DNA of 58,389 nt. It comes from Prosthecobacter sp. GTDB lineage: Bacteria > Verrucomicrobiota > Verrucomicrobiia > Verrucomicrobiales > Verrucomicrobiaceae. The stretch covers positions 1-58,389 of the forward strand of contig JAUREI010000003.1 in the NCBI GenBank assembly GCA_030827515.1. Reading direction: 5' to 3'. Of this stretch, positions 1 to 58,389 are shown piece by piece (the stretch's first letter is position 1; each line of letters starts with the position of its first letter). Below the pieces are notes generated by a model, which was not told where the DNA came from, searched no databases, and worked only from the letters and a program-made list of their open reading frames with translations. A program made the translations under genes and the position numbers.

Positions 1-2
1 AG

Positions 3-2441
3 GCAGTTTTGCCACCGCCACCCGCCAAAAGCCCGGACACCACGAATCCACCGCCATCGGCGCCAAAGCCGCCAACACCCACATCTCCACAGAGCCCGCC
101 TGCCATCACCCAACCAAAAGCATTGGCAAAAAAGCCGATCCAGGACAGCGGCGACTTGAAAAAAACCAACGGAACACCATTCGTGAAGCCCGTCGCCAAT
201 CCCAAGGCGCCAGCAAACCAAGAGCAGGTTTCGGCAAAGATGGCCGATGCCAGCCCTGCAAAGGAGGCTCAAAAAAACGCAACGAAATCTGAGCCGGTCG
301 TTGCAAAAGCGCAGGACCCAACCGGCAAACCGACCTCGGCATTGCCAAAGCCTTCGGTCCCGAATGCTGCTGACTCAAAGGATTTTATGGGTCCGCCGGC
401 GCCTTCAGCCATGCAAATTACCACAGCGCCGACTCATTCCCTGCAAAAGGCTGATGTGGTCCTGAATCCAAAAAGCGGACTATTGGAACTGCGAATGCAG
501 GATGGCAGCGTTCATATTCTGCAGACACAAACCCCGGCGGCAATGCCCGAACCCGCCACGCCGCCCACGAAGCCAAGCGCCTACACAGGCAGGCCGCCGC
601 CTGCGCAGATGCCAATGACAGCCCTGCTGCCAGCCACACCCCCTGACCAGCTGCAGTTTGCCAGTCCCGAGGCCCTGTTGCAGGCCATGGGGAAAGAGCG
701 CCCGCGCTTGATTTATTCCCTGGAATCCTGGTCACGACAGCAAGCCCTTGTGCAGGGTGACCCGGCGGGACGTGAGTTGCTGACAAGCCTTGAAGAAGCA
801 GGCAAAAACCTTCTTGCAGAACCCCCTCTGCAAAGGGTTTTTGGCACCGCGCACGCCCGGAATCTGGGTGAAGAAGCTTTGGGACGCGTCTTCACGCTGG
901 GTTGCCTCCATTATCTCGGCAATCCAAATCCCGCCTATGCGGCGAGGGGCAAATCCGAGCTGCTTTCACTCTGCGACTCAACTCGCTTCCCTGACTGGGG
1001 CAAGGGCCAGAGTCTCTGGAAGACTGTCATCGCTGGCTGCTTGGCCTACGACTGGTTTGCCGGATCACTGGATGAGTCATCCCAAAAAACCATTCAAGCC
1101 ACACTCCGCGACAAGGGCCTGTCACCTCTCCTCGCCGAAATCAAAAACATGAGCCGTGATGCGCTGACTGGCCATGTTGGGTTTCTTGCCCACACCACTG
1201 TTCTGATCTTTTCGCTGACCTTTCACGAGGAACTTCACACCGAGGTAAATGCGGTCTTCGAGAATGCTTTGAAAAAGTGGACGGAAGGCCTTGTTGCCCT
1301 GTCGCCTGAGGGAATCATGAGCGGCGAGGAAGTGCTGTTTTATTCCATCCCAGTTCTGCAGTCCCTGATTTCCCACAAGGCACCCACGAATATAGACCTC
1401 TTTGAGGGCCTCGCAAAGACGCATCTGAGCCGCTTCATGAAGACCGGCCCCCATGGGCACGCTGCTGCCGAGCTTTTTTTTACGACACCTCGGGAATCAC
1501 TGCTCAGCCCCGTATCGACCTGGCTTTCAGGACGTTATGGCAATCCAGGCTACCCGGGACTGACAACCACCACGAAAACATCCTTTGCCACAGCGCATCT
1601 TGGCACAGCAGGCAACCTTTTGTATTTCAATGCCTGGGCCGCCGCCGACGGAGTGCCTCCCCATCAAATGTCCTATCATTGGGAGAAATCGGCTTCCATG
1701 ATTCTTCGAACGGATTGGAAAGCCGAGGGCCTGACGGTTGGCTTCACGGGAATGCCTCCAGGGCCTCATCCCTTTCTTGCCGGCATGGGCGGATTCACGC
1801 TTTCGTGCCGCGACATCGAATGGGGAGTCAATATGGGCCGCCTGGCTACACAAACCGGGCTGGATCTCCGACAAAGCGGATATACCGCCGGTGCCGGCGC
1901 CTACAACACCCTCTGGTCAGGCACTGAATTCGATGCCCAAGACAGCGCCCGTTTTGTTGAATCCGAGTTCACCGATGAACACGCGCTCGGGATTCTGCGG
2001 TATCAGATAGAGAACCGCCGGCGCATCCGCTCCTGGCAGCGTGGTCTCTTTGTTAAAAAACCGGCCAAGGGCGACGACCATAACGGTCTTTTCATCGTTC
2101 AGGATGAAATCCACAATCGGGATGCCATCGACTGGATCTGGCAAATGCACACGCGCGCCGAAGTCCGGATCCGGGGTAGGGAAGCCTTTCTTGAGCAGGA
2201 GGGCCAGTCGATGCTGGCCGTTCTTTTGTCGCCTGCGGATGCAAGATTCTCCGTCGAGGAGGCCCCCTCGCAAAAACCGCCGTTGCCTTCTTTGACCGGC
2301 TACCGAAGCCTGCAGATTCGCATGCCAGAACTGAAGGGCCGACAAACCTTCACCGTGGCATTTTACCCCTCGCTGAAAATGGCACCCAAGTCCGTCCCGA
2401 CCGTCATCACACCTCTTGAGAAGTGGATCCAAAAAAAATAG
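3..2441 (+). CDS. Heparinase II/III-like polysaccharide lyase with proline-rich N-terminus (5' partial)
   Basis: The reading frame is open to the left edge, and the first start-like codon is only a TTG at 9, so the true start probably lies upstream. About the first 215 visible residues are rich in Pro, Ala, Lys and Thr, like a linker or envelope-spanning stalk. A segment resembling the alpha/alpha-toroid of heparinase II/III-type lyases follows; CLAYDWFAGSLDE matches the usual A-YDW-L motif near residue 345. The C-terminal part resembles the beta-sheet domain of the same superfamily (SMILRTDW near 562, then GPHPFLAGMGGFTL, a diverged form of the H-x-D-x-G-S-F segment). The likely role is cleavage of an acidic polysaccharide outside the cytoplasm. 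The neighbouring sialidases fit glycan degradation. Fold assignment is fairly safe; substrate is unknown. Confidence 0.6.
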   Translation, partial: AVLPPPPAKSPDTTNPPPSAPKPPTPTSPQSPPAITQPKALAKKPIQDSGDLKKTNGTPFVKPVANPKAPANQEQVSAKMADASPAKEAQKNATKSEPVVAKAQDPTGKPTSALPKPSVPNAADSKDFMGPPAPSAMQITTAPTHSLQKADVVLNPKSGLLELRMQDGSVHILQTQTPAAMPEPATPPTKPSAYTGRPPPAQMPMTALLPATPPDQLQFASPEALLQAMGKERPRLIYSLESWSRQQALVQGDPAGRELLTSLEEAGKNLLAEPPLQRVFGTAHARNLGEEALGRVFTLGCLHYLGNPNPAYAARGKSELLSLCDSTRFPDWGKGQSLWKTVIAGCLAYDWFAGSLDESSQKTIQATLRDKGLSPLLAEIKNMSRDALTGHVGFLAHTTVLIFSLTFHEELHTEVNAVFENALKKWTEGLVALSPEGIMSGEEVLFYSIPVLQSLISHKAPTNIDLFEGLAKTHLSRFMKTGPHGHAAAELFFTTPRESLLSPVSTWLSGRYGNPGYPGLTTTTKTSFATAHLGTAGNLLYFNAWAAADGVPPHQMSYHWEKSASMILRTDWKAEGLTVGFTGMPPGPHPFLAGMGGFTLSCRDIEWGVNMGRLATQTGLDLRQSGYTAGAGAYNTLWSGTEFDAQDSARFVESEFTDEHALGILRYQIENRRRIRSWQRGLFVKKPAKGDDHNGLFIVQDEIHNRDAIDWIWQMHTRAEVRIRGREAFLEQEGQSMLAVLLSPADARFSVEEAPSQKPPLPSLTGYRSLQIRMPELKGRQTFTVAFYPSLKMAPKSVPTVITPLEKWIQKK

Positions 2442-2486
2442 TCTCCACAAGCACGATGCCGCCCCTCGAGAGAGACCCAACCCGAA

Positions 2487-3620
2487 TCAGCGCCTGGCGG
2501 TGACAAGGGCATCAAGCTCGGTCATCTTCACGCGCAGGCTGACGACGGAATGCTTTTCAGTGCCGGGACGATACTTGAGGTAGGTGGTGATGAGCAGGTT
2601 GCCGTCGGCCAGGCGTTCGACGCCGGGATAGCCGCAATCGCCGACGCGGCTGGCGTGGCTGTGCAGCAGTTTGACGCGATACTGACCCGGACGGCCCAGC
2701 TTGATATCCTCGTAGGTGCCAACCCAAGCCACGAAATGACCCTTCGTCGGGCTGCCCGGAGCCTGGTCGCGGAAGGCAAAGAGCCAGCGGCCGTCGCCGG
2801 TCGCAACCCCGATGTGACGGTCGCCGCTCAGTCCCCATGGTGTGTCCACAGGCCGGCTCCAGGTCGTTCCCTCATCGTTCGAGAACATGATCAGGCTGCG
2901 ACCCTTGTGGGTGTTCTCGCGCAGCAGGCAGCACAACTCCGCACCATCGGGCGAGCGAAAGACAAAGGGTTCGCAGGGGTTTTTGCCCTCCACCGAGGCC
3001 ACCACATGCGGCTCCGACCAGGTGAAACCGCCGTCGGCGGTGATCGTCTGCAGCACCTCGAGCGGTGCCTTGTCCGCCCCGCCGGGTCCCTTGTGATAGA
3101 GACCGAGATAGCGACCGTCCTTGAGCCGGACCAGACTGCTGAAGGTCATCACGCAGGGGAAGTTGAGCGGCGGCATCTCGCGCCAGGTTTTGCCGTCGTC
3201 CTCGCTCAGGATGGAGGGCATGCCGGGGCCGCCGCGCTTGCCGAGCGCAGCCGACCAGACCCAGAGACGCGCCTTGCCGTCGGGCCCGATCAACCGGTAG
3301 ATGCTGGGGCAATTCTGATGGGTGGCGAATCCGGCCGGCATCTGGTCGTCGAGCCGCGTCCAGGTGCGACCGCCGTCATCGCTGCGCGCCATCGGGCCCG
3401 CGGCACCGCCATGGTTGATGCACCAGACACAGAAGATCGTCTTGCCATCGGGCAGCGCCACCGTGGTCGGGTGTCCCTGATACACCTCGGGCGTGCCCTG
3501 GGCGATGATGACATGACGGGCGGTGTCGGAGGACAGGTCCAGAAGGGGAAGGTCGGGACCCTCCGCCGCGGTGACGGTTTGAAGGGCGAGGCAAAGCAGG
3601 GCCAGCGTGGGGTATTTCAT
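2487..3620 (-). CDS. Secreted BNR-repeat sialidase-like glycoside hydrolase
   Basis: This 377-residue protein starts at the ATG at 3620. Upstream in-frame starts would run into the preceding sialidase gene, and this ATG opens a clean signal peptide ([20 protein letters not shown]). Four Asp-boxes (S-x-D-x-G-x-T-W) mark a six-bladed beta-propeller, at about residues 80-87, 139-146, 194-201 and 247-254. Such proteins typically cleave terminal sialic acids or related sugars in the periplasm or outside the cell. It lies 32 bases downstream of a second sialidase on the same strand, so the two are probably one transcription unit under the regulator encoded at 4957. I cannot identify a full catalytic arginine triad. 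It may instead act on another sugar or bind glycans. Confidence 0.8.
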
Positions 3621-3652
3621 GGGGGCAGGTTGGAGGATGGGGTGGGAAAACG

Positions 3653-4873
3653 TCAAGGCTGCTGTTCCAGCCAGGCCAGGTTGAAACGGGCGAGGGTCAG
3701 CCGGCCACCGGCGAAGTGCGCAAGGCCCGAGCCGTCGCCGCTGCGGCCATAAAAACAAAGGATGGTGCCGGACGGCGTGACGGCGAGGTCCGAGTACATG
3801 CTCGGCCCGTTCTCCAGCAGACGGTTCACCGGCCAGGTGTCACCCTCGTCGCGACTGATCTTGATGCTGAGATTGCGTCGATCACGGCTCTTGCCCGGCT
3901 CCGCCGCCCCCTTGGCCCGCTCCAGGTTGTGGGGATTGGAAAACAGCAGCAGACTGCGTCCCTCGTGGCGGTAACGGACGAGACCGGCCATGCAGATCGG
4001 TTCCAGCAGGGCCTCGTCAAACCGAGGCTTGCTCCAGTTCGTCGCACCGTCCGGACTGGTTGTCACCAGTCGGCGATGGGTCTTCGACTCGTTGCGCACG
4101 TTGAGCATGACGCGGCCATTCTCCAGTTCGACGGCGACCGTTTCGTTGGGGTTGATCCAATCGTCCGTGCACGGCACCGCGATGTCGCCGGCCTGCCAGG
4201 TGCGCCCGTCGTCGTCGCTGAACACTGTCGAAGTGACACTCGGACGGTGGGCATTGCCACCCTCGCCGGTGGACAGCCAGACCGGCACCAGCAGGCGGCC
4301 GTTTTGCAGCTGGATGCCGTGATTCGGACCGGTGGCCAGCACCTTCCAGTCATAGCCCTTTTTGAAAGCCTCAAAGGCGCCGGTGATCTCCACCGGCGAA
4401 CCCCAGCTGAGTCCGTCGTCTTCGCTGCGCTGGTAGAAGACGCGCTCATACTCCAGGCAGAACAGCATGTGCACCGTGCCGTCCGTTCCGGCGATGAGCA
4501 CCGGGTTGTTGTAGGTCACATCGCCGGGATCGACGTTCTTCATGCGCATCGCGAATGGGTTCTTGCGTTTCGGTCCATCGACCTGCGCGATGTTGCGCGG
4601 CTCGCTCCACGTGCGGCCGTCATCGGTGCTGCGGCGCAGCAGGATGCGAATGTCGTCCCAGTCACTGACGCCGGCGGCGCGCTTGCGCGCCTCGCACCAG
4701 GCCAGCACGCTGCCGCGGGCGGTGACGAGCACACCGGGGATATGGTAAAGTTGGTGGGCGGGATTGTCCCCCACGGTGAACAGGTCGATTTTTTCAACCC
4801 AAGGCTCCGCCGCAGCGGCGGTCGATGCGGCAATCAGGAGGGTGGCAAGCAGGTGCCGGCAAAGGGAATTCAT
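3653..4873 (-). CDS. Secreted BNR-repeat sialidase (exo-alpha-sialidase family)
   Basis: This 406-residue protein starts at the ATG at 4873, which opens the signal peptide [22 protein letters not shown]. Asp-boxes lie at about residues 82-89, 150-157, 219-226, 273-280 (degenerate) and 340-347, the spacing of a six-bladed sialidase propeller. The segment [20 protein letters not shown] occupies the position of the family's Y-R-I-P motif, but its arginine is replaced by His (about residue 44). A later RNES motif (about 259) and Tyr360 in [11 protein letters not shown] match other active-site positions. It is first in a two-gene unit and diverges from a GntR/LacI-type regulator. The family is secure; hydrolysis of sialic acid is less so because of the altered RIP motif. 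Confidence 0.83.
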
Positions 4874-4909
4874 GACGAACAAGGCAACGCTTGGCGGCGC
4901 GCGGGTTTG

Positions 4910-4930
4910 CTGGTCAGTTGACTTGACCAG
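4910..4930. promoter_or_regulatory. Perfect inverted repeat, probable operator between sialidases and regulator
   Basis: The arms CTGGTCA (4910-4916) and TGACCAG (4924-4930) are perfect inverted repeats around a 7-base centre, giving a 21-base dyad. It sits 36 bases from the sialidase start (4873) and 26 bases from the regulator ATG (4957), where a repressor could control both directions. A TTGACT hexamer inside the dyad (4918-4923) could be the -35 box of the regulator, which would suggest autoregulation. The symmetry is seen directly; operator function is inferred. Confidence 0.6.
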
Positions 4931-4956
4931 TGAGACCGCCCGATCCAACCTGCGCG

Positions 4957-6000
4957 ATGCCCGTCCGGATTCCACGCACTTCCCTGAGCACCCAGGCCGC
5001 CGCCGTGCTTCGTTCGGAGATTGCGCAGGGCGCCTGGGGTGATCACCTGCCCGGTGAACGCCTTCTGGCGACCCGGCTTGGCGTCAGTCGCCCCACCCTG
5101 CGTGCCGCGCTTGAAACGCTGGAGGCGGAAGGCTGGCTCGAACGCCGCCAAGGGCTGCCCACACGCGTTCTGGAAGGGGGCCGGCGGCAATCCGAACGGA
5201 ACTGCACCGTGCGCATGCTCACCCCCGTGCCACTGCGCGACATGCCGCCGCTGACCGTGTGTTGGATGGATGAATTGCGCGAGCGCCTGGCCGCCGCGGG
5301 GCACCCGCTTGAGCTGGTGGTGAGTCCGGCGACCTTCACGACCCGCGGGGAACGCACGCTGCAGCGCCTGGAGCGCAGCCACCCGGGCGGTGTCTGGATC
5401 CTGCACCTGGCACCGGAGTCGCTGCAGCGGGCCTTTGCCGCGCGCGACCTGCCGGCGCTGGTGGCCGGCTCCGCCGCCCCCGGCGTTCCCCTGCCCTCGG
5501 TGGATCTCGACTACCGTGCCATTTGTCGCCACGCCGCCGGCCTAGTGCGTGCCCGTGGGCGGCGGCGGCCCGTCCTGCTGCTGCCGGACACCGCCGCCCC
5601 AGGCGACGCCGAGAGTGCCGAGGGCTTTCTTGAAGGCTGCCCCGGCGCGCGCGTGCTTCGCCATGATGGCACCCCATCCGGACTGTGTCGGCAGGTGCGG
5701 ACCGTCTGCAAGGGCCGGGAGGGTGCCGACGCTGTCGTGGTCGGCCGCTCGGTGCACGCGCTCACCGTCCTGACCTGCCTGCTTGGCGACGGTCTGCGCG
5801 TGCCGGAAGACGTCGCGGTGATCTCGCGCGATGGCGATGCCTTTCTCGGTCACGCCGTGCCCGCCCTGACCCGCTATGCGAGCGATCCGCGACGCTGGGC
5901 TGCCCTGCTCGCCCGCGAGGCCCTGCGCCTGTGCGAGGGCGTGCGCACGGGCGCAAGGCATCGCCTGATGCCTGACTTCGTGGCGGGCGGCACGCTCTAA
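4957..6000 (+). CDS. GntR-type winged-helix regulator with LacI/GalR-like effector domain
   Basis: This 347-residue protein starts at the ATG at 4957; an in-frame GTG at 4930 would overlap the operator-like dyad. The N-terminus carries a GntR-family winged helix-turn-helix (about residues 8-70, with LPGERLLATRLGVSRPTLRA). The rest resembles a periplasmic-binding-protein-like sugar sensor of the LacI/GalR or AraR kind, ending with a VPEDVAVISRDGD segment near residue 285. Such chimeric regulators are usually repressors released by a sugar. It diverges from the two sialidase genes and probably controls them in response to a glycan breakdown product. The ligand cannot be predicted from sequence. 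Confidence 0.8.
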   Translation: MPVRIPRTSLSTQAAAVLRSEIAQGAWGDHLPGERLLATRLGVSRPTLRAALETLEAEGWLERRQGLPTRVLEGGRRQSERNCTVRMLTPVPLRDMPPLTVCWMDELRERLAAAGHPLELVVSPATFTTRGERTLQRLERSHPGGVWILHLAPESLQRAFAARDLPALVAGSAAPGVPLPSVDLDYRAICRHAAGLVRARGRRRPVLLLPDTAAPGDAESAEGFLEGCPGARVLRHDGTPSGLCRQVRTVCKGREGADAVVVGRSVHALTVLTCLLGDGLRVPEDVAVISRDGDAFLGHAVPALTRYASDPRRWAALLAREALRLCEGVRTGARHRLMPDFVAGGTL

Positions 6001-6013
6001 AACGGGTGACCGA

Positions 6014-6856
6014 TCAGTCCAACTCCAGATTGTCGATCAGTCGGGCGCCCCCGAAAAAGACCGCCAGGGCAAGCAAGCTGTCGGCATTCGCCTGAGCCTG
6101 TGCCTCCAGCGTATGACGGTCGACCAGTGCCGCATAGTCGATTCGGCCCAGGGGTGCCCTGGCGGCAAGATGCTCACGAACGAGGCTGAGCAGGGTGCCG
6201 GCCTCCCTGAAGCCACGGCGACAGGCCTCGCTCGCAAGCTGCAGGGAGGCCTGAAGGGCCGGTGCCTGGGCGCGCTCCTCCGGGGAGAGGTAACGGTTGC
6301 GCGAGCTGAGAGCGAGCCCGTCCGGCTCCCGCACCGTGTCGAGTCCATGCAACTGAACCGGGATGTCAAGATCGCGCACAAGGCGCCGCAGGATGGCCAG
6401 TTGCTGGTAGTCCTTTTTGCCGAATACCGCATCGTCGGGCTGAACCAGGTTGAACAGCTTGGCAACCACCGTGCAGACCCCGTCAAAATGACCGGGGCGG
6501 CTGGCACCGCAAAGTACCCTGGAAAGCCGGCTTTCGGTGATTTGAATGCTGCGATCCGAGAAGTAGACCTCTTCGACTGGTGGTGCGAAAACCCGATCGG
6601 CCCCGGCCTCCGCGCACAGGGCAAGATCGGCATCCAGCGTGCGCGGATAACGATCCAAGTCCTCGCCCGGACCAAACTGCAGCGGGTTGACGAAGATGCT
6701 GACGGCGACCCTGCCGTCCGCGCCCGCCAGGCGCCGCGCCTCGCGCACGAGCGCCGCGTGCCCCTCGTGCAGGGCGCCCATGGTCGGCACAAACACGACC
6801 CTTCCGGCAGTGCGTCGCCAGGCCCGCAGGTCCGCCACGGTATCGATGTGTGTCAT
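6014..6856 (-). CDS. panC: Pantothenate synthetase (pantoate--beta-alanine ligase)
   Basis: This 280-residue protein has the family length. PanC joins pantoate and beta-alanine with ATP, through a pantoyl-adenylate, to make pantothenate for coenzyme A. PTMGALHEGH (residues 24-33) is the nucleotide-binding HxGH-type motif, followed by the conserved VSIFVNPLQFGPGEDL-RYPRT segment, FGKKDYQQL and ALSSRNRYLS. The start ATG overlaps the stop of the upstream ABC permease gene by four bases (ATGA), so the two are probably translationally coupled. No other pantothenate gene (panB, panD) is in the window. Confidence 0.96.
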   Translation of the reverse strand: MTHIDTVADLRAWRRTAGRVVFVPTMGALHEGHAALVREARRLAGADGRVAVSIFVNPLQFGPGEDLDRYPRTLDADLALCAEAGADRVFAPPVEEVYFSDRSIQITESRLSRVLCGASRPGHFDGVCTVVAKLFNLVQPDDAVFGKKDYQQLAILRRLVRDLDIPVQLHGLDTVREPDGLALSSRNRYLSPEERAQAPALQASLQLASEACRRGFREAGTLLSLVREHLAARAPLGRIDYAALVDRHTLEAQAQANADSLLALAVFFGGARLIDNLELD

Positions 6857-7701
6857 GATTTGAGATCCCTGGATTCAAACACTGTCGCGCCAAGCACAAA
6901 CAGGCTGGCATTCACCGCCGCGATCACAGTGTAACTGCGCACAACCACCGCCCATGGCACGTCCTCGGCGAGCAGGCGCGCCCAACTGGCCATGTGCCTG
7001 GTGAGCAGCAGGTGGTCGTAGTCCTCCATGAAACCGGTGTTCCGCAGAATCATGTCGACGAGCACGTAGGAGAGCGCGCCAATGGTCGCCGCCGCCGGCT
7101 TGATCGGGAAGCAGGAAAAGAAGAAGGCCACGCTGCTCACCGACGTCATGGCCGCGGCCAGGAAGAGCGACGCAACGGCGTAGTGGCGCAGGCCGGCGTC
7201 CCAGTCGTGAAACTCCAGGAGCCCGATCTCGGGGACCATGGCGAAGAAACCTCCACCCCAGCCCTTCACCGCAACCCCGAGAGCGAAGGCCGACCAGGCG
7301 ATGAACTGGATGAGCACCACCGTGTAGCCAAGGCAGGTGAGGTATTTCAGCCCAAGCAGGCGCACCCGGCTCACAGGACGCGCCAGCAGCAGTCGATAGT
7401 GACCGTCCTCACCCTCCTTGGCAACGATGTCGCCGGCCACCAGCGCAAGGTAGATGGCGCCGAGGATGAGGACCGAGAAGCCGAGAATCATGTGCCCGAC
7501 CGTGAGAGCCGAATAGTAGTCGGCAAAAGCCTGTCCCTGGCGCGAGATCAGTCGCTCAAAGATCCGTTCCACGCCCTGCAGGCGGAACACCAGCAGCAGC
7601 ACCAACTCGAGCGCCAGGAAGGCGACGAAGCCGAGGTAAGTGCGCCGGCGGGCAAACAGCTTGAGCAGTTCACCGCGCCACTGCTGGAGAAAGAGGGGCA
7701 T
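6853..7701 (-). CDS. ABC-2 type transporter permease
   Basis: This 282-residue integral membrane protein has about six hydrophobic segments and the usual ABC-2 layout: a cytoplasmic start (QQWRGELLKLFARRRTY), a first membrane helix, a long loop (about residues 42-65), then a GEDGHYRLLLARPVSRVRLLGLKYL stretch between helices that is typical of this family. It would form the channel of an exporter or perhaps a gliding/envelope transporter. No ATP-binding subunit lies next to it: upstream is a divergent cyclic-nucleotide-binding gene and downstream is panC. Its ATPase must be encoded elsewhere. Substrate unknown. Confidence 0.75.
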   Translation of the reverse strand: MPLFLQQWRGELLKLFARRRTYLGFVAFLALELVLLLVFRLQGVERIFERLISRQGQAFADYYSALTVGHMILGFSVLILGAIYLALVAGDIVAKEGEDGHYRLLLARPVSRVRLLGLKYLTCLGYTVVLIQFIAWSAFALGVAVKGWGGGFFAMVPEIGLLEFHDWDAGLRHYAVASLFLAAAMTSVSSVAFFFSCFPIKPAAATIGALSYVLVDMILRNTGFMEDYDHLLLTRHMASWARLLAEDVPWAVVVRSYTVIAAVNASLFVLGATVFESRDLKS

Positions 7702-7784
7702 ACTGGGAACCTGAAACTGGAACGCGGAAACTCAACCGTGGAAAAAGGCTGACAACTGGCAGGCGGGTCTGGTAGGCTCTCGGC

Positions 7785-8408
7785 ATGCAGCAGATCAAAC
7801 ACCTTGCCCTGCCTGCCTATGGGTTTGCCAAAAATCTGGATCCCGAGCGGCGTCAACTGCTCGCCATCTGCGGGGAATTCTGGGCCTTCGAAGAGGGAGA
7901 AACGGTGGTTCAGGAAGGCGAAATCCATGATGAACTCCATCTCGTGCTGGAGGGCACGCTCGTGCTGCGCCGTCGCATCGACGAGCATTCCTACACACCG
8001 ATCGGCACGGCGAAACGCGGCAGCAGCTTTGGCGAGATGAACCTCTTCCATCCCCTGCCCTCACGCACGACGATTCAGGCTGCCACGGCGGGTGAGCTGT
8101 GGAAGATCCGCCGCGTCCAGTTCGACGCGATGCTGGCGGATGACCTGCTCATCGCCCGTGAGGCCCTCTCCTACCTCTGCCAGAGCCTTGCCTCCCGTCT
8201 GCGCCGGGCCACGGAGCGCTACGTCAACACCAAGGAGGAATACAACCAGATCTTCGACGAACTCGTCGAGGAGCAGGCGGACAACAACGAGCCGCCACCC
8301 ACCGAACCCCCGACCGTCACCGAGGCCGTCGGTGCCGTCGTCACGGCCGTGGTGGCCGCCGCCGGCGAGGTGCTGGGAGGGGCTGGCGACGAATCCAAGC
8401 AGGACTGA
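7785..8408 (+). CDS. Cyclic-nucleotide-binding (CRP-like sensor) domain protein without DNA-binding domain
   Basis: This 207-residue protein has a cNMP-binding beta-roll over about residues 5-130 (LHLVLEGTLVLRRRIDE, then GSSFGEMNLFHPLPSRTTIQA, matching the phosphate-binding cassette region). A helical stretch (about 130-165) and an acidic, proline-rich linker follow. No helix-turn-helix is present, so it is not a CRP/FNR regulator. The tail contains a run of small hydrophobic residues (AVGAVVTAVVAAAGEVLGGAG), possibly a membrane or protein contact. It lies divergent from the ABC permease. The output partner and true ligand are unknown. Confidence 0.75.
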   Translation: MQQIKHLALPAYGFAKNLDPERRQLLAICGEFWAFEEGETVVQEGEIHDELHLVLEGTLVLRRRIDEHSYTPIGTAKRGSSFGEMNLFHPLPSRTTIQAATAGELWKIRRVQFDAMLADDLLIAREALSYLCQSLASRLRRATERYVNTKEEYNQIFDELVEEQADNNEPPPTEPPTVTEAVGAVVTAVVAAAGEVLGGAGDESKQD

Positions 8409-8421
8409 GGCCTGCGCCGCC

Positions 8422-10446
8422 TCACCAGAAATTCCGCGATGCCGCACGTTGGAGGATGGCGACCACGTCCTCCGCCAGCAAAAACCCCTCGCCCTGCCGC
8501 GCCAGCGCAGCGCGCGTGATGCGATCCAGATAGTCGGCGCGGGTCGGGTGGCGTTCCTGAATGGAGCGCCGGGAATCACCAGCGCGTTCGGCGGCAGTGC
8601 GGGCGAAGGGCAGAAACATGCCGTCCAGCGGTGACAACATCATTTCCGCGCCAACCTCCGGCGCCCTCAGATTCCACCCGGTGTAGGTGCCAAGCGGCAC
8701 GGCCACCTCGGGCAGGAGGATGCCACAGGTTTCGTTGCCGTCGGCATCGATCGCCGGCAACAGCGTGCGGTAGGGCATGCCAACCGCTGGCGGCACGTGC
8801 TCGGCGATGCCCTCGGCATCGAAGCGCGGGCCAAAATCGAGACGCGCCGGTTCATAGTGATGCACGGGCAGGTTGAGACCGGGAATCTTTGGAAACCCGG
8901 ACACCACGGCCTCGCGCGTCACCAGGGTGCCGTCCGCCAGTCTCGGATAGCGGCTCGGCGGCGGTGCTTTCTGGTCGCCCACCCAGCCTTCCAATGCCAC
9001 CAGCAGGGCGCGCAGCACCGGCCCACGGTCGTCGAGGGTGTTGCGCGGTTGCTGGCAATTGCCGCGATCCGCCTCGCCCCCGCCGAGATGCTGGGCACCT
9101 GCAACCAGATAAACCCGCACCTCCGGCGGCAGTTCGAGATCGCGCGTTCCCTGCGGGTCCGTGTGCAGCAACGAGGCAGCGCGGCTCCAGTATTCCGTGG
9201 AAGTCTGGGTGAAGATCAGCTTTGGCACATGGCCGGCGGCGCGCGCGCGCTCAAGGGTGTCGCCGTTTTGACCAGTTACGGGATCCATGACCGGCATGGG
9301 CGCCAAGGGAAAGAGTTCGGACCCGGACAACCGGCCCTCGTGCTGGGTGCCGTAATCCGTCGTCATGCGAAAGCGGTGGTTGAAGGCACCGCGACCGGCG
9401 CCGGCGACGTGCAGAAGTGCGCCCTCAAAAACCTGCCGCCCGGCCTCGTCGGTGTTGAAGCCCTCGTAGAAGAAATGGTGGCCGAGGCGGGCCGACTGCG
9501 AAATGCCGAACAGCACCGCCTGGCGCAGCGTGCCGCGCATCGGATTGGCCGTCCCGCGCGTGTCTTGGTCGGCATGGCGGAAAAAGGCGACCGCATCACG
9601 CAACGCCGCCAGGCCGAGCCCGTTCACGCGCGGTTGGCTGGCCGTGTAGACGAGGTCGTAGAGCCATCCCGGCCTGAACCCTTCGCGAATGTGCACATGC
9701 GTCGCGTCCGGCACCGCCCTGCCATCCTCCCAGCGGGCAAAGGCCCAGTCCCCCGGCGACAGTTCAACAGCGGCAGAATACCGATCGGGTCGCAGGGTCA
9801 GTCGCGCCCTGCCCGTGTCGAGGTCGGCCGCTGGAAAGGCCTTTGAAACACCCCAGGGGCTCCAGGAAAAGGCGCGACTGAACACCCTCTCCGTGGTGCT
9901 GATCTCCAGGTGGGCCGGGCCGGTGATGCCCTGCCCGGCGGGTGGCAGGCCGGCGAGCAGGCGATGGTTGCCATCCTCCTGCACCTCGCCGTTCCATCCG
10001 GTCCAGAGCAGGCTCCAGCCACCGCGCATCAGGAACCCGTTGCCCGCATGCGCCTCGCTGCGCGGGTCATTGCTGCGCTCGCCGCTGTTGAAGGTCCAGA
10101 GGGCCAGTTTGTTCCCGCGATTGGCAACGTCATAGAGCAGGCGGCCGTTGCCCTTGCCGGGATTGACGGGCTTGAGCAGACAGAAGTCGGTCCAGCCCTC
10201 AACCCGCCCGTCGGCGCTGCGCGGCGCCAGGCGCAGGTCATGAACGCGGGCATTCGCCGGCACCGCCGGATCGACGGCAAACCAGAGCCGGCCGCTGATC
10301 CGCTCATAGGCACCGGCGGCGCCGAATTCACGCCCCCCTGCGAACGAAATCGTCTCGCGCACCTCAAGCCGGACGATTTCGGCCGGCCCCGTCAGAGGCA
10401 GAACCGACAAAAAACCAAGAAGGGGAACAAGAGCGGCGCGCGGCAT
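8422..10446 (-). CDS. Secreted alpha/beta-hydrolase domain protein (Abhydrolase_10-like)
   Basis: This 674-residue protein starts with a signal peptide (MPRAALVPLLGFLSVLPLTGPA). It resembles the large 'alpha/beta hydrolase domain-containing' proteins found in many environmental bacteria: an N-terminal beta-rich region with RLLYDVANRGNK and FLMRGGWSLLWTGWNG, then a hydrolase core with nucleophile elbow GISQSAR (Ser at about 313). A C-terminal half with NTLDDRGPVLRALLVALEGWV and the SRYPRLADGTLV motif follows. It should be an exported esterase-type enzyme of unknown substrate. It ends 13 bases from the convergent cNMP-binding gene. The preceding heme peroxidase gene is on the same strand 81 bases upstream, so co-transcription is possible. 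Confidence 0.75.
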   Translation of the reverse strand: MPRAALVPLLGFLSVLPLTGPAEIVRLEVRETISFAGGREFGAAGAYERISGRLWFAVDPAVPANARVHDLRLAPRSADGRVEGWTDFCLLKPVNPGKGNGRLLYDVANRGNKLALWTFNSGERSNDPRSEAHAGNGFLMRGGWSLLWTGWNGEVQEDGNHRLLAGLPPAGQGITGPAHLEISTTERVFSRAFSWSPWGVSKAFPAADLDTGRARLTLRPDRYSAAVELSPGDWAFARWEDGRAVPDATHVHIREGFRPGWLYDLVYTASQPRVNGLGLAALRDAVAFFRHADQDTRGTANPMRGTLRQAVLFGISQSARLGHHFFYEGFNTDEAGRQVFEGALLHVAGAGRGAFNHRFRMTTDYGTQHEGRLSGSELFPLAPMPVMDPVTGQNGDTLERARAAGHVPKLIFTQTSTEYWSRAASLLHTDPQGTRDLELPPEVRVYLVAGAQHLGGGEADRGNCQQPRNTLDDRGPVLRALLVALEGWVGDQKAPPPSRYPRLADGTLVTREAVVSGFPKIPGLNLPVHHYEPARLDFGPRFDAEGIAEHVPPAVGMPYRTLLPAIDADGNETCGILLPEVAVPLGTYTGWNLRAPEVGAEMMLSPLDGMFLPFARTAAERAGDSRRSIQERHPTRADYLDRITRAALARQGEGFLLAEDVVAILQRAASRNFW

Positions 10447-10527
10447 GATGTGGGAACGAAACGCACCGCGCGCTCACTCTCTAACCGTCTCGGACCGCCA
10501 CGACCCCAGCGAACGGGACGCTTCGGC

Positions 10528-12294
10528 TCAGCGACGCCTTGGTGCGGCGCGGACCGGGGCCAGGAAAGCCTGGTCGCGGATTTCGTCGCCTAGGGCGGTG
10601 TTGCGGCGCAGAATCACCGACAGTGTCTGGTGCTCAACCATGCGCACCAGTGACTTCGGCAGGTAGGCCTGATACCAGAAACGATCGCCATCCCGCAGGC
10701 GGGTGAACTGCTCGACCAGAAGGGTGGCAAACACCGGCCCGACCATGGCGCCGGGTCGTTTTGCCTCGGCCAGGCCACCGACCCACAAATCCACCTCCTC
10801 GGGCGAGGCATAAACCGCCGCCAGGCGCGAGGCGGTGCCACCCCGGGGATTGATGTCCTGAAAACGCCGCACCGGGCGCAGGCCAAGATGCCGGCGCATC
10901 GCGGCATACGACGGCAAACCGTGATCGCGTCCGCGCTGAATGTTGAGCGAGGCAAGGTCGAGACCGCCGGCACCCGGAGCCCCGAACAAAAAGTTTCTCA
11001 CCTCGTCCACAACCAGCTCGTCGAGTTCCTGGCAGCGCTGCAGGCAGAGGCCGCGCAACAGGCTGTCGATGCCGTGATCGGCGATCTCCTTCGGGCGAAA
11101 AAAGGCGCCGGCAAGACTCAGCGACCCCTCGGGGGCGTCGCCGCCATCGGGGGCGGCCCGGCGCAGGGTGGGCGACAGCAGGCTGTGGCCAAACCGGTAG
11201 GCGGCTGTGGCGAACGCATTGCTGATGGCCGGGTCGACGCCGGGACGATACCCGCGATAGGGGCGCAACGCACCGGAACCGAGCAGCAGCGGCAGGAATT
11301 CGCGATAGGTCACCGCCTGGATTTCCGCGATGACCACGAGCCGGGCAAACTGGTAGGTCTCCTCATCCTCGGCATCCGGGTTGGCGACGCGATACAGGTC
11401 GGCCCAGAAGTTATGCTCGCGGACGAACAGCGTGTGCATGGCGATCAGGCCCACCTGTTCATTGGCGCGCACATCGCCGGCAAGGAAGAAATCCGGGCCG
11501 GGTGGAATGTTGGCAACCCCCGCGGTGTTGTAGGGTGGCAGGTCGCCGTCCGGACCGGGCGAGGTCTTCAGACGACCGCTGCCATCGGCGGCGCGCAGTG
11601 CGAGCGCCCGCACGGCATCCGAACCATACACCATGGACCCGTCGATCCAGGGGGTGATGGCGTTGATCTGCTCGCGCACTCCATCGACTGCCAGGTGGGC
11701 GCTGCGGTTGAGGCCGATGAAGGCCGAACCACTGCCGGTGGGGTCAAAGCTCGGATCACCGGTCGGGACCGGCACGGGAAACGGCTCGGCCGGATCCGCG
11801 GCGGGTGTTTCATCGAGGTCATGGTCGAGAAACTGACCCCACTGCCAGAACAGGTCGTTCGTGTGGCGGACGTTCAGGCGCTCACCGGTCTGGGCGGCGA
11901 CGGTGTTGCTGATGGCTCGGGCGGAGGGTCGGTCCGCACCGGCAGGCTCGCCGATCCCGTCCGCATAGGCGCTGGGCGCGAGACGGCGGAACGGTAAGCC
12001 GGCCGCCCCTGCCTGGGGGAAGTCGGGCTGATTGCCGGTGCCATCGATCGAGCGAAACTCCGCTGGCAGAACAAAGTCGGCCGGCAACGCTGGCGGTAGG
12101 GGCTGGTCACGCCGCCGGGGCGGCGAGGGATCGCGCAAGGGAACTTGGACGGCGGCGGCGGGTGCCGGACGCCCCGGATTGGGTCGCGGTATGGGTCCGG
12201 GGGCGGTCGGTTGGGCGGAGGCACTGCCGAGGGCGAGTGCGGCAACCGTCGTGATGAGAAAACTGGAACCGTTCGTGCGGCATGACGTTTTCAT
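10528..12294 (-). CDS. Secreted animal-type heme peroxidase (peroxidase-cyclooxygenase superfamily)
   Basis: This 588-residue protein starts at the ATG at 12294, which opens a signal peptide (MKTSCRTNGSSFLITTVAALALGSASA). A Pro/Arg-rich stretch follows, then the peroxidase domain. Family hallmarks are visible: the distal-histidine motif WGQFLDHDLDETP (His about 158), the distal arginine in VREHNFWADL (about 292) and the proximal histidine in YRFGHSLLSPT (about 368). WIDGSMVYGSD and LNIQRGRDHGLPSYAAMRR also match the superfamily. It would use hydrogen peroxide and halide or organic substrates outside the cytoplasm, for defence or oxidation of polymers. It is encoded away from the type II secretion genes, which start 168 bases off on the other strand and could export it. 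Confidence 0.9.
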   Translation of the reverse strand: MKTSCRTNGSSFLITTVAALALGSASAQPTAPGPIPRPNPGRPAPAAAVQVPLRDPSPPRRRDQPLPPALPADFVLPAEFRSIDGTGNQPDFPQAGAAGLPFRRLAPSAYADGIGEPAGADRPSARAISNTVAAQTGERLNVRHTNDLFWQWGQFLDHDLDETPAADPAEPFPVPVPTGDPSFDPTGSGSAFIGLNRSAHLAVDGVREQINAITPWIDGSMVYGSDAVRALALRAADGSGRLKTSPGPDGDLPPYNTAGVANIPPGPDFFLAGDVRANEQVGLIAMHTLFVREHNFWADLYRVANPDAEDEETYQFARLVVIAEIQAVTYREFLPLLLGSGALRPYRGYRPGVDPAISNAFATAAYRFGHSLLSPTLRRAAPDGGDAPEGSLSLAGAFFRPKEIADHGIDSLLRGLCLQRCQELDELVVDEVRNFLFGAPGAGGLDLASLNIQRGRDHGLPSYAAMRRHLGLRPVRRFQDINPRGGTASRLAAVYASPEEVDLWVGGLAEAKRPGAMVGPVFATLLVEQFTRLRDGDRFWYQAYLPKSLVRMVEHQTLSVILRRNTALGDEIRDQAFLAPVRAAPRRR

Positions 12295-12462
12295 GATCGT
12301 CTGGGGTTGGGTGTTGGCGGACGAACCGGGAATCGGCCCGTCACGCTGCCAGTTCACCACAGCCCGCCTGAAGGCCGCGTGAAGGCCGGAAAAAAACCTC
12401 ATTCACGCCAACGGAGATGCCACTTTGCAACGCGGGCGGACTGTGCTTGTCTCAGTTCGTTC

Positions 12463-13719
12463 ATGCCCAGCTTTTCCTACCAGGCCGCCGACATCACCGG
12501 ACGCGACGTCAGCGGGACCGTCGAGGCGGCCGACCGCGCCGCCGCGGTTCGGCAGCTCACCGGTCGCGGCCTGCAGCCGTTCAAGGTGACCGAGTCCGCC
12601 GTTGGTGCCGCCAAGGCGGCCGCGCGCGCCCTGGCCAAGGCTGAGGACGCCGCCGAGGAGGAGAGCGGGGCCATCAAGCTCGGCTCCTCGCAGATTCAGC
12701 TCTTCACCGAGGAACTGGCCGAACTGCTCGAAGCCGGCATGCGCCTGGAAGCGGCCCTGCGCCTGATGGAAGGCAAGGGGAACAAGGGCGTGCACAGCCG
12801 GGTGGCACGCAAGCTGGGCAACCTGATCCGTGAAGGCCACCCGTTCAGCAGCGCCCTGCGCCAGACTTCCTCCTCCTTCAACGAACTCTATTGCGCCGTC
12901 GCCGCCGCCGGTGAGGCCGGCGGTTCGCTGGGCACCGCCCTGCGCCGCCAGGCACTCTACCTCGGCAATGTTGCCGAGATGCGCAGCCAGGTCGCCGTCG
13001 CGCTTATCTATCCGGGGTTCCTGTTCGTCTCAGCGGTGGGTGTCACCGTGCTCTTCACAACCTTTCTGATCCCGCGCCTGAGCGGCATGATGGAACGCAT
13101 GCAGGGCGGCGTACCAAAGGGCATCCAGATCGTGCTCGCCATCTCGGCCTTCATGCAGGTCTACTGGTGGCTGGTGCTCGCCGTGCTCGCCCTCGCCGCG
13201 CTCGGCTTCTGGGCCTGGAGTCAGTCGCCCACAGGCCGGCCAGTCTGGCACCACGCCAAACTGCGGCTGCCCTTCGTCGGCAACGTCCTGATGACCAGCT
13301 TTCACACGCAGTTCCTCGAGACGCTCGCCAGTCTGACCAGCGGCGGCCTGCCGCTGCTCAAGGGCTTGGAACTCGCCTCGCGCGTTTCCGCCAACCTTCA
13401 CGTGCAGAAGCAGCTGGAATTCGTCATTGCCAGCGTGCGCGACGGTGCCTCGCTGTCGCGCGGCCTCGACAAGACCGCTCTTTTTCCGGTCAAGCTGCTC
13501 GAAATGGTGCGCATCGGCGAGCACACCGGCGACCTCAGCGGCACTCTGCGCCGCGCCGCCGACCGCTGCGGCCGCGAGCTGTCGAAGAGCCTGGAAAAAG
13601 TCATGGCCATGCTCCAGCCGGTCATCATTCTGGTCATGGCCGCCCTGGTCGGCGTCATGGCCTACATGATGATTTCCGTCATCTTCCAGACCGTCTCCGC
13701 GCTCAAGAGCCGCGGCTGA
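12463..13719 (+). CDS. gspF: Type II secretion / type IV pilus inner-membrane platform protein GspF (PilC-like)
   Basis: This 418-residue protein has the family length and two T2SSF domains (about residues 85-205 and 285-410), each followed by hydrophobic segments; the last membrane helix ends the protein. The ATG at 12463 is chosen because MPSFSYQAADITGRDVSGTVEA is the usual opening of the family. GspF is the polytopic core that couples the assembly ATPase GspE to pseudopilus growth. It heads a compact gspF-G-H-I-J-K series. No gspE, gspD or gspL/M lies in the window. GspF and PilC are hard to tell apart alone; the pseudopilin neighbours favour secretion. Confidence 0.88.
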   Translation: MPSFSYQAADITGRDVSGTVEAADRAAAVRQLTGRGLQPFKVTESAVGAAKAAARALAKAEDAAEEESGAIKLGSSQIQLFTEELAELLEAGMRLEAALRLMEGKGNKGVHSRVARKLGNLIREGHPFSSALRQTSSSFNELYCAVAAAGEAGGSLGTALRRQALYLGNVAEMRSQVAVALIYPGFLFVSAVGVTVLFTTFLIPRLSGMMERMQGGVPKGIQIVLAISAFMQVYWWLVLAVLALAALGFWAWSQSPTGRPVWHHAKLRLPFVGNVLMTSFHTQFLETLASLTSGGLPLLKGLELASRVSANLHVQKQLEFVIASVRDGASLSRGLDKTALFPVKLLEMVRIGEHTGDLSGTLRRAADRCGRELSKSLEKVMAMLQPVIILVMAALVGVMAYMMISVIFQTVSALKSRG

Positions 13720-13733
13720 GGCGGAGATTCCTC

Positions 13734-13802
13734 ATGACGAATCCTGAACGTTTTGCCATCCTGCGCCCTCTCAACCCTCCAGAGAATCCCAACCGCCCAT
13801 GA
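13734..13802 (+). CDS. Possible 22-residue leader ORF coupled to gspG
   Basis: An ATG at 13734, 14 bases after the gspF stop, opens a 22-residue frame (MTNPERFAILRPLNPPENP, then NRP). Its TGA overlaps the gspG ATG in the ATGA arrangement (13799-13802) also seen at gspJ/gspK. It could be a translational coupler or leader peptide, or simply chance. There is no homology evidence. Confidence 0.25.
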   Translation: MTNPERFAILRPLNPPENPNRP

Positions 13803-14215
13803 AACTGACCTCCGCCGTCCGCCGCCCGCTGCGCGCCGCCTTCACCCTGATGGAGATGATGCTCGTGCTTGCCATCATCGCCATCCTCATTGCCATCGGT
13901 GCCGTCACCCTGGGTGAGGTCGATGAGAACGCCAAGTTCACCGCCGCCGAAGCGCAGATGAACACCCTGAAAACCGCGATCGTCCAGTACAAGACCCTGA
14001 ACCGCACCACGCCACCCAGCCTGGAAGCCCTGGTGACGCCACCGGCCAACGCCCGCGTCAAGCGGAAGCTGGTCAAAGAGGAGGGCATCATCGATCCCTG
14101 GGGCAACAAATACCAGTATCGCACGCCCGGACGCCGCAACACAACCGGCTACGATCTCTACTCGATGGGACCGGACAAGAAGGACGGCGGTGACGACGAC
14201 ATTTTCCTGGACTGA
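13799..14215 (+). CDS. gspG: Type II secretion major pseudopilin GspG
   Basis: This 138-residue pseudopilin has a basic leader (MKLTSAVRRPLRAA) followed by FTLMEMMLVLAIIAILIAIGAV, the hydrophobic N-terminal helix with Glu at +5. The cleavage site would be Ala-Phe rather than the usual Gly-Phe, a mild departure. The C-terminal part has the GspG signature IIDPWGNKYQYRTPG and a calcium-site-like tail (YDLYSMGPDKKDGGDDD). It polymerises into the periplasmic pseudopilus that pushes substrates through the outer-membrane secretin. It sits second in the gspFGHIJK cluster. Confidence 0.93.
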   Translation: MKLTSAVRRPLRAAFTLMEMMLVLAIIAILIAIGAVTLGEVDENAKFTAAEAQMNTLKTAIVQYKTLNRTTPPSLEALVTPPANARVKRKLVKEEGIIDPWGNKYQYRTPGRRNTTGYDLYSMGPDKKDGGDDDIFLD

Positions 14216-14239
14216 CCGGGGCGGCTGCCCTGCACACGC

Positions 14240-14701
14240 ATGAAGACCTCCCGCATACGACACCGGCAGCAGGGCTTCAGCATGCTGGAGATTGTCGTCG
14301 TGCTAAGCCTGATGACCATCATCATGGGCATCGGCTTTGCCAGCTTCAACCTGCTGCAGGATGACGACCCCTTTGCCAAGCCAGCACAGGAACTGGTTCA
14401 GATGGCGAAATTTGCCCACCAGAGCGCCGTGCTCCAGCATCGCGGCATGACCCTGGCCTTCGACAAGGAGGGTTTCGGTCTGATTGGCACCACGGAAGGT
14501 CCTGGATCGCGGCGCACTTGGCCCGGCGGCATGAAGGTTTCCATCCTGCGATACGGCGCCAAAATCTGGGAGAAGGCGGAGGGGCACCGCTGGCCGTTCG
14601 GCGAACAGGGCATCTGTGAACCGATCAAGGTTCGCCTGGAAACCGAGACGGGCTTTCGTGAACTGGCTTTTCACCCGCTGACTGGAACCCTCGTGGAATG
14701 A
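14240..14701 (+). CDS. gspH: Type II secretion minor pseudopilin, GspH-like
   Basis: This 153-residue protein has a prepilin leader ending QQG, then FSMLEIVVVLSLMTIIMGIGF (Glu at +5). The globular domain is compatible with GspH, with FAKPAQELVQMAKFAHQSAVLQHRG resembling the family's long helix. It starts 24 bases after gspG and ends 4 bases before gspI. It is assigned GspH mainly by its position between gspG and gspI. GspH acts at the pseudopilus tip region. Confidence 0.78.
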   Translation: MKTSRIRHRQQGFSMLEIVVVLSLMTIIMGIGFASFNLLQDDDPFAKPAQELVQMAKFAHQSAVLQHRGMTLAFDKEGFGLIGTTEGPGSRRTWPGGMKVSILRYGAKIWEKAEGHRWPFGEQGICEPIKVRLETETGFRELAFHPLTGTLVE

Positions 14702-14705
14702 TCTC

Positions 14706-15146
14706 ATGAAGTGCGACATCCGCCCCATGCCCGCTGCCAGGCGTCTCGTGCGACCGCGCGGCATGACCCTGCTCGAGGTGGTGCTTGCCTTGGCCGTCTT
14801 CAGCATTGCTGCCCTGGCCCTCGTTGGCACGATCAACCAAATCGCCACCGCCGGCATTGAGTCGCAAAAACTGCTCGAGATCGAACAAGGCCTGGAATCG
14901 CTGCTCGATGAGTACGGCAAAATGCCGCAGATCCGCGAACTCAATCAACAAATTCAGCCGGGGCAGGACGGTGTCGCCTACCATGTCCTCATTGAACTGG
15001 TGCGCGATCTGCGCAACCAGGACGGCCGATTCCTGCAAAACACCTATCGCATCCTCGTCACCGCCCGCTGGGAAGAGGGAGGCGCGCCGCTGGAGGTGAG
15101 CGCCGAAACCCTGCGCTACGCCGGCACCTTCCTGCCGGTCAACTGA
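14706..15146 (+). CDS. gspI: Type II secretion minor pseudopilin GspI
   Basis: This 146-residue protein has the prepilin peptidase site RPRG-MTLLEVVLALAVFSIAALAL, with Glu at +5 and the V-L-A-L-A-V-F motif frequent in GspI. Length and gene order (H-I-J-K) fit. GspI seeds the pseudopilus tip complex with GspJ and GspK. An alternative internal ATG at 14727 (MPAARRL) would shorten the leader without changing the mature protein. Confidence 0.85.
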   Translation: MKCDIRPMPAARRLVRPRGMTLLEVVLALAVFSIAALALVGTINQIATAGIESQKLLEIEQGLESLLDEYGKMPQIRELNQQIQPGQDGVAYHVLIELVRDLRNQDGRFLQNTYRILVTARWEEGGAPLEVSAETLRYAGTFLPVN

Positions 15147-15154
15147 GTCGCGCC

Positions 15155-15910
15155 ATGTCTCCCTCTCCCCATGCTCCAGCCCAACAGGCCGCGCGTCGCG
15201 GACGGGGGCGTGCGCACGGCTTCACCCTGCTCGAAATGATGGTGGCCCTGGCTGCCTTCGTCCTGCTCATGGGCGGCATCTTTGCCATCGCCAACAGCAC
15301 GATGGAACTGGGCAACGACCTGGCGGTGGCACAGGATCGATCGCGCATCCGCCTCAACTTCATCGAATTCCTTCGCCGTTCCTTCCGCACGCTGCCAGGA
15401 GATGCGGAACTGCGCCTCGTGGTCCAGGCACGTGGCGGCACCTACCTGCCCACCGTCAATGTCGTCAACGGCGGCACCTCCTTCACCCCCGGTGGGGCGC
15501 TTCCACCTGAAACCAGTGTCGAGCTCTTTGCCGAGGAACGACCGGGCGGTTACCTGCGGGTCGGCGTCCGCCTGCTCGACAGCAGCCAAACCAACGCTCT
15601 GCGCACCGGCCAGCAGGTGCGCTACTCGCGCAACCAGGAAGTGCTGCCCCTGCTCGACAACGTGAGCCGCTTCGAATGGCGTTTCTACGACGGGGCGAGC
15701 AACCGCTGGGAGAACAACTGGAAAGACCCGCGCCGGCCGCTTCTGGCCGAAATGTCCCTGGGTCTCGACGACGGCTTCGAAACCCGTGCTGTTTTCTGGA
15801 TCCCGCCCGTCATCCGTTCATCCACCGCCGTTCAGCCTGCCGCGCCCGGAACTCCCGTGGTTACGGGCGATCCCAACCTACCGGAACCGCCGGCTGCCAA
15901 CCCTCGATGA
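15155..15910 (+). CDS. gspJ: Type II secretion minor pseudopilin GspJ
   Basis: This 251-residue protein has a long basic leader (MSPSPHAPAQQAARRGRGRA), then HG-FTLLEMMVALAAFVLLMGGIF. The body is larger than GspH/I, as expected for GspJ, and contains an EFLRRSFRTLPGD segment and VSRFEWRFYDGASNRWENNW, like the family's 'v..~f.yyd...~~W...W' region. The C-terminus is proline-rich and may be disordered. Its stop overlaps the gspK start (ATGA at 15907-15910). Confidence 0.85.
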   Translation: MSPSPHAPAQQAARRGRGRAHGFTLLEMMVALAAFVLLMGGIFAIANSTMELGNDLAVAQDRSRIRLNFIEFLRRSFRTLPGDAELRLVVQARGGTYLPTVNVVNGGTSFTPGGALPPETSVELFAEERPGGYLRVGVRLLDSSQTNALRTGQQVRYSRNQEVLPLLDNVSRFEWRFYDGASNRWENNWKDPRRPLLAEMSLGLDDGFETRAVFWIPPVIRSSTAVQPAAPGTPVVTGDPNLPEPPAANPR

Positions 15911-16839
15911 AGCCTCCGCACCCTACTTCGGTTCCTGGCGCGCAGTCGATGCGCGGCGCCGCCCTGCTCGCGGTGCTCTGGGTCATCACCCTGCTCATCA
16001 GCCTGGTGGCGGCCGTCTCCCTGCTGCTCATGCAGGATATCGACCTCGCCGCCACAAAGCGTCAGGTGTTCCGCGCCCGCCTGCTTGCCGAAGCCGCGCT
16101 GGCCATCGCCATGAACCCCGACATCAAGCCTGAGGATCCCCTGCTGCGCCGCCAGGTGGCCGAGGATGAGGCCTGGCTGGTTGAAATGCGAGGTGAGGAC
16201 GGTCTGCTAAATCCCAACCTGCTCATCCAGCGCGAGGACCGCGCCACCCTGCTCCGGGTCTTCCGCCACTGGGGACTGAGCCTGGCGCAGTCCAACACCC
16301 TCATCGACCGCCTGTGGGACTGGGTCGATGCCGATGACTTTGCGCGCATTCAAGGCGCCGAGAGCAAGGCGTACAGCCGCGACGGTTTCCCCTTCAACCG
16401 GCCGTTTCGCTCGGTCGAGGAAATGGCGTTGGTGCAGGGAATGGAAGTGGTGGAGGCAGCCTACCCCCGCTGGCGCGAGTGGTTCAGCATCCATGCCAGT
16501 GGCCTGCTCGACGTCAACGAGGCCGAACCCGAACTCATCGCCGCCGTCACGGGCGCCGATCCACGGCTCGCCCAAAACCTGCGCCAGCAGCGTCTCGGTC
16601 GGGATGGCTTGCTCAACACCCAGGACGATCTGCCCATGCCCGACTTGGCCAGCGCCCTCGCCGTGCTCGGCCTTCCCGGCCTAACGGAGAACTGGGCTCA
16701 AGTCCTCGGCACCCAGAGCGCCACCAAGCGAGTGCTCATCAAGGTCAAAGTCGGCGACCTCCAACGGCAACTTGCCGCAGTCGTCCGTGGCGGCATTGGC
16801 CAGGGTGCCACCGCCATCCTGTGGATGGGCGAACGCTGA
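15907..16839 (+). CDS. gspK: Type II secretion minor pseudopilin GspK
   Basis: This 310-residue protein starts at the ATG overlapping the gspJ stop. After MKPPHPTSVPGAQSMRG comes the hydrophobic helix AALLAVLWVITLLISLVAAVSLLLM. As is normal for GspK, it lacks the +5 glutamate. The RLLAEAALAIAM segment and the SAM-like helical repeats (LIDRLWDWVDADD, SGLLDVNEAEPELIAAVTG, LASALAVLGLPG) match the family. GspK caps the pseudopilus tip. It is the last gene of the visible cluster. Confidence 0.88.
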   Translation: MKPPHPTSVPGAQSMRGAALLAVLWVITLLISLVAAVSLLLMQDIDLAATKRQVFRARLLAEAALAIAMNPDIKPEDPLLRRQVAEDEAWLVEMRGEDGLLNPNLLIQREDRATLLRVFRHWGLSLAQSNTLIDRLWDWVDADDFARIQGAESKAYSRDGFPFNRPFRSVEEMALVQGMEVVEAAYPRWREWFSIHASGLLDVNEAEPELIAAVTGADPRLAQNLRQQRLGRDGLLNTQDDLPMPDLASALAVLGLPGLTENWAQVLGTQSATKRVLIKVKVGDLQRQLAAVVRGGIGQGATAILWMGER

Positions 16840-16847
16840 ACCGTCTT

Positions 16848-16881
16848 CCAAAGCAAACGGCTCCGGAAAACTCCGGAGCCG
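16848..16881 (-). terminator. Intrinsic terminator for the PEP-CTERM gene
   Basis: A perfect 10-base-pair stem (CGGCTCCGGA / TCCGGAGCCG, 16858-16881) with a 4-base loop. Read on the minus strand it is followed by TTTGCTTTGG, and it begins 26 bases past the PEP-CTERM stop. On the plus strand it follows gspK by 18 bases but has no T-tract there. Confidence 0.7.
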
Positions 16882-16907
16882 TGCAAAAAAGAGCCGTGTT
16901 GGCCTGT

Positions 16908-17555
16908 TCAACGGCGGCGACGCAGAAACAGTCCGCTCAGGCCAATCAGGGCCAGCATCAGACGACCAGGTTCAGGCACGCCGGCGACCGAGTTGGCCTG
17001 AAAGAGCGACGAAGCGTAGCCTCCCCCGAGAGTGGTATCGTAGGCAGCCAACGAATAAGTGCCCCCGTCTGAAGGCAGGTTGAAACTGATGTCGGAACTC
17101 GAACCCCCATCGATCGTATCCGAACGGAATGAGCCATACGCTTCGCCCCCGGCCAGAGTAGTGCCCGCACTATTGACACTGGGGAACCAATAAAACATCA
17201 GCGGCGTGCCGCCGAACCCCGTCGCTGTGCCTGTGGTAAGGCCAGTGAAATCACTGACACTGACGGTGGAACTGAAGCCAAAAATACCCCCCCCACTGAT
17301 GTCCGACGCATTCATCACCCCCAGGATACGATTCCCGCCCAGCGTAGCACCGGCACTCAGTGTACTGCCAATCAGGGAGGCTCCTTGAGCGAATCCGCTG
17401 CCGCTGGTATCAGCGACCAGCACACCCAAGCTGCCATTGTTCACCATGCCGGCTCCACCCGAAGTGTAGGCGGGACCAAAGTCAAAATTGAGGGTCACTG
17501 ACGCCTGAGCCATCGAGGCAAAAACGACCAGAACAAGGAATGCGAGTTTCTTCAT
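16908..17555 (-). CDS. PEP-CTERM sorting-domain protein
   Basis: This 215-residue protein starts at the ATG at 17555, with signal peptide MKKLAFLVLVVFASMAQA. The middle is Gly/Ser/Thr-rich and beta-prone (about residues 20-190), with no recognised catalytic domain. The C-terminus is VPEPGRLMLALIGLSGLFLRRRR, a typical PEP-CTERM signal: V-P-E-P, a membrane helix and a basic tail. Such proteins are processed by an exosortase and exported to the cell surface or matrix. No exosortase gene is in the window. Base composition is less GC-rich than the flanking genes. Confidence 0.88.
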   Translation of the reverse strand: MKKLAFLVLVVFASMAQASVTLNFDFGPAYTSGGAGMVNNGSLGVLVADTSGSGFAQGASLIGSTLSAGATLGGNRILGVMNASDISGGGIFGFSSTVSVSDFTGLTTGTATGFGGTPLMFYWFPSVNSAGTTLAGGEAYGSFRSDTIDGGSSSDISFNLPSDGGTYSLAAYDTTLGGGYASSLFQANSVAGVPEPGRLMLALIGLSGLFLRRRR

Positions 17556-17589
17556 TGGCGAAAAGGAAATAGGGGGGCAATGCAAAAAA

Positions 17590-18642
17590 TCAGAAGGTGT
17601 TGGTCCAGAAGTAGGTGGCATTTGAGGCGTTCTGATACTTGCGAATGATCAGGCCCTGTGAAGGTTCGATGATGTCATCGCCGTCGTCAGCGGTTCCGCC
17701 GATCTTTCGCCATGTCCCGCTGTAATAGTAGTAGCTCTTGACCGGGGCCTTGTTGATGCCGGGAACACTGTTGTCAAAAACCAACAACAGATCTCGTCGG
17801 CCATTGTTCAGCGTGCTCGTACTGGCCAAGAAAGCCCCGCTCGAGATGAGATCCAAATCCTTGACCTTGACCGGGATGGGACGACCGGAAGACACAAAGT
17901 TGTCCTGTTGCCCCCCACTGCGAGTGGCCAATGGAGACGTCACTGCATTGAGTTCGACGTTGCCGGCTGGGGTATAAAAAGTCGAGGCCGTGATGGTGGC
18001 GTGGTTATGGCGAATGATGAAGTAGCTGTCCGGGAAAAGGATGACGTTATCGGAGAACTCGCCTGTGGTTTTCCGCCAACCCGATGACAAAACGTAATAG
18101 GTTTCCAAAGGGGCAATGTTGGTGCCGACGCCATTGACGTTTGGCAGAAGTATCAGGGATCGCCGCTGGTTGGCCAACGTGCCGGTCGAAGTCACCAGCG
18201 TCGTCTGTGTTCCAGCCGGGAACAAAGTGGAGAGAGTCCAAAAAGGATGAATTCGGAACGTGACGCCGGCATCAAAGCCCGTCGCGCTGTCACCGGCAAG
18301 ATCCATCGTCACCGTTCCACTGGCGTTGGCTGCCACCTGGTAATACATGCCGGCCTTGGCACCACTGAGAACCCTCACAAAATAAAGGGTCTGGTATTCA
18401 TTGATCGTCCAAGCTGGATCACCTTCGGGTGTCAGGGTGACTTGACCGCCTGCCTCAGAACTACTGAGAACGACCCCTTGAAAAACTGGCGCCCTGGCAA
18501 ATGGCACCGCACAGATCGTGTCCGATTGCGGCAGGCATTCCACCACATTGAACCCCATCGGCGGCGTTTCGGCCGACTGTGCAAGCAGTCCCCTACTGCC
18601 AGCGAGGCAGAGGCACAGGCAAATGACGGTGCGGATGTTCAT
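17590..18642 (-). CDS. Secreted TIGR02597-type protein of unknown function
   Basis: This 350-residue protein has signal peptide MNIRTVICLCLCLAGSRGLLAQ. It resembles the TIGR02597 family, seen mainly in Verrucomicrobia. Two similar modules are visible: 'TLFP(A)GTQTTLVTSTGTLANQRRSLILLPNVN...INAPLETYYVLSSGWRK...D' and 'SGAFLASTSTLNNGRRDLLLVFDN...GINKAPVKSYYYYSGTWRKIGG', each ending near an 'IIR' strand (YFIIRHNHA, LIIRKYQNA). It is a probable surface or cell-envelope protein. It lies 34 bases upstream of the PEP-CTERM gene on the same strand, so the two may be co-expressed. The family name is from memory and should be confirmed by profile search. Confidence 0.62.
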   Translation of the reverse strand: MNIRTVICLCLCLAGSRGLLAQSAETPPMGFNVVECLPQSDTICAVPFARAPVFQGVVLSSSEAGGQVTLTPEGDPAWTINEYQTLYFVRVLSGAKAGMYYQVAANASGTVTMDLAGDSATGFDAGVTFRIHPFWTLSTLFPAGTQTTLVTSTGTLANQRRSLILLPNVNGVGTNIAPLETYYVLSSGWRKTTGEFSDNVILFPDSYFIIRHNHATITASTFYTPAGNVELNAVTSPLATRSGGQQDNFVSSGRPIPVKVKDLDLISSGAFLASTSTLNNGRRDLLLVFDNSVPGINKAPVKSYYYYSGTWRKIGGTADDGDDIIEPSQGLIIRKYQNASNATYFWTNTF

Positions 18643-18715
18643 GAAAGGAAGAATTTTTCCTCTTTTTTGTGCTACTCGTATGGATAACCCGTTTCAGGCA
18701 AACGTGTCGAGACTA

Positions 18716-18733
18716 TTTTTTGCACGCAAAAAA
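18716..18733. promoter_or_regulatory. 18-base perfect palindrome between divergent genes
   Basis: The arms TTTTTTGC and GCAAAAAA flank a 2-base centre, with the A-run extending to 18737. It lies between the TIGR02597-type gene (start 18642) and the DUF5069 gene (start 18792). It could be a regulator site or an A-tract promoter element. A second stem, CCTTCCGA / TCGGAAGG, lies at 18750-18774 in the DUF5069 leader. Confidence 0.4.
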
Positions 18734-18791
18734 AAAAGGCTCTTGAACACCTTCCGACGCCGCTTTTCGGAAGGTTCCGCGTGCCAAATCC

Positions 18792-19349
18792 ATGAAATTC
18801 GGCATTCTTGCCATCATGCAGCACTACCTCTGGGACTCCTTTTTCGTGGAACTCTTCGACGCCTGTGTCGACGAATACGACGAGGGCAATCGCGATTACC
18901 AAAGTTGGTTCAGTGACGAGGACCAGGAATTCCTGCGCAGCATCGGGTGCCGCGAGCGGGAGTTTTTTGACTTCGTCGAGGACAACGTCACCTCGGGCGG
19001 CGAAAACCCGACCGCGATCACGGCCCTGCTGGTGGCGGCGGTGCGGCGAGACTACTTTCTGACCATCCAGCAGGGGGTGCCAAGCACCCGTGTGGTCGCC
19101 CCGTCGGAATTGCCCTCCAAAACGGCCGATCTGGAGGGCTTTGTCTGGCTGCCGCGGATTCTGGTCAAGGCGCGAGCCAAACTGCGCGGGGAGATGGATC
19201 CGGACACCATGTTTGGCTGCGGTGGTGATCGCGCCTTCCTGTCGAAACACGACATCCATCCGGCGGACTTTCTGCGGGTGGTCTGGGCCGCGGGCGAGGA
19301 TGACGCCAAGGTGCTCGCCTACGTCAAATCGAGGGCGGCACAAGGCTGA
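18792..19349 (+). CDS. DUF5069 domain protein
   Basis: This 185-residue protein has a C-terminal half (about residues 110-180) matching DUF5069: LEGFVWLPRILVKARAKLRGEM, then a DPDTMFGCGGDRAFLSKHDI segment and a DFLRVVWAAGEDDAKVLAYVK helix. The acidic N-terminal half is less conserved. DUF5069 is common in Verrucomicrobia and Planctomycetes, often in duplicated small proteins, with no known function. The alternative ATG at 18816 (MQHYLWD) is possible. It is convergent with the ABC transporter gene. Confidence 0.72.
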   Translation: MKFGILAIMQHYLWDSFFVELFDACVDEYDEGNRDYQSWFSDEDQEFLRSIGCREREFFDFVEDNVTSGGENPTAITALLVAAVRRDYFLTIQQGVPSTRVVAPSELPSKTADLEGFVWLPRILVKARAKLRGEMDPDTMFGCGGDRAFLSKHDIHPADFLRVVWAAGEDDAKVLAYVKSRAAQG

Positions 19350-19398
19350 GAGCCAAGTGCGGGGACGAACCTGTCCCGGCACGCTCCACGCTCGGCCG

Positions 19399-21126
19399 TC
19401 ACTCCCACTGGCTGTTGCGACTGCCGATCCAGGCGAGGCTGAGGCCGACGAGCAGGTGGGCGCCGAGAACGAAGGCCGCCAACTCCGGGGTCACCAAGGC
19501 CGTGCTGGTGACCTTCTTGACTGCGTCGTAAAAAGCCGTGTCGCTCATGCTGCGCAAGCTGCCGGACCAGGCCCAGAAGGCGGCGATGAAGGGATTGACC
19601 GCGCCCTCGAGCCAGGATGGCAGGGTGAGAACGGCTCCCGACAGCGGCAGTTGGAAGCCAACCAGATAGATGCTCAGGATGGTGGCTTTTTCCGGGCTTC
19701 GGCTCATGGCACTGATGCCCAGGCAGACGGCCGTCATCGCCGCCGAGGCGAGCACGAGCAGCACCAGTTTGACCAAAAGATGACCGGGCAACCCGCCGAC
19801 CACCATGTCGACGAAAACTCCCATCCACAGGCTTTGGGCAAGCACGAAGACTCCCAAAAAGAGGATCTTGCTGATCAGGTAGGCCGTGGTGCTGAGTCCC
19901 CCGAGTTTTTCGCGTTCGAGAATGAGGCGTTCCCCGGCGATCTCGCGCGCCGCGTTGTTGCTGGCCATGAGAGTGACCAGAACAACCTGCAGCATCACCA
20001 GTCCGCTGACCAGGCTGCCGGCCTGCAGTTGCTCCAGCTGATGCTGGGCCTGGCGCTGGACTTCGTAGAGGATGTCACTGCCCTGGCGCGGGTCCAATTG
20101 GCGCAGCGGCTTGATGCCATCGAGGCCGAAGATGACGACCAGCAACGGGAAGCCCAGCAGCATCGCCAGATGCAGCCACACCTGGCCGGCGTCGCGACGG
20201 AAGATCGTCCAGCGCCGCTGCAGCAGCACGCCCACCTGGCGCCACAGGCCTGGCAGTTCCTCGGGGGCAACGACTTCCTCGTCATGCTCCGCGCTTGCCC
20301 CGGCTGCCGCGGCTTCGACCAACATGGACTCGTAATGCTCCCGTTTTTTGCTCCAGGACTCCTGCCAGGCGGATGCCTCGCGCTGGGTCAGGCGGAGATA
20401 CACCTCCTCCGGATGAGCGACGGTGAAATAGTGGGTCAACATGGCCGGCGGCCCGTGATAGACCAAACGCCCCTGATACATGACCAGGACACTGTCGAAG
20501 GCATCGAGACTAGCGAGGCTGTGCGTGACATTGATGACGACACGCCGCGGATTCTCACGCGCCAGCAAACGCAGCAATTCGGTGATCTCGCGTTCCGACT
20601 TCGGATCCAGGCCGCTGGTCACCTCGTCGCACAACAGCAGGCAGGGATTGGTCACCAATTCGAGCGCCAGCCCGAGCCGGCGCCGCTGGCCGCCGGAGAG
20701 CACCTTGACCCGCCGGTCCGCCAGCTCCTCCAGGCCGGTGATCTTGAGCAGGTGCTCGAGCTTCGGCTCAAAGTCGTCGGTTCCCGGCAGCTGGGTGCGC
20801 AATGCCATGCTCGCGGCGATGCACTCGGATACCGTCAGTTGGTCATGAGCGACGCTAAACTGGGGAACATATCCTAGCTCACCCGGGTGCAGGTCCTCCT
20901 CCTCCTGCAAGTCACGCTCCTCCCAGCGCAGATGCCCGTCGGTCTGCTCCACAATGCCGGCAATCACCTTCAGAAGGGTTGTCTTGCCGCAGCCGGAAGG
21001 ACCCACGATCGCCATCAAATGCCCCTGGGGCAGGCGAAACTCCACCTCGCGCAGCAGATGCAGGATGGCTTCGTCGCTCCCGGGCGGGGCATCTATTTCC
21101 AGACAAACGTTGTGGGCTTCGAGCAT
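19399..21126 (-). CDS. ABCG/White-type half transporter (ATP-binding domain fused to ABC-2 permease)
   Basis: This 575-residue protein starts at the ATG at 21126 (MLEAHNVCLEI), just before the ATPase core; longer upstream reading is unsupported. Walker A is GPSGCGKTT (42-50), the signature LSGGQRRRLGLALELV (143-158) and Walker B LLLCDEVTSGLD (163-174). A VINVTHSLASLDAFDSVLVMYQGRLVYHGPP segment, typical of ABCG/White proteins, follows. The C-terminal part (about 300-575) has six hydrophobic segments of the ABC-2 membrane domain. Half transporters of this order dimerise and export lipids or hydrophobic compounds. It diverges from an AsmA-like envelope protein, which hints at an envelope-lipid role. 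This is inference. Confidence 0.88.
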   Translation of the reverse strand: MLEAHNVCLEIDAPPGSDEAILHLLREVEFRLPQGHLMAIVGPSGCGKTTLLKVIAGIVEQTDGHLRWEERDLQEEEDLHPGELGYVPQFSVAHDQLTVSECIAASMALRTQLPGTDDFEPKLEHLLKITGLEELADRRVKVLSGGQRRRLGLALELVTNPCLLLCDEVTSGLDPKSEREITELLRLLARENPRRVVINVTHSLASLDAFDSVLVMYQGRLVYHGPPAMLTHYFTVAHPEEVYLRLTQREASAWQESWSKKREHYESMLVEAAAAGASAEHDEEVVAPEELPGLWRQVGVLLQRRWTIFRRDAGQVWLHLAMLLGFPLLVVIFGLDGIKPLRQLDPRQGSDILYEVQRQAQHQLEQLQAGSLVSGLVMLQVVLVTLMASNNAAREIAGERLILEREKLGGLSTTAYLISKILFLGVFVLAQSLWMGVFVDMVVGGLPGHLLVKLVLLVLASAAMTAVCLGISAMSRSPEKATILSIYLVGFQLPLSGAVLTLPSWLEGAVNPFIAAFWAWSGSLRSMSDTAFYDAVKKVTSTALVTPELAAFVLGAHLLVGLSLAWIGSRNSQWE

Positions 21127-21259
21127 GAGATCAGCATAGCCGCAAAAACCGCCGGCCATGGCAAGCGCAAAGATGGGCGAACCCCGGTCGCATCTTGCGT
21201 GACACCCGGGGCTCACTGTGATACGGGTGGATGAACTCGGCAACCCCACCCAGCCTCCG

Positions 21260-22783
21260 ATGCCTCCCCGCACCAGACGCCGCCCACGCGGGCCCCGACG
21301 CCGCTGGATCGCCCTGCTCCTGGGCGCAGCCGGCCTGCTCGCCCTGCTGGGCGTCATGGCGCCGGCTCTTTTCATGGGCTGGGTGCGCCATCACCTGCAG
21401 GACGACGCCTTTCGCAGCCGATTGGAAACCCTGACCGGCAGCCGCCTCGACGCCCAGGTTCAACTCGCCCCCCTGCACTGGTCGGGCGACGAGGTGCGCG
21501 CCGCCAACGCCGGTCTCGTCTTTGGCGATGGCAGCCGACTGGAGGCACACGGCCTGCATCTTGGCATCGATTGGGGCGCCTTCCGCCGCGGCCTCTGGCA
21601 GATCATCGGGGCCGGGGCCGACCAGCTGGATCTCAATTTCGCCGTCAACCCGTCGCAGGCCGGGGCGGACCCGTCGGTGCAGGTCCAGACCGAAAGCATG
21701 GCAGGCAGCTTGCCCCTGCCCGGCTGGCTGCGCTCCTGGCTGCCAAGCCGATTCGCGGTCGACGGCGCGCACATCCAGCGTTTCGGCCTGCACCACCCGG
21801 GCGGATGGCAACTGGCAGGAGCAGAACTTGCCCTCAGCCCCTGGCAGCAGGACGAGGCCAGCCTGCTCGCCACGGTCAAGGGTGGAACGGTGACTACTCC
21901 CGTGCGCCCCCCCGCCGGCACCTCGAACCTGCATCTGGATCTCAAGCGGGCGAATATCCGGCTCGCCAGCCAAGAATTTAACCTGCAGGAAGCCGTTTTG
22001 CAGCGACAGGATGCCGAATGGGTGGTACGAGGCCGGCTGCAAACCGGCGAACCGTCCTGGCAGGCAACCCTGGAATTTCAGCGCGTGCCGCTGGCCGAAT
22101 GGGTGACGGAAGACTGGCGCCAGCGACTGACCGGCAACCTTGCCGGTGAGATCCAGCTGGAGTCCAAGGCAGCGCATTCCGCTGTGGGCCACGGCAAGGT
22201 GCGTCTCGAGCAAGGCGTGCTTACGGCCCTGCCGATCCTTGACCGGCTGGCCATCTGGAGCGGCGTTGAGCGTTTCAAGCGGTTGGTCCTCGACGTCGCT
22301 GAGGCCAACGTCAAAGGCTCGATGGAAGAACTCGTCTTCGACCCCATCATCGTTGCCTCGCACGGCCTGATGCATCTGCAGGGCAGGCTGAGCGTCCGTG
22401 GCGATGCTTTGGATGGCCAGTTCTGGCTGGGCGTCACCCCGGAAACTCTGCGCTGGTTGCCTGGCGCCCAGCAGCATGTCTTTACCGAAACCCATGCCAC
22501 CGGACCGGCTGGCCTGCGCTGGACCCAGGTGCGACTGACCGGAACACGCCATGCCCCTCGCGAGGATTTGAGTCTTCGCCTGGTCGAGGGTGCCGGCAGG
22601 GCAGCCCTTGAGCTGCCGGGCGAAGTGGCTGCAAAAAGTGGGGTCCTGCTGCTCGAACCCCTGCTGGGCAAGGAGCCCGGCAAGCCGACGGAACCCCTCA
22701 AAAACGCGACCGAGGCTGGCAGCCGCGCCGTGGAATCCGGCGTGCGACTGTTGGAAAATCTGGGCGGCCTGCTGGGAAAGTGA
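21260..22783 (+). CDS. AsmA-like membrane-anchored envelope protein
   Basis: This 507-residue protein has a basic, proline-rich start (MPPRTRRRPRGPRRR) and one N-terminal membrane helix (WIALLLGAAGLLALLGVMAPALF). A long beta-rich periplasmic region follows, ending in the AsmA/TamB-like motif LTALPILDRLAIWSGVERFKRLVLDVAEANVKG (about residues 325-357), where 'l..lp.l..l....~~~rf~~l~f~~~~~~~~~~~G' is conserved. AsmA-family proteins bridge inner and outer membrane lipids. An in-frame GTG at 21218 would add 14 residues; neither start has a ribosome site. It diverges from the ABCG-like transporter. Confidence 0.7.
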   Translation: MPPRTRRRPRGPRRRWIALLLGAAGLLALLGVMAPALFMGWVRHHLQDDAFRSRLETLTGSRLDAQVQLAPLHWSGDEVRAANAGLVFGDGSRLEAHGLHLGIDWGAFRRGLWQIIGAGADQLDLNFAVNPSQAGADPSVQVQTESMAGSLPLPGWLRSWLPSRFAVDGAHIQRFGLHHPGGWQLAGAELALSPWQQDEASLLATVKGGTVTTPVRPPAGTSNLHLDLKRANIRLASQEFNLQEAVLQRQDAEWVVRGRLQTGEPSWQATLEFQRVPLAEWVTEDWRQRLTGNLAGEIQLESKAAHSAVGHGKVRLEQGVLTALPILDRLAIWSGVERFKRLVLDVAEANVKGSMEELVFDPIIVASHGLMHLQGRLSVRGDALDGQFWLGVTPETLRWLPGAQQHVFTETHATGPAGLRWTQVRLTGTRHAPREDLSLRLVEGAGRAALELPGEVAAKSGVLLLEPLLGKEPGKPTEPLKNATEAGSRAVESGVRLLENLGGLLGK

Positions 22784-22921
22784 AAAGCTGAACTTCACCA
22801 GCCCTTCATGGTCTCAGGGCCGGCAGGGTCGCGGCCCATAAGCCCAGCCGCTTCACGGGAGCCGAGTCACCTGCCGTTCCAGAATCTGGGCGTGATGCTG
22901 GGCAAATGACCGCAACTGCGC

Positions 22922-25378
22922 TCAGCGGCGCATGAGGAACTCATCCAGGTTCATCACCACATTGGCCACCACTGTCCAAGCCGCGAGTTCGGCCATGTCG
23001 ACTCCGGCGGGAGCCGGTCCCAGCGGTTCGGTGGCCATGCGCTGGGCAGCGTTGACATCGGCCCGATAGCGTTTCAGCGCATCCGCATGCAGGGCGGCAA
23101 GAGTCTGCCCTTCCCTGACGCCTGGCTCACGGCCGAGGCAAAGGCGAAACAACAAGCCCAGCCGGTCGGTTGTGGTCGCCGCTCCGGAGACCAATCGCCT
23201 TGCCATGGCCTGGTGAGCCTCCAGGAAAACCGGGTCGTTGAGTGTGACAAACGCCTGCAGCGGGGTGTTGGTGCGACCGCGGCGGATCAGGCAGACCTCG
23301 CGATTGCCGGCGTCAAAGGCGCTGAAACTTGCGTAGGGAGCATTGCGTCGCACCTCCGTGTAGAGGCTGCGGCGATGCCGATCCTCGCCCTCGCTGACCA
23401 TCCAGTCGTTGCTGCGGCCGAAAGCGGTGGTGAGCCCGAGATTTGGCGCCAGCGGCCGCACGGGTGGGCCAAAACGCTTCGGACTGAGCAGTCCGCTGAC
23501 GAACAGCGCTTGATCGCGCAATTGCTCGCCCGTGGGTCGAAAACGCGGACCTCGCGCCAGCAATCGGTTGTCGGGGTCACGCGCCAGCAGCGACGCCGGT
23601 GCCGTCGACTGTTGACGCCAGGCGCGGCTGGTGACCAGCAGGCGCAGGAGGTGCTTAAGGTCCCAGCCGCTGTCCATCAACTCCGCGGCCAGCCAGTCCA
23701 GCAACTCGGGGTGGGAAGGCAGCTCACCCTGGCTGCCGAATTCCTCGCTGGTGGCGACCAGGCCGGTGCCAAACACCGATTCCCACAGGCGGTTGGCGAC
23801 CACGCGCGCCGTCAGGGGATTTTCAGGGCTGATCAGCCAGCGGGCGAGGGCCAGCCGGTCGACCGGAACGCCGGTTGGCAGAGGGTGCAGGGCCGCCGGC
23901 ACGCCTCCCCCAACCTCTTCCCCGAGGTCCTGCCAGTTGCCACGCCGCTGCACCTGCGTCTTGCGTTGCTTGTCCGGTGGCAGTTCCTGCATGACGGGCA
24001 CGGTCACGGGCGCGGTTCTGGTCAGATCCCTTTGCAACAGTGCAAGGCGGGAACGATCCTGGACTGAAGCCGGACTGACATTCCGAACATAATGCTGACT
24101 CAAGGCCTGCCGCTGCTCGGCCGTCGGTGGCTGCGCCACAACCGCCTCCTGAAGTTTCTTGTCCTTCAGTTTGGGTCCCGAGGCCACCCAGGCTTCCAAT
24201 CCCTCCTCCCAGGCGGGCGGTGGCTTGGCAAATCTTGCTTCCAGTTCCTTCACCTCACGCTGCCAACGCGACCGTTCGGCCGCCACCTCGGGACTTTGCA
24301 ATTCCTGCAGCGGTGCCTCATCCTTGCGGTCGGCATCCGCCGTTTGGTTGAGCAGATGGTAGATCTGAAAGTATTCCTTCTGGGTGATCGGGTCATACTT
24401 GTGGGTGTGGCATTGGGCGCAGGCCATCGTGGTGCCCATCCAGACGGCGAACGTCGTGTTGACCCGGTCAATCACCGCCGCCACGCGAAACTCCTCGTCA
24501 CTGGTTCCACCCTCATTCTGGGTCATCGTATTGCGGTGGAATGCCGTTGCCACCCGCTGGTCCAATGTCGGCTCCGGCAGAAGGTCACCGGCCATCTGCT
24601 CAAGGGTGAAACGGTCAAAGGGCAAGTTGGCATCAAAGGCGCGGATCACCCAGTCGCGCCAGGCCCAAATCGTCCGGGGTTGATCGCTTGGATACCCCGA
24701 ACTGTCCGCGTAACGAGCCAGGTCCAGCCACTGACGGGCCCAGTGCTCGCCATAAGCCTGACTGGCGAGATAGTGGTCGATCACCTTCTCCAGTGGCTCC
24801 CCTGCGAATGTTTTCATTTCCTCAAGACTGGGGGGCAGGCCGGTGAGGTCGAGCGCCGCCCTGCGCAGCAGGGTTGCCGCGTCTGCCTCCGGGACAAAGT
24901 CCAGTCCCTCGCGGTCCAGTCGCTCCAGCAGGTAGGCATCCACCGGATTGCGGGCCCTTCCTTCCGCCACGCGGGGCACCGAGGGGCGTCGCACGGGTTG
25001 ATAACTCCAGTGCGCTCCCCACACCGCGCCCTCCTCAATCCACTTGCGCAACAAAGCCACCTGATCCGGCGGAATGACTTTGTGCTGCTTGGGCGGCGGC
25101 ATGACCTCGTCGGGGTCCGTCGACAAAATGCGTTGCAGCAACGCGCTCTCTTCGGGACGGCCCGGCACCACGGCGGTGACTCCCTCGCGGTTTTTCTTGG
25201 CCTCGATTTCATCATCCAACCGCAAGCCGGCCTCGCGCTTCTTCTCGTCCGGCCCGTGGCAGAAAAAGCAGTTTTCCGACAGGATGGGCCGGATCTGGCG
25301 GGAGAAATCCACCGCGGCCACGACCGGCAGGGCCGGCAGCAGGACGAACAGGATCAGGAACGGGCGCGATGCGGACAT
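22922..25378 (-). CDS. PSCyt1-DUF1549-DUF1553 (planctomycete-type cytochrome c) protein
   Basis: This 818-residue protein starts at the ATG at 25378, with signal peptide MSASRPFLILFVLLPALPVVAA. Domain order is typical of PVC bacteria. A PSCyt1 heme-binding domain carries the C-x-x-C-H site CFFCH (37-41) and a distal MPPPKQ methionine. DUF1549 follows (NPVDAYLLERLDREGL..., TLLRRAALDLTGLPPS). DUF1553 is at the C-terminus (ARWLISPENPLTARVVANRLWESVFGTGLV, LLDWLAAELMDSGWDLKHLLRLLVTS). These proteins are thought to act in the periplasm in polysaccharide use or redox reactions. A DUF1501 partner usually sits directly downstream; here the nearest one is at 32435, on the other strand. It diverges from the giant TPR gene. 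Confidence 0.93.
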   Translation of the reverse strand: MSASRPFLILFVLLPALPVVAAVDFSRQIRPILSENCFFCHGPDEKKREAGLRLDDEIEAKKNREGVTAVVPGRPEESALLQRILSTDPDEVMPPPKQHKVIPPDQVALLRKWIEEGAVWGAHWSYQPVRRPSVPRVAEGRARNPVDAYLLERLDREGLDFVPEADAATLLRRAALDLTGLPPSLEEMKTFAGEPLEKVIDHYLASQAYGEHWARQWLDLARYADSSGYPSDQPRTIWAWRDWVIRAFDANLPFDRFTLEQMAGDLLPEPTLDQRVATAFHRNTMTQNEGGTSDEEFRVAAVIDRVNTTFAVWMGTTMACAQCHTHKYDPITQKEYFQIYHLLNQTADADRKDEAPLQELQSPEVAAERSRWQREVKELEARFAKPPPAWEEGLEAWVASGPKLKDKKLQEAVVAQPPTAEQRQALSQHYVRNVSPASVQDRSRLALLQRDLTRTAPVTVPVMQELPPDKQRKTQVQRRGNWQDLGEEVGGGVPAALHPLPTGVPVDRLALARWLISPENPLTARVVANRLWESVFGTGLVATSEEFGSQGELPSHPELLDWLAAELMDSGWDLKHLLRLLVTSRAWRQQSTAPASLLARDPDNRLLARGPRFRPTGEQLRDQALFVSGLLSPKRFGPPVRPLAPNLGLTTAFGRSNDWMVSEGEDRHRRSLYTEVRRNAPYASFSAFDAGNREVCLIRRGRTNTPLQAFVTLNDPVFLEAHQAMARRLVSGAATTTDRLGLLFRLCLGREPGVREGQTLAALHADALKRYRADVNAAQRMATEPLGPAPAGVDMAELAAWTVVANVVMNLDEFLMRR

Positions 25379-25469
25379 GGGGCGCCATGCAGTACGCTCC
25401 TGCAACGCTCCTTTTCGCAGACACTCTTTGAACACCCGTCGTTTCCTGCCTTGGCCGTCAAGACCGTCC

Positions 25470-28400
25470 ATGCTAGATTCGTTGAACTCGTCAATGCCCG
25501 TCCCGCTTCCATTGCTCCGCTGCCTGCGAGCCGCCCTCGCGGCTCTGGCCTGCTGGTACGGCGATGTGTCGGCGCAGTCGCCTCCCGCTCAATGGAGTGA
25601 TCGTGAAACGCGACTCGCCAACGAGTACCTGTCCCTGCTGGTGGCCCAGCCGGAGTATGGCCGTGTCATCGACCTTCTATGGTCCCTTTACGAGAAGCAT
25701 GACGCGACGCCCCTGCTGCTCGAGAATGTCGCCGCCCAGGCCGCTCGCAGCAGCCACCCAACCCTGAATTTGGTCCATGGCCACCTGCTCCGCCGCAGCG
25801 GCGATCTCGCCGGTGCCGCAAGTCTATACGATGGAGTGCTCGCCAAACAGCCCGACCACCCCGCCGCCCTGCGCGCACGCGCCGAGGTGGCGCGCGAGCT
25901 TTCCGACCCGGCCGGCGCCAGCACCTTTCTCGCCCGCCTCGCTGCCTTGCTGCCCCCCGATGATCCCGCCGCGGCGGAAACCTGGCTTGAACTTGGCACC
26001 CACTTGCTGGCCGCGGGCCGCACCGCCGAAGCGCGGGATGCCTGGGAAAAAGCCGCCGGAATGCGCCCGGACGACTTCGACCTGGCACGCCGCGTGGCCG
26101 ACCTGCTGCTGCGGGCGGGCCTGCCCGCCGAAGCCGCCGCCTTCTTCTCACGCCTGGCCCGGCAGGACGATCCACGCCGGCGCCTTGAGGCCTACCATGA
26201 CCTGGCGCGCATTCACGAACTGGCCGGCGACTTCGAAGCGGCAGATGCCGCCCTGATGCAAGGCCTGTCCCTGCTCGATTTTCGTGACAGCCGATACGAG
26301 GAATTCTTTCGCCGGCGCGTGCGTCTGCATGAGCGATTCGGCCGCCTGGATGAGCTAAGTGCTCATCTCGATGCCGCAGCCGCAGCCCAACCTCCTCCAG
26401 AACGCGCGCTGCGCGACCTCGCCCGTTTCTGCGCCGCCGTCATTGATCCGGACGGCCAGGTTGCGGCCCTGCGCGCCCTGGTCGCCACCCTGCCAGAAGT
26501 GGAGGCTTATCGCTGGGAACTCGTCCGGGTCCTGCTCGATCATGAGGGTGCGAAGGAGGCGGCTGCATTGCTCGACGACAAACTCCAAGGAACCTCCAGC
26601 CCCGCCCTCATTTTCCTCCGCTGTGAGGCGGATTTGCGCCTCGGCCAACCGAAAGCCGCCGCCGAACGTCTCGGCCGCCTGCTCGAGGGAGCCGACGCCG
26701 AAATGGAGAAGCAGGTGCTTGCCTTCGCCCAGGCACGCGCCCTAGACACCATTGTTGAGCGGGTTCTGCACAACCGGGTCGAACGCGATACCGGCCGCCA
26801 GGAATCCGTCTTCGAGCTGGCCTCCTTCCACCGAACGCGCAAGGATCAGGCCTCGGCCGACGCGCTGCTGCGCCGCTACATCAACGCCGCCCCCACGGAA
26901 AGCGAGCGCAGCCGCCGGCTCGAAGACTCTGCCGGCTTTCTCGCCGCCGGCCAAGATCCGACCAGTGCCCTGACCCTGGCACGTGAACAGGTGGCGCTGC
27001 CGGTCGCAGGACGTGCGCAGTGGCTGCGACTCGCCGACCTGCTGGCCGAGCAGGGCGACTCCGCCGAGGCCGCCACGTGGCTGGAAAAAGCCTGGGATGC
27101 CTCGACGAGCGACGAGGAGCGCATCGAGGTCGATGAACGACTGTTCTCCGTCCTGCTCGGCGAAGCCGGTGCCGAGCCGCCCACACGGGTGGGCACGGCC
27201 GGTGAGTTCCGCCTGCCGGACGCCTTCACAGGCCGGGGGTTCGCCGGCGTCACCGAGGAACCCGGGCTGCCGTCACTGCCCGAATCCGTGCTCGAAAAAA
27301 CCCGAACCCTGATTGCGGCGTCGGAGTCCCGGGACGCCTCCCATCTCTTTCGAGCCACGTGGTGGGCGCTGCGCTGCGGCCAGCACGATGCCGCCTATCC
27401 CCTGCTTCAGCGACTGCAGGCCGTCACCGGCGAACCGGGCTTGTCCCTGGAGGCGGACAAGTTGCTGCTCGAACTTGCCCTTGCCGACCAGAATCGTCCG
27501 CTCGCCATGCGCGTGCTTCGGCGTCTGATCGAAGCGGATGAAGGCGGCCGCATTCGTCATCTGCTGCGCCTCAGTGAACTGCTGTTGGAAGCCGAACAAG
27601 CCGCGCTGGCCACCACGTCAAACCGCGGCTGGCGCTCGGACCAGCCGCCGCCCCCGCCCGGCCGCGATGCCGCCGAACTGCTGAAGGCTGGACTGCGCCG
27701 TCACCCTGATGCCGAACCCCTGATCGCCGCGCTCGCCCAATGCTACCTGCTGCAGCAGCGCCCTGAAGCTGCAGCCGCCCTCTGGAGCGAGGCCATTCGC
27801 CGTGCTGGTGACGCCGCCGCCATCCCGCTCATGGAACGCCAGGCCGAGCTGTTTCTGCGTCAGAATCAGCTCGCGGAGTTTGTGGCGGTGCAAACCGCCA
27901 TCACCGAACGCGAAACCGACATCAAACGCCGGCGCGAAGCCTACAAGCGCTTTCTCGACCGGCTGCTCTGGGACAGTCGCGGCGGCGAACTTGACGAGGA
28001 GGAAACCGCGCGCCGCCTGGATCTCGTGGAAAAGAACCTCACCCTTCTGGCCCGCAAGCATCCCTTCGACGGCTTCTACCACGAGGCGCTGGCCCAGGTG
28101 CACGAACGCAAGGGCGACCCTGTTCGCGCCTTTCAAGCAATGAAGCAGGCCTACTACACCGCGCCCGACACCCCCTTTTCCTCCGGCCAGCTGCGCGACG
28201 CCGCCCTGCGCGTCCAGGACCTTCAAGCCGCCATCTACTTTCAAAAGCAGATTGCCGCCGCCGCTCCACCCGCCTCGCTGGCGGCCGAATCACGCCGTCT
28301 GGTTGAACTGCTCGAACAAACCTTCCAAATCGCCGAAGCGGACCGCGTCCGGCGTCGATTGGAAAGCCGCTTTGCGCAGGACGCGACCGCGCTTGAAAGT

Positions 28401-31400
28401 CTGGCCGAACACTACCGTGCCACCGGTCAGGAAGAAGCCGAGCGCCGGGTCTATGAGCAGGTGGCCCGGGTGCGTCCGTGGGATGCTCGTTCGCAGTTCC
28501 GCATCGCCCTGAAATCGCTGCGCCTGGCCGATGATGAAGCAGCGGAGGAACGACTTCGCGAAATCCTTGCCAAGACCCGGGCTCCGGCCCCTCAGCGCGC
28601 CGCCGACCCCGCCCGCCTGCCCTTGCCGCTCACCGACGCCCGCAAGGAGGGTGCACCTGGGCCCGTCACGGACCTCGCCAGCCAAATCGAGTCCGCCACC
28701 GGTCTGACTCACGAGGAGACGGGTCGGTTGCGCTCCTTTGTCAACCTGCCGCGCCCGGAACTCGTCGAACTGCCCGACAGCGTCGACCTCGTGCGCCTGC
28801 GCGTCATCGAGGAACTGGCCCGCCTGCTGCGGCGGCGTGGCGAAGCGTCCGCCCTTGCGGCCTGGAACCGTGACTGGACTGCGACCGAACGCGCTCCCAT
28901 CGAGCGCCTCTGGGCCCTGTTCTACGCCGGCAACGGCAACGGCTTCCGCAGCGTTCTGCACGACGTCCTGGGCGATTCCCCCGGTCTGGAGGCCCGATTC
29001 TGCCGGGTCTGGCTCATGCTGCGCTCCCATGGCATGAACGATGCCCTCGCCTGGGCCGGTCAGGCCGGACTCGACATCGCCGCCCAGGAGGGACGCCACC
29101 GGCTCTTGCAGGCCGCAGTCTCCATGCTGACCGACTTCGGCAACTTCCGCTATGCCCGCGGCGAACTCGCCGCCCTGGGGGCCTCACGCCTGCTTCCCAA
29201 CGCGGCCGTGCTCGAGATCACCCGATCCCTGCAGGACCGTCAACGCTACACCGAGGCCCTCGAACTCGGCGAAAGCCTGCGCGACAACTCACCGGCGCTG
29301 GCCGCCGACTACGCCTACTTCCTGTCGCGCATCGCCGAATCCGCAGAACGCTGGGACCTGGCCCGGCAGTACATCGGCCAGGTGGTGCGTGCCCCTGCAC
29401 GCCCGGGGCCCTACCGCGGCACCTACGACCCCTACGTGTACAGTCTCGCCACGGCCAGTCGCCTCGCCGTCTCCCTGCAGGAGCGCGAGCAAACGCTCGG
29501 CGAAGCATGGAAACACCTCCAGCGCACGCCGGACTCCGCCATGACGCGCATGCGCAAGGCCGTGGTCGCCGGTCTCGCCGGCGCCCGTGACACGGCTGCG
29601 GGGGAACTCGAGCAACTCGTTGCGGGAGACTTCGTCGCGGCACGCCCCATGGGCGAAATCCGCGGCATTCTCCTGCCTCAGGGCTCGGTGCGCCATGAGG
29701 AACCGCAGCACCTGCGCAGCTTCTGGGAGGAAACGCGCGAAATCCAGGCCGTCTTGATTCAGCAGGGACTGGGCAGTGTCGTGCAGGAAAGCAATCGCCG
29801 CCTCGATGACCGCCTCGGCGCCATGACCCTCAGCTCGCGCACCGGCTTCGAGTTCGGTGAATGGCGTCTCGGACATCTCCTGCGCCGGCTGCGCCAGGAG
29901 GATCCGCCGACACGCCGATGCCTGATTCGCGAACACCTCGCCAGCGTCGACATGCGCATGGAAGTCTCGGTCGACACCCTCAGCGAGCTTGGCGGGCGGC
30001 TGGAGAACAACGGCATGGCGCGCGAGGCCGTCGAAGTCTACCGGCTCCTGCCGGGACGCGCCCCGGCCAACCCGGAGTACGCCCTCTGGCTGCTGCGCGC
30101 CTGTGAGGCCTCACGCGACACCGTCAATGGTCTGGCCTTCACCGAGCAACTGCTGGCGGCCGAGCCCCCCATGAAGCCGCCGCAACCGGGCGACGAGGTC
30201 CTGCGCGAAAAACACGCCCATTTCCTGGCCCAGAACTTCGACTTTGAAACCCTGCACCGGCTCGGTTTCCCGCCGGAGGTCACACGGGTGCTGCAGGGCC
30301 GGGTGCCCGACGAGATCCCCTACCTGCGCGAACTGGCCCTGCTGCACGAACGCGCGGGAGATGATGATGCCGCCCTTGCCGCCTGGGAGCGACTGCATCT
30401 GGCCCATGTGGTCAATGCCGAAAAATCCGTTCCCCAGGACATCGAGGCCTGCCTGCACCGGGCACGCCTGCTGGAACGCAGGAAACGTCCGCAGGACGCC
30501 CTTGCCGCCCTTGCCGAAGTGGATCTCACCGGCAAACTCCACCCGCACTGGCGCGACGTTCTTGCCCTGCGAGCCCGCCTGCTCGCCGAGGTCGGTTCCT
30601 GGGAGGAATTCCGCACGCTCATGACACTGGCGGTCGACAAAAAAACCCTGTCCGCGATCCTTGAACTCGCTGGTGAACTTGAACGCCGCGACCGCCCCGC
30701 CGAGGCCCTCAATTATTTGATCCAGGCCGAACGCAGTTTGCGCGAGGAACCCGACCGCTTCCGCCTGCGCTTGGAACAGCTCAAGCTGCACAGCGCCGAC
30801 CCGGCCTGGACGCCCGAACTTGGCCGCCCCCAGGTGGCCGCCCTGTTTCGCGCGCGAAGCCGCGACCGCGAGGCCCTGAGCGCCCTGGTCGACTGGATGC
30901 GCGGCAGGGCCACCGGACCGCAGCACGACGCCTGGATCGCCGTACTCAAAGCGGAATCGCGCGCCGGACTCGACCGACCCGCGGCGACACTCGCCCTGAC
31001 CGCCTTCGCCGCCACCCTGCCGGCGAGCGCCGCCGCCGACCTCAGCGAAGGCTGGGCGGCCGCCCGCGAGGGGGATCACGCCTGCCTTGAACTGGGTGCC
31101 GAAACCCTGCTGGAACTCGGTCGCGCAACCTGGGCGCGACAGGCCTGCGATACTCTGCTGGAACTGCCCTCGCTGCGTCTCGACGGACGCAAGCGCCCAC
31201 TGATGGTTCGGATTGCCCACGCTCTCGGTGACACCGCCGGCCTGCACGACCTGTTCTCGGAAGTCGTTCACAAGAGCCAGCCCGGCGGCAGTCAGCCGGT
31301 TGAATGGGCCCAGACCTTTGCCGCCATCGGCGAACGCGGTCTCGCCCGTGAGCTGTTCGAAGCCGCGCTCGACAAGAACGACGGCAGCCAGACCCTGCAT

Positions 31401-31655
31401 GCCGGTCTTTGCACGGCCTGGATTCACTTCCTGATCGAGGAGGGCGACCTTGAAGCGGCGGAAAGTTTCCTCATGCACCACAACTGGGCCCTGCCCGGCG
31501 AGACAGCGGCCCTGCTGGTGGACCTGTATCGCGCCTGGGGCCGGCTTGACCGCATCCACGAGGAACTGCCCAAGTATCATTTGCCCTGTGGGGTTGAAAA
31601 AGAAGCCTTGTTTCTCGCCGCCCGCGCCGGCAAGCTGAAATCGACCGATCCCTGA
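25470..31655 (+). CDS. Giant secreted TPR-repeat protein (2061 residues)
   Basis: Starts at the ATG at 25470, or at 25494 (MPVPLPLLRCLRAALAALACWYGDVSAQ, a better signal peptide start). Almost the whole length is tetratricopeptide-like helical repeats rich in Ala, Leu, Arg and Glu, for example GHLLRRSGDLAGAASLYDGVLAKQPDHPAAL near residue 100, YHDLARIHELAGDFEAADAAL near 245 and EALAQVHERKGDPVRAFQAMKQAYYTAPDTP near 870. No enzyme domain is seen. Such solenoids usually scaffold protein complexes in the periplasm or at the outer membrane. A lipoprotein gene follows 3 bases after the stop, so the two are probably made together and may form an envelope complex. The length is far above most TPR proteins. 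Confidence 0.8.
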   Translation: MLDSLNSSMPVPLPLLRCLRAALAALACWYGDVSAQSPPAQWSDRETRLANEYLSLLVAQPEYGRVIDLLWSLYEKHDATPLLLENVAAQAARSSHPTLNLVHGHLLRRSGDLAGAASLYDGVLAKQPDHPAALRARAEVARELSDPAGASTFLARLAALLPPDDPAAAETWLELGTHLLAAGRTAEARDAWEKAAGMRPDDFDLARRVADLLLRAGLPAEAAAFFSRLARQDDPRRRLEAYHDLARIHELAGDFEAADAALMQGLSLLDFRDSRYEEFFRRRVRLHERFGRLDELSAHLDAAAAAQPPPERALRDLARFCAAVIDPDGQVAALRALVATLPEVEAYRWELVRVLLDHEGAKEAAALLDDKLQGTSSPALIFLRCEADLRLGQPKAAAERLGRLLEGADAEMEKQVLAFAQARALDTIVERVLHNRVERDTGRQESVFELASFHRTRKDQASADALLRRYINAAPTESERSRRLEDSAGFLAAGQDPTSALTLAREQVALPVAGRAQWLRLADLLAEQGDSAEAATWLEKAWDASTSDEERIEVDERLFSVLLGEAGAEPPTRVGTAGEFRLPDAFTGRGFAGVTEEPGLPSLPESVLEKTRTLIAASESRDASHLFRATWWALRCGQHDAAYPLLQRLQAVTGEPGLSLEADKLLLELALADQNRPLAMRVLRRLIEADEGGRIRHLLRLSELLLEAEQAALATTSNRGWRSDQPPPPPGRDAAELLKAGLRRHPDAEPLIAALAQCYLLQQRPEAAAALWSEAIRRAGDAAAIPLMERQAELFLRQNQLAEFVAVQTAITERETDIKRRREAYKRFLDRLLWDSRGGELDEEETARRLDLVEKNLTLLARKHPFDGFYHEALAQVHERKGDPVRAFQAMKQAYYTAPDTPFSSGQLRDAALRVQDLQAAIYFQKQIAAAAPPASLAAESRRLVELLEQTFQIAEADRVRRRLESRFAQDATALESLAEHYRATGQEEAERRVYEQVARVRPWDARSQFRIALKSLRLADDEAAEERLREILAKTRAPAPQRAADPARLPLPLTDARKEGAPGPVTDLASQIESATGLTHEETGRLRSFVNLPRPELVELPDSVDLVRLRVIEELARLLRRRGEASALAAWNRDWTATERAPIERLWALFYAGNGNGFRSVLHDVLGDSPGLEARFCRVWLMLRSHGMNDALAWAGQAGLDIAAQEGRHRLLQAAVSMLTDFGNFRYARGELAALGASRLLPNAAVLEITRSLQDRQRYTEALELGESLRDNSPALAADYAYFLSRIAESAERWDLARQYIGQVVRAPARPGPYRGTYDPYVYSLATASRLAVSLQEREQTLGEAWKHLQRTPDSAMTRMRKAVVAGLAGARDTAAGELEQLVAGDFVAARPMGEIRGILLPQGSVRHEEPQHLRSFWEETREIQAVLIQQGLGSVVQESNRRLDDRLGAMTLSSRTGFEFGEWRLGHLLRRLRQEDPPTRRCLIREHLASVDMRMEVSVDTLSELGGRLENNGMAREAVEVYRLLPGRAPANPEYALWLLRACEASRDTVNGLAFTEQLLAAEPPMKPPQPGDEVLREKHAHFLAQNFDFETLHRLGFPPEVTRVLQGRVPDEIPYLRELALLHERAGDDDAALAAWERLHLAHVVNAEKSVPQDIEACLHRARLLERRKRPQDALAALAEVDLTGKLHPHWRDVLALRARLLAEVGSWEEFRTLMTLAVDKKTLSAILELAGELERRDRPAEALNYLIQAERSLREEPDRFRLRLEQLKLHSADPAWTPELGRPQVAALFRARSRDREALSALVDWMRGRATGPQHDAWIAVLKAESRAGLDRPAATLALTAFAATLPASAAADLSEGWAAAREGDHACLELGAETLLELGRATWARQACDTLLELPSLRLDGRKRPLMVRIAHALGDTAGLHDLFSEVVHKSQPGGSQPVEWAQTFAAIGERGLARELFEAALDKNDGSQTLHAGLCTAWIHFLIEEGDLEAAESFLMHHNWALPGETAALLVDLYRAWGRLDRIHEELPKYHLPCGVEKEALFLAARAGKLKSTDP

Positions 31656-31658
31656 CCC

Positions 31659-32264
31659 GTGCCCGCGCAACCCCTCATCCTCCGACTCCTGCTGCTGCTG
31701 ACACCCCTGCTCGGGGCCTGTGGCACGTCCAAGTCAGAACGCGAAGATGCTCCCCTCATGTCGCAAACGATGCAGCAGCGCTTTGCGTCCGCGCGCCAGC
31801 GCATGAAGGATCCCAACGACCGCAGCCGATTCGATCCCGGCGTGCAGTCGACACTTGCGCGTCAGGGTGGCAGCGGCAAGGCGCTGTCAGGGAAGACTTA
31901 TCGGGCTTCCGAGTTTGCCGACGCCAAAACCTACGGTCACACGCCAGCCTACTCAGCCGGCACCTGGACGGGAGCGGATCGGGACAGCGGCCTCGCCGAC
32001 CAATCCTACGCAAGGGGAGAGGAAACCGCGGCCGGAACCGGCACGGTTTTCCAGGCTGACGCCAGCCCGCTCGGCAATCTAGCCTCCCCCGCCGACGGCA
32101 AAGTGTTCGCGGGGGCCGGAGACGAATTCAGCACCCGCCCCAACCGCGACGCCCTGCGCAGCCAGCAAAAGAATCAGCGCCCGCAGGTCATCCAACTCGA
32201 GGAGCAGCGACGCAATCCGGCCTACAGCGAGGAGCAGGTGCGGCGCCTGCTGGGCCGTCCGTGA
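31659..32264 (+). CDS. Putative lipoprotein of unknown function
   Basis: This 201-residue protein starts at a GTG three bases after the TPR stop. The leader MPAQPLILRLLLLLTPLLGAC has a lipobox (LGA-C, Cys21). The mature part is polar, rich in Ser, Ala, Gly, Arg and Asp, and probably disordered, ending with EEQRRNPAYSEEQVRRLLGRP. I recognise no domain. Its tight spacing suggests it works with the giant TPR protein at a membrane. Confidence 0.65.
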   Translation: MPAQPLILRLLLLLTPLLGACGTSKSEREDAPLMSQTMQQRFASARQRMKDPNDRSRFDPGVQSTLARQGGSGKALSGKTYRASEFADAKTYGHTPAYSAGTWTGADRDSGLADQSYARGEETAAGTGTVFQADASPLGNLASPADGKVFAGAGDEFSTRPNRDALRSQQKNQRPQVIQLEEQRRNPAYSEEQVRRLLGRP

Positions 32265-32434
32265 CACCCCATTCGATCGGGATGGCCGGAACCGCCGCCG
32301 CCATGCATTTTCCGGCCGCCGGCCGGGGCAACGGCAAGATTGGCCGTCCAGCGCCGTTTTTGGCTGCGTTGTTGCGTGCTTGACTTGGTTAGGCGCGTGC
32401 TGGCAAACTCCCACGACCGAACCCCTTTCTTACC

Positions 32435-33904
32435 ATGTTCCGCATTCCTGGCGCCCTCGGCAAAGACCTCTGCGACAAAGACCTCGGCCTGACCCGCCGC
32501 GACATCCTGCGTGTCGGCGGCGCCTCCATGCTCGGCCTGACTCTCAACAACCTGTTTCGTGCCCAGGCCGCTTCGGCCGGTTCGGCTGCCGCCGGACGCG
32601 CCGGTTGGGGCAAGGCCAAGCACGTGCTGATGATCTACCTGCAGGGTGGCCCCAGTCATCTGGACCTCTGGGACCCCAAGGAGAACGTGTCGGACAAGGT
32701 CCGCTCCGCCTTCAAAACCATCCCGACCAAGATTCCCGGCCATCACTTCACGGAAATCCTGCCCCAGCTCGCCAAGGTGAACGACAAGTTCACCACGATC
32801 AACTCGATGAGCTACACGCCAAACGGCCTGTTCAACCACACGGCGGCCATCTACCAGATCATGACCGGCTACACGACCGACAAGGTCAGCCCGTCCGGCC
32901 AGCTTGAGCCCCCGAACGCCAAGGACTACCCGAATTTCGGCAGCAACATCATCCGCCTCAAGCCGATGGATGAGCCGATGCTGCCCTTCGTCATGCTGCC
33001 GCGGCCACTGCAGGAGTCGAACGTCGTCGGCAAGGGCGGAACCGCCGGCTTCCTCGGCAAGGCCTACGATCCCTACACGCTCTACCCCGAAGGCGATGAC
33101 CTCGACATGGGCAAGATGGACCGTCTCAAGATCGACGACCTGCAGCTGCGGCCGGACCTGTTCAGCCTGCGCCTGCAGCGCCGCGCCAAGCTGCGCGACG
33201 CGATCAACGACCAGATGCCGACGATTGAGGCCGCGGTCAAGGACCTCAGTCTGGACGGCTACTACGACCAGGCCCTCAGCCTGATCGCCAGCGGCCGCGC
33301 CCGCGACGCCTTCGCCCTCGAACGAGAACCGACCAAGCTGCGCGACCGATACGGCCGCAACACCTTTGGCCAAAGCTGCCTGCTCGCCCGCCGCCTGATC
33401 GAGGCCGGCACCCGCGTCGTCGAACTGATCTGGCCGAAGGTCGCCAATTCCGACAACCACTCCTGGGATCACCATGTCGGCCTCACCCAGCGCATGAAAA
33501 ACCAGAGCGGCCCCATGCTCGACCAGGGCCTCAGTGCGCTGTTCGAGGATCTCGACGCTTCCGGCCTGCTTGAGGAGACCCTCGTTGTCGCTCTTGGTGA
33601 ATTTGGCCGCAGCCCCGAAAAGGGTGTCTCCACTTCCGGCAACGGCAACAGCGCCGACGGTCGCGACCACTGGCCCTACTGTTACACCGCCGTCATCGGC
33701 GGCGCCGGCATCAAGCGCGGCTATGTCCACGGCAAGTCCGACAAAACCGGCTCCGCTCCGGCAGAAAACCCGGTGCATCCGACGGAGTTGCTGGCCACCA
33801 TCTATCACGCCGTCGGCATCGACCCGGAGACCATCGTGCACAACCACCTCAACCAGCCCCGCGAGTTGGTGAAGGCCAAACCGGTGACCCAGTTGTTCGC
33901 CTGA
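32435..33904 (+). CDS. DUF1501 family protein, Tat-exported
   Basis: This 489-residue protein has a twin-arginine signal ([19 protein letters not shown], residues 19-37). The DUF1501 fold, related to sulfatase/alkaline-phosphatase-like enzymes, shows in [21 protein letters not shown] (about 64-84) and [15 protein letters not shown] (about 132-146). [13 protein letters not shown] and [26 protein letters not shown] (about 408-433) complete the pattern. Metal-site-like Asp/His residues sit in these motifs. DUF1501 proteins of PVC bacteria usually pair with DUF1549/DUF1553 proteins in carbohydrate or sulfated-glycan use. Here the nearest pair is 7 kb away. A TTGACT hexamer lies 48 bases upstream. 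Confidence 0.93.
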
Positions 33905-33918
33905 CAGGCGCGCGCCCG

Positions 33919-34185
33919 ATGCACGCCGCCGGACCCCAAAACCCACTGCACGGCATCACCCTCCAAAGGATGGTGACCGAACTTCAAGCCCACTACGGCT
34001 GGGAGATGCTCGGTCGCATCATCCCGATCAACTGCTTCAACTGGCAGCCCAGCATCAAGTCCAGCCTCACCTTCCTGCGCCGCACCCCCTGGGCCAGGCA
34101 AAAAGTCGAGCAACTCTACCTCGACAGCCTGCCCGACTTCGCACGGTGCGACGAGGCGGCTCCGGCCGTCGGCCCTTCCAACTAG
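33919..34185 (+). CDS. VF530 family DNA-binding-like small protein
   Basis: This 88-residue protein matches the VF530 family over residues 6-70: [40 protein letters not shown] and [13 protein letters not shown]. The family is a compact alpha-helical protein reported to bind DNA; its cellular role is unclear. It starts 15 bases after the DUF1501 stop and may share its transcript. The C-terminal 18 residues are a variable tail. Confidence 0.9.
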
Positions 34186-34305
34186 GGTCGCCTGTCGCTC
34201 AACGCGGATCACCGAAGCAATGACCGCCTGAGCGCACCGTTCCTGCGGCCGGTGCCACCGGCGCGATCAGTCCCGCAACATCAATCACTGCCTGCCTGTC
34301 CTCTG

Positions 34306-35781
34306 ATGAAGCCGTCCATCACACGCGTCCAAGGCCTGCGCATCGTCACCCGCCTTTGTCTGACCCTGGCCACACTCGGGCTTGCCGAAGCGGCACCGCC
34401 GGTTTTTCGCGCGGGCGCGGCGACGAGCAACATCACGCCAGCCATCGGTGCCGACCCGAACATCCGCACGAGCCGTCCACCGGCGGCTCACGTGCATGAT
34501 GAACTGCACGCCCGGTGCCTCGTGCTTGACGACGGGCAGGCCAGGCTGGCGCTGGTCGTGTGCGACCTGCGGCACATTTCGGCTGAAGTCGCCGCGAATG
34601 CGAAGCGGATCATTGAAAAGCTGACCGGCATCCCACCGCACTGCGTCATGATTTCCGCCACACACACGCACACTTCGGGCGGCGTGAAGCTGGAGGAGCG
34701 CGAGGATGAACCCTACTACGATTACTCCGCGTTCCTCACCCGCCGGATCGCCGAGGGTGTGCTGCGCGCGCACAACCAGCTGGAACCGGCGCAGATCGCC
34801 TGGGGGGTCGTCGATGAGCCGACGCAGGTCTTCAACCGCCGGTGGTTCCTGATTCCCGGCAGCCGCCCGGTTTATGGCGCGCACGACAACATCGAGCAGG
34901 TTGACACCAACCCCGGTTACAAAGGGCTGCTGAAGCCTGCCGGTCCCGTCGACCCGCAGATCACCTTCCTTTCCCTGAGATCCACCTCCGGCAAGCCCAT
35001 CTCGCTGATGGCCTCCTACGGGCTGCACTACGTCGGCGGCATTCCACCAAACACGATCTCGGCCGACTACTTCGCGATCTTCGCCGACCGGGTGGGCGAG
35101 TTGCTTGGTGCTGACCGGCATCAAGATCCGCCCTTTGTCGGCATCATGGCCAACGGCACCAGCGGCGACGTGAACAATCTGGAGCGCCATTCCGACGAGG
35201 AACTGGCAAAGCGCGGCCCGCAGCTGAATAAGCGGTATCAACCCTTTGAAAAAGCCCGTGAGGTGGCCCACCTCTGCGCCGACAAAGTGATGGCGGCGCA
35301 CAAGACGCTGCAGTGGCACGATCATGTGAAGCTCACGTCTCTGCAACGCACGCTTACCCTCGAGCGCCGCTATCCGACGAAGGAGGAGGTCGCGTGGGCG
35401 GAGTCGGTGAAGGCCCGACGCATCAAGCCCATGAGCACCAGCCGCTACAGCACCTACAGCACGGTGCTCGCCTATGCCTCGCCGGAGATGCCGCCGACTC
35501 TCGACGTGACCGTGCAGACGCACCGCATCGGGGACCTTGCCTTGGCCGCCATGCCCTTTGAGGTGTTCGCGGAAATCGGCCTGGAGTTGAAGCAGCTCAG
35601 CCCGATCCAGCCGCTCATGAATGTTTCCATCGCCAACGGCTCGCACGGCTACCTGCCAACGCCCGCCCAGCACCAACTCGGCGGCTACGAGACGTGGATC
35701 GGCGTCAACAAAGTGCAGTTGGATGCCTCGGTGAAGCTGGTTGGCGCCCTGGTTGAAATGCTCGGCGAATTAACCCGGTAG
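34306..35781 (+). CDS. Neutral/alkaline ceramidase-like secreted hydrolase
   Basis: This 491-residue protein starts at the ATG at 34306, with a signal peptide ending LAEAAPP. The N-terminal domain resembles neutral non-lysosomal ceramidase: FRAGAATSNITPAIG (about 28-42), then LHARCLVLDDGQARLALVVCDLR and the zinc-binding-type SATHTHTSGGVKL (about 119-131), with LHYVGG and GIMANGTSGDVNN further on. Ceramidases cleave the amide of ceramide. PVC bacteria carry many family members of unproven activity, so the substrate should be treated as open. The C-terminal YLPTPAQHQLGGYE also matches the family. Confidence 0.85.
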   Translation: MKPSITRVQGLRIVTRLCLTLATLGLAEAAPPVFRAGAATSNITPAIGADPNIRTSRPPAAHVHDELHARCLVLDDGQARLALVVCDLRHISAEVAANAKRIIEKLTGIPPHCVMISATHTHTSGGVKLEEREDEPYYDYSAFLTRRIAEGVLRAHNQLEPAQIAWGVVDEPTQVFNRRWFLIPGSRPVYGAHDNIEQVDTNPGYKGLLKPAGPVDPQITFLSLRSTSGKPISLMASYGLHYVGGIPPNTISADYFAIFADRVGELLGADRHQDPPFVGIMANGTSGDVNNLERHSDEELAKRGPQLNKRYQPFEKAREVAHLCADKVMAAHKTLQWHDHVKLTSLQRTLTLERRYPTKEEVAWAESVKARRIKPMSTSRYSTYSTVLAYASPEMPPTLDVTVQTHRIGDLALAAMPFEVFAEIGLELKQLSPIQPLMNVSIANGSHGYLPTPAQHQLGGYETWIGVNKVQLDASVKLVGALVEMLGELTR

Positions 35782-35884
35782 AAACCATCAGCTACCCTCT
35801 CAACCTGTCTCCGCTCCCCGTTCCGCACCCCGATCCGGCACTCTGATAGGCAGTATCCTGGCTAAAATCGCCTCACCCGCGCCA

Positions 35885-35912
35885 TTGCACGACGGCTGCA
35901 CGGCGCTATTCT
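35885..35912 (+). promoter_or_regulatory. Candidate sigma-70-type promoter of the phosphohexomutase gene
   Basis: TTGCAC (35885-35890), a 16-base spacer, then TATTCT (35907-35912). The ATG is at 35922, so the transcript would be leaderless or nearly so, which fits the lack of a ribosome-binding site. Inferred from consensus only. Confidence 0.35.
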
Positions 35913-35921
35913 CGGGCCAAC

Positions 35922-37886
35922 ATGTCGCTCGAAGCCTCCCTCCAAGCCGCCGCTGAGACCGGTCAGCTCCTGAAGTCCAGCCACGACAACATCCTGGCCC
36001 TGCTCGCCGCCGGCACCAACCCGGTGTACCGCGCCAGCATTGAGGAACTCGTTTCCGCGGGCGCTTGGGAGGAACTCAATGACCGTTTTTATCAAGCCCT
36101 GAAGTTCGGCACCGGCGGCCTGCGCGGTCGCACCATCGGCCGCATCGTCACGCGCGCCGAGCGCGGCAGCGCCGCCGAGGACGCGCAGCCCGACCATCCC
36201 TGCGTTGGCACCAACGCGATGAACTTCTACAACGTCGGACGCGCCACCCGCGGTCTGGTCGCCTACTGCAAGGCCTGGCGGGCAAAGGCCGGCCTGTCCG
36301 GCAAGCCTGCCATCGTGTTCAGCCACGACACCCGGATGTTCTCGCCCGAGTTCGCCCGCCGCTGCGCCCAGATCGCCGTGGAAAACGGCGCCGACGTCCA
36401 CCTCTTCGACGGTTGCCGCGCCACCCCGGAAATGAGCTTTGCGATCCGGCAGCTGCGCGCCGACGCCGGCGTCATGCTCACCGCCAGCCACAACCCGCCT
36501 CACGACAACGGCTACAAGGTCAACTTCAGTGACGGCGCCGGCATCGTCGAACCACACGCCAGCGGCATCATCGCCGAGGTCAACGCCCTCAAGGACGAGG
36601 CCTACACCCCGCTGCCCGCCGACCAGCAGGGCCGCATCACGATGCTCGGTGAAGCCATGGATGCCCAGTATCTCACCCGCGTCGAAACGATGATGCTGCG
36701 CCCCGAACTCCTGCGCGAGGAGGCGGCGAAAAAACTCAAGATCGTCTACACCGCCCTGCACGGCACCGGCGGCGTCCTCGTGCCCGTGCTGCTGAAAAAG
36801 CTCGGCTTCAGCTTCCTCACCGTGCCCGAGCAGGACGTTCGCGACGGTCGCTTCCCCACCGTCAAGTCGCCGAATCCGGAGAATGCCTCAGCCCTCAAAA
36901 TGGCCGTCGACCTTGCCGACCGCGAGGGTGCCGACATCATCATCGGCACCGACCCGGACTGCGACCGCATGGGGGTCGGCGTGCGCGATGCCGACGGCGG
37001 CATGAATCTGCTGACCGGCAATCAGACCGGCTCGCTGATGGCCTGGTACCGCCTGCGGACGATGTTCGACCTTGGCATCCTCACCGAAGCCAACCGGGGC
37101 AACGCCGTCCTGCTCAAGACCTTCGTCACCAGCCCGCTGCAGGACGCCCTCGCCGCGCGCTTTGGCGTCGGTTGCGTCAACACCCTCACCGGCTTCAAGT
37201 GGATCAGCGCCAAGCTCGCCAAGTATGAGGCGGCCCTGCCCGAGGACATCCGCACCCGCTACCGCGACCTTGGTGCCGCCGAGTCACGCGCCGCCCGTCT
37301 TGCCCAGAGCAAGTTCCTCGTCTTCGGCGGCGAGGAGAGCTACGGCTACATGGGCGATGACTTCAGCCGCGACAAGGATGGCAACGGAGCCGTCGTGATG
37401 TTTGCCGAACTTGCCGCCTATGCCGCCAGCCGGGGCCTCACCGTCGCCGGGCTGCTCGACGAGGTATACTGCGAGTTCGGTTACTTCCTTGAAGTCAACC
37501 AAAGCAAGGTGTTCGAGGGTGCCAGCGGCGCCGCCAAGATCGCCAAACTCGCCGACAGCTATGGCGCGCACCCCCCTGCTGAAGTCGATGGCAGCGCTGT
37601 CGTGCGCGTGCGCGACTTCCGCAAGCCCGGCCAATTCGACGAGGAGGGCGACCCTGTCGCCACCGAGAAAATGCTCTTTGTCGACCTGGCCGACGGCCGC
37701 AGCTTTGCGGTGCGGCCATCCGGCACCGAACCCAAGATCAAATACTACATGTTCGCCCGCCAGATGCCCGCCGAGGGTGGCCGTCTGTCGCCGGAGGAAC
37801 TGTCCGCCGCCAAGACCCGGGTGCGCGCATCCCTGGATGCCATGTGGGCCTGGCTCGAAGGCGACATCGAGACCCGCCTGGCCTGA
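35922..37886 (+). CDS. Phosphohexomutase (phosphoglucomutase/phosphomannomutase, PGM2-like)
   Basis: This 654-residue cytoplasmic enzyme belongs to the alpha-D-phosphohexomutase superfamily and would interconvert sugar 1- and 6-phosphates. The four family loops are present: the phosphoserine loop TASHNPPHDNGYKV (Ser about 188), the metal loop DPDCDRMG (about 344), the sugar-specificity loop GGEESYGYMGDD (about 469) and the phosphate loop RPSGTEPKIKYY (about 597). The length and a FGTGGLRGRTIGRI opening match the long PGM2-like subgroup. It has its own promoter-like element. Glucose versus mannose preference cannot be decided from sequence. Confidence 0.93.
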   Translation: MSLEASLQAAAETGQLLKSSHDNILALLAAGTNPVYRASIEELVSAGAWEELNDRFYQALKFGTGGLRGRTIGRIVTRAERGSAAEDAQPDHPCVGTNAMNFYNVGRATRGLVAYCKAWRAKAGLSGKPAIVFSHDTRMFSPEFARRCAQIAVENGADVHLFDGCRATPEMSFAIRQLRADAGVMLTASHNPPHDNGYKVNFSDGAGIVEPHASGIIAEVNALKDEAYTPLPADQQGRITMLGEAMDAQYLTRVETMMLRPELLREEAAKKLKIVYTALHGTGGVLVPVLLKKLGFSFLTVPEQDVRDGRFPTVKSPNPENASALKMAVDLADREGADIIIGTDPDCDRMGVGVRDADGGMNLLTGNQTGSLMAWYRLRTMFDLGILTEANRGNAVLLKTFVTSPLQDALAARFGVGCVNTLTGFKWISAKLAKYEAALPEDIRTRYRDLGAAESRAARLAQSKFLVFGGEESYGYMGDDFSRDKDGNGAVVMFAELAAYAASRGLTVAGLLDEVYCEFGYFLEVNQSKVFEGASGAAKIAKLADSYGAHPPAEVDGSAVVRVRDFRKPGQFDEEGDPVATEKMLFVDLADGRSFAVRPSGTEPKIKYYMFARQMPAEGGRLSPEELSAAKTRVRASLDAMWAWLEGDIETRLA

Positions 37887-37930
37887 TTCAACCGCAGGTT
37901 CCCGGTGCCTGTGAGCGTATTTCTGCGCAC

Positions 37931-39055
37931 ATGCGCCTGATCCTGTCAGCCCTTTTCATTGCCTCGGCCACCGCTGCGCCGATCGAGCGTGTCTGGCTCA
38001 GCCACAGTTCGAACACCCCCGCCCGTCTGGTGGTCAGCTGGGAAACGTCATCGCCAGCCGCCGGCGCCGTTGAATTTGGCCCGGACAGCGCACTGGGGCG
38101 ACGCGTCCTGGCGGAGTCTCGGGCCACCCGTCACCACGTCGAAATTCCTTTCGATGGACGCGACGGCCACCTGCATTACCGCATTCACAGCGATGGCGAC
38201 CCGTCGGAGATCCACCGCTGCAAGACACTGCCAAGCCGGGAACTTCGCCTGGCGTTTGTCGGCGACTGGGGATTTGCGATGGATCGGGACCTGTCGGCAA
38301 TCAAGAGCGACGATCCGCACCTGCTCGTCAGTTCCGGTGACAACGTGCCTTCCCTTCACGTCCCGGGCCGCGAGGGCGAGCGTGCCTTCGCCGCGCTGGT
38401 GGACACCGATCAGGAACTCTTCCGCAGTGTTCCCTTCCTGCCCGTGCTCGGCAACCATGACCGGGAGTTGACTCCGCGCGGTGCGAAGCCGCCGGCACAC
38501 GCCGTCTACGACGTCGAGGCGACCGCCTTCCGCGAGTTCTTCGCGCTGCCCGGCGAAGAGTGGAAGTGGCATTTCGACGTTCCGGACTTCGATCTGCGCC
38601 TCGTCGCACTTGACCTCAACCACATTCAGGACCACGGCACGACCTGGCAGACCTGCCATGCCTGGCAACTGGACTCTCCCCAGTTCCGCTGGTATGCCGA
38701 ACTCATGGCTCCCCCGCGCGCTCGCTTCGTCCTGACGGTGATGAACGAAAAACAGACCCATTTGCAGAGGCTTGCCAAGGGGGGCTGGCATGAATGCTTC
38801 CGCAAGGGCAGCGCCCTGATCACCGGCTTCGGCTACTTCGCTGAACGCGCCCTGCTCGAAGGTGGCCTGCCGTACTACAACACCTGCCTGAAGGGCACTG
38901 GCGACCTCTACAAGGATCCCCGGTCCAGGTTTCATGCCCGCGAGGACAACTACCTGCTGATCACCGCGCGCGCCGGTGCCGCCGAACTGACCGCGGAAAT
39001 CAAAAACCTGCGGGGCGAGATACTCGATCGCAGTGAAATCCCGAAACGCCGCTGA
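37931..39055 (+). CDS. Purple-acid-phosphatase-like metallophosphoesterase, metal site incomplete
   Basis: This 374-residue protein starts at the ATG at 37931, with signal peptide MRLILSALFIASATAA. An N-terminal fibronectin-like domain (about 20-90: RVWLSHSSNTPARLVVSWET...) precedes a metallophosphoesterase domain, as in purple acid phosphatases. The first metal motifs are present: GDWG (about 110), GDN (about 136) and GNHD (about 174). The later histidines are not. The expected V-x-x-H position reads VMNE (about 270) and the expected G-H-x-H position reads GFGY (about 298). The protein may therefore be inactive, bind one metal or have a changed chemistry. It starts 44 bases after the mutase gene. 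Confidence 0.75.
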   Translation: MRLILSALFIASATAAPIERVWLSHSSNTPARLVVSWETSSPAAGAVEFGPDSALGRRVLAESRATRHHVEIPFDGRDGHLHYRIHSDGDPSEIHRCKTLPSRELRLAFVGDWGFAMDRDLSAIKSDDPHLLVSSGDNVPSLHVPGREGERAFAALVDTDQELFRSVPFLPVLGNHDRELTPRGAKPPAHAVYDVEATAFREFFALPGEEWKWHFDVPDFDLRLVALDLNHIQDHGTTWQTCHAWQLDSPQFRWYAELMAPPRARFVLTVMNEKQTHLQRLAKGGWHECFRKGSALITGFGYFAERALLEGGLPYYNTCLKGTGDLYKDPRSRFHAREDNYLLITARAGAAELTAEIKNLRGEILDRSEIPKRR

Positions 39056-39062
39056 CAACGGC

Positions 39063-39653
39063 TCAGCGACGCCGCCAGCGTGCACGGTGAATGGTCCTGC
39101 CGAGGCCCAGCCAGTGACTTTCAAAATCGGTGGGTGGATAGAAAAAGGCGTCGTCCTGCCAGTCGATCCGCTCGAAGTCCGCGCGCGCCCCGAGACTGGC
39201 GAGCGCATCCTCATGGTAGACACGGTCATCCGTCTTGAGCAGGAACTCGCCACCCGGCTGCAGGATGCGGGCGAGCCCCCCTAGAAACTCCACCTGATTG
39301 ACCAGACGGCGGCTGGCGTGACGCTTTTTGGGCCAGGGATCCGGACAGAGCAGGTGCAGTCGGAAAATGCCGGCCGTGGGCAGCAGCCAGCCCGCCGCAT
39401 AGCCGCTTTCCAAGCGCAGGACGCGGGCATTGGACAGGCCGGCGGCCTCAATCTTGCGCAGGGTCTTGCCGACCCGGCCAAGCATGCGCTCGATGCCGAG
39501 AAAATCGCGCTCGGGGTGATGCGCCGCCAACTTGGCCAGAAAGCTGCCATCCCCGCAGCCGAGTTCGATTTCAAGCGGCCGTGCCGGGTCGGAACAGAGC
39601 TCCGCGCGGGGCAACTCACGGAAGTAATCGGAAGGCAGATACAGGGCGGACAT
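39063..39653 (-). CDS. trmB: tRNA (guanine-N7)-methyltransferase TrmB
   Basis: This 196-residue protein transfers a methyl group from S-adenosylmethionine to G46 of the tRNA variable loop. The SAM-binding motif is EIELGCGDGSF (28-38). The family signature PDPWPKKRHASRRLV is at about 104-118, and GGEFLLKTDD with a C-terminal T-x-F-E-like segment (TDFESHWL) is present. The length is slightly short but complete. It is convergent with the phosphatase-like gene, with 7 bases between stops. Confidence 0.93.
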   Translation of the reverse strand: MSALYLPSDYFRELPRAELCSDPARPLEIELGCGDGSFLAKLAAHHPERDFLGIERMLGRVGKTLRKIEAAGLSNARVLRLESGYAAGWLLPTAGIFRLHLLCPDPWPKKRHASRRLVNQVEFLGGLARILQPGGEFLLKTDDRVYHEDALASLGARADFERIDWQDDAFFYPPTDFESHWLGLGRTIHRARWRRR

Positions 39654-39719
39654 TCAGGGACGACGCCGAGACTAGCGGCAAATCCGCATTTGGCCAGAGC
39701 CGGGACCTCACTTTCCGCA

Positions 39720-39748
39720 GTGACATTTGCGCGGCGGCATCGTATTGA
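39720..39748 (+). promoter_or_regulatory. Candidate promoter of the superoxide dismutase gene
   Basis: GTGACA (39720-39725), a 17-base spacer, then TATTGA (39743-39748), with the ATG at 39758. The -10 match is weak. As with the mutase gene, the -10 box sits about 10 bases from the ATG. Confidence 0.25.
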
Positions 39749-39757
39749 TCAGACACC

Positions 39758-40477
39758 ATGAACCGCCGCACCTTCCTCGCCACGTCGGGAGCCGCCTTTG
39801 CCGGCTCGGTCCTCACTTCCCCGGTCCACGCAGCCGCCATCGGCCTGGAACAGGCTCCGCTACCCTATGCACTCCAGGCTCTCGAGCCGCATATCGATGC
39901 GATGACCATGGAAATTCACTTTGGTCGACACCACGTGGCCTACCTCAACAACCTCAAGGGAGCCCTCGAAACGGCCGGCCTGCCCGGTGGTGACGTCACA
40001 TCCCTGGTCAGCGACCTCGCGAAGGTGCCCGAAGCCCTGCGCACGACCGTCCGCAACAATGGCGGTGGCCATGTCAACCACAGCTGGTTCTGGCAATGGA
40101 TGGCTCCGGCTGGCAGCGGCCCGTCCGCCCCGGAGGGCAAGCTCGCCGCCGCCCTGCAAGGCACCTTCGGCAGCCTGGACGACTTCAAGAAGGTTTTTGC
40201 CGAGGCCGGCGCCAAGCGCTTCGGCTCCGGTTGGGCCTGGCTCATCGTCAAACAGGACGGCGGGCTCGCGGTCACCTCGACGCCGAATCAGGACAACCCG
40301 CTCATGAAGGGCGTTGTGCCCGAGGGCGAGGAAGGCACCCCGATCCTTGGGATCGACGTCTGGGAGCACGCCTACTACCTGAAATACCAGAACAAGCGCC
40401 CCGACTACATCAGCGCCTGGTGGAATGTGGTCAACTGGACCGCCGTTGCCAAGGGCTTCGAGGCCGCCAAAGCCTGA
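39758..40477 (+). CDS. Tat-exported Mn/Fe superoxide dismutase
   Basis: This 239-residue protein has a twin-arginine signal peptide ([20 protein letters not shown]...HAAA), so the enzyme is exported folded and with metal to the periplasm. The metal ligands are all visible: His54 (MEIH), His108 (NHSWFW), Asp200 and His204 (DVWEHAYY). Gln178 in NQDNPL and the [11 protein letters not shown] segment favour manganese over iron. It removes superoxide outside the cytoplasm, which fits the secreted heme peroxidase elsewhere in the window. A membrane protein gene follows 4 bases after the stop. Confidence 0.94.
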
Positions 40478-40481
40478 AATC

Positions 40482-41048
40482 ATGACCGGCCTGATCGAGG
40501 TCAAGGTCGCGGAGTTGGCCCAATTGTTCAACTCCATGGATCCCTCGCCCTTCCTGGAGCGGGACCTCGATCATGCCGCGGAGGAGTTCATCGTCGGCTG
40601 GGCGCGGGAACACCCGCGACAGCATGACCTGCACCTGCTGATTCACCTGACCCGGCCACCGACCGGCGAATTGGCCACCCTTGAGCCCGTCAAGGACTCG
40701 ATCCGGCACTACTTTGAGTATCGCGCCGACGAACTGTGGCGCGAGTTCCGCCAACTCATGCGCGAAGGCCGGGCCGCCCTGCTGATCGGCCTCCTCTTCA
40801 TTGTCCTCTGTCAGACGGCGGCGCAAACCCTGCTGCCTGGTTCCCAGGGCTGGCAGGCGGCGGCGCGCGAAGGACTGACGGTCCTCGGCTGGGTGGCCCT
40901 GTGGAAACCTCTCGACATCCTCCTGTATCGGTGGTGGCCGCTGCTGCGCCGCCGGCGGCTTTTCCAACGGCTGGCTGTCATGGCCATCGAAATCCGCGCG
41001 GCCCCGCTTCACGACGGCAGCGCGGCCATCGGCACCGACAGGGGCTGA
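40482..41048 (+). CDS. Conserved membrane protein of unknown function
   Basis: This 188-residue protein starts at the ATG at 40482, four bases after the dismutase stop. The N-terminal cytoplasmic part has the segments LFNSMDPSPFLERDLDHAAE and EFIVGWARE. I recognise these as a conserved pattern in uncharacterised bacterial proteins, but know no function. Two hydrophobic segments lie at about residues 95-116 and 125-146. Its last 40 bases overlap the 3' end of the convergent SulP-carbonic-anhydrase gene. It is likely co-transcribed with the dismutase. Confidence 0.7.
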   Translation: MTGLIEVKVAELAQLFNSMDPSPFLERDLDHAAEEFIVGWAREHPRQHDLHLLIHLTRPPTGELATLEPVKDSIRHYFEYRADELWREFRQLMREGRAALLIGLLFIVLCQTAAQTLLPGSQGWQAAAREGLTVLGWVALWKPLDILLYRWWPLLRRRRLFQRLAVMAIEIRAAPLHDGSAAIGTDRG

Positions 41049-43288
41049 AGGCTGGAGTCGACCGTCTGGAAGAAGTCGACCCGGCCGCTGCCCACATCGT
41101 AGAGCGCGCCGACAATGGCGATCCGGCCCTCGTGCACCAGTTTGTCGAGCGTGGCACTGCGCTCGCGAATCATGCGGATGGTGCGCATAACGTTGTGACG
41201 TGAAATCTCGTTGGCGTAGGCGACTTTTTCACCCGGCGCCCACTGGTCCGGTTGTTTGAGGGTGGATGGATTGATCGACTGCTGGATCTCGGTGACCAGT
41301 CCGTCGAGGTTGCCGCAGGGTGTGGCTTCACTGGCTTTTTTGGCGGCCGCCAACAGGTCAACCGCGGCATTCACCGCCCCGCAACTGGTATGACCGAGCA
41401 CGACCACCAGCTTCGAGCCCACCACCGCACAGGCGTATTCCAGGCTGCCGAGCAGTTCCGGCGTGGCAATGTTGCCGGCGACGCGGGCGCTGAAAATGTC
41501 ACCCAACCCGAGATCGAACACCAATTCGGCCGGTGCGCGTGAATCAATGCAGCCAAGGACGGCGGCCATGGGGAACTGGCCCGCGGACGTGGCCTCAACA
41601 AGACGATTCTGGTCGCGCGTCAGCGGCCGGCTGCCAAGAAAGCGCTCATTGCCCTCCTGCAGCAGTTGCAGAACTCGCGCCGGCGTGAGCTCCTGCAGCA
41701 CTTCCCGACTGCTGTAATCCACGAACTGGATCTGGTCCTGCAGTTGCGGGTACCGGTCGCGGAACCCCTTGAAGCTCAGGTTGATGCCAAGAGCGCCGGC
41801 GGTGGTGTCGCGGAAGTCGGCAATCAGGTCGAGAACATCCGGGTCAATGTAATCCGTGTTGCTGGCATCCAGCAGCAGGTGACCGCCGCGGGGCACACTG
41901 CGCAGGGCCTGCTCAAGCGAAGCCCGGCTCAGGAAGCTGACCTGATTGGCCAGCACGATGTGCATGACGTCCCCGCTGACATGTTTCTCAAGAATGCGCC
42001 GCAACGGCCGGCGGGCATTGCCGTGCAGGATGAAGCCGATGGACACGGCCAGGCCGATCAGCACGCCGATCAGCAGGTCGGTGAGCACGATGGCGACGAT
42101 GGTGATGATGAAGGGCAGGAACTGCTTCCGGCCCTCGCTCCACATCTGGCGCATGAGCTTCGGGCTGGCCAGTTTCAGACCGGTCATCAGCAGGATGGCG
42201 GCGAGGGCTGCAAGCGGGATTTCATTGAGCCAGGCCGGCATCAGCACGACGCAGCCAACCAGCAGTAAGCCATGCCAGATGGCGCTGACCTTGGTCTCCG
42301 CCTTGGTATGGATGTTGACCGAACTGCGGACGATGACGCTGGTCATCGGCAGGCCGCCGATGAGACCGGCGGCGATGTTGCCAACCCCCTGGGCGAGGAG
42401 TTCCCGGTTGGGCGGGGTCAGGCGCTGCTTCGGGTCGAGCTTGTCCACCGCCTCGATGTTGAGGAGAGTCTCGAGTGAGGCGACCACGGCGATGGTCACC
42501 GCCGCCGTATAGACCGCTGGATTGCCGAGCACGCTCCAGTCGGGAAAGATCAGTGCGTTGCGAATGAAATCCCCGGGACCCTCCGTCACCGGCACCGCCA
42601 CGAGGTGACTGGGTTCAATCACCATCACTCCCCCAAACAGCCGGAAGAGTTGGTTCACCAGGACGGCGAGCACCACCACAACGAGTGGCGCCGGCACAGG
42701 CGACTGCTTGAGAGCCTTGATCCTGTCCCAAAACACAATCAGGGCAATGGACAAGGCCCCGACAAGCATGGCGCCGGGATGCACGTCGAAGAAGGCGACC
42801 ACCAGTTCGGAAAAGGTGTTTTCCCCGTCCTTTTGCTGGAAGGACTTGTCCCCCATCGGGTCGGTGTCATGCCCCAGCAGGTGAGGAATCTGTTTGAGGA
42901 TGAGGATCACGCCGATGGCGGCGAGCAGACCCTTGATGACGCTCAGGGGGAAGAAGGCCGAGATGAAACCCGCCCGACACACACCCATGATCACTTGGAA
43001 GGCCCCGGCCAGAACCACCGCCACAAGAAAGCCTTGAAACGAGCCGAGTGCGGCAATTTGGGCTGCCACGACGGCCGTGAGGCCCGCCGCAGGCCCGCTG
43101 ACGCTGGTGTGTGATCCGCTCAGCACACCCACCAGAATGCCACCGATGATGCCGGCAATCAGGCCGGCGATGGGTGGGGCGTTGGAGGCAATAGCCACGC
43201 CGAGACACAGAGGCAGGGCGACGAGGAAAACGACAAGCCCCGCGATGAGGTCCTTGGGCAGTGTGGCAGTGGATTTGACACCTGTCAT
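41009..43288 (-). CDS. SulP-family bicarbonate/sulfate transporter fused to beta-carbonic anhydrase
   Basis: This 759-residue protein has three parts. Residues 1-415 are a SulP transporter with about 10-12 membrane segments (PKDLIAGLVVFLVALPLCLGVAIAS, SGPAAGLTAVV, GLPMTSVIVRSSVN). A STAS-like domain covers about 430-535 (LLLDASNTDYIDPDVLDLIADF). A beta-carbonic anhydrase covers about 545-745, with the zinc site Cys-x-Asp-x-Arg (GCIDSRAPAEL, about 580) and His-x-x-Cys (GHTSCGAV, about 631-634). The fusion would move bicarbonate (or sulfate) and hydrate CO2 at the membrane. It is the fourth gene of the dabA-led minus-strand series. A TTGACA box 76 bases upstream may give it its own promoter. 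Confidence 0.94.
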   Translation of the reverse strand: MTGVKSTATLPKDLIAGLVVFLVALPLCLGVAIASNAPPIAGLIAGIIGGILVGVLSGSHTSVSGPAAGLTAVVAAQIAALGSFQGFLVAVVLAGAFQVIMGVCRAGFISAFFPLSVIKGLLAAIGVILILKQIPHLLGHDTDPMGDKSFQQKDGENTFSELVVAFFDVHPGAMLVGALSIALIVFWDRIKALKQSPVPAPLVVVVLAVLVNQLFRLFGGVMVIEPSHLVAVPVTEGPGDFIRNALIFPDWSVLGNPAVYTAAVTIAVVASLETLLNIEAVDKLDPKQRLTPPNRELLAQGVGNIAAGLIGGLPMTSVIVRSSVNIHTKAETKVSAIWHGLLLVGCVVLMPAWLNEIPLAALAAILLMTGLKLASPKLMRQMWSEGRKQFLPFIITIVAIVLTDLLIGVLIGLAVSIGFILHGNARRPLRRILEKHVSGDVMHIVLANQVSFLSRASLEQALRSVPRGGHLLLDASNTDYIDPDVLDLIADFRDTTAGALGINLSFKGFRDRYPQLQDQIQFVDYSSREVLQELTPARVLQLLQEGNERFLGSRPLTRDQNRLVEATSAGQFPMAAVLGCIDSRAPAELVFDLGLGDIFSARVAGNIATPELLGSLEYACAVVGSKLVVVLGHTSCGAVNAAVDLLAAAKKASEATPCGNLDGLVTEIQQSINPSTLKQPDQWAPGEKVAYANEISRHNVMRTIRMIRERSATLDKLVHEGRIAIVGALYDVGSGRVDFFQTVDSSLQPLSVPMAALPS

Positions 43289-43335
43289 GGTGGGAGCAAA
43301 GCGAGAGCGTGAGGATCTTTGGTGAAGACCCTCTT

Positions 43336-43369
43336 ATTTTACGCTTTTCACAGCCCACTGATCTGTCAA
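43336..43369 (-). promoter_or_regulatory. Possible internal promoter ahead of the SulP-carbonic anhydrase gene
   Basis: On the minus strand a perfect TTGACA (complement of 43364-43369) precedes TAAAAT (complement of 43336-43341), but the spacing is 22 bases, longer than ideal. The gap between the NuoM-like gene and this gene is AT-rich, unlike the tight junctions upstream. Weak evidence. Confidence 0.25.
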
Positions 43370-43393
43370 ATCGATGCGAATGAAGGATTTTTT

Positions 43394-44800
43394 TTAGTTC
43401 GGGACTCTGTGACCATGTCCGGTCTCCCCATCCCCTGGCACCAGCGTGGCCTCCTCGGCTGCCATTCGGCGCCACTCCAAGATCCGCCCCGGCATCAAGC
43501 CTCCAGCCAGCAGGAACACCACACAGGCCGCCAACGGCCAGCGCTCCCGCGGCAGGGCATCGGGGATGTCGATGACCCGCTTGGGAAGCACACCGAGGAA
43601 GAGCAGGCTGTAAATACGCAGCAGATTGATGGCATTGAAGGCCGTGGCGACCGGAAGGGCCAGACCCAACCAGGGGTGGTTTTCCAGTGCCCCATGGAAA
43701 ATGAGATCCTCGGCACAATAGCCGAGGGTGCCCGGCAAACCCACCAAGGCCAGGCCACAGATGAGGAAAAAGGTGGCCAGACGCGGTGCCTTGACCGCTA
43801 GGCCGAGGTGGCCGTCGGGTGCCGCCGTGCCGGAGACGCGCACTTCCAGCACCCGGACGATGGCGATCAGACCGGTGGAGGCGGCGGCCACGACCAGCCA
43901 GTGCAGCAGAGCCCCGGCGACGCCCTCGGCATTGGCTGTCGCAATGCCAGCCAGGATGAAACTTGCCTGCGACAGGCAAAGCAGGCCAAGCAGGCGCCGA
44001 GGCCGGGATTCGGCAAAAGATCTGATGCTGGTAATCAGGGCGGTGGCCAGGGCGGCAATGCCCAGGAGGTCGAGGGTGTGCTGTTCCGCCTGCGTGAGGG
44101 CGACCGCCTCGCTGCGGGCCACGAGCAGGGCTCCCAGGTGTCCATTGAACAGCAGGGCAACAGGCAGAAGGGGTCCGTGATCGAACTGGCGCACCATCCA
44201 GCCATGCAGCGGAAACAGCCCCTTTCGCAGTGCCACGGCGAGCACCACCAATCCAAAGGACAGGCGGCTGGCATGGGCAATTTCCTGCATCTCGACGCCA
44301 TGCATCAGGAAAATCGAGGCGGTCAAAGCCAGGCTGCTGAGACACAGAATAATCAGAACCGACCGTCGGCTGCGGTCTTCGCCAAACAAGCGCAGGGCAA
44401 AGGGCAGGCCGGTCAACCACCATCCCACGGCGAGAACCCCAAGGTTGGCAGCCCCGTAGGCGGTCTGTGTGGCGGCGGCCAGCAGCAGCAGTCCGGCCAT
44501 CGACTTTCCTCCGGCGTCCCGACGGGGTGCAAGCAGGATGACCAGCAGCGTCAGCGCAGCGAAGAAAGCCATGGGCACGGCATCCAGAGCGTCGGCCTCA
44601 AAGCAGCTGCACAAGGGGTCAAAAAGCCGCTCATGCCCGGCAACGGCGACCTCGCGGGCGGCCAGTGCAAAGCTCGTGAAGGCGGCAAGGGCGGCCCCGG
44701 CCGCCAAGGGCCGCGGACGAGCGGCAAACAGGCTGGAAACGGCACCCGCCAGCAGGGCGCCGATGCCGAGAGAAAGATAGGGGGCGGCAAGCAGGCTCAT
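43394..44800 (-). CDS. NuoM-like proton-conducting membrane subunit of the DAB locus
   Basis: This 468-residue polytopic protein belongs to the NADH-dehydrogenase/Mrp antiporter membrane-subunit superfamily. The segment ALRKGLFPLHGWMVRQFDHGPLLPVALLFNG (about 190-220) resembles the conserved lysine-bearing helix of NuoM/NuoL-type proteins. LVGLPGTLGYCAEDLIFHG (about 355-373) is also typical. It overlaps the upstream NuoL/DabB-like gene by four bases, so they are translationally coupled. Classic DAB systems have one such subunit (DabB); here there are two. No complex I genes are nearby, so it most likely carries protons to energise DabA rather than working in respiration. Confidence 0.85.
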   Translation of the reverse strand: MSLLAAPYLSLGIGALLAGAVSSLFAARPRPLAAGAALAAFTSFALAAREVAVAGHERLFDPLCSCFEADALDAVPMAFFAALTLLVILLAPRRDAGGKSMAGLLLLAAATQTAYGAANLGVLAVGWWLTGLPFALRLFGEDRSRRSVLIILCLSSLALTASIFLMHGVEMQEIAHASRLSFGLVVLAVALRKGLFPLHGWMVRQFDHGPLLPVALLFNGHLGALLVARSEAVALTQAEQHTLDLLGIAALATALITSIRSFAESRPRRLLGLLCLSQASFILAGIATANAEGVAGALLHWLVVAAASTGLIAIVRVLEVRVSGTAAPDGHLGLAVKAPRLATFFLICGLALVGLPGTLGYCAEDLIFHGALENHPWLGLALPVATAFNAINLLRIYSLLFLGVLPKRVIDIPDALPRERWPLAACVVFLLAGGLMPGRILEWRRMAAEEATLVPGDGETGHGHRVPN

Positions 44801-46152
44801 GGGATGGCAGAAACAGAAGGCGGGGGCGCAGTTGGTTCAGCGGCTGGGGGCGACCGGCGCTCCGGATGCGACTCGAACACGCCCAGCAAACGGGCCAGTG
44901 CAATCGCCGGGAGAACGATGAACCGATCCAGAATCGCGTCGTAAAAACCCCGGCCCAACGCCATGCGATAAAGCGCCACCTGCACCGACTTGGGCAGCAG
45001 CGAGTCATACTGTTCGCCGGTCGGGTCGATCTGGCCGCCGGCGGCGGCGTGCACACGGTGGTAATCACGCAGCATGGAGGGGGAGCGCAGGAACTGCAGG
45101 GTGCGCAGGACAGCGTGGCTGACCAGATGCACCACGGCAAAGGTCGTCCAGCCAAAACCGATTTCGGCAAATATCAGGCCAAGCTGGGTTTGCGCGGCAT
45201 AGGCCAGTGAAGTCTTGGCATCCGCGCAGGTGCGATGCACCAGCGTGCCCAAGGAGGCAGTGGTCAGCCCGATGAAGATCACCAGCGAGGTGGCAACCCA
45301 GGAGGCGTGCAGCAACGGCTCGATGCGCAGCAGCAGGTAGGCACCGGCATGCACCGAGATGGCGCCGTAAAAGACCGCGCTGGAAGGGGTCGGCCCCTCC
45401 ATCGCGCGCACCAGCCAGCCGCAGAAGGGCCCCTGGGCCGACTTGCCGCTCGCGGCAAAGACCAGCAGCACCGCGACGACTGAAGCCGCCGCACCATCCA
45501 GCTGGTTGACATGCCCCGGCCACTCACCGCTGAAAAAGCCATGCCAGGAGGCCGTGTGAAACCAGTGGTGGGCCAGGAAGACCGCCAGCAACAGGCCGAG
45601 GTCGGCAATGCGATAGATGCCAAAGACGCGCTGGGCGTTGCGCACCGGATCCGGGCGGTTCTGGAAAAAGCCGATCAGCAGCACCGAGGTGATGCCCACC
45701 AGTTCCCAGCCGCAAAGCAGCAGGTCCAGTGAATCGGCCGTGAACACCAGCAGCGCCCCGAAGGTGAACAGGTACTGCAGAAGGAAAAAGCGGAAGAAGC
45801 CGGGATCGCGGTGGAGGTAACGAACACTGAAGGCACCGACAACGCCGGCAAGGACCACGGTGACACCGACCAATGGCAGGGAGAGCCGATCGATCAGCAG
45901 TGCCAGCGGGAAATGATAGCGTGCGACGCTGAACCAGTCGCCCGCCGACACCCGCACTGTGGTCAGCCCACCGCGCCACATCTGCCAAAAGAGGGCGCAG
46001 GCCACCAGCGCCAGGAGCAGATACAGGGCCTTGGTAAGATTGGCCAGCAACCGCTCGGAGAGGCCGACACCCAGCAGCCAGAGCATGCCCAGAATGACGA
46101 AGGCGGCGCCGGGGGCGGCAACCAGCAAAAGAGTGAGGGATTCGGCAGTCAT
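44797..46152 (-). CDS. dabB: DabB-like (NuoL-type) proton-conducting subunit of the inorganic-carbon transporter
   Basis: This 451-residue protein starts at the ATG at 46152, two bases after the dabA stop; a TTG at 46167 is an alternative. It has about 12 membrane segments and the NuoL-type motifs LLLCGWELVGITSVLLIGFF (about 140-160), GKSAQGPFCGWLVRAMEGPTPSSAVFYGA (about 235-263, holding the channel lysine) and LVHRTCADAKTSLAYAAQTQLG. In DAB (DABs accumulate bicarbonate) systems DabB couples the proton gradient to DabA. The position directly behind dabA supports the assignment. It is somewhat shorter than NuoL and lacks its long C-terminal lateral helix. Confidence 0.9.
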   Translation of the reverse strand: MTAESLTLLLVAAPGAAFVILGMLWLLGVGLSERLLANLTKALYLLLALVACALFWQMWRGGLTTVRVSAGDWFSVARYHFPLALLIDRLSLPLVGVTVVLAGVVGAFSVRYLHRDPGFFRFFLLQYLFTFGALLVFTADSLDLLLCGWELVGITSVLLIGFFQNRPDPVRNAQRVFGIYRIADLGLLLAVFLAHHWFHTASWHGFFSGEWPGHVNQLDGAAASVVAVLLVFAASGKSAQGPFCGWLVRAMEGPTPSSAVFYGAISVHAGAYLLLRIEPLLHASWVATSLVIFIGLTTASLGTLVHRTCADAKTSLAYAAQTQLGLIFAEIGFGWTTFAVVHLVSHAVLRTLQFLRSPSMLRDYHRVHAAAGGQIDPTGEQYDSLLPKSVQVALYRMALGRGFYDAILDRFIVLPAIALARLLGVFESHPERRSPPAAEPTAPPPSVSAIP

Positions 46153-46154
46153 GT

Positions 46155-49085
46155 TCAGGCGGCGCAAACGGGTTCGATGCGGGCAAGGGGCAGATGGCCC
46201 GACTTGCCCTGGTACCAGGTGCGCGAATCCGGCGTCACCGGCAGCGGCTCCTCGTCACCAGTGAGCGGTTCAAAGCGATCGCCCCCCCGGTAGACCTCGA
46301 TATGACCATCGCAGGGATCCATCGTTGCGAGACGAATCCATTGATTGCACACGAACTCCACCAGCTCGGGGTTCGCGCGCACCACGCCCATGAGTCGCTC
46401 GGGCGTGGTCTCAACGATGAAAAGGATGCGCACGGGTTCGTGCACCTCCACCGTCTGCAGCGGCAGTCCGGTTCGCAGGTCGCCCTGAAAGCCGTTCATC
46501 ACACCCACCAGCCCGGTGATGTTGTGGGGCAGCTTGGTGCCGCTGCCGTAGACCTCGTTGTCCACGGTCGAAAAGTAGTATTCCAGATTGATGCCACCGC
46601 AGACCGGGATGACCGCGGCGAGCACGCGCGCCAGGGACTTGTCCTCCGGATCGGCATCCGGGTCATAGCTGACGAGGAAGGCCCGGCGATCCAAAAACAA
46701 TCCGCGCGTGCGGGTGCGGCGTCCGACGAAGGCAACGGCATTCGTGCAGTGACCATATTCGGGGCGAGGTTCGGCAATGTGCTCGGCGCGCGCCTGCACG
46801 TGCCGCAGCGCCCTCTCCCCCTGAATGCCGGGACCGGCGGTTCCAAAGCGTCGCACCCGCTCGTCGGCATTCAAGACGCGCGCACGGTCAAGCGACTGCT
46901 GCACGCGATTGAGATCTCCGCGATGGGACGACGGCATGAGGTCGACGTCAAAAAACTCAATGTCGTCGCTACAGGTGTCGTGGTAGCCGCCGAGGAACCA
47001 GGTGTCCTCGGGAATGACCACCCCCCGTGAGCGCAGCGCCGTACGGACGCCGGGGCGATTTGCCATGATGGCGAAAAGTCGCGCGTTCGGTGCACCGGTG
47101 CGGCCGCCGCAGGCCCCGCAGCAATAGGCCGACTCGTAGGGATTGTTGAGACTGGTGCTGCCGTGACCGAGAACGACCACCAGGCGGGCGTGCGCGCGGT
47201 GCAGACCGGCGGGCCCGAGGACGGACAGCACACGCTCGGCCATCTCCTCCTCGGTGAACCCCTGCAGCAGGCCGGTCGTGGCATCATGTGACTCGGCGTC
47301 ATCGCGCATGAAGGTGACCTCGGTCTTCGGTTCCGGAAGGAAGGCACGATTGAGGCGACGGATCAGCCGCCCGTAACTGCGCGGACTGAGAACGCGAAAC
47401 ACCAGGGGAAAGAGTGACAGCAGCCCCAGGCAGGCGGTGCTGATCCAGCCGCGCACGAGGGTGCGCGAGGAAATGAAGGCATTGCGCGTCAGCTTGGCCC
47501 AAGCCCGACGCAGCCATTGCCGCTTTGCCTGCAGGTGGGCATGGCCGCCGACGGCCACCTCGCGGACCGCATGCGCGGGAGTGACAACCACAGGACAAAG
47601 GGAGACGCCTCCGGCATCGTCGAGGCCGGCATAATTGATCGCCACGCCAAAAAAGCCGGCCGCGCCCACCGTCTCCATGCAGGGATCCACCTCCTCGAGC
47701 GCGCGACGGAAGGATTCTTCACGCTCGTCGATGCAGAAGAGGACTTGGGCGGCCAGTCGGTCGACCGCCGGCATGCTCAACGGACGGGCACGATGCTTGG
47801 CCAGCGGGATGAGGATACTGCGCTCATGGCGGCGTTCGTAGGCGAGATGCAGCAGGCGACGACGCTCAATTTCGTTGCAGGCAACGACCTCCGAGGACAG
47901 TCGCTGAAAGTCAGCCCCGGACAGTGCCTCCAGTTCATAGCTTGGCAGGCCGAGAAGCTGGGCGGCATCGAAAAAGCGCGCCACCGGCGTCAGGCGGTCG
48001 ATGTTTGGCGCTTCCACCCGCTGGGAGCGCCAGGAGGTGGTGTCGCCCATGATGTCCTGCAAAGCGGCGAGCGTGTAGGTGAGGCGCAGGGCAAGAAACT
48101 CCATCAACGAGCAGCGGATGCGATCGTGAGGTGCCAGGGTCACATCCTTCTCGAGCATGTGCACCATGCCCGCCCAGCCACGCAGCGGCAGCAACTCGGC
48201 GGTGACATAGTCCTCCCACTCCGCTTCCGGCACGCCCAGACGTTCCAGGGCATCGAGCACGACGTCCTCCACGCCCATGGCCTGCTGCTGTTGGCGTAAA
48301 AATTCGCCGCGCACCGCCCCGAGGTGCCTGCGTTGCAGGGCAAAGGGTTGCGACATGATGCGGCGGGCGGCGGCCAGCAGGCCCAATTCCCGGTGGGGCA
48401 TCGGCCAATAGGCAATGCCCTGATCAAGGTAGGCCCCGACCAAGCGGATCATCGGTGGATGGACGACGCGATCAAGATCCTCGCCGGTCGCGGCAAGGAC
48501 AGCCTCATGGGGCCGTCGGGGTGTCCGGGGCTGCAAATCGGCGTGGAATTCGACGCGCTTGAGACAGGCCTGCCAGAGTTTCAGTGGCGTGTCACCCGTG
48601 AGCAGGTGGGCGGAGGCGGGAGGAAGATCCCTGCGAAAATGACTGAGCCAGTCGCCCTCCTCAATCTGCCAGGCGATGTCGAGGCCGTTGACCCGTCGCA
48701 CCCCGGGAATCAGCAGGGCGCGGCGCAGACGACGGCGACTGAGACGGCCGGGAAGGACCTCGGCATCCGGTTCGCCGGCAAGCACGGCATCAATGTCCTC
48801 GTCGAGAATCCGCCCCTCGGAACGGGCGTTCTGGTATTCCTCCTCGGTCAGAAACGGCTCCGCCTCGAACAGTTCGGCCGCCTCAATCACGGAGGATTCA
48901 AAATCCTGGTGCTGAAAGGCGTGCAGGGTGTTGTGATGAACAAACACGCCCATCGGTCCCTGGCTCGGCAGGCAGTGTGACGCATGTTCAAGCACAAGCC
49001 GGAGCTTGGCATGCCGGGCATCCGTGCCGGCCACCGGCGCGGCGCTCGTGCAACCGCAGGTTTCGGAGCAGGACGGGGAATTCAT
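46155..49085 (-). CDS. dabA: DabA (DUF2309/UPF0753) inorganic-carbon uptake subunit
   Basis: This 976-residue protein starts at the ATG at 49085 (MNSPSCSETCGC); longer frames reach into the porin leader and lack similarity. The family is recognised by FVHHNTLHAFQHQDFE (about 60-75), and by a beta-carbonic-anhydrase-like zinc site: Cys-x-Asp-x-Arg in FCIDEREESFRRALE (about 450), His in VLGHGST (about 640) and Cys in YCCGACGGRTGAPNAR (about 655). With DabB it forms a membrane complex proposed to hydrate CO2 one way, trapping it as bicarbonate at the cost of the proton gradient. It leads a four-gene minus-strand run. The window shows no Rubisco. Confidence 0.95.
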   Translation of the reverse strand: MNSPSCSETCGCTSAAPVAGTDARHAKLRLVLEHASHCLPSQGPMGVFVHHNTLHAFQHQDFESSVIEAAELFEAEPFLTEEEYQNARSEGRILDEDIDAVLAGEPDAEVLPGRLSRRRLRRALLIPGVRRVNGLDIAWQIEEGDWLSHFRRDLPPASAHLLTGDTPLKLWQACLKRVEFHADLQPRTPRRPHEAVLAATGEDLDRVVHPPMIRLVGAYLDQGIAYWPMPHRELGLLAAARRIMSQPFALQRRHLGAVRGEFLRQQQQAMGVEDVVLDALERLGVPEAEWEDYVTAELLPLRGWAGMVHMLEKDVTLAPHDRIRCSLMEFLALRLTYTLAALQDIMGDTTSWRSQRVEAPNIDRLTPVARFFDAAQLLGLPSYELEALSGADFQRLSSEVVACNEIERRRLLHLAYERRHERSILIPLAKHRARPLSMPAVDRLAAQVLFCIDEREESFRRALEEVDPCMETVGAAGFFGVAINYAGLDDAGGVSLCPVVVTPAHAVREVAVGGHAHLQAKRQWLRRAWAKLTRNAFISSRTLVRGWISTACLGLLSLFPLVFRVLSPRSYGRLIRRLNRAFLPEPKTEVTFMRDDAESHDATTGLLQGFTEEEMAERVLSVLGPAGLHRAHARLVVVLGHGSTSLNNPYESAYCCGACGGRTGAPNARLFAIMANRPGVRTALRSRGVVIPEDTWFLGGYHDTCSDDIEFFDVDLMPSSHRGDLNRVQQSLDRARVLNADERVRRFGTAGPGIQGERALRHVQARAEHIAEPRPEYGHCTNAVAFVGRRTRTRGLFLDRRAFLVSYDPDADPEDKSLARVLAAVIPVCGGINLEYYFSTVDNEVYGSGTKLPHNITGLVGVMNGFQGDLRTGLPLQTVEVHEPVRILFIVETTPERLMGVVRANPELVEFVCNQWIRLATMDPCDGHIEVYRGGDRFEPLTGDEEPLPVTPDSRTWYQGKSGHLPLARIEPVCAA

Positions 49086-49126
49086 GGGTTTTTGAGAACA
49101 AACCTTCTCGCACGACCACAAACCAT

Positions 49127-49140
49127 CCCCTGCGCAGGGG
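49127..49140. promoter_or_regulatory. Perfect palindrome between dabA and the divergent porin gene
   Basis: CCCCTGCGCAGGGG is fully self-complementary. It lies 41 bases from the dabA start, inside the 200-base divergent spacer. The spacer also holds GGGGG-A-CCCCC (49158-49168) and GGAGGCCTCC (49209-49218). The dense symmetry suggests regulator sites shared by both directions; the regulator is unknown. Confidence 0.45.
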
Positions 49141-49285
49141 GTATTTGCTCCGTGGACGGGGGACCCCCCTCGCCACCCGCAAGATTGGACTGCAGAAGGG
49201 AGGGCGCCGGAGGCCTCCATGGGCGTCTTTGATTGTGCCGAGCCAACTGTCATGGCATGGCCCCTCAAATCCATTCTCACCCTGA

Positions 49286-50719
49286 ATGCCATTTCCCACC
49301 CAACACCCCTTATCCCGCCGCGCCGCGCTGCCCAGCCTTGCCGTCAGTCTGCTGGTCGCCCTGACCGCCTCCGCTGGCCCGGTGACCCCCACTCCCACCC
49401 TGGCCGAAGCCGCCGGGCTCAAGTCCAACCCGTTGAGTTTTGCCGACGGCGCCCTGACGTTGGACACGCATTTCAACAGCCGTTTCGAGGCGCGCGACAA
49501 TTGCAATGATTTCAATTCCGCGGTGAACTCTCCGACCGATGCCAGTTGGCTGCTGACACGCTTCCGCCTGGGCGCCCTCTTCCACCCCACGGACGGGTTC
49601 AAACTCTATGTCCAGGGCCAGGATATCCGTGAACTGGGCGGCAGCCGTCCCAACAATGTAGGCACCTTTGGCGCCGACGGCGACGATGTCTTCGACATCC
49701 TGCAGGCCTGGACCGAGTTGGGCGACGACAGCCGCGGTCTGAGCCTGCGCGCGGGCCGCCAGCCCTTCAACTACGGCGACCAGCGCCTGCTCGGCAATCC
49801 GCAGTGGCTGAATTCCACCCGCGCTTGGGATGCCTTGCGGCTTCGTTATGCGAAGGAAACCTGGAGCCTAGACCTGTTCTCCGGCAGCCCGGTGACCTTC
49901 GTCAACAACCAGTGGAACAAGTCCGACTTCTTCAACACCCATGAAGGACGCGACGCCATCGACAGCGGCGCCTGGTTTTCCTCGCGCACCCTCGTGCCCT
50001 GGCAGAAACAGACCGATTTCTTCGTCATCAACCAGCGACTCGACAAACTGCCGGGCGCCCCGGGGGCACCCCTCGGCGCCGGCGGCCACAGCAATGTCTG
50101 GAGCCTCGGCACCCTGATGAAGGGCGACCCGGCAAAACTGGCCAACTGGGACTATGACTTTGAGACTGTCCTGCAGCTCGGTCGCGCCGGCGGTCTCTCG
50201 CACCGCGCCTTCGCCGGCCATGGCGGCATCGGCTACAACTTCTCCGGCCCCTGGAAACCCCGGCTTGGCGTGCAGTACAACTACGCCTCCGGCGACCGCG
50301 ATCCGACCGACGGCAACAGCCGCACCTTCCAGAATTACTTCCCGGGCAACCACGCACTTTATGGCTTCATGGACACCACCGGCTGGATGAACCTGCACAA
50401 CCCGCAGCTCAATTTCTCCGTTCAGCCCACGGAACGGCTCAAACTCACCTTCGATGCCATGACCTTCTGGAATGCCACCAACACCGACGCTTGGTATAGC
50501 GCCAACACCACGACCACCGTCCGGCCGGTCAACAACGCCGCACGCGGTGCCAGTCGTTACCGCGGTGCCGAACTCGACGTCAACGCCTGGTACAAGCTCA
50601 ACACCCACGTCGCCCTGCAGGCCGGTTACGCCTGCTATCTGGCCGGCAACTACCTGGCACGCACGGGTGCCAGCGACAACGCCCATTTCGGTTACGCGCA
50701 GCTCTCGGTCACCTTCTGA
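49286..50719 (+). CDS. Outer-membrane beta-barrel porin (alginate-export family type)
   Basis: This 477-residue protein has a signal peptide (RRAALPSLAVSLLVALTASAGP). A barrel rich in alternating aromatic and polar residues follows, ending in the outer-membrane signature LSVTF with terminal Phe. Motifs such as WLLTRFRLGALFHPTDGFKLYVQGQDIRE, LSLRAGRQPFNYGDQRLLG and WDALRLRYAKETWSLDLFSG match the alginate-export/AlgE-like porin family. It diverges from dabA and precedes a second SulP gene, so it may provide an outer-membrane path for bicarbonate or another anion. The substrate is inferred only from location. Confidence 0.85.
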   Translation: MPFPTQHPLSRRAALPSLAVSLLVALTASAGPVTPTPTLAEAAGLKSNPLSFADGALTLDTHFNSRFEARDNCNDFNSAVNSPTDASWLLTRFRLGALFHPTDGFKLYVQGQDIRELGGSRPNNVGTFGADGDDVFDILQAWTELGDDSRGLSLRAGRQPFNYGDQRLLGNPQWLNSTRAWDALRLRYAKETWSLDLFSGSPVTFVNNQWNKSDFFNTHEGRDAIDSGAWFSSRTLVPWQKQTDFFVINQRLDKLPGAPGAPLGAGGHSNVWSLGTLMKGDPAKLANWDYDFETVLQLGRAGGLSHRAFAGHGGIGYNFSGPWKPRLGVQYNYASGDRDPTDGNSRTFQNYFPGNHALYGFMDTTGWMNLHNPQLNFSVQPTERLKLTFDAMTFWNATNTDAWYSANTTTTVRPVNNAARGASRYRGAELDVNAWYKLNTHVALQAGYACYLAGNYLARTGASDNAHFGYAQLSVTF

Positions 50720-50729
50720 AACCGCCCCA

Positions 50730-50772
50730 CCCCCGGCAGGGGCGAAGAATCCCCTGCCGGGGGGATGTTTTT
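50730..50772 (+). terminator. Strong intrinsic terminator after the porin gene
   Basis: A perfect 13-base-pair stem (CCCCCGGCAGGGG / CCCCTGCCGGGGG) with an 8-base loop, followed by ATGTTTTT. It lies 10 bases after the porin stop and separates it from the SulP gene at 50823. The next gene must have its own promoter or rely on readthrough. Confidence 0.9.
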
Positions 50773-50822
50773 CCTGAGAAGCACGTGCGTCTATCTTTCA
50801 CGAACCAATTTTCCCATCCGCC

Positions 50823-52442
50823 ATGTCCGCCCCCTCCCCCTCCGCCGTCGCCCCCGGCCCGAAACCGGTAGGCAACCTCGCCGGTCTCCGTCAGCATTTC
50901 GCCAAGGACGCCATTTCCGGCTTTCTGGTCTTCCTGATCGCCCTGCCCCTCTGCCTCGGCATCGCCAAGGCCAGCGGCTGTCCGGCCATCGCCGGTATTT
51001 TCACCGCGGTTGTTGGCGGCATGCTGACCCCCTTCCTGAGCAACTCCGAGCTCACCATCAAGGGACCTGCCGCCGGCATGATCGCCATCGTGCTCGGAAC
51101 GGTCAATGAACTCGGCTACGAAAAGGCACTCGCGGTCGGCATGGTGTCCGGCTGTCTGCAGATCCTGTTTGGCGCGCTCCGCCTCGGCACCCTCGGCGAA
51201 TTCTTCCCCGTGGCCGCCGTCCACGGCATGCTCGCCGCCATCGGCGTCATCATCATCTCGAAACAGATTCACGTTGCCCTCGGCGTCGCCGCGCATGCCA
51301 AGGAACCGCTCGAACTGCTGGCCGAACTGCCGCACAGCCTGATGAACTTGAACCCGGAGATCGCCCTCATCGGTGCGCTCTCCCTGATGCTGCTGTTCGG
51401 GCGACTTCTGATCAAAAACAAGGTCATCCAGGCCATTCCCGGACCGCTGATGGTATTGCTCGCCGCAGTGCCGCTGTCCTTCTACTTCGACATCTCCCAC
51501 CAGCACATGTACCAGTTCCACGGCCACTCCTACGAGGTCGGTCCGGACAAGCTGGTCAACCTGCCGCTCAACATCCTCGACGGCATCAAGGGCCCCGATT
51601 TCTCCGCGATCTTCAGCGCCGCAAGCCTGAAGTGGATCGTCATGTTCTGCCTCGTCGGCAGCCTGGAATCCATGCTGAGCGCCAAGGCGGTGGATCTGCT
51701 CGACCCCTGGCAGCGCCGCACCGACCTCAACCGCGACCTGCTCGCGGTGGGTGTCGCCAACACCCTCGTCGCCTGCATCGGCGGCCTGCCGATGATCTCC
51801 GAAATTGTGCGTTCCTCCGCGAACAAGAACAACGGGGCACGCACCCGCTGGGCCAACTTCTGGCACGGCGTTTTCCTGCTCCTGCTGGTCGCCAGCGTGC
51901 CCTCCCTGCTCAACCACATCCCGCTCGCCGCCCTCGCCGGCATGCTGGTCTTCACCGGCTACAACCTTGCCTCTCCCAAGGAGTTCCGCCACATGCTGCA
52001 TGTCGGCAAAGGCCAGCTGGTTGTCTTTGTCGCCACCCTGATCGCCACCCTCGCCACCGACCTGCTGCTCGGCATCGCCTTCGGCATCGTGGTCAAGCTG
52101 GTCCTGCACGTCTGCAGCGGTGTCAGCCCCGCCAACCTGCTGAAGCCGCACGCGGAGATTGAAACCTGCCCGAACGAGGGCCACCCTGTGGTTCGCGTGC
52201 ACGAGGCCGTCGTCTTCAGCAACTGGCTGCCGCTGCGCAAAAAGCTGCTCGCCCTGCGCAGCCACCCCAAAGTGCGAGTTTGCCTTGCCGGCACCCGCTT
52301 CGTCGACCACTCGGTGATGAAGAAGCTGGAGGAAATGGTCCAGGATTGGAAGCTCGAAAACCGCGAGCTGATCATCGAGGGCCTTGAGGCTCACCAGCCC
52401 GTTTCCGACCACCCCCAGGCCGCCCGCCTGCTGCGTGCCTGA
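50823..52442 (+). CDS. SulP-family anion transporter (BicA-like) with STAS domain
   Basis: This 539-residue protein has about 10-12 membrane segments: [24 protein letters not shown] (about 29-52), [14 protein letters not shown] (80s) and [29 protein letters not shown] (about 320-345). A C-terminal STAS-type domain covers about 440-530 ([20 protein letters not shown]...[13 protein letters not shown]). Unlike the SulP at 41009 it has no carbonic anhydrase. It resembles SulP proteins from heterotrophs annotated as bicarbonate or sulfate transporters. The setting beside dabA/dabB and the fused SulP-carbonic anhydrase favours bicarbonate, but this is inference. Confidence 0.9.
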
Positions 52443-52450
52443 GCATTAGA

Positions 52451-52510
52451 CGTCCCCAACTTGAGGCCGATCCGGCCTACCTCGACCGTCCTCCTGTGTT
52501 CTGGGGGACG
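52451..52510. terminator. Possible bidirectional stem-loop between convergent genes
   Basis: CGTCCCC (52451-52457) pairs with GGGGACG (52504-52510), enclosing a small inner stem AGGCCG / CGGCCT (52464-52478). It lies between the SulP stop (52442) and the convergent gene end (52513). No clear T-tract follows, so termination is only a suggestion. Confidence 0.3.
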
Positions 52511-52512
52511 GA

Positions 52513-52995
52513 TCACGGCTGAAGGGCCAGCACAAAAATCAGTCGCCCCTCGCGCCAGCGCGGACCGCCAATGAACAGCGGGCTGCCCGGCCTCAGGACG
52601 GCATCCGTCTTCACCAGCACCTGCTGGTCGCGCCAGAACTGCAAGTGCAGGTTGACGCCGCCGCCGGGAGCCGGCCCCTTGGAATCCACCTTGAGAAAGA
52701 GGTCCTTCGACGGCACCACCCAGGATTCATACTCGCGGAAGACATCCTGCAAATGCTCGCCCAGAATCTCAAAGTGACCGCTTTCCGGGAAAGCCGCGGC
52801 CAGCCGTGCCGCCAGGTTGGGCACGTGCGGAGAATCGGCCGGGGATGATCCGGGGGGTGCCACCGGCAGGGCATGCACGAGCGCCCCCCAGACCTTGCCC
52901 TCGGTCGCAGGATCCGGCGGTCGGCGCGGGGCCTCGGCCGCCGGCAGCATCAGCGCGGCGCAGGCAAGGCAGCAAAGGGCGGTCAGCCGTTTCAT
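52513..52995 (-). CDS. Small secreted protein of unknown function
   Basis: This 160-residue protein has signal peptide MKRLTALCCLACAALMLPAAEA. The mature part includes FPESGHFEILGEHLQDVFREYESWVVPSKDLFLKVDSKGP and ends LIFVLALQP. No domain is recognised; it is compatible with a small periplasmic sensor or binding protein. Its start overlaps the anti-sigma stop by four bases, so it belongs to the sigma/anti-sigma operon and may be part of the signalling. Confidence 0.65.
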   Translation of the reverse strand: MKRLTALCCLACAALMLPAAEAPRRPPDPATEGKVWGALVHALPVAPPGSSPADSPHVPNLAARLAAAFPESGHFEILGEHLQDVFREYESWVVPSKDLFLKVDSKGPAPGGGVNLHLQFWRDQQVLVKTDAVLRPGSPLFIGGPRWREGRLIFVLALQP

Positions 52996-53600
52996 TCGCG
53001 TGAGGCGTTGGCAGTGAGGGTCGCAGTCTCATCCTTGGCGGTGGCGGGCGGCGCTGAACCAGCATTCTGCTGGTGCACGGAGAACAATTGCTGATCCGCA
53101 GCCCCCTGGCGGAAGCCGACGAGCGGCCTTTCAGCCGGCATTTCCTCCAGCCCGTCGAGCAGCAGGACCGTGGCCCCCGCCGCCTCGGAGAAATGGGTCG
53201 TGGCATGCACTTCGGGGTCCGGCGTGTAGGTGGCCAGCACCCGGCTGTCGACGCCCGAGTCCGGTCGCAGCACCAGCACGGCCAGAAGGACCAGCGCTGC
53301 CGCGGCCGCGAGGCGCGGCAGACGCAAGTAGGCCAGCCAGGAGGGGCCTGAGCCGCGGCGGGCAGGCACTTCACGGGCGAGACGAACCTGGATCTGGCTG
53401 TTGAAAAAGTCCGCATGCGGCACGGCCATCTCCTGGGGCAAATGCTCGCGCAGCGTGCGGCGTAGTGCCTGCAGGGACTCCGCCTCGCGGCGAAGGGCAG
53501 GTTCGACGGTCAGGCGCGCGGCGAAGCGCTCGCGTTCAAGCGGCGTCATCTCGTCGTCGAGCCAGCGCAGCAGCTCGGTGTCTTCAGGCGGCGTTTTCAT
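52992..53600 (-). CDS. Putative membrane anti-sigma factor
   Basis: This 202-residue protein has a cytoplasmic N-terminus (TELLRWLDDEMTPLERERFAARLTVEPALRREAES) that has the usual anti-sigma opening but no His-x3-Cys-x2-Cys zinc motif. One membrane segment (LAAAAALVLLAVLVL, about 95-110) and a periplasmic C-terminal domain of about 90 residues follow. The gene overlaps the ECF sigma gene by 17 bases, the strongest clue to its role as the inhibitor of that sigma factor. The released signal and protease are unknown. Confidence 0.75.
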   Translation of the reverse strand: MKTPPEDTELLRWLDDEMTPLERERFAARLTVEPALRREAESLQALRRTLREHLPQEMAVPHADFFNSQIQVRLAREVPARRGSGPSWLAYLRLPRLAAAAALVLLAVLVLRPDSGVDSRVLATYTPDPEVHATTHFSEAAGATVLLLDGLEEMPAERPLVGFRQGAADQQLFSVHQQNAGSAPPATAKDETATLTANASRE

Positions 53601-54195
53601 AGGTGTCCTTGAGCAGTTCTTGCAGCTTCTTGCGGGCGTAAAACAGGCGACTCATCACCGTTCCCAGTGAACAGGGCACGGCGGCGGCGATCTCCTCATA
53701 CGAAAGGCCCTCGATCTCGCGCATGACAATGACCTGGCGATGATCCTCGCTGAGCTGGCCCATGGCGGCGCGGATGCGCCCGCCAAGCTCGGCGTTGCGC
53801 AGGGCCTCGTCCGGCGCGTCGGCCCCGCGTGGCGCGGTCTCCGCTCCGGCGGCCACACGATGCTCGGTGCGCTCGTCATCGAATTCGCCTTCGCCCTGGA
53901 TGCGCTTCTTGCGCAGCCAGTCATAGGTGACGTTGTGGGCGATGCGATACAGCCAGGTGTAAAACGCCGAATCCATCTTGAACCGCGGCAGGGCGCGCCA
54001 GGCCTTGATGAAGGCCTCCTGCGCGAGGTCCCAAGCCTCGGTCTCGTTCTGGATCATGTGGTAGGTCATGGCGTAGATTCTCCCCCGATAGCGCGTCACG
54101 AGCAGGTCGAAGGCGCGCGAGTCACCCGCCTGACTGCGCCTGACCAGGTCGTGGTCCGGGACTTCGCCGGGTTCAGGCGCAGAAGAGACGGGCAT
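53584..54195 (-). CDS. ECF (RpoE-like) RNA polymerase sigma factor
   Basis: This 203-residue protein has sigma region 2 at about 15-100 (RAFDLLVTRYRGRIYAMTYHMI, EAWDLAQEAFIKAWRALPRF, FYTWLYRIAHNVTYDWLRKKR). After an acidic linker comes region 4 at about 140-195 (LSEDHRQVIVMREIEGLSYEEIAAAVPCSLGTVMSRLFYARKKLQELL). It would direct RNA polymerase to stress or envelope promoters and is held by the anti-sigma encoded next. It is the first gene of a three-gene operon with overlapping ends. The regulon cannot be read from this window. Confidence 0.94.
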   Translation of the reverse strand: MPVSSAPEPGEVPDHDLVRRSQAGDSRAFDLLVTRYRGRIYAMTYHMIQNETEAWDLAQEAFIKAWRALPRFKMDSAFYTWLYRIAHNVTYDWLRKKRIQGEGEFDDERTEHRVAAGAETAPRGADAPDEALRNAELGGRIRAAMGQLSEDHRQVIVMREIEGLSYEEIAAAVPCSLGTVMSRLFYARKKLQELLKDTYENAA

Positions 54196-54389
54196 GAGCT
54201 CGGATGTCAGAGGTGAAGACGGGGCCGCGGGCGCGCTTATTCAGAGGTATTTTCCCCGGATTTGCGCTGGCGTCAAAGCGCAGATTCAGACCCGGCGCCG
54301 CGGCTGCCCGCGGCGGAGCGACAAAAAAAGTGCCGCGAGGCGTCTCCAACCCGTATCCTCCTTTGCCAAAACCCCACTCCCTCTCCAAG

Positions 54390-55571
54390 ATGAGCGCCAT
54401 CATGTCCACCGTCCAAACGGCCGCGAAGGGCCGTCAGTTCCCGAAGTTCGATCTCGCCCGCCTGCTGCACACCGTCTTCGAACCCACCTACGGCCGCAAG
54501 GTCTGCATCCTGATCGACCTGCCCGACCTCGCCGAGGCCAAGGACATGGCCTTCCTGCGCAACCCTGACCGCGCCATCCAGCAGCGCGCCCACCAGTATT
54601 TTTACCTCGGCCTGCAGGAGGGTGTCATGGAGGAACTCGCCCTCCAGGGCGGCGAGATGTTTGCCTACGTCCAGACCGGCGGCAGCAACCTCGACCTGCC
54701 CGACGAATGCGCCGACATGCAGGGCAACCGCCTCAGCCTCGAGCGCGACATCTACCCGAACTACGACCTCATCCTCTGCATCTCGACCTTCTCGGCCACC
54801 GCGCCGCTGACCGCCTTTGCCAAACAATATGGCTTCCGCGGCGCCACCCTGCACGGCCTCAACGAGGTCATCCTCAACAGCGGCCTGGCGGTCGATTACA
54901 ATGATGTCAGTCGAGACGCCGAGAAGCTGCGCCTGTCCCTGACCCGCGCCGACCGCATCGAGATCGATTTTGCCCTCGAAAGCGGCGAGGTGCTCACCGC
55001 TGCACTCGAACTCGGCGGCCAGGAGGCCCAGAAAAGCCACGGTCTCTGCCGTGGCGACACCCCCGACATTGCCAACCTGCCGGCCGGCGAAGTCTACTTC
55101 GTGCCGACCGGCGCCGAGGGCCACTTCCCGATGAAGTATGAAGACGGCACCCTCGGCAAACTCACCGTCGTCGAAGGCCGCATCATCCGCAGCGAACTCA
55201 TCGCCGGCAGCCAGACGACCATCGACAGCCACAACGCCCGCCTGCAGGACGATCCGATGACCGGTGTGCTCGGTGAACTCGGCTTCGGCACCCAGGTGCT
55301 GCCGGTCTCCGGCGCCGACATCCAGGACGAAAAGGTGCTCGGCACCTGCCACCTCGCCACCGGCCGCGACGACCATCTCGGCGGTCACATCACGCCCGAC
55401 CTCTTCAAGCGACGCCAGAACGCCACCCACGACGACATCCTGTTCGCGCCCCACAAGACGCCCAACTTCGACATCCGCCAGGTGCGCATGTTCCGCGGCG
55501 CTCAGCAGGAAATCCTCATTGAGCACTTCCAGCCCGCCAAGTACCTGCTCGACGCCCTCGCGGCCGAATGA
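54390..55571 (+). CDS. M29-like aminopeptidase (COG2309 family)
   Basis: This 393-residue protein starts at the ATG at 54390 (MSAIMSTVQ); the ATG at 54402 is equally possible. It resembles the thermophilic-aminopeptidase/aminopeptidase T family, with the C-terminal metal-site region GVLGELGFGTQ, DEKVLGTCHLATGRDDHLGGH and THDDILF (about 285-355) supplying Glu, His and Asp ligands. Family members are metallo-aminopeptidases, though relatives include ring-cleaving dioxygenases, so the reaction is not certain. It is followed 4 bases later by the ovothiol-type methyltransferase and then glyS, a likely operon. Confidence 0.72.
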   Translation: MSAIMSTVQTAAKGRQFPKFDLARLLHTVFEPTYGRKVCILIDLPDLAEAKDMAFLRNPDRAIQQRAHQYFYLGLQEGVMEELALQGGEMFAYVQTGGSNLDLPDECADMQGNRLSLERDIYPNYDLILCISTFSATAPLTAFAKQYGFRGATLHGLNEVILNSGLAVDYNDVSRDAEKLRLSLTRADRIEIDFALESGEVLTAALELGGQEAQKSHGLCRGDTPDIANLPAGEVYFVPTGAEGHFPMKYEDGTLGKLTVVEGRIIRSELIAGSQTTIDSHNARLQDDPMTGVLGELGFGTQVLPVSGADIQDEKVLGTCHLATGRDDHLGGHITPDLFKRRQNATHDDILFAPHKTPNFDIRQVRMFRGAQQEILIEHFQPAKYLLDALAAE

Positions 55572-55575
55572 CGCG

Positions 55576-56304
55576 GTGAATCCCTACGAGACAACGCGGC
55601 TGCTCGACGAGTACCTGCTCTTCCATTACGGAACCCCCGACGAGGTGCTGCCTTGGCCCGAGGGCCCGCAGAGCGCCCTCGGTTTCGCCGAACGAACGGT
55701 CAGCGAGCTGGCGGACTTCAGCCGCCAGCCAGCCACCGCCCTCGACCTTGGCTGCGCGGTGGGTCGCTCCAGCTTTGAGCTTGCCCGCAATGGCCTCGAC
55801 GTTCTCGGCATCGACTTCAGCCAGCGTTTCATCGATGCCGCCTCCGCCCTCGCCTCCGGCGAGGCGCTCGCCTACCGACGCCTCGACGAGGGGGCAGCCG
55901 CCACGGAACTCGTCGCCCGCGCACCCGACGTCACCCCGCGCGGGCAAGTGAGCTTCGAATCCGGTGACGCCATGAACCTGCGCGCCGACCTCGGCGCTTT
56001 TGATCTCGTTCACGCTGCCAACCTGCTCTGCCGTCTGACCGACCCCGAGCGCCTGATTGGTCGCCTGCCCTCTCTGATCAAGCCTGGCGGCCAGCTCCTG
56101 CTGACCACCCCCTGCACCTGGCTGGAGGAGTTCACCCCGCGCGGCCACTGGCCGCAGGGCTCGACCTTCGAATGGCTGCAGGACCAACTTGGCGGCGAAT
56201 TCGTGCTGGACCTGCGCAAGGACTTGCCCTTCCTCATCCGTGAGCACGCCCGCAAGTATCAGTGGAGCGTCGCCCTCGGCACCCGCTGGATCCGCCGCGG
56301 CTGA
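55576..56304 (+). CDS. Stand-alone 4-mercaptohistidine N1-methyltransferase (OvoA C-terminal type)
   Basis: This 242-residue protein starts at a GTG at 55576 (NPYETTRLLDEYLLFHYG), 4 bases after the aminopeptidase stop. It matches the C-terminal domain of OvoA (TIGR04345-type): ALDLGCAVGRSSFELARNGLDVLGIDFSQRFI (about 55-86, SAM site), then FDLVHAANLLCRLTDP, QLLLTTPCTWLEEFTPR and DLPFLIREHARKYQW. In ovothiol biosynthesis this domain methylates 4-mercaptohistidine to ovothiol A. Here it is separate from the iron sulfoxide synthase domain, which must be encoded elsewhere. Family assignment is strong; product in this organism is inferred. Confidence 0.88.
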   Translation: MNPYETTRLLDEYLLFHYGTPDEVLPWPEGPQSALGFAERTVSELADFSRQPATALDLGCAVGRSSFELARNGLDVLGIDFSQRFIDAASALASGEALAYRRLDEGAAATELVARAPDVTPRGQVSFESGDAMNLRADLGAFDLVHAANLLCRLTDPERLIGRLPSLIKPGGQLLLTTPCTWLEEFTPRGHWPQGSTFEWLQDQLGGEFVLDLRKDLPFLIREHARKYQWSVALGTRWIRRG

Positions 56305-56414
56305 TGCGCCCGCGAGTGCGGGCGACTTTCCCTTGCGAAACGCCCGCCTTGGCGCTTGTTGCCGGCCCCCTGCCGCACGCCAGCGGTCAGGCCACCCGCC
56401 CATCCCCGACCGCC

Positions 56415-58196
56415 ATGTCCTCTGACACCAAGACTTCCGCCGCCTCCATGGAGAAAATTGTCTCGCTGTGCAAGCGCCGAGGTTTCATCTACCAGAGCAG
56501 CGAGATTTACGGCGGCTGCGGCGGCATCTGGGACTACGGCCCGCTGGGCGCCGAACTAAAGCGCAACCTTCGCGACATCTGGTGGCGCACCATGACCCGC
56601 GAGCGCGAGGACGTGCTCGGCCTCGACGCCGGCATCCTCATGAACCCGGCGATCTGGAAGGCCAGCGGTCACGTCGACACCTTTGCCGACCTCATGCGCG
56701 AGTGCTCGCTCACCAACAAGCGCGTGCGCGCCGACCACGTCGAACCGCAGGACGGCACCGTGCTCCGCTACAGTGCCGCCCACGCCCCCAACGGCTGGCG
56801 CTGGGATCGCCCGATCACCGCCCTGCTCAAGAACGGCGAGCACATCGAAAGCTTCCGCAAGCGCGTGCGCGCCCTCATCGCCCAGAACGCCGGCGAGGCC
56901 GCCGGCAAGCCGGAAGAAATCGAACTGCTCGACGAGACCAAGACCGACGTCGTCGCCGGCAGCGTCGACTTCCACCCCGAGACCGGCGGCCTGCTTGGCG
57001 AGGCCCGTCCGTTCAACCTCATGCTCAAGACCTACCTCGGCCCCACCGCGACCGAGGACGACGTCACCTACCTGCGCCCGGAGACCGCGCAGGCGATCTT
57101 TGCTCAGTTCAAGAACGTCTTCGACTCAAGCCGCGTGAAGGTGCCGTTCGGCATCGGCCAGATCGGCAAGGCCTTCCGCAACGAGGTGACCCCGAAAAAC
57201 TTCACCTTCCGCAGCCGCGAATTCGAGCAGATGGAACTCGAGTTCTTCATCAAGCCCGACGAGGCCGTCGAGATCATCTGCGGCGAAGTCGCCCCATGGC
57301 ACGAGGGCGCCGACCTCAGCGAACCGCAACCGAACTGGGGTTGGGAACTGTGGCACCGCTACTGGGTCGACCAGCGCACGAGGTTCTACCAGGGCATCGG
57401 CATCGGCAACGTGCTCGAGTACTACTGGCAGACCCCCGAGGACCTCGCCCACTACGCCCGCGCCTGCGTCGACATCCTCTGCGAGTTCCCCTTCGGCACC
57501 GAGGAACTGGAAGGCATCGCCGCACGCGGCGACTTCGACCTTTCACAGCACCAGAAGCACAGCGGCAAGACCCAGGAAGTCTTTGACGAGGAACTCAAGA
57601 ACGCCGCCGCCAAACTCAGCGATGAACAGAAGGAGGCCCTCATCCAGAAACGCCTTGCCGCCGAGGCCGCCAAGACCAAGGGCAGTCCCCTGCCCGAGGC
57701 CGACGTTCGCGCCTGGTTTGAGCGTCTCTTCAAGGGCAACTACGTGCCGCACGTCATCGAACCCTCCGCCGGACTCGACCGCATGGCGCTTGCCGTCATC
57801 GCCAAGGCCTACGAGGAGTTCGAGAAGACCGACGACAAGGGCAAGAAGGAAACGATCACCGTTCTGCGCTTCCACCCACGTGTCGCCCCGATCAAGGTCG
57901 GCGTGTTTCCGCTGCTCAAGAACAAGCCGGAACTCGTCGCCAAGGCCCGCGAAGTCTACGCCCTGCTCAAAAAGCACCTCAACTGTTTCTACGACGAGAC
58001 CGCCAGCATCGGCCGCCGCTACGCCCGCCAGGACGAGGTCGGCACGCCCTTCGGCGTCACCATCGACTTCGAAACCTGCGGCGAAAAGGGCCCCGAGTTG
58101 CAGGACACCGTCACCCTCCGCCACCGCGACGGCGGCGAGCAGGAACGTGTGAAAATCAGCGACCTGCTCGGGAAGTTGTTGCCGCTCTGCTCCTGA
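56415..58196 (+). CDS. glyS: Glycyl-tRNA synthetase, homodimeric type
   Basis: This 593-residue class II synthetase charges tRNA-Gly. The start at 56415 (MSSDTKTSAASMEKIVSLCKRRGF) places the conserved N-terminus correctly; an ATG at 56304 overlapping the methyltransferase stop (TGATG) would add 37 non-conserved residues. Motifs: FIYQSSEIYGGCGGIWDYGPLGAELKRNL, TYLRPETAQAIFAQFKNV, GIGQIGKAFRNEVTPKNFTFRSREFEQMELEFF (motif 2) and PHVIEPSAGLDRMALAVI (motif 3). The C-terminal anticodon-binding domain holds RFHPRVAPIKVGVFPLLKNKPEL and SIGRRYARQDEVGTPFGVTIDFET. It is the single-chain dimeric form, not the alpha2beta2 form. Confidence 0.97.
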   Translation: MSSDTKTSAASMEKIVSLCKRRGFIYQSSEIYGGCGGIWDYGPLGAELKRNLRDIWWRTMTREREDVLGLDAGILMNPAIWKASGHVDTFADLMRECSLTNKRVRADHVEPQDGTVLRYSAAHAPNGWRWDRPITALLKNGEHIESFRKRVRALIAQNAGEAAGKPEEIELLDETKTDVVAGSVDFHPETGGLLGEARPFNLMLKTYLGPTATEDDVTYLRPETAQAIFAQFKNVFDSSRVKVPFGIGQIGKAFRNEVTPKNFTFRSREFEQMELEFFIKPDEAVEIICGEVAPWHEGADLSEPQPNWGWELWHRYWVDQRTRFYQGIGIGNVLEYYWQTPEDLAHYARACVDILCEFPFGTEELEGIAARGDFDLSQHQKHSGKTQEVFDEELKNAAAKLSDEQKEALIQKRLAAEAAKTKGSPLPEADVRAWFERLFKGNYVPHVIEPSAGLDRMALAVIAKAYEEFEKTDDKGKKETITVLRFHPRVAPIKVGVFPLLKNKPELVAKAREVYALLKKHLNCFYDETASIGRRYARQDEVGTPFGVTIDFETCGEKGPELQDTVTLRHRDGGEQERVKISDLLGKLLPLCS

Positions 58197-58242
58197 GCGG
58201 TTGGCCGACGGTCAGGCTCGATCCGGCGATTCAGGACTCAGC

Positions 58243-58270
58243 GTCCATAGGTTTCATCGGCCTATGGGAC
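58243..58270. terminator. Possible stem-loop between glyS and gcvT
   Basis: GTCCATAGG (58243-58251) pairs with CCTATGGGAC (58261-58270) with one bulged base. It lies between two convergent stops (58196 and 58292) and could end both transcripts, but no T-tract is visible. Confidence 0.35.
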
Positions 58271-58291
58271 CCAATTCAACGCAGGACGTCC

Positions 58292-58389
58292 TCACACCGG
58301 TCGCTTCCAAAACGGCTTCTTGACCACCTCGGCCGGGAAGCGCCGGCCGCGAATCTCGATCTCGAGGGCCGTGCCCGGCGCAGTGGCGG
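58292..58389 (-). CDS. gcvT: Glycine cleavage T protein (aminomethyltransferase), C-terminal fragment
   Basis: The right edge holds the last 32 codons of a minus-strand gene, ending TGA (complement of 58292-58294). The translated end reads EIEIRGRRFPAEVVKKPF followed by WKRPV. This is the usual tail of GcvT proteins, where the barrel domain ends in 'v-R-g-k-...-a-x-V-v-x-x-P-F'. GcvT transfers the aminomethyl group's carbon to tetrahydrofolate in glycine degradation. Next to glyS this makes a glycine-related pair, though convergent. The rest lies outside the window. Confidence 0.7.
   Translation of the reverse strand, partial: ATAPGTALEIEIRGRRFPAEVVKKPFWKRPV

Follow-up and report, generated by a model that had tools for sequence, protein, structure and literature searches.

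The window analyzed here is a 58,389-nucleotide stretch of Prosthecobacter sp. DNA (assembly GCA_030827515.1, contig JAUREI010000003.1, positions 1 to 58,389). On its minus strand, dabA, a NuoL-like dabB, and a NuoM-like gene that we name dabM lie head to tail; two SulP genes, one on each strand, accompany them:

46155..49085, minus strand: dabA, vectorial beta-carbonic-anhydrase-like subunit (PF10070, E = 5.2e-232; PDB 9rd0_A, E = 5e-73)
46152..44797, minus strand: dabB, 451 amino acids, putative NuoL-like proton-path subunit, shortened after TM11 (PF00361 and PF00662)
44800..43394, minus strand: dabM, 468 amino acids, NuoM-derived putative third subunit (PF00361, E = 8.7e-24)
41009..43288, minus strand: SulP transporter fused to a beta-carbonic anhydrase (PF00916, E = 2.5e-59; PF00484, E = 8.9e-36), directly downstream of dabM
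50823..52442, plus strand: divergent SulP transporter (PF00916, E = 6.9e-56)

The initial annotation had described a NuoL-like and then a NuoM-like gene behind dabA, with a 4-base overlap, and this was confirmed. Both genes match PF00361; the best NCBIfam matches are NuoL models for dabB and the NuoM model TIGR01972 for dabM, in each case under the model cut-off, and the ATGA at 44797-44800 is common to the two. The dabA open frame reaches 49292 (1,045 amino acids), a start that is probably too far 5′, since alignment with homologues places it at about 49085. A Pfam scan of 25 of 42 selected window frames found no electron-input or redox-subunit genes, and the complex I L, M, and N genes lie separately, on another contig (C168) of the same genome, and on the strength of these the reading of dabM as a misplaced complex I gene was dropped. 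A chance open frame is ruled out by conserved homologues; those of subtype C1 share 49 to 73% identity and the same gene order in many Verrucomicrobiaceae genomes.

The arrangement is that of the clade C YbcC/COG3002 operons (COGNAT; PMC5700660), described in the relevant section of that paper as operons in which ybcC (dabA) lies upstream of a nuoL homologue and SulP and NuoM (COG1008) genes are also present. Gene order, and not the published tree, is the basis for placing the locus in clade C of the DabA/YbcC family. Thirty-three loci with the order A-B-M were read, all from the phylum of the window (Verrucomicrobiota), 26 of subtype C1 and 7 of subtype C2. They were compared with 24 canonical DabA rows, 23 canonical DabB rows (L031 excluded), and 13 NuoM rows of the phylum (L021 excluded); the canonical rows include near relatives. 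A DabM match is present in 34 of 68 family genomes, all 34 of which also have DabA, and 27 of these gave counted loci (the 26 C1 loci and G402). The uncounted genomes are G405, G412, G419, G420, G429, G431, and G437, in which dabA or dabM is interrupted or truncated or the genes fall on separate contigs. The C2 locus of G433 is cut by a contig end, and the partial loci L033, L036, and L038 were left out of the counts; L034, L035, L037, and L039 are apparently the same loci as L138, L141, L139, and L140, respectively. L166 was counted, although its dabM runs off the contig.

In 33/33 loci dabB and dabM abut, the distance from the dabB stop to the nearest dabM start ranging from -8 to +20 bases. 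The 4-base overlap itself was dropped as a conserved feature, being found in only 7 loci by the nearest-start rule, or 8 with the inclusion of L176, which ends in ATGA as well. Twelve further genomes of the phylum have DabA loci with the order dabB-dabA and no dabM. Plasmids searched with C1 DabM and with the C1 and C2 forms of DabA and DabB yielded matches that were all below 60% identity. The order is B-A in each of the six DabA regions from plasmids that were read, one of which has a hypothetical gene in between, and a scan of viral contigs found no relative.

The dabM tree follows the dabA tree, as the initial annotation had expected of subunits of one complex. The distance correlation is 0.996 over 31 loci, much of which reflects the split between the two subtypes; within C1, in comparisons among A, B, and M only, it is 0.906 for M-A (9 supported conflicts), 0.95 for M-B (2), and 0.92 for A-B (12). 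Ten DabM rows form one clade (support, 100) that is sister to NuoM (96), while 10 clade C DabB rows form one clade in the NuoL part of the tree and group with canonical DabB (96). The residue contrasts reported below thus count as roughly a single evolutionary event and not as 33. A profile comparison of DabM with DabB gave a probability of 1.9% from shallow alignments (Neff, 1.4), and the tree was used instead.

The residues that bear on function lie in the following segments:

47382..47477, minus strand: DabA membrane "finger" region, without an acid at the position of DAB2 Glu444
46740..46763, minus strand: DabA counterpart of DabA2 Leu658, occupied by His (PEYGHCTN), from the alignment of clade C with canonical sequences
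45691..45711, minus strand: DabB TM5 glutamate E150, equivalent to NuoL E144 and to Ile151 in DAB2
45085..45132, minus strand: DabB TM11, with two channel histidines kept and Arg at the Lys347 position
44408..44428, minus strand: DabM TM5, with Trp (W128) at the NuoM Glu144 position by alignment
43691..43741, minus strand: DabM TM12, with conserved acids E364 and D365 at the position of NuoM E407 and NuoL K399-D400

DabA and DabB are homologous to the two subunits of DAB2 (DabA2-DabB2) from Halothiobacillus neapolitanus (PDB 9rd0; E = 5e-73 and 6.7e-31, respectively). The zinc site is kept, the positions equivalent to C351, D353, H524, and C539 being retained in 33/33 clade C DabA rows, yet the finger acid is not. 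The Glu444 position is acidic in 0/33 clade C rows versus 24/24 canonical rows; the letter aligned to it varies by alignment (Ser/Thr/Phe or Ala/Val/Thr) and is acidic in neither. Over a 52-residue finger stretch, acids occur in 4 of 31 rows, all outside the conserved hydrophobic core. In DAB2 this glutamate is essential, E444A and E444Q each abolishing activity (PMC13144422). The Leu658 position, reported in the DAB2 structure paper as strictly conserved among 150 homologues, holds His in all 33 clade C rows versus Leu in all 24 canonical ones.

DabB keeps most of the TM5-TM11 channel residues of DAB2 and lacks what follows. Its PF00361 match spans only profile positions 1 to 228 of 294, and 81 to 109 residues follow the K347 position in clade C, versus 147 to 226 in the 23 canonical rows. 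Hydrophobic segments after TM11 number 0 (19 rows) or 1 (14 rows) in clade C and 4 (22 rows) or 3 (1 row) in canonical DabB, with 4 in DabB2, so that TM12 to TM15, which pack with the finger in DAB2, are missing here. The idea that the clade C tail is the C-terminal axial helix of DabB2, the loss being internal, gained no support: tail profile searches in both directions gave nothing significant (best E = 0.019, 5.7 bits, from one C2 row), and the loss may be internal or terminal. R182, D185, K235, S256, K310, H339, and H343 are retained in 33/33 rows, and H260 (Tyr), K347 (Arg), and S316 (Ala) are altered in 33/33; alanine at any of these three positions harmed DAB2, and S316 to Ala is the harmful change itself. 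The Ile151 position is Glu in 33/33 clade C rows versus 0/23 canonical rows. The equivalent NuoL E144 is near a subunit interface, and Glu placed at position 151 of DAB2 halved the growth yield (PMC13144422).

DabM matches PF00361 over profile positions 39 to 290. The full NuoM-type channel set comprises the TM5 Glu, the TM8, TM10, and TM11 His, and the TM12 Glu. The first four are invariant in 13/13 NuoM rows of the phylum and lost in 33/33 DabM rows; the TM12 acid alone is kept. The Glu144 position (Glu in all 13 NuoM rows) is Trp in 26/26 C1 rows and falls in a gap in 7/7 C2 rows, the TM8 His position is Phe in 33/33, and the TM11 His position is Val or Leu in C1 and Ser, Ile, or Thr in C2. 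The TM10 Lys of NuoL is replaced by Arg in every DabM row. In TM12, position 365 is acidic in 33/33 rows and position 364 is Glu in 26/26 C1 rows; in C2 this Glu is displaced by one position. Conduction may survive the loss of individual residues, as NuoM of the phylum itself lacks the TM7 Lys in 13/13 rows, and NuoL has Gln in TM10 where DabM has Gln.

The three-subunit DAB-type complex of the initial annotation stands at the level of genes, dabM being a constant companion of dabA and dabB; the assembly itself, like the substrate, the route and direction of the protons, and their use of one path and not two, we infer from the sequences. Because DabM has lost most antiporter-type channel residues and DabB a helix bundle, the sequence favors either one shared path or a nonconducting DabM. 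We favor, at a probability of about 0.43, a three-subunit DAB-type inorganic-carbon pump in which DabB and DabM would share a single proton path. As has been proposed for DAB2, protons coming in via the membrane part would power the conversion of CO2 to bicarbonate at a zinc site buried in DabA. DabB would contribute the greater part of the TM5-TM11 residues (Glu, Lys, and His), and DabM would contribute the TM12 acid that is no longer provided by the shortened DabB or by a finger without Glu444. DabM probably packs on the TM5/TM6 face of DabB, which would explain why DabB keeps an interface Glu that two-subunit DABs lack; in complex I, NuoM packs against NuoL.

The shared path is supported by the constant adjacency of dabB and dabM, by the residues lost and kept in A, B, and M, by the trees, and by the complementary parts of PF00361 that DabB and DabM match; in the published NDH-1MS structure, too, NdhF3 retains ion pairs where it meets NdhD3 (6TJV). 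It is weakened by the altered H260, K347, and S316 positions, through which the path of DabB itself may be altered or lost, by the shifted TM12 Glu and gapped TM5 position of C2, and by the cost of Glu151 in DAB2. The argument from co-inheritance is weaker as well, since genes of one operon can share a tree topology even if their products never meet. More tentatively, the clade C DAB may be an antiporter-type proton channel built in trans, in which a NuoL-derived subunit that discarded its outer helix bundle gives the inner half and the interface Glu, a NuoM-derived subunit that discarded its inner channel gives the outer acid, and the finger is chemically idle. Such a form may keep an ancestral NuoL-NuoM pairing, from which two-subunit DABs would have been simplified by loss of DabM and gain of the finger acid.

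The main rival, which we consider unlikely, is that DabM does not conduct and either guides CO2 to DabA, in the manner of NdhF3, or only holds the complex together, with protons passing through DabB alone by an altered outer half. The formerly polar TM5, TM8, and TM11 positions of DabM are now largely bulky or nonpolar, as this would predict, and the Arg at the TM10 Lys position points the same way. Among solved structures, the DabM profile matches 6tjv_D best ("NADH dehydrogenase subunit 4"; E = 1.1e-29). This chain belongs to NDH-1MS, whose tip (CupA-NdhF3-NdhD3; PDB 6TJV) likewise sets a CO2-hydrating subunit on a NuoL-like and NuoM-like pair, and the NDH-1MS paper models CO2 diffusion through NdhF3. 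CupA, however, has another fold and that complex is redox driven, whereas the carbon enzyme here is PF10070. Channel charges are lost from the NuoL-like subunit in NDH-1MS but from the NuoM-like subunit here, and the gas path of NDH-1MS sits in the former; the lateral channel of NdhF3 has turned nonpolar. A gas path would also have no need of a TM12 acid present in 33/33 rows, and DabB alone lacks the region that forms the outer half-channel of DAB2, with Glu444 missing from DabA.

The initial annotation had proposed instead that DabM is a second proton channel that raises the number of protons used per carbon. The 2017 paper already has in print, with the arrangement, the suggestion that additional membrane subunits carry additional ions; it assigns no function to YbcC, and its relevant section does not analyze the residues of the NuoM-like protein (PMC5700660). 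A second complete channel for protons (or sodium), with two ions per CO2 hydration and a possibly higher accumulation ratio, would suit two different antiporter-like subunits conserved side by side and the analogy with complex I, where more such subunits mean more ions (PMC5700660). It is improbable because DabM lacks four channel residues of NuoM (TM5 Glu and the His of TM8, TM10, and TM11) and DabB lacks the helices after TM11, neither subunit alone resembling a full channel.

Still less probable is that the complex is no proton-driven CO2 pump and instead works as a carbonic anhydrase-driven or sodium-coupled bicarbonate system, with a normal beta-carbonic-anhydrase site restored by the His that stands in place of Leu658. 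Canonical beta-carbonic anhydrases do carry Gln or His at this position, and the homologue MpsAB has been argued to be sodium coupled, but L658Q in DAB2 gave no CO2 hydration in vitro. That DabM is a mere operon neighbor with its own job outside DabA-DabB (e.g., as a stand-alone cation exchanger) is very improbable, for although its link to them is known here from genes, and single-chain structure predictions from 8 DabM and 7 DabB sequences reached mean pLDDT values of only 42.3 and 43.5, respectively, adjacency in 33/33 loci, agreement between the trees, and losses that complement one another across the three subunits all argue against it.

The locus has the features of the DAB/DAC family, a PF10070 protein with zinc-site residues beside a PF00361 subunit that groups with DabB, and lacks those of the DAB2 type, namely the Glu444 acid, the DabB helices after TM11, and DabA Leu658. 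It further differs from DAB2 in its A-B-M rather than B-A order, the extra DabM, and Glu for Ile151. The coupling model of the DAB2 structure paper rests on the finger Glu and DabB TM12-13; here a conserved clade is without these and Leu658 but retains the zinc site, and it has a NuoM-like partner. With two DAB forms to compare, the coupling of proton flow to CO2 hydration and the number of protons spent would become open to experiment, and in its architecture clade C ties DABs to the cyanobacterial complex I variant that takes up CO2. DAB1 of H. neapolitanus, with a similar order in Nitrobacter hamburgensis, also has three genes, but there the third gene, placed between dabB and dabA, codes for a small membrane protein or a hypothetical one and is not described as a NuoM homologue.

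RuBisCO was found in none of the 68 family genomes, so the Calvin cycle is not a likely use of the carbon system. The SulP-beta-carbonic anhydrase fusion gene is perhaps a member of the same carbon-supply cluster as dabABM, and the divergent SulP transporter gene adjoins dabA in 20 of the 26 C1 loci.

The dab genes of the window and the neighboring SulP genes lie as follows.

49292 to 46155, minus strand: dabA open frame, with a likely start near 49085
46152 to 44797, minus strand: dabB
44800 to 43394, minus strand: dabM, with the bases ATGA common to dabB and dabM
43288 to 41009, minus strand: SulP-beta-carbonic anhydrase fusion gene, 105 bases behind dabM
50823 to 52442, plus strand: second SulP gene, divergent from dabA

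The initial annotation had placed a NuoL-like and then a NuoM-like gene behind dabA with a 4-base overlap; its coordinates and gene identities are correct. An alginate-export-family porin gene (49286 to 50719) separates dabA from the divergent SulP gene, which in several relatives (e.g., loci L034 and L035) immediately adjoins dabA. Neither the gene arrangement nor the stoichiometry idea is new, since the COGNAT paper contains both: where ybcC (now dabA) lies upstream of a nuoL homologue, SulP (COG0659) and NuoM (COG1008) are frequent neighbors (its clade C), and membrane-subunit number is suggested as a possible determinant of ion number (PMC5700660). A literature search, with most subscription journals outside its reach, found no residue-level study of clade C.

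DabA is present in at least 14 of 387 genomes of the phylum sample; phylum and class counts come from whole-genome searches in which no more than 4 candidates per genome were scored, and are lower bounds. Excluding the window's own, 12 of the 13 phylum genomes with DabA have the order dabB-dabA with no DabM match in the stretch read, and one of the 13 (G234) has dabA-dabB-dabM. Within the family, DabA was found in 47 of 68 genomes and a DabM match (E value of 1e-25 or better) in 34, all of which contain DabA. Close DabM relatives in named records (n = 7) are from Prosthecobacter and other Verrucomicrobiaceae MAGs, and we accordingly treat the phylum as Verrucomicrobiota. We compared 33 dabA-dabB-dabM loci (clade C), taken from the family and from two further families of the same class, comprising 26 of subtype C1 and 7 of subtype C2. 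A divergent SulP gene lies beside dabA in 20 of the 26 C1 loci, and a same-strand SulP gene lies just upstream in all 7 C2 loci. The distance from the dabB stop to the nearest dabM start is −8 to +20 bases throughout, with the 4-base overlap in 7 loci (8 counting L176). The window's genome separately encodes complex I subunits L, M, and N and also a second, canonical-type DabA. Two of its short contigs, C187 (L081) and C193 (L001), contain a DabB-like gene and a canonical dabA, respectively, perhaps one locus split by assembly. No RuBisCO large-subunit match was found in the 68 family genomes (a control search matched in 5 of 14), which makes the Calvin cycle a less likely use than the supply of bicarbonate to biosynthesis.

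A tree of 96 antiporter-like proteins (quick method, midpoint root, subject to a long-branch warning) unites DabM of both subtypes (10 rows) in a single clade (support, 100) sister to NuoM (96) and clade-C DabB (10 rows) in another (100) sister to canonical DabB (96). As for whether the NuoM-like gene follows dabA, a check proposed in the initial annotation, DabM tree distances do track those of DabA (r = 0.996 over 31 loci and 0.906 within C1; shuffled maximum, 0.572), a congruence that plain vertical operon descent would also give. DabM and DabB distances correlate at 0.95 within C1. Supported conflicts number 9 for DabM-DabA, 2 for DabM-DabB, and 12 for DabA-DabB; six of the 9, those listed, hinge on the placement of L139 and L160. 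In L139 (genome G434), dabB and dabM group with relatives of the window and dabA with another lineage, as would be expected had only dabA been replaced.

DabA and DabB positions follow the numbering of DAB2 (PMC13144422). Clade-C DabB retains R182, D185, K235, S256, K310, H339, and H343 in 33/33 rows, with H260 changed to Tyr, S316 to Ala, and K347 to Arg in all. Canonical DabB retains S256, K310, S316, H339, H343, and K347 in 23/23, H260 in 22, R182 and D185 in 19, and K235 in 18. The Ile151 position is Glu in 33/33 clade-C rows, as in NuoL, and in 0/23 canonical rows. K347 is followed by 81 to 109 residues in clade-C DabB versus 147 to 226 in canonical DabB and 179 in DabB2, where this stretch contains TM12-15 (PMC13144422). 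Hydrophobic segments in it number 0 (19 rows) or 1 (14 rows) in clade C versus 4 (22 rows) or 3 (1 row) in canonical DabB and 4 in DabB2, and the clade-C and canonical tails have no significant similarity. The Pfam PF00361 match agrees with the shortened tail, covering model positions 1 to 228 of 294 in DabB (39 to 290 in DabM).

In DabA, C351, C539, and H524, which we take to be the zinc ligands, are kept in 33/33 clade-C rows, as is D353, a residue named in the DAB2 paper (PMC13144422). The finger Glu444 position, at which Ala or Gln abolishes DAB2 activity (PMC13144422), is acidic in 0/33 clade-C and 24/24 canonical rows. Leu658, described as strictly conserved across 150 homologues, is His in 33/33 and Leu in 24/24, respectively; canonical beta-carbonic anhydrases have Gln or His there (PMC13144422). 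L658Q gained no DAB2 activity in vitro and several Leu658 changes left DAB2 active in vivo (PMC13144422), so His658 is no basis for claiming that activity was gained. All contrasts of clade C, those of DabM included, trace to about one evolutionary split and thus do not represent independent events.

DabM was compared with 13 NuoM sequences of the phylum (the genome's own and rows from L005 to L029), using E. coli NuoL and NuoM residue numbers transferred to DabM by alignment. Residues invariant in the 13 NuoM are replaced in DabM as follows: TM5 Glu by Trp in 26/26 C1 and a gap in 7/7 C2, TM8 His by Phe and TM10 His by Gln in 33/33, and TM11 His by Val, Leu, Ser, Ile, or Thr. The NuoL TM10 Lys position is Arg in 33/33. 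The invariant TM12 Glu is kept in 26/26 C1 and shifted by one position in 7/7 C2, so that position 365 of DabM is acidic in 33/33. These calls were the same in two alignment modes, and a HMMER alignment to 6tjv_D was in accord at TM5, TM10, TM11, and TM12. In NuoM, the lysine position of TM7 is generally regarded as a central channel site. Two observations count against a simple reading of the DabM losses: this position is Leu in 13/13 verrucomicrobial complex I NuoM, and Gln occupies the TM10 His position in the NuoL of the window's genome.

In DAB2, TM12-13 of DabB and the finger Glu of DabA together form the outer half-channel (PMC13144422). Clade C lacks both, with DabM retaining mainly the TM12 acid, and the simplest account is a single proton path common to DabB and DabM, to which we assign a confidence of 0.43. 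DabM would be placed against DabB as NuoM is beside NuoL; this is suggested by the Glu of clade-C DabB, whose complex I counterpart is near a membrane-subunit interface (PMC13144422), and by NdhF3, where such ion pairs are kept at the NdhD3 interface (PMC6981117). Confidence in the shared path is slightly reduced because S316A, itself harmful to DAB2 (PMC13144422), occurs in clade-C DabB and because a match between clade-C and canonical DabB tails failed to hold. The main rival, that DabM conducts no protons, draws on analogy with the non-polar NdhF3 channel (PMC6981117). Of the three readings, independent channels in DabB and DabM fit least: a second channel, initially proposed as one that could raise the protons used per carbon, is disfavored by a DabM without the TM5 Glu and the TM8, TM10, and TM11 His and a DabB shortened after TM11.

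Contig C1 of genome G406 (L136 and L137) contains three DAB systems within ~25 kb: a C1-type and a C2-type dabA-dabB-dabM set and a canonical dabB-dabA pair. A Nitrobacter hamburgensis plasmid (L062) has a DAB1-like set adjoining carboxysome genes; its dabB and dabA are separated by a hypothetical gene, and its DabA keeps the finger Glu. Elsewhere in the window are a PSCyt1/PSCyt2/PSD1 gene (22922 to 25471), overlapped on the opposite strand in the open-frame calls by a frame of 2193 codons whose early part encodes TPR repeats (25074 to 31655), and, at 2487 to 6000, two neighboring BNR-repeat (sialidase-like) genes next to one for a GntR-type regulator that includes a periplasmic-binding-protein-like domain.
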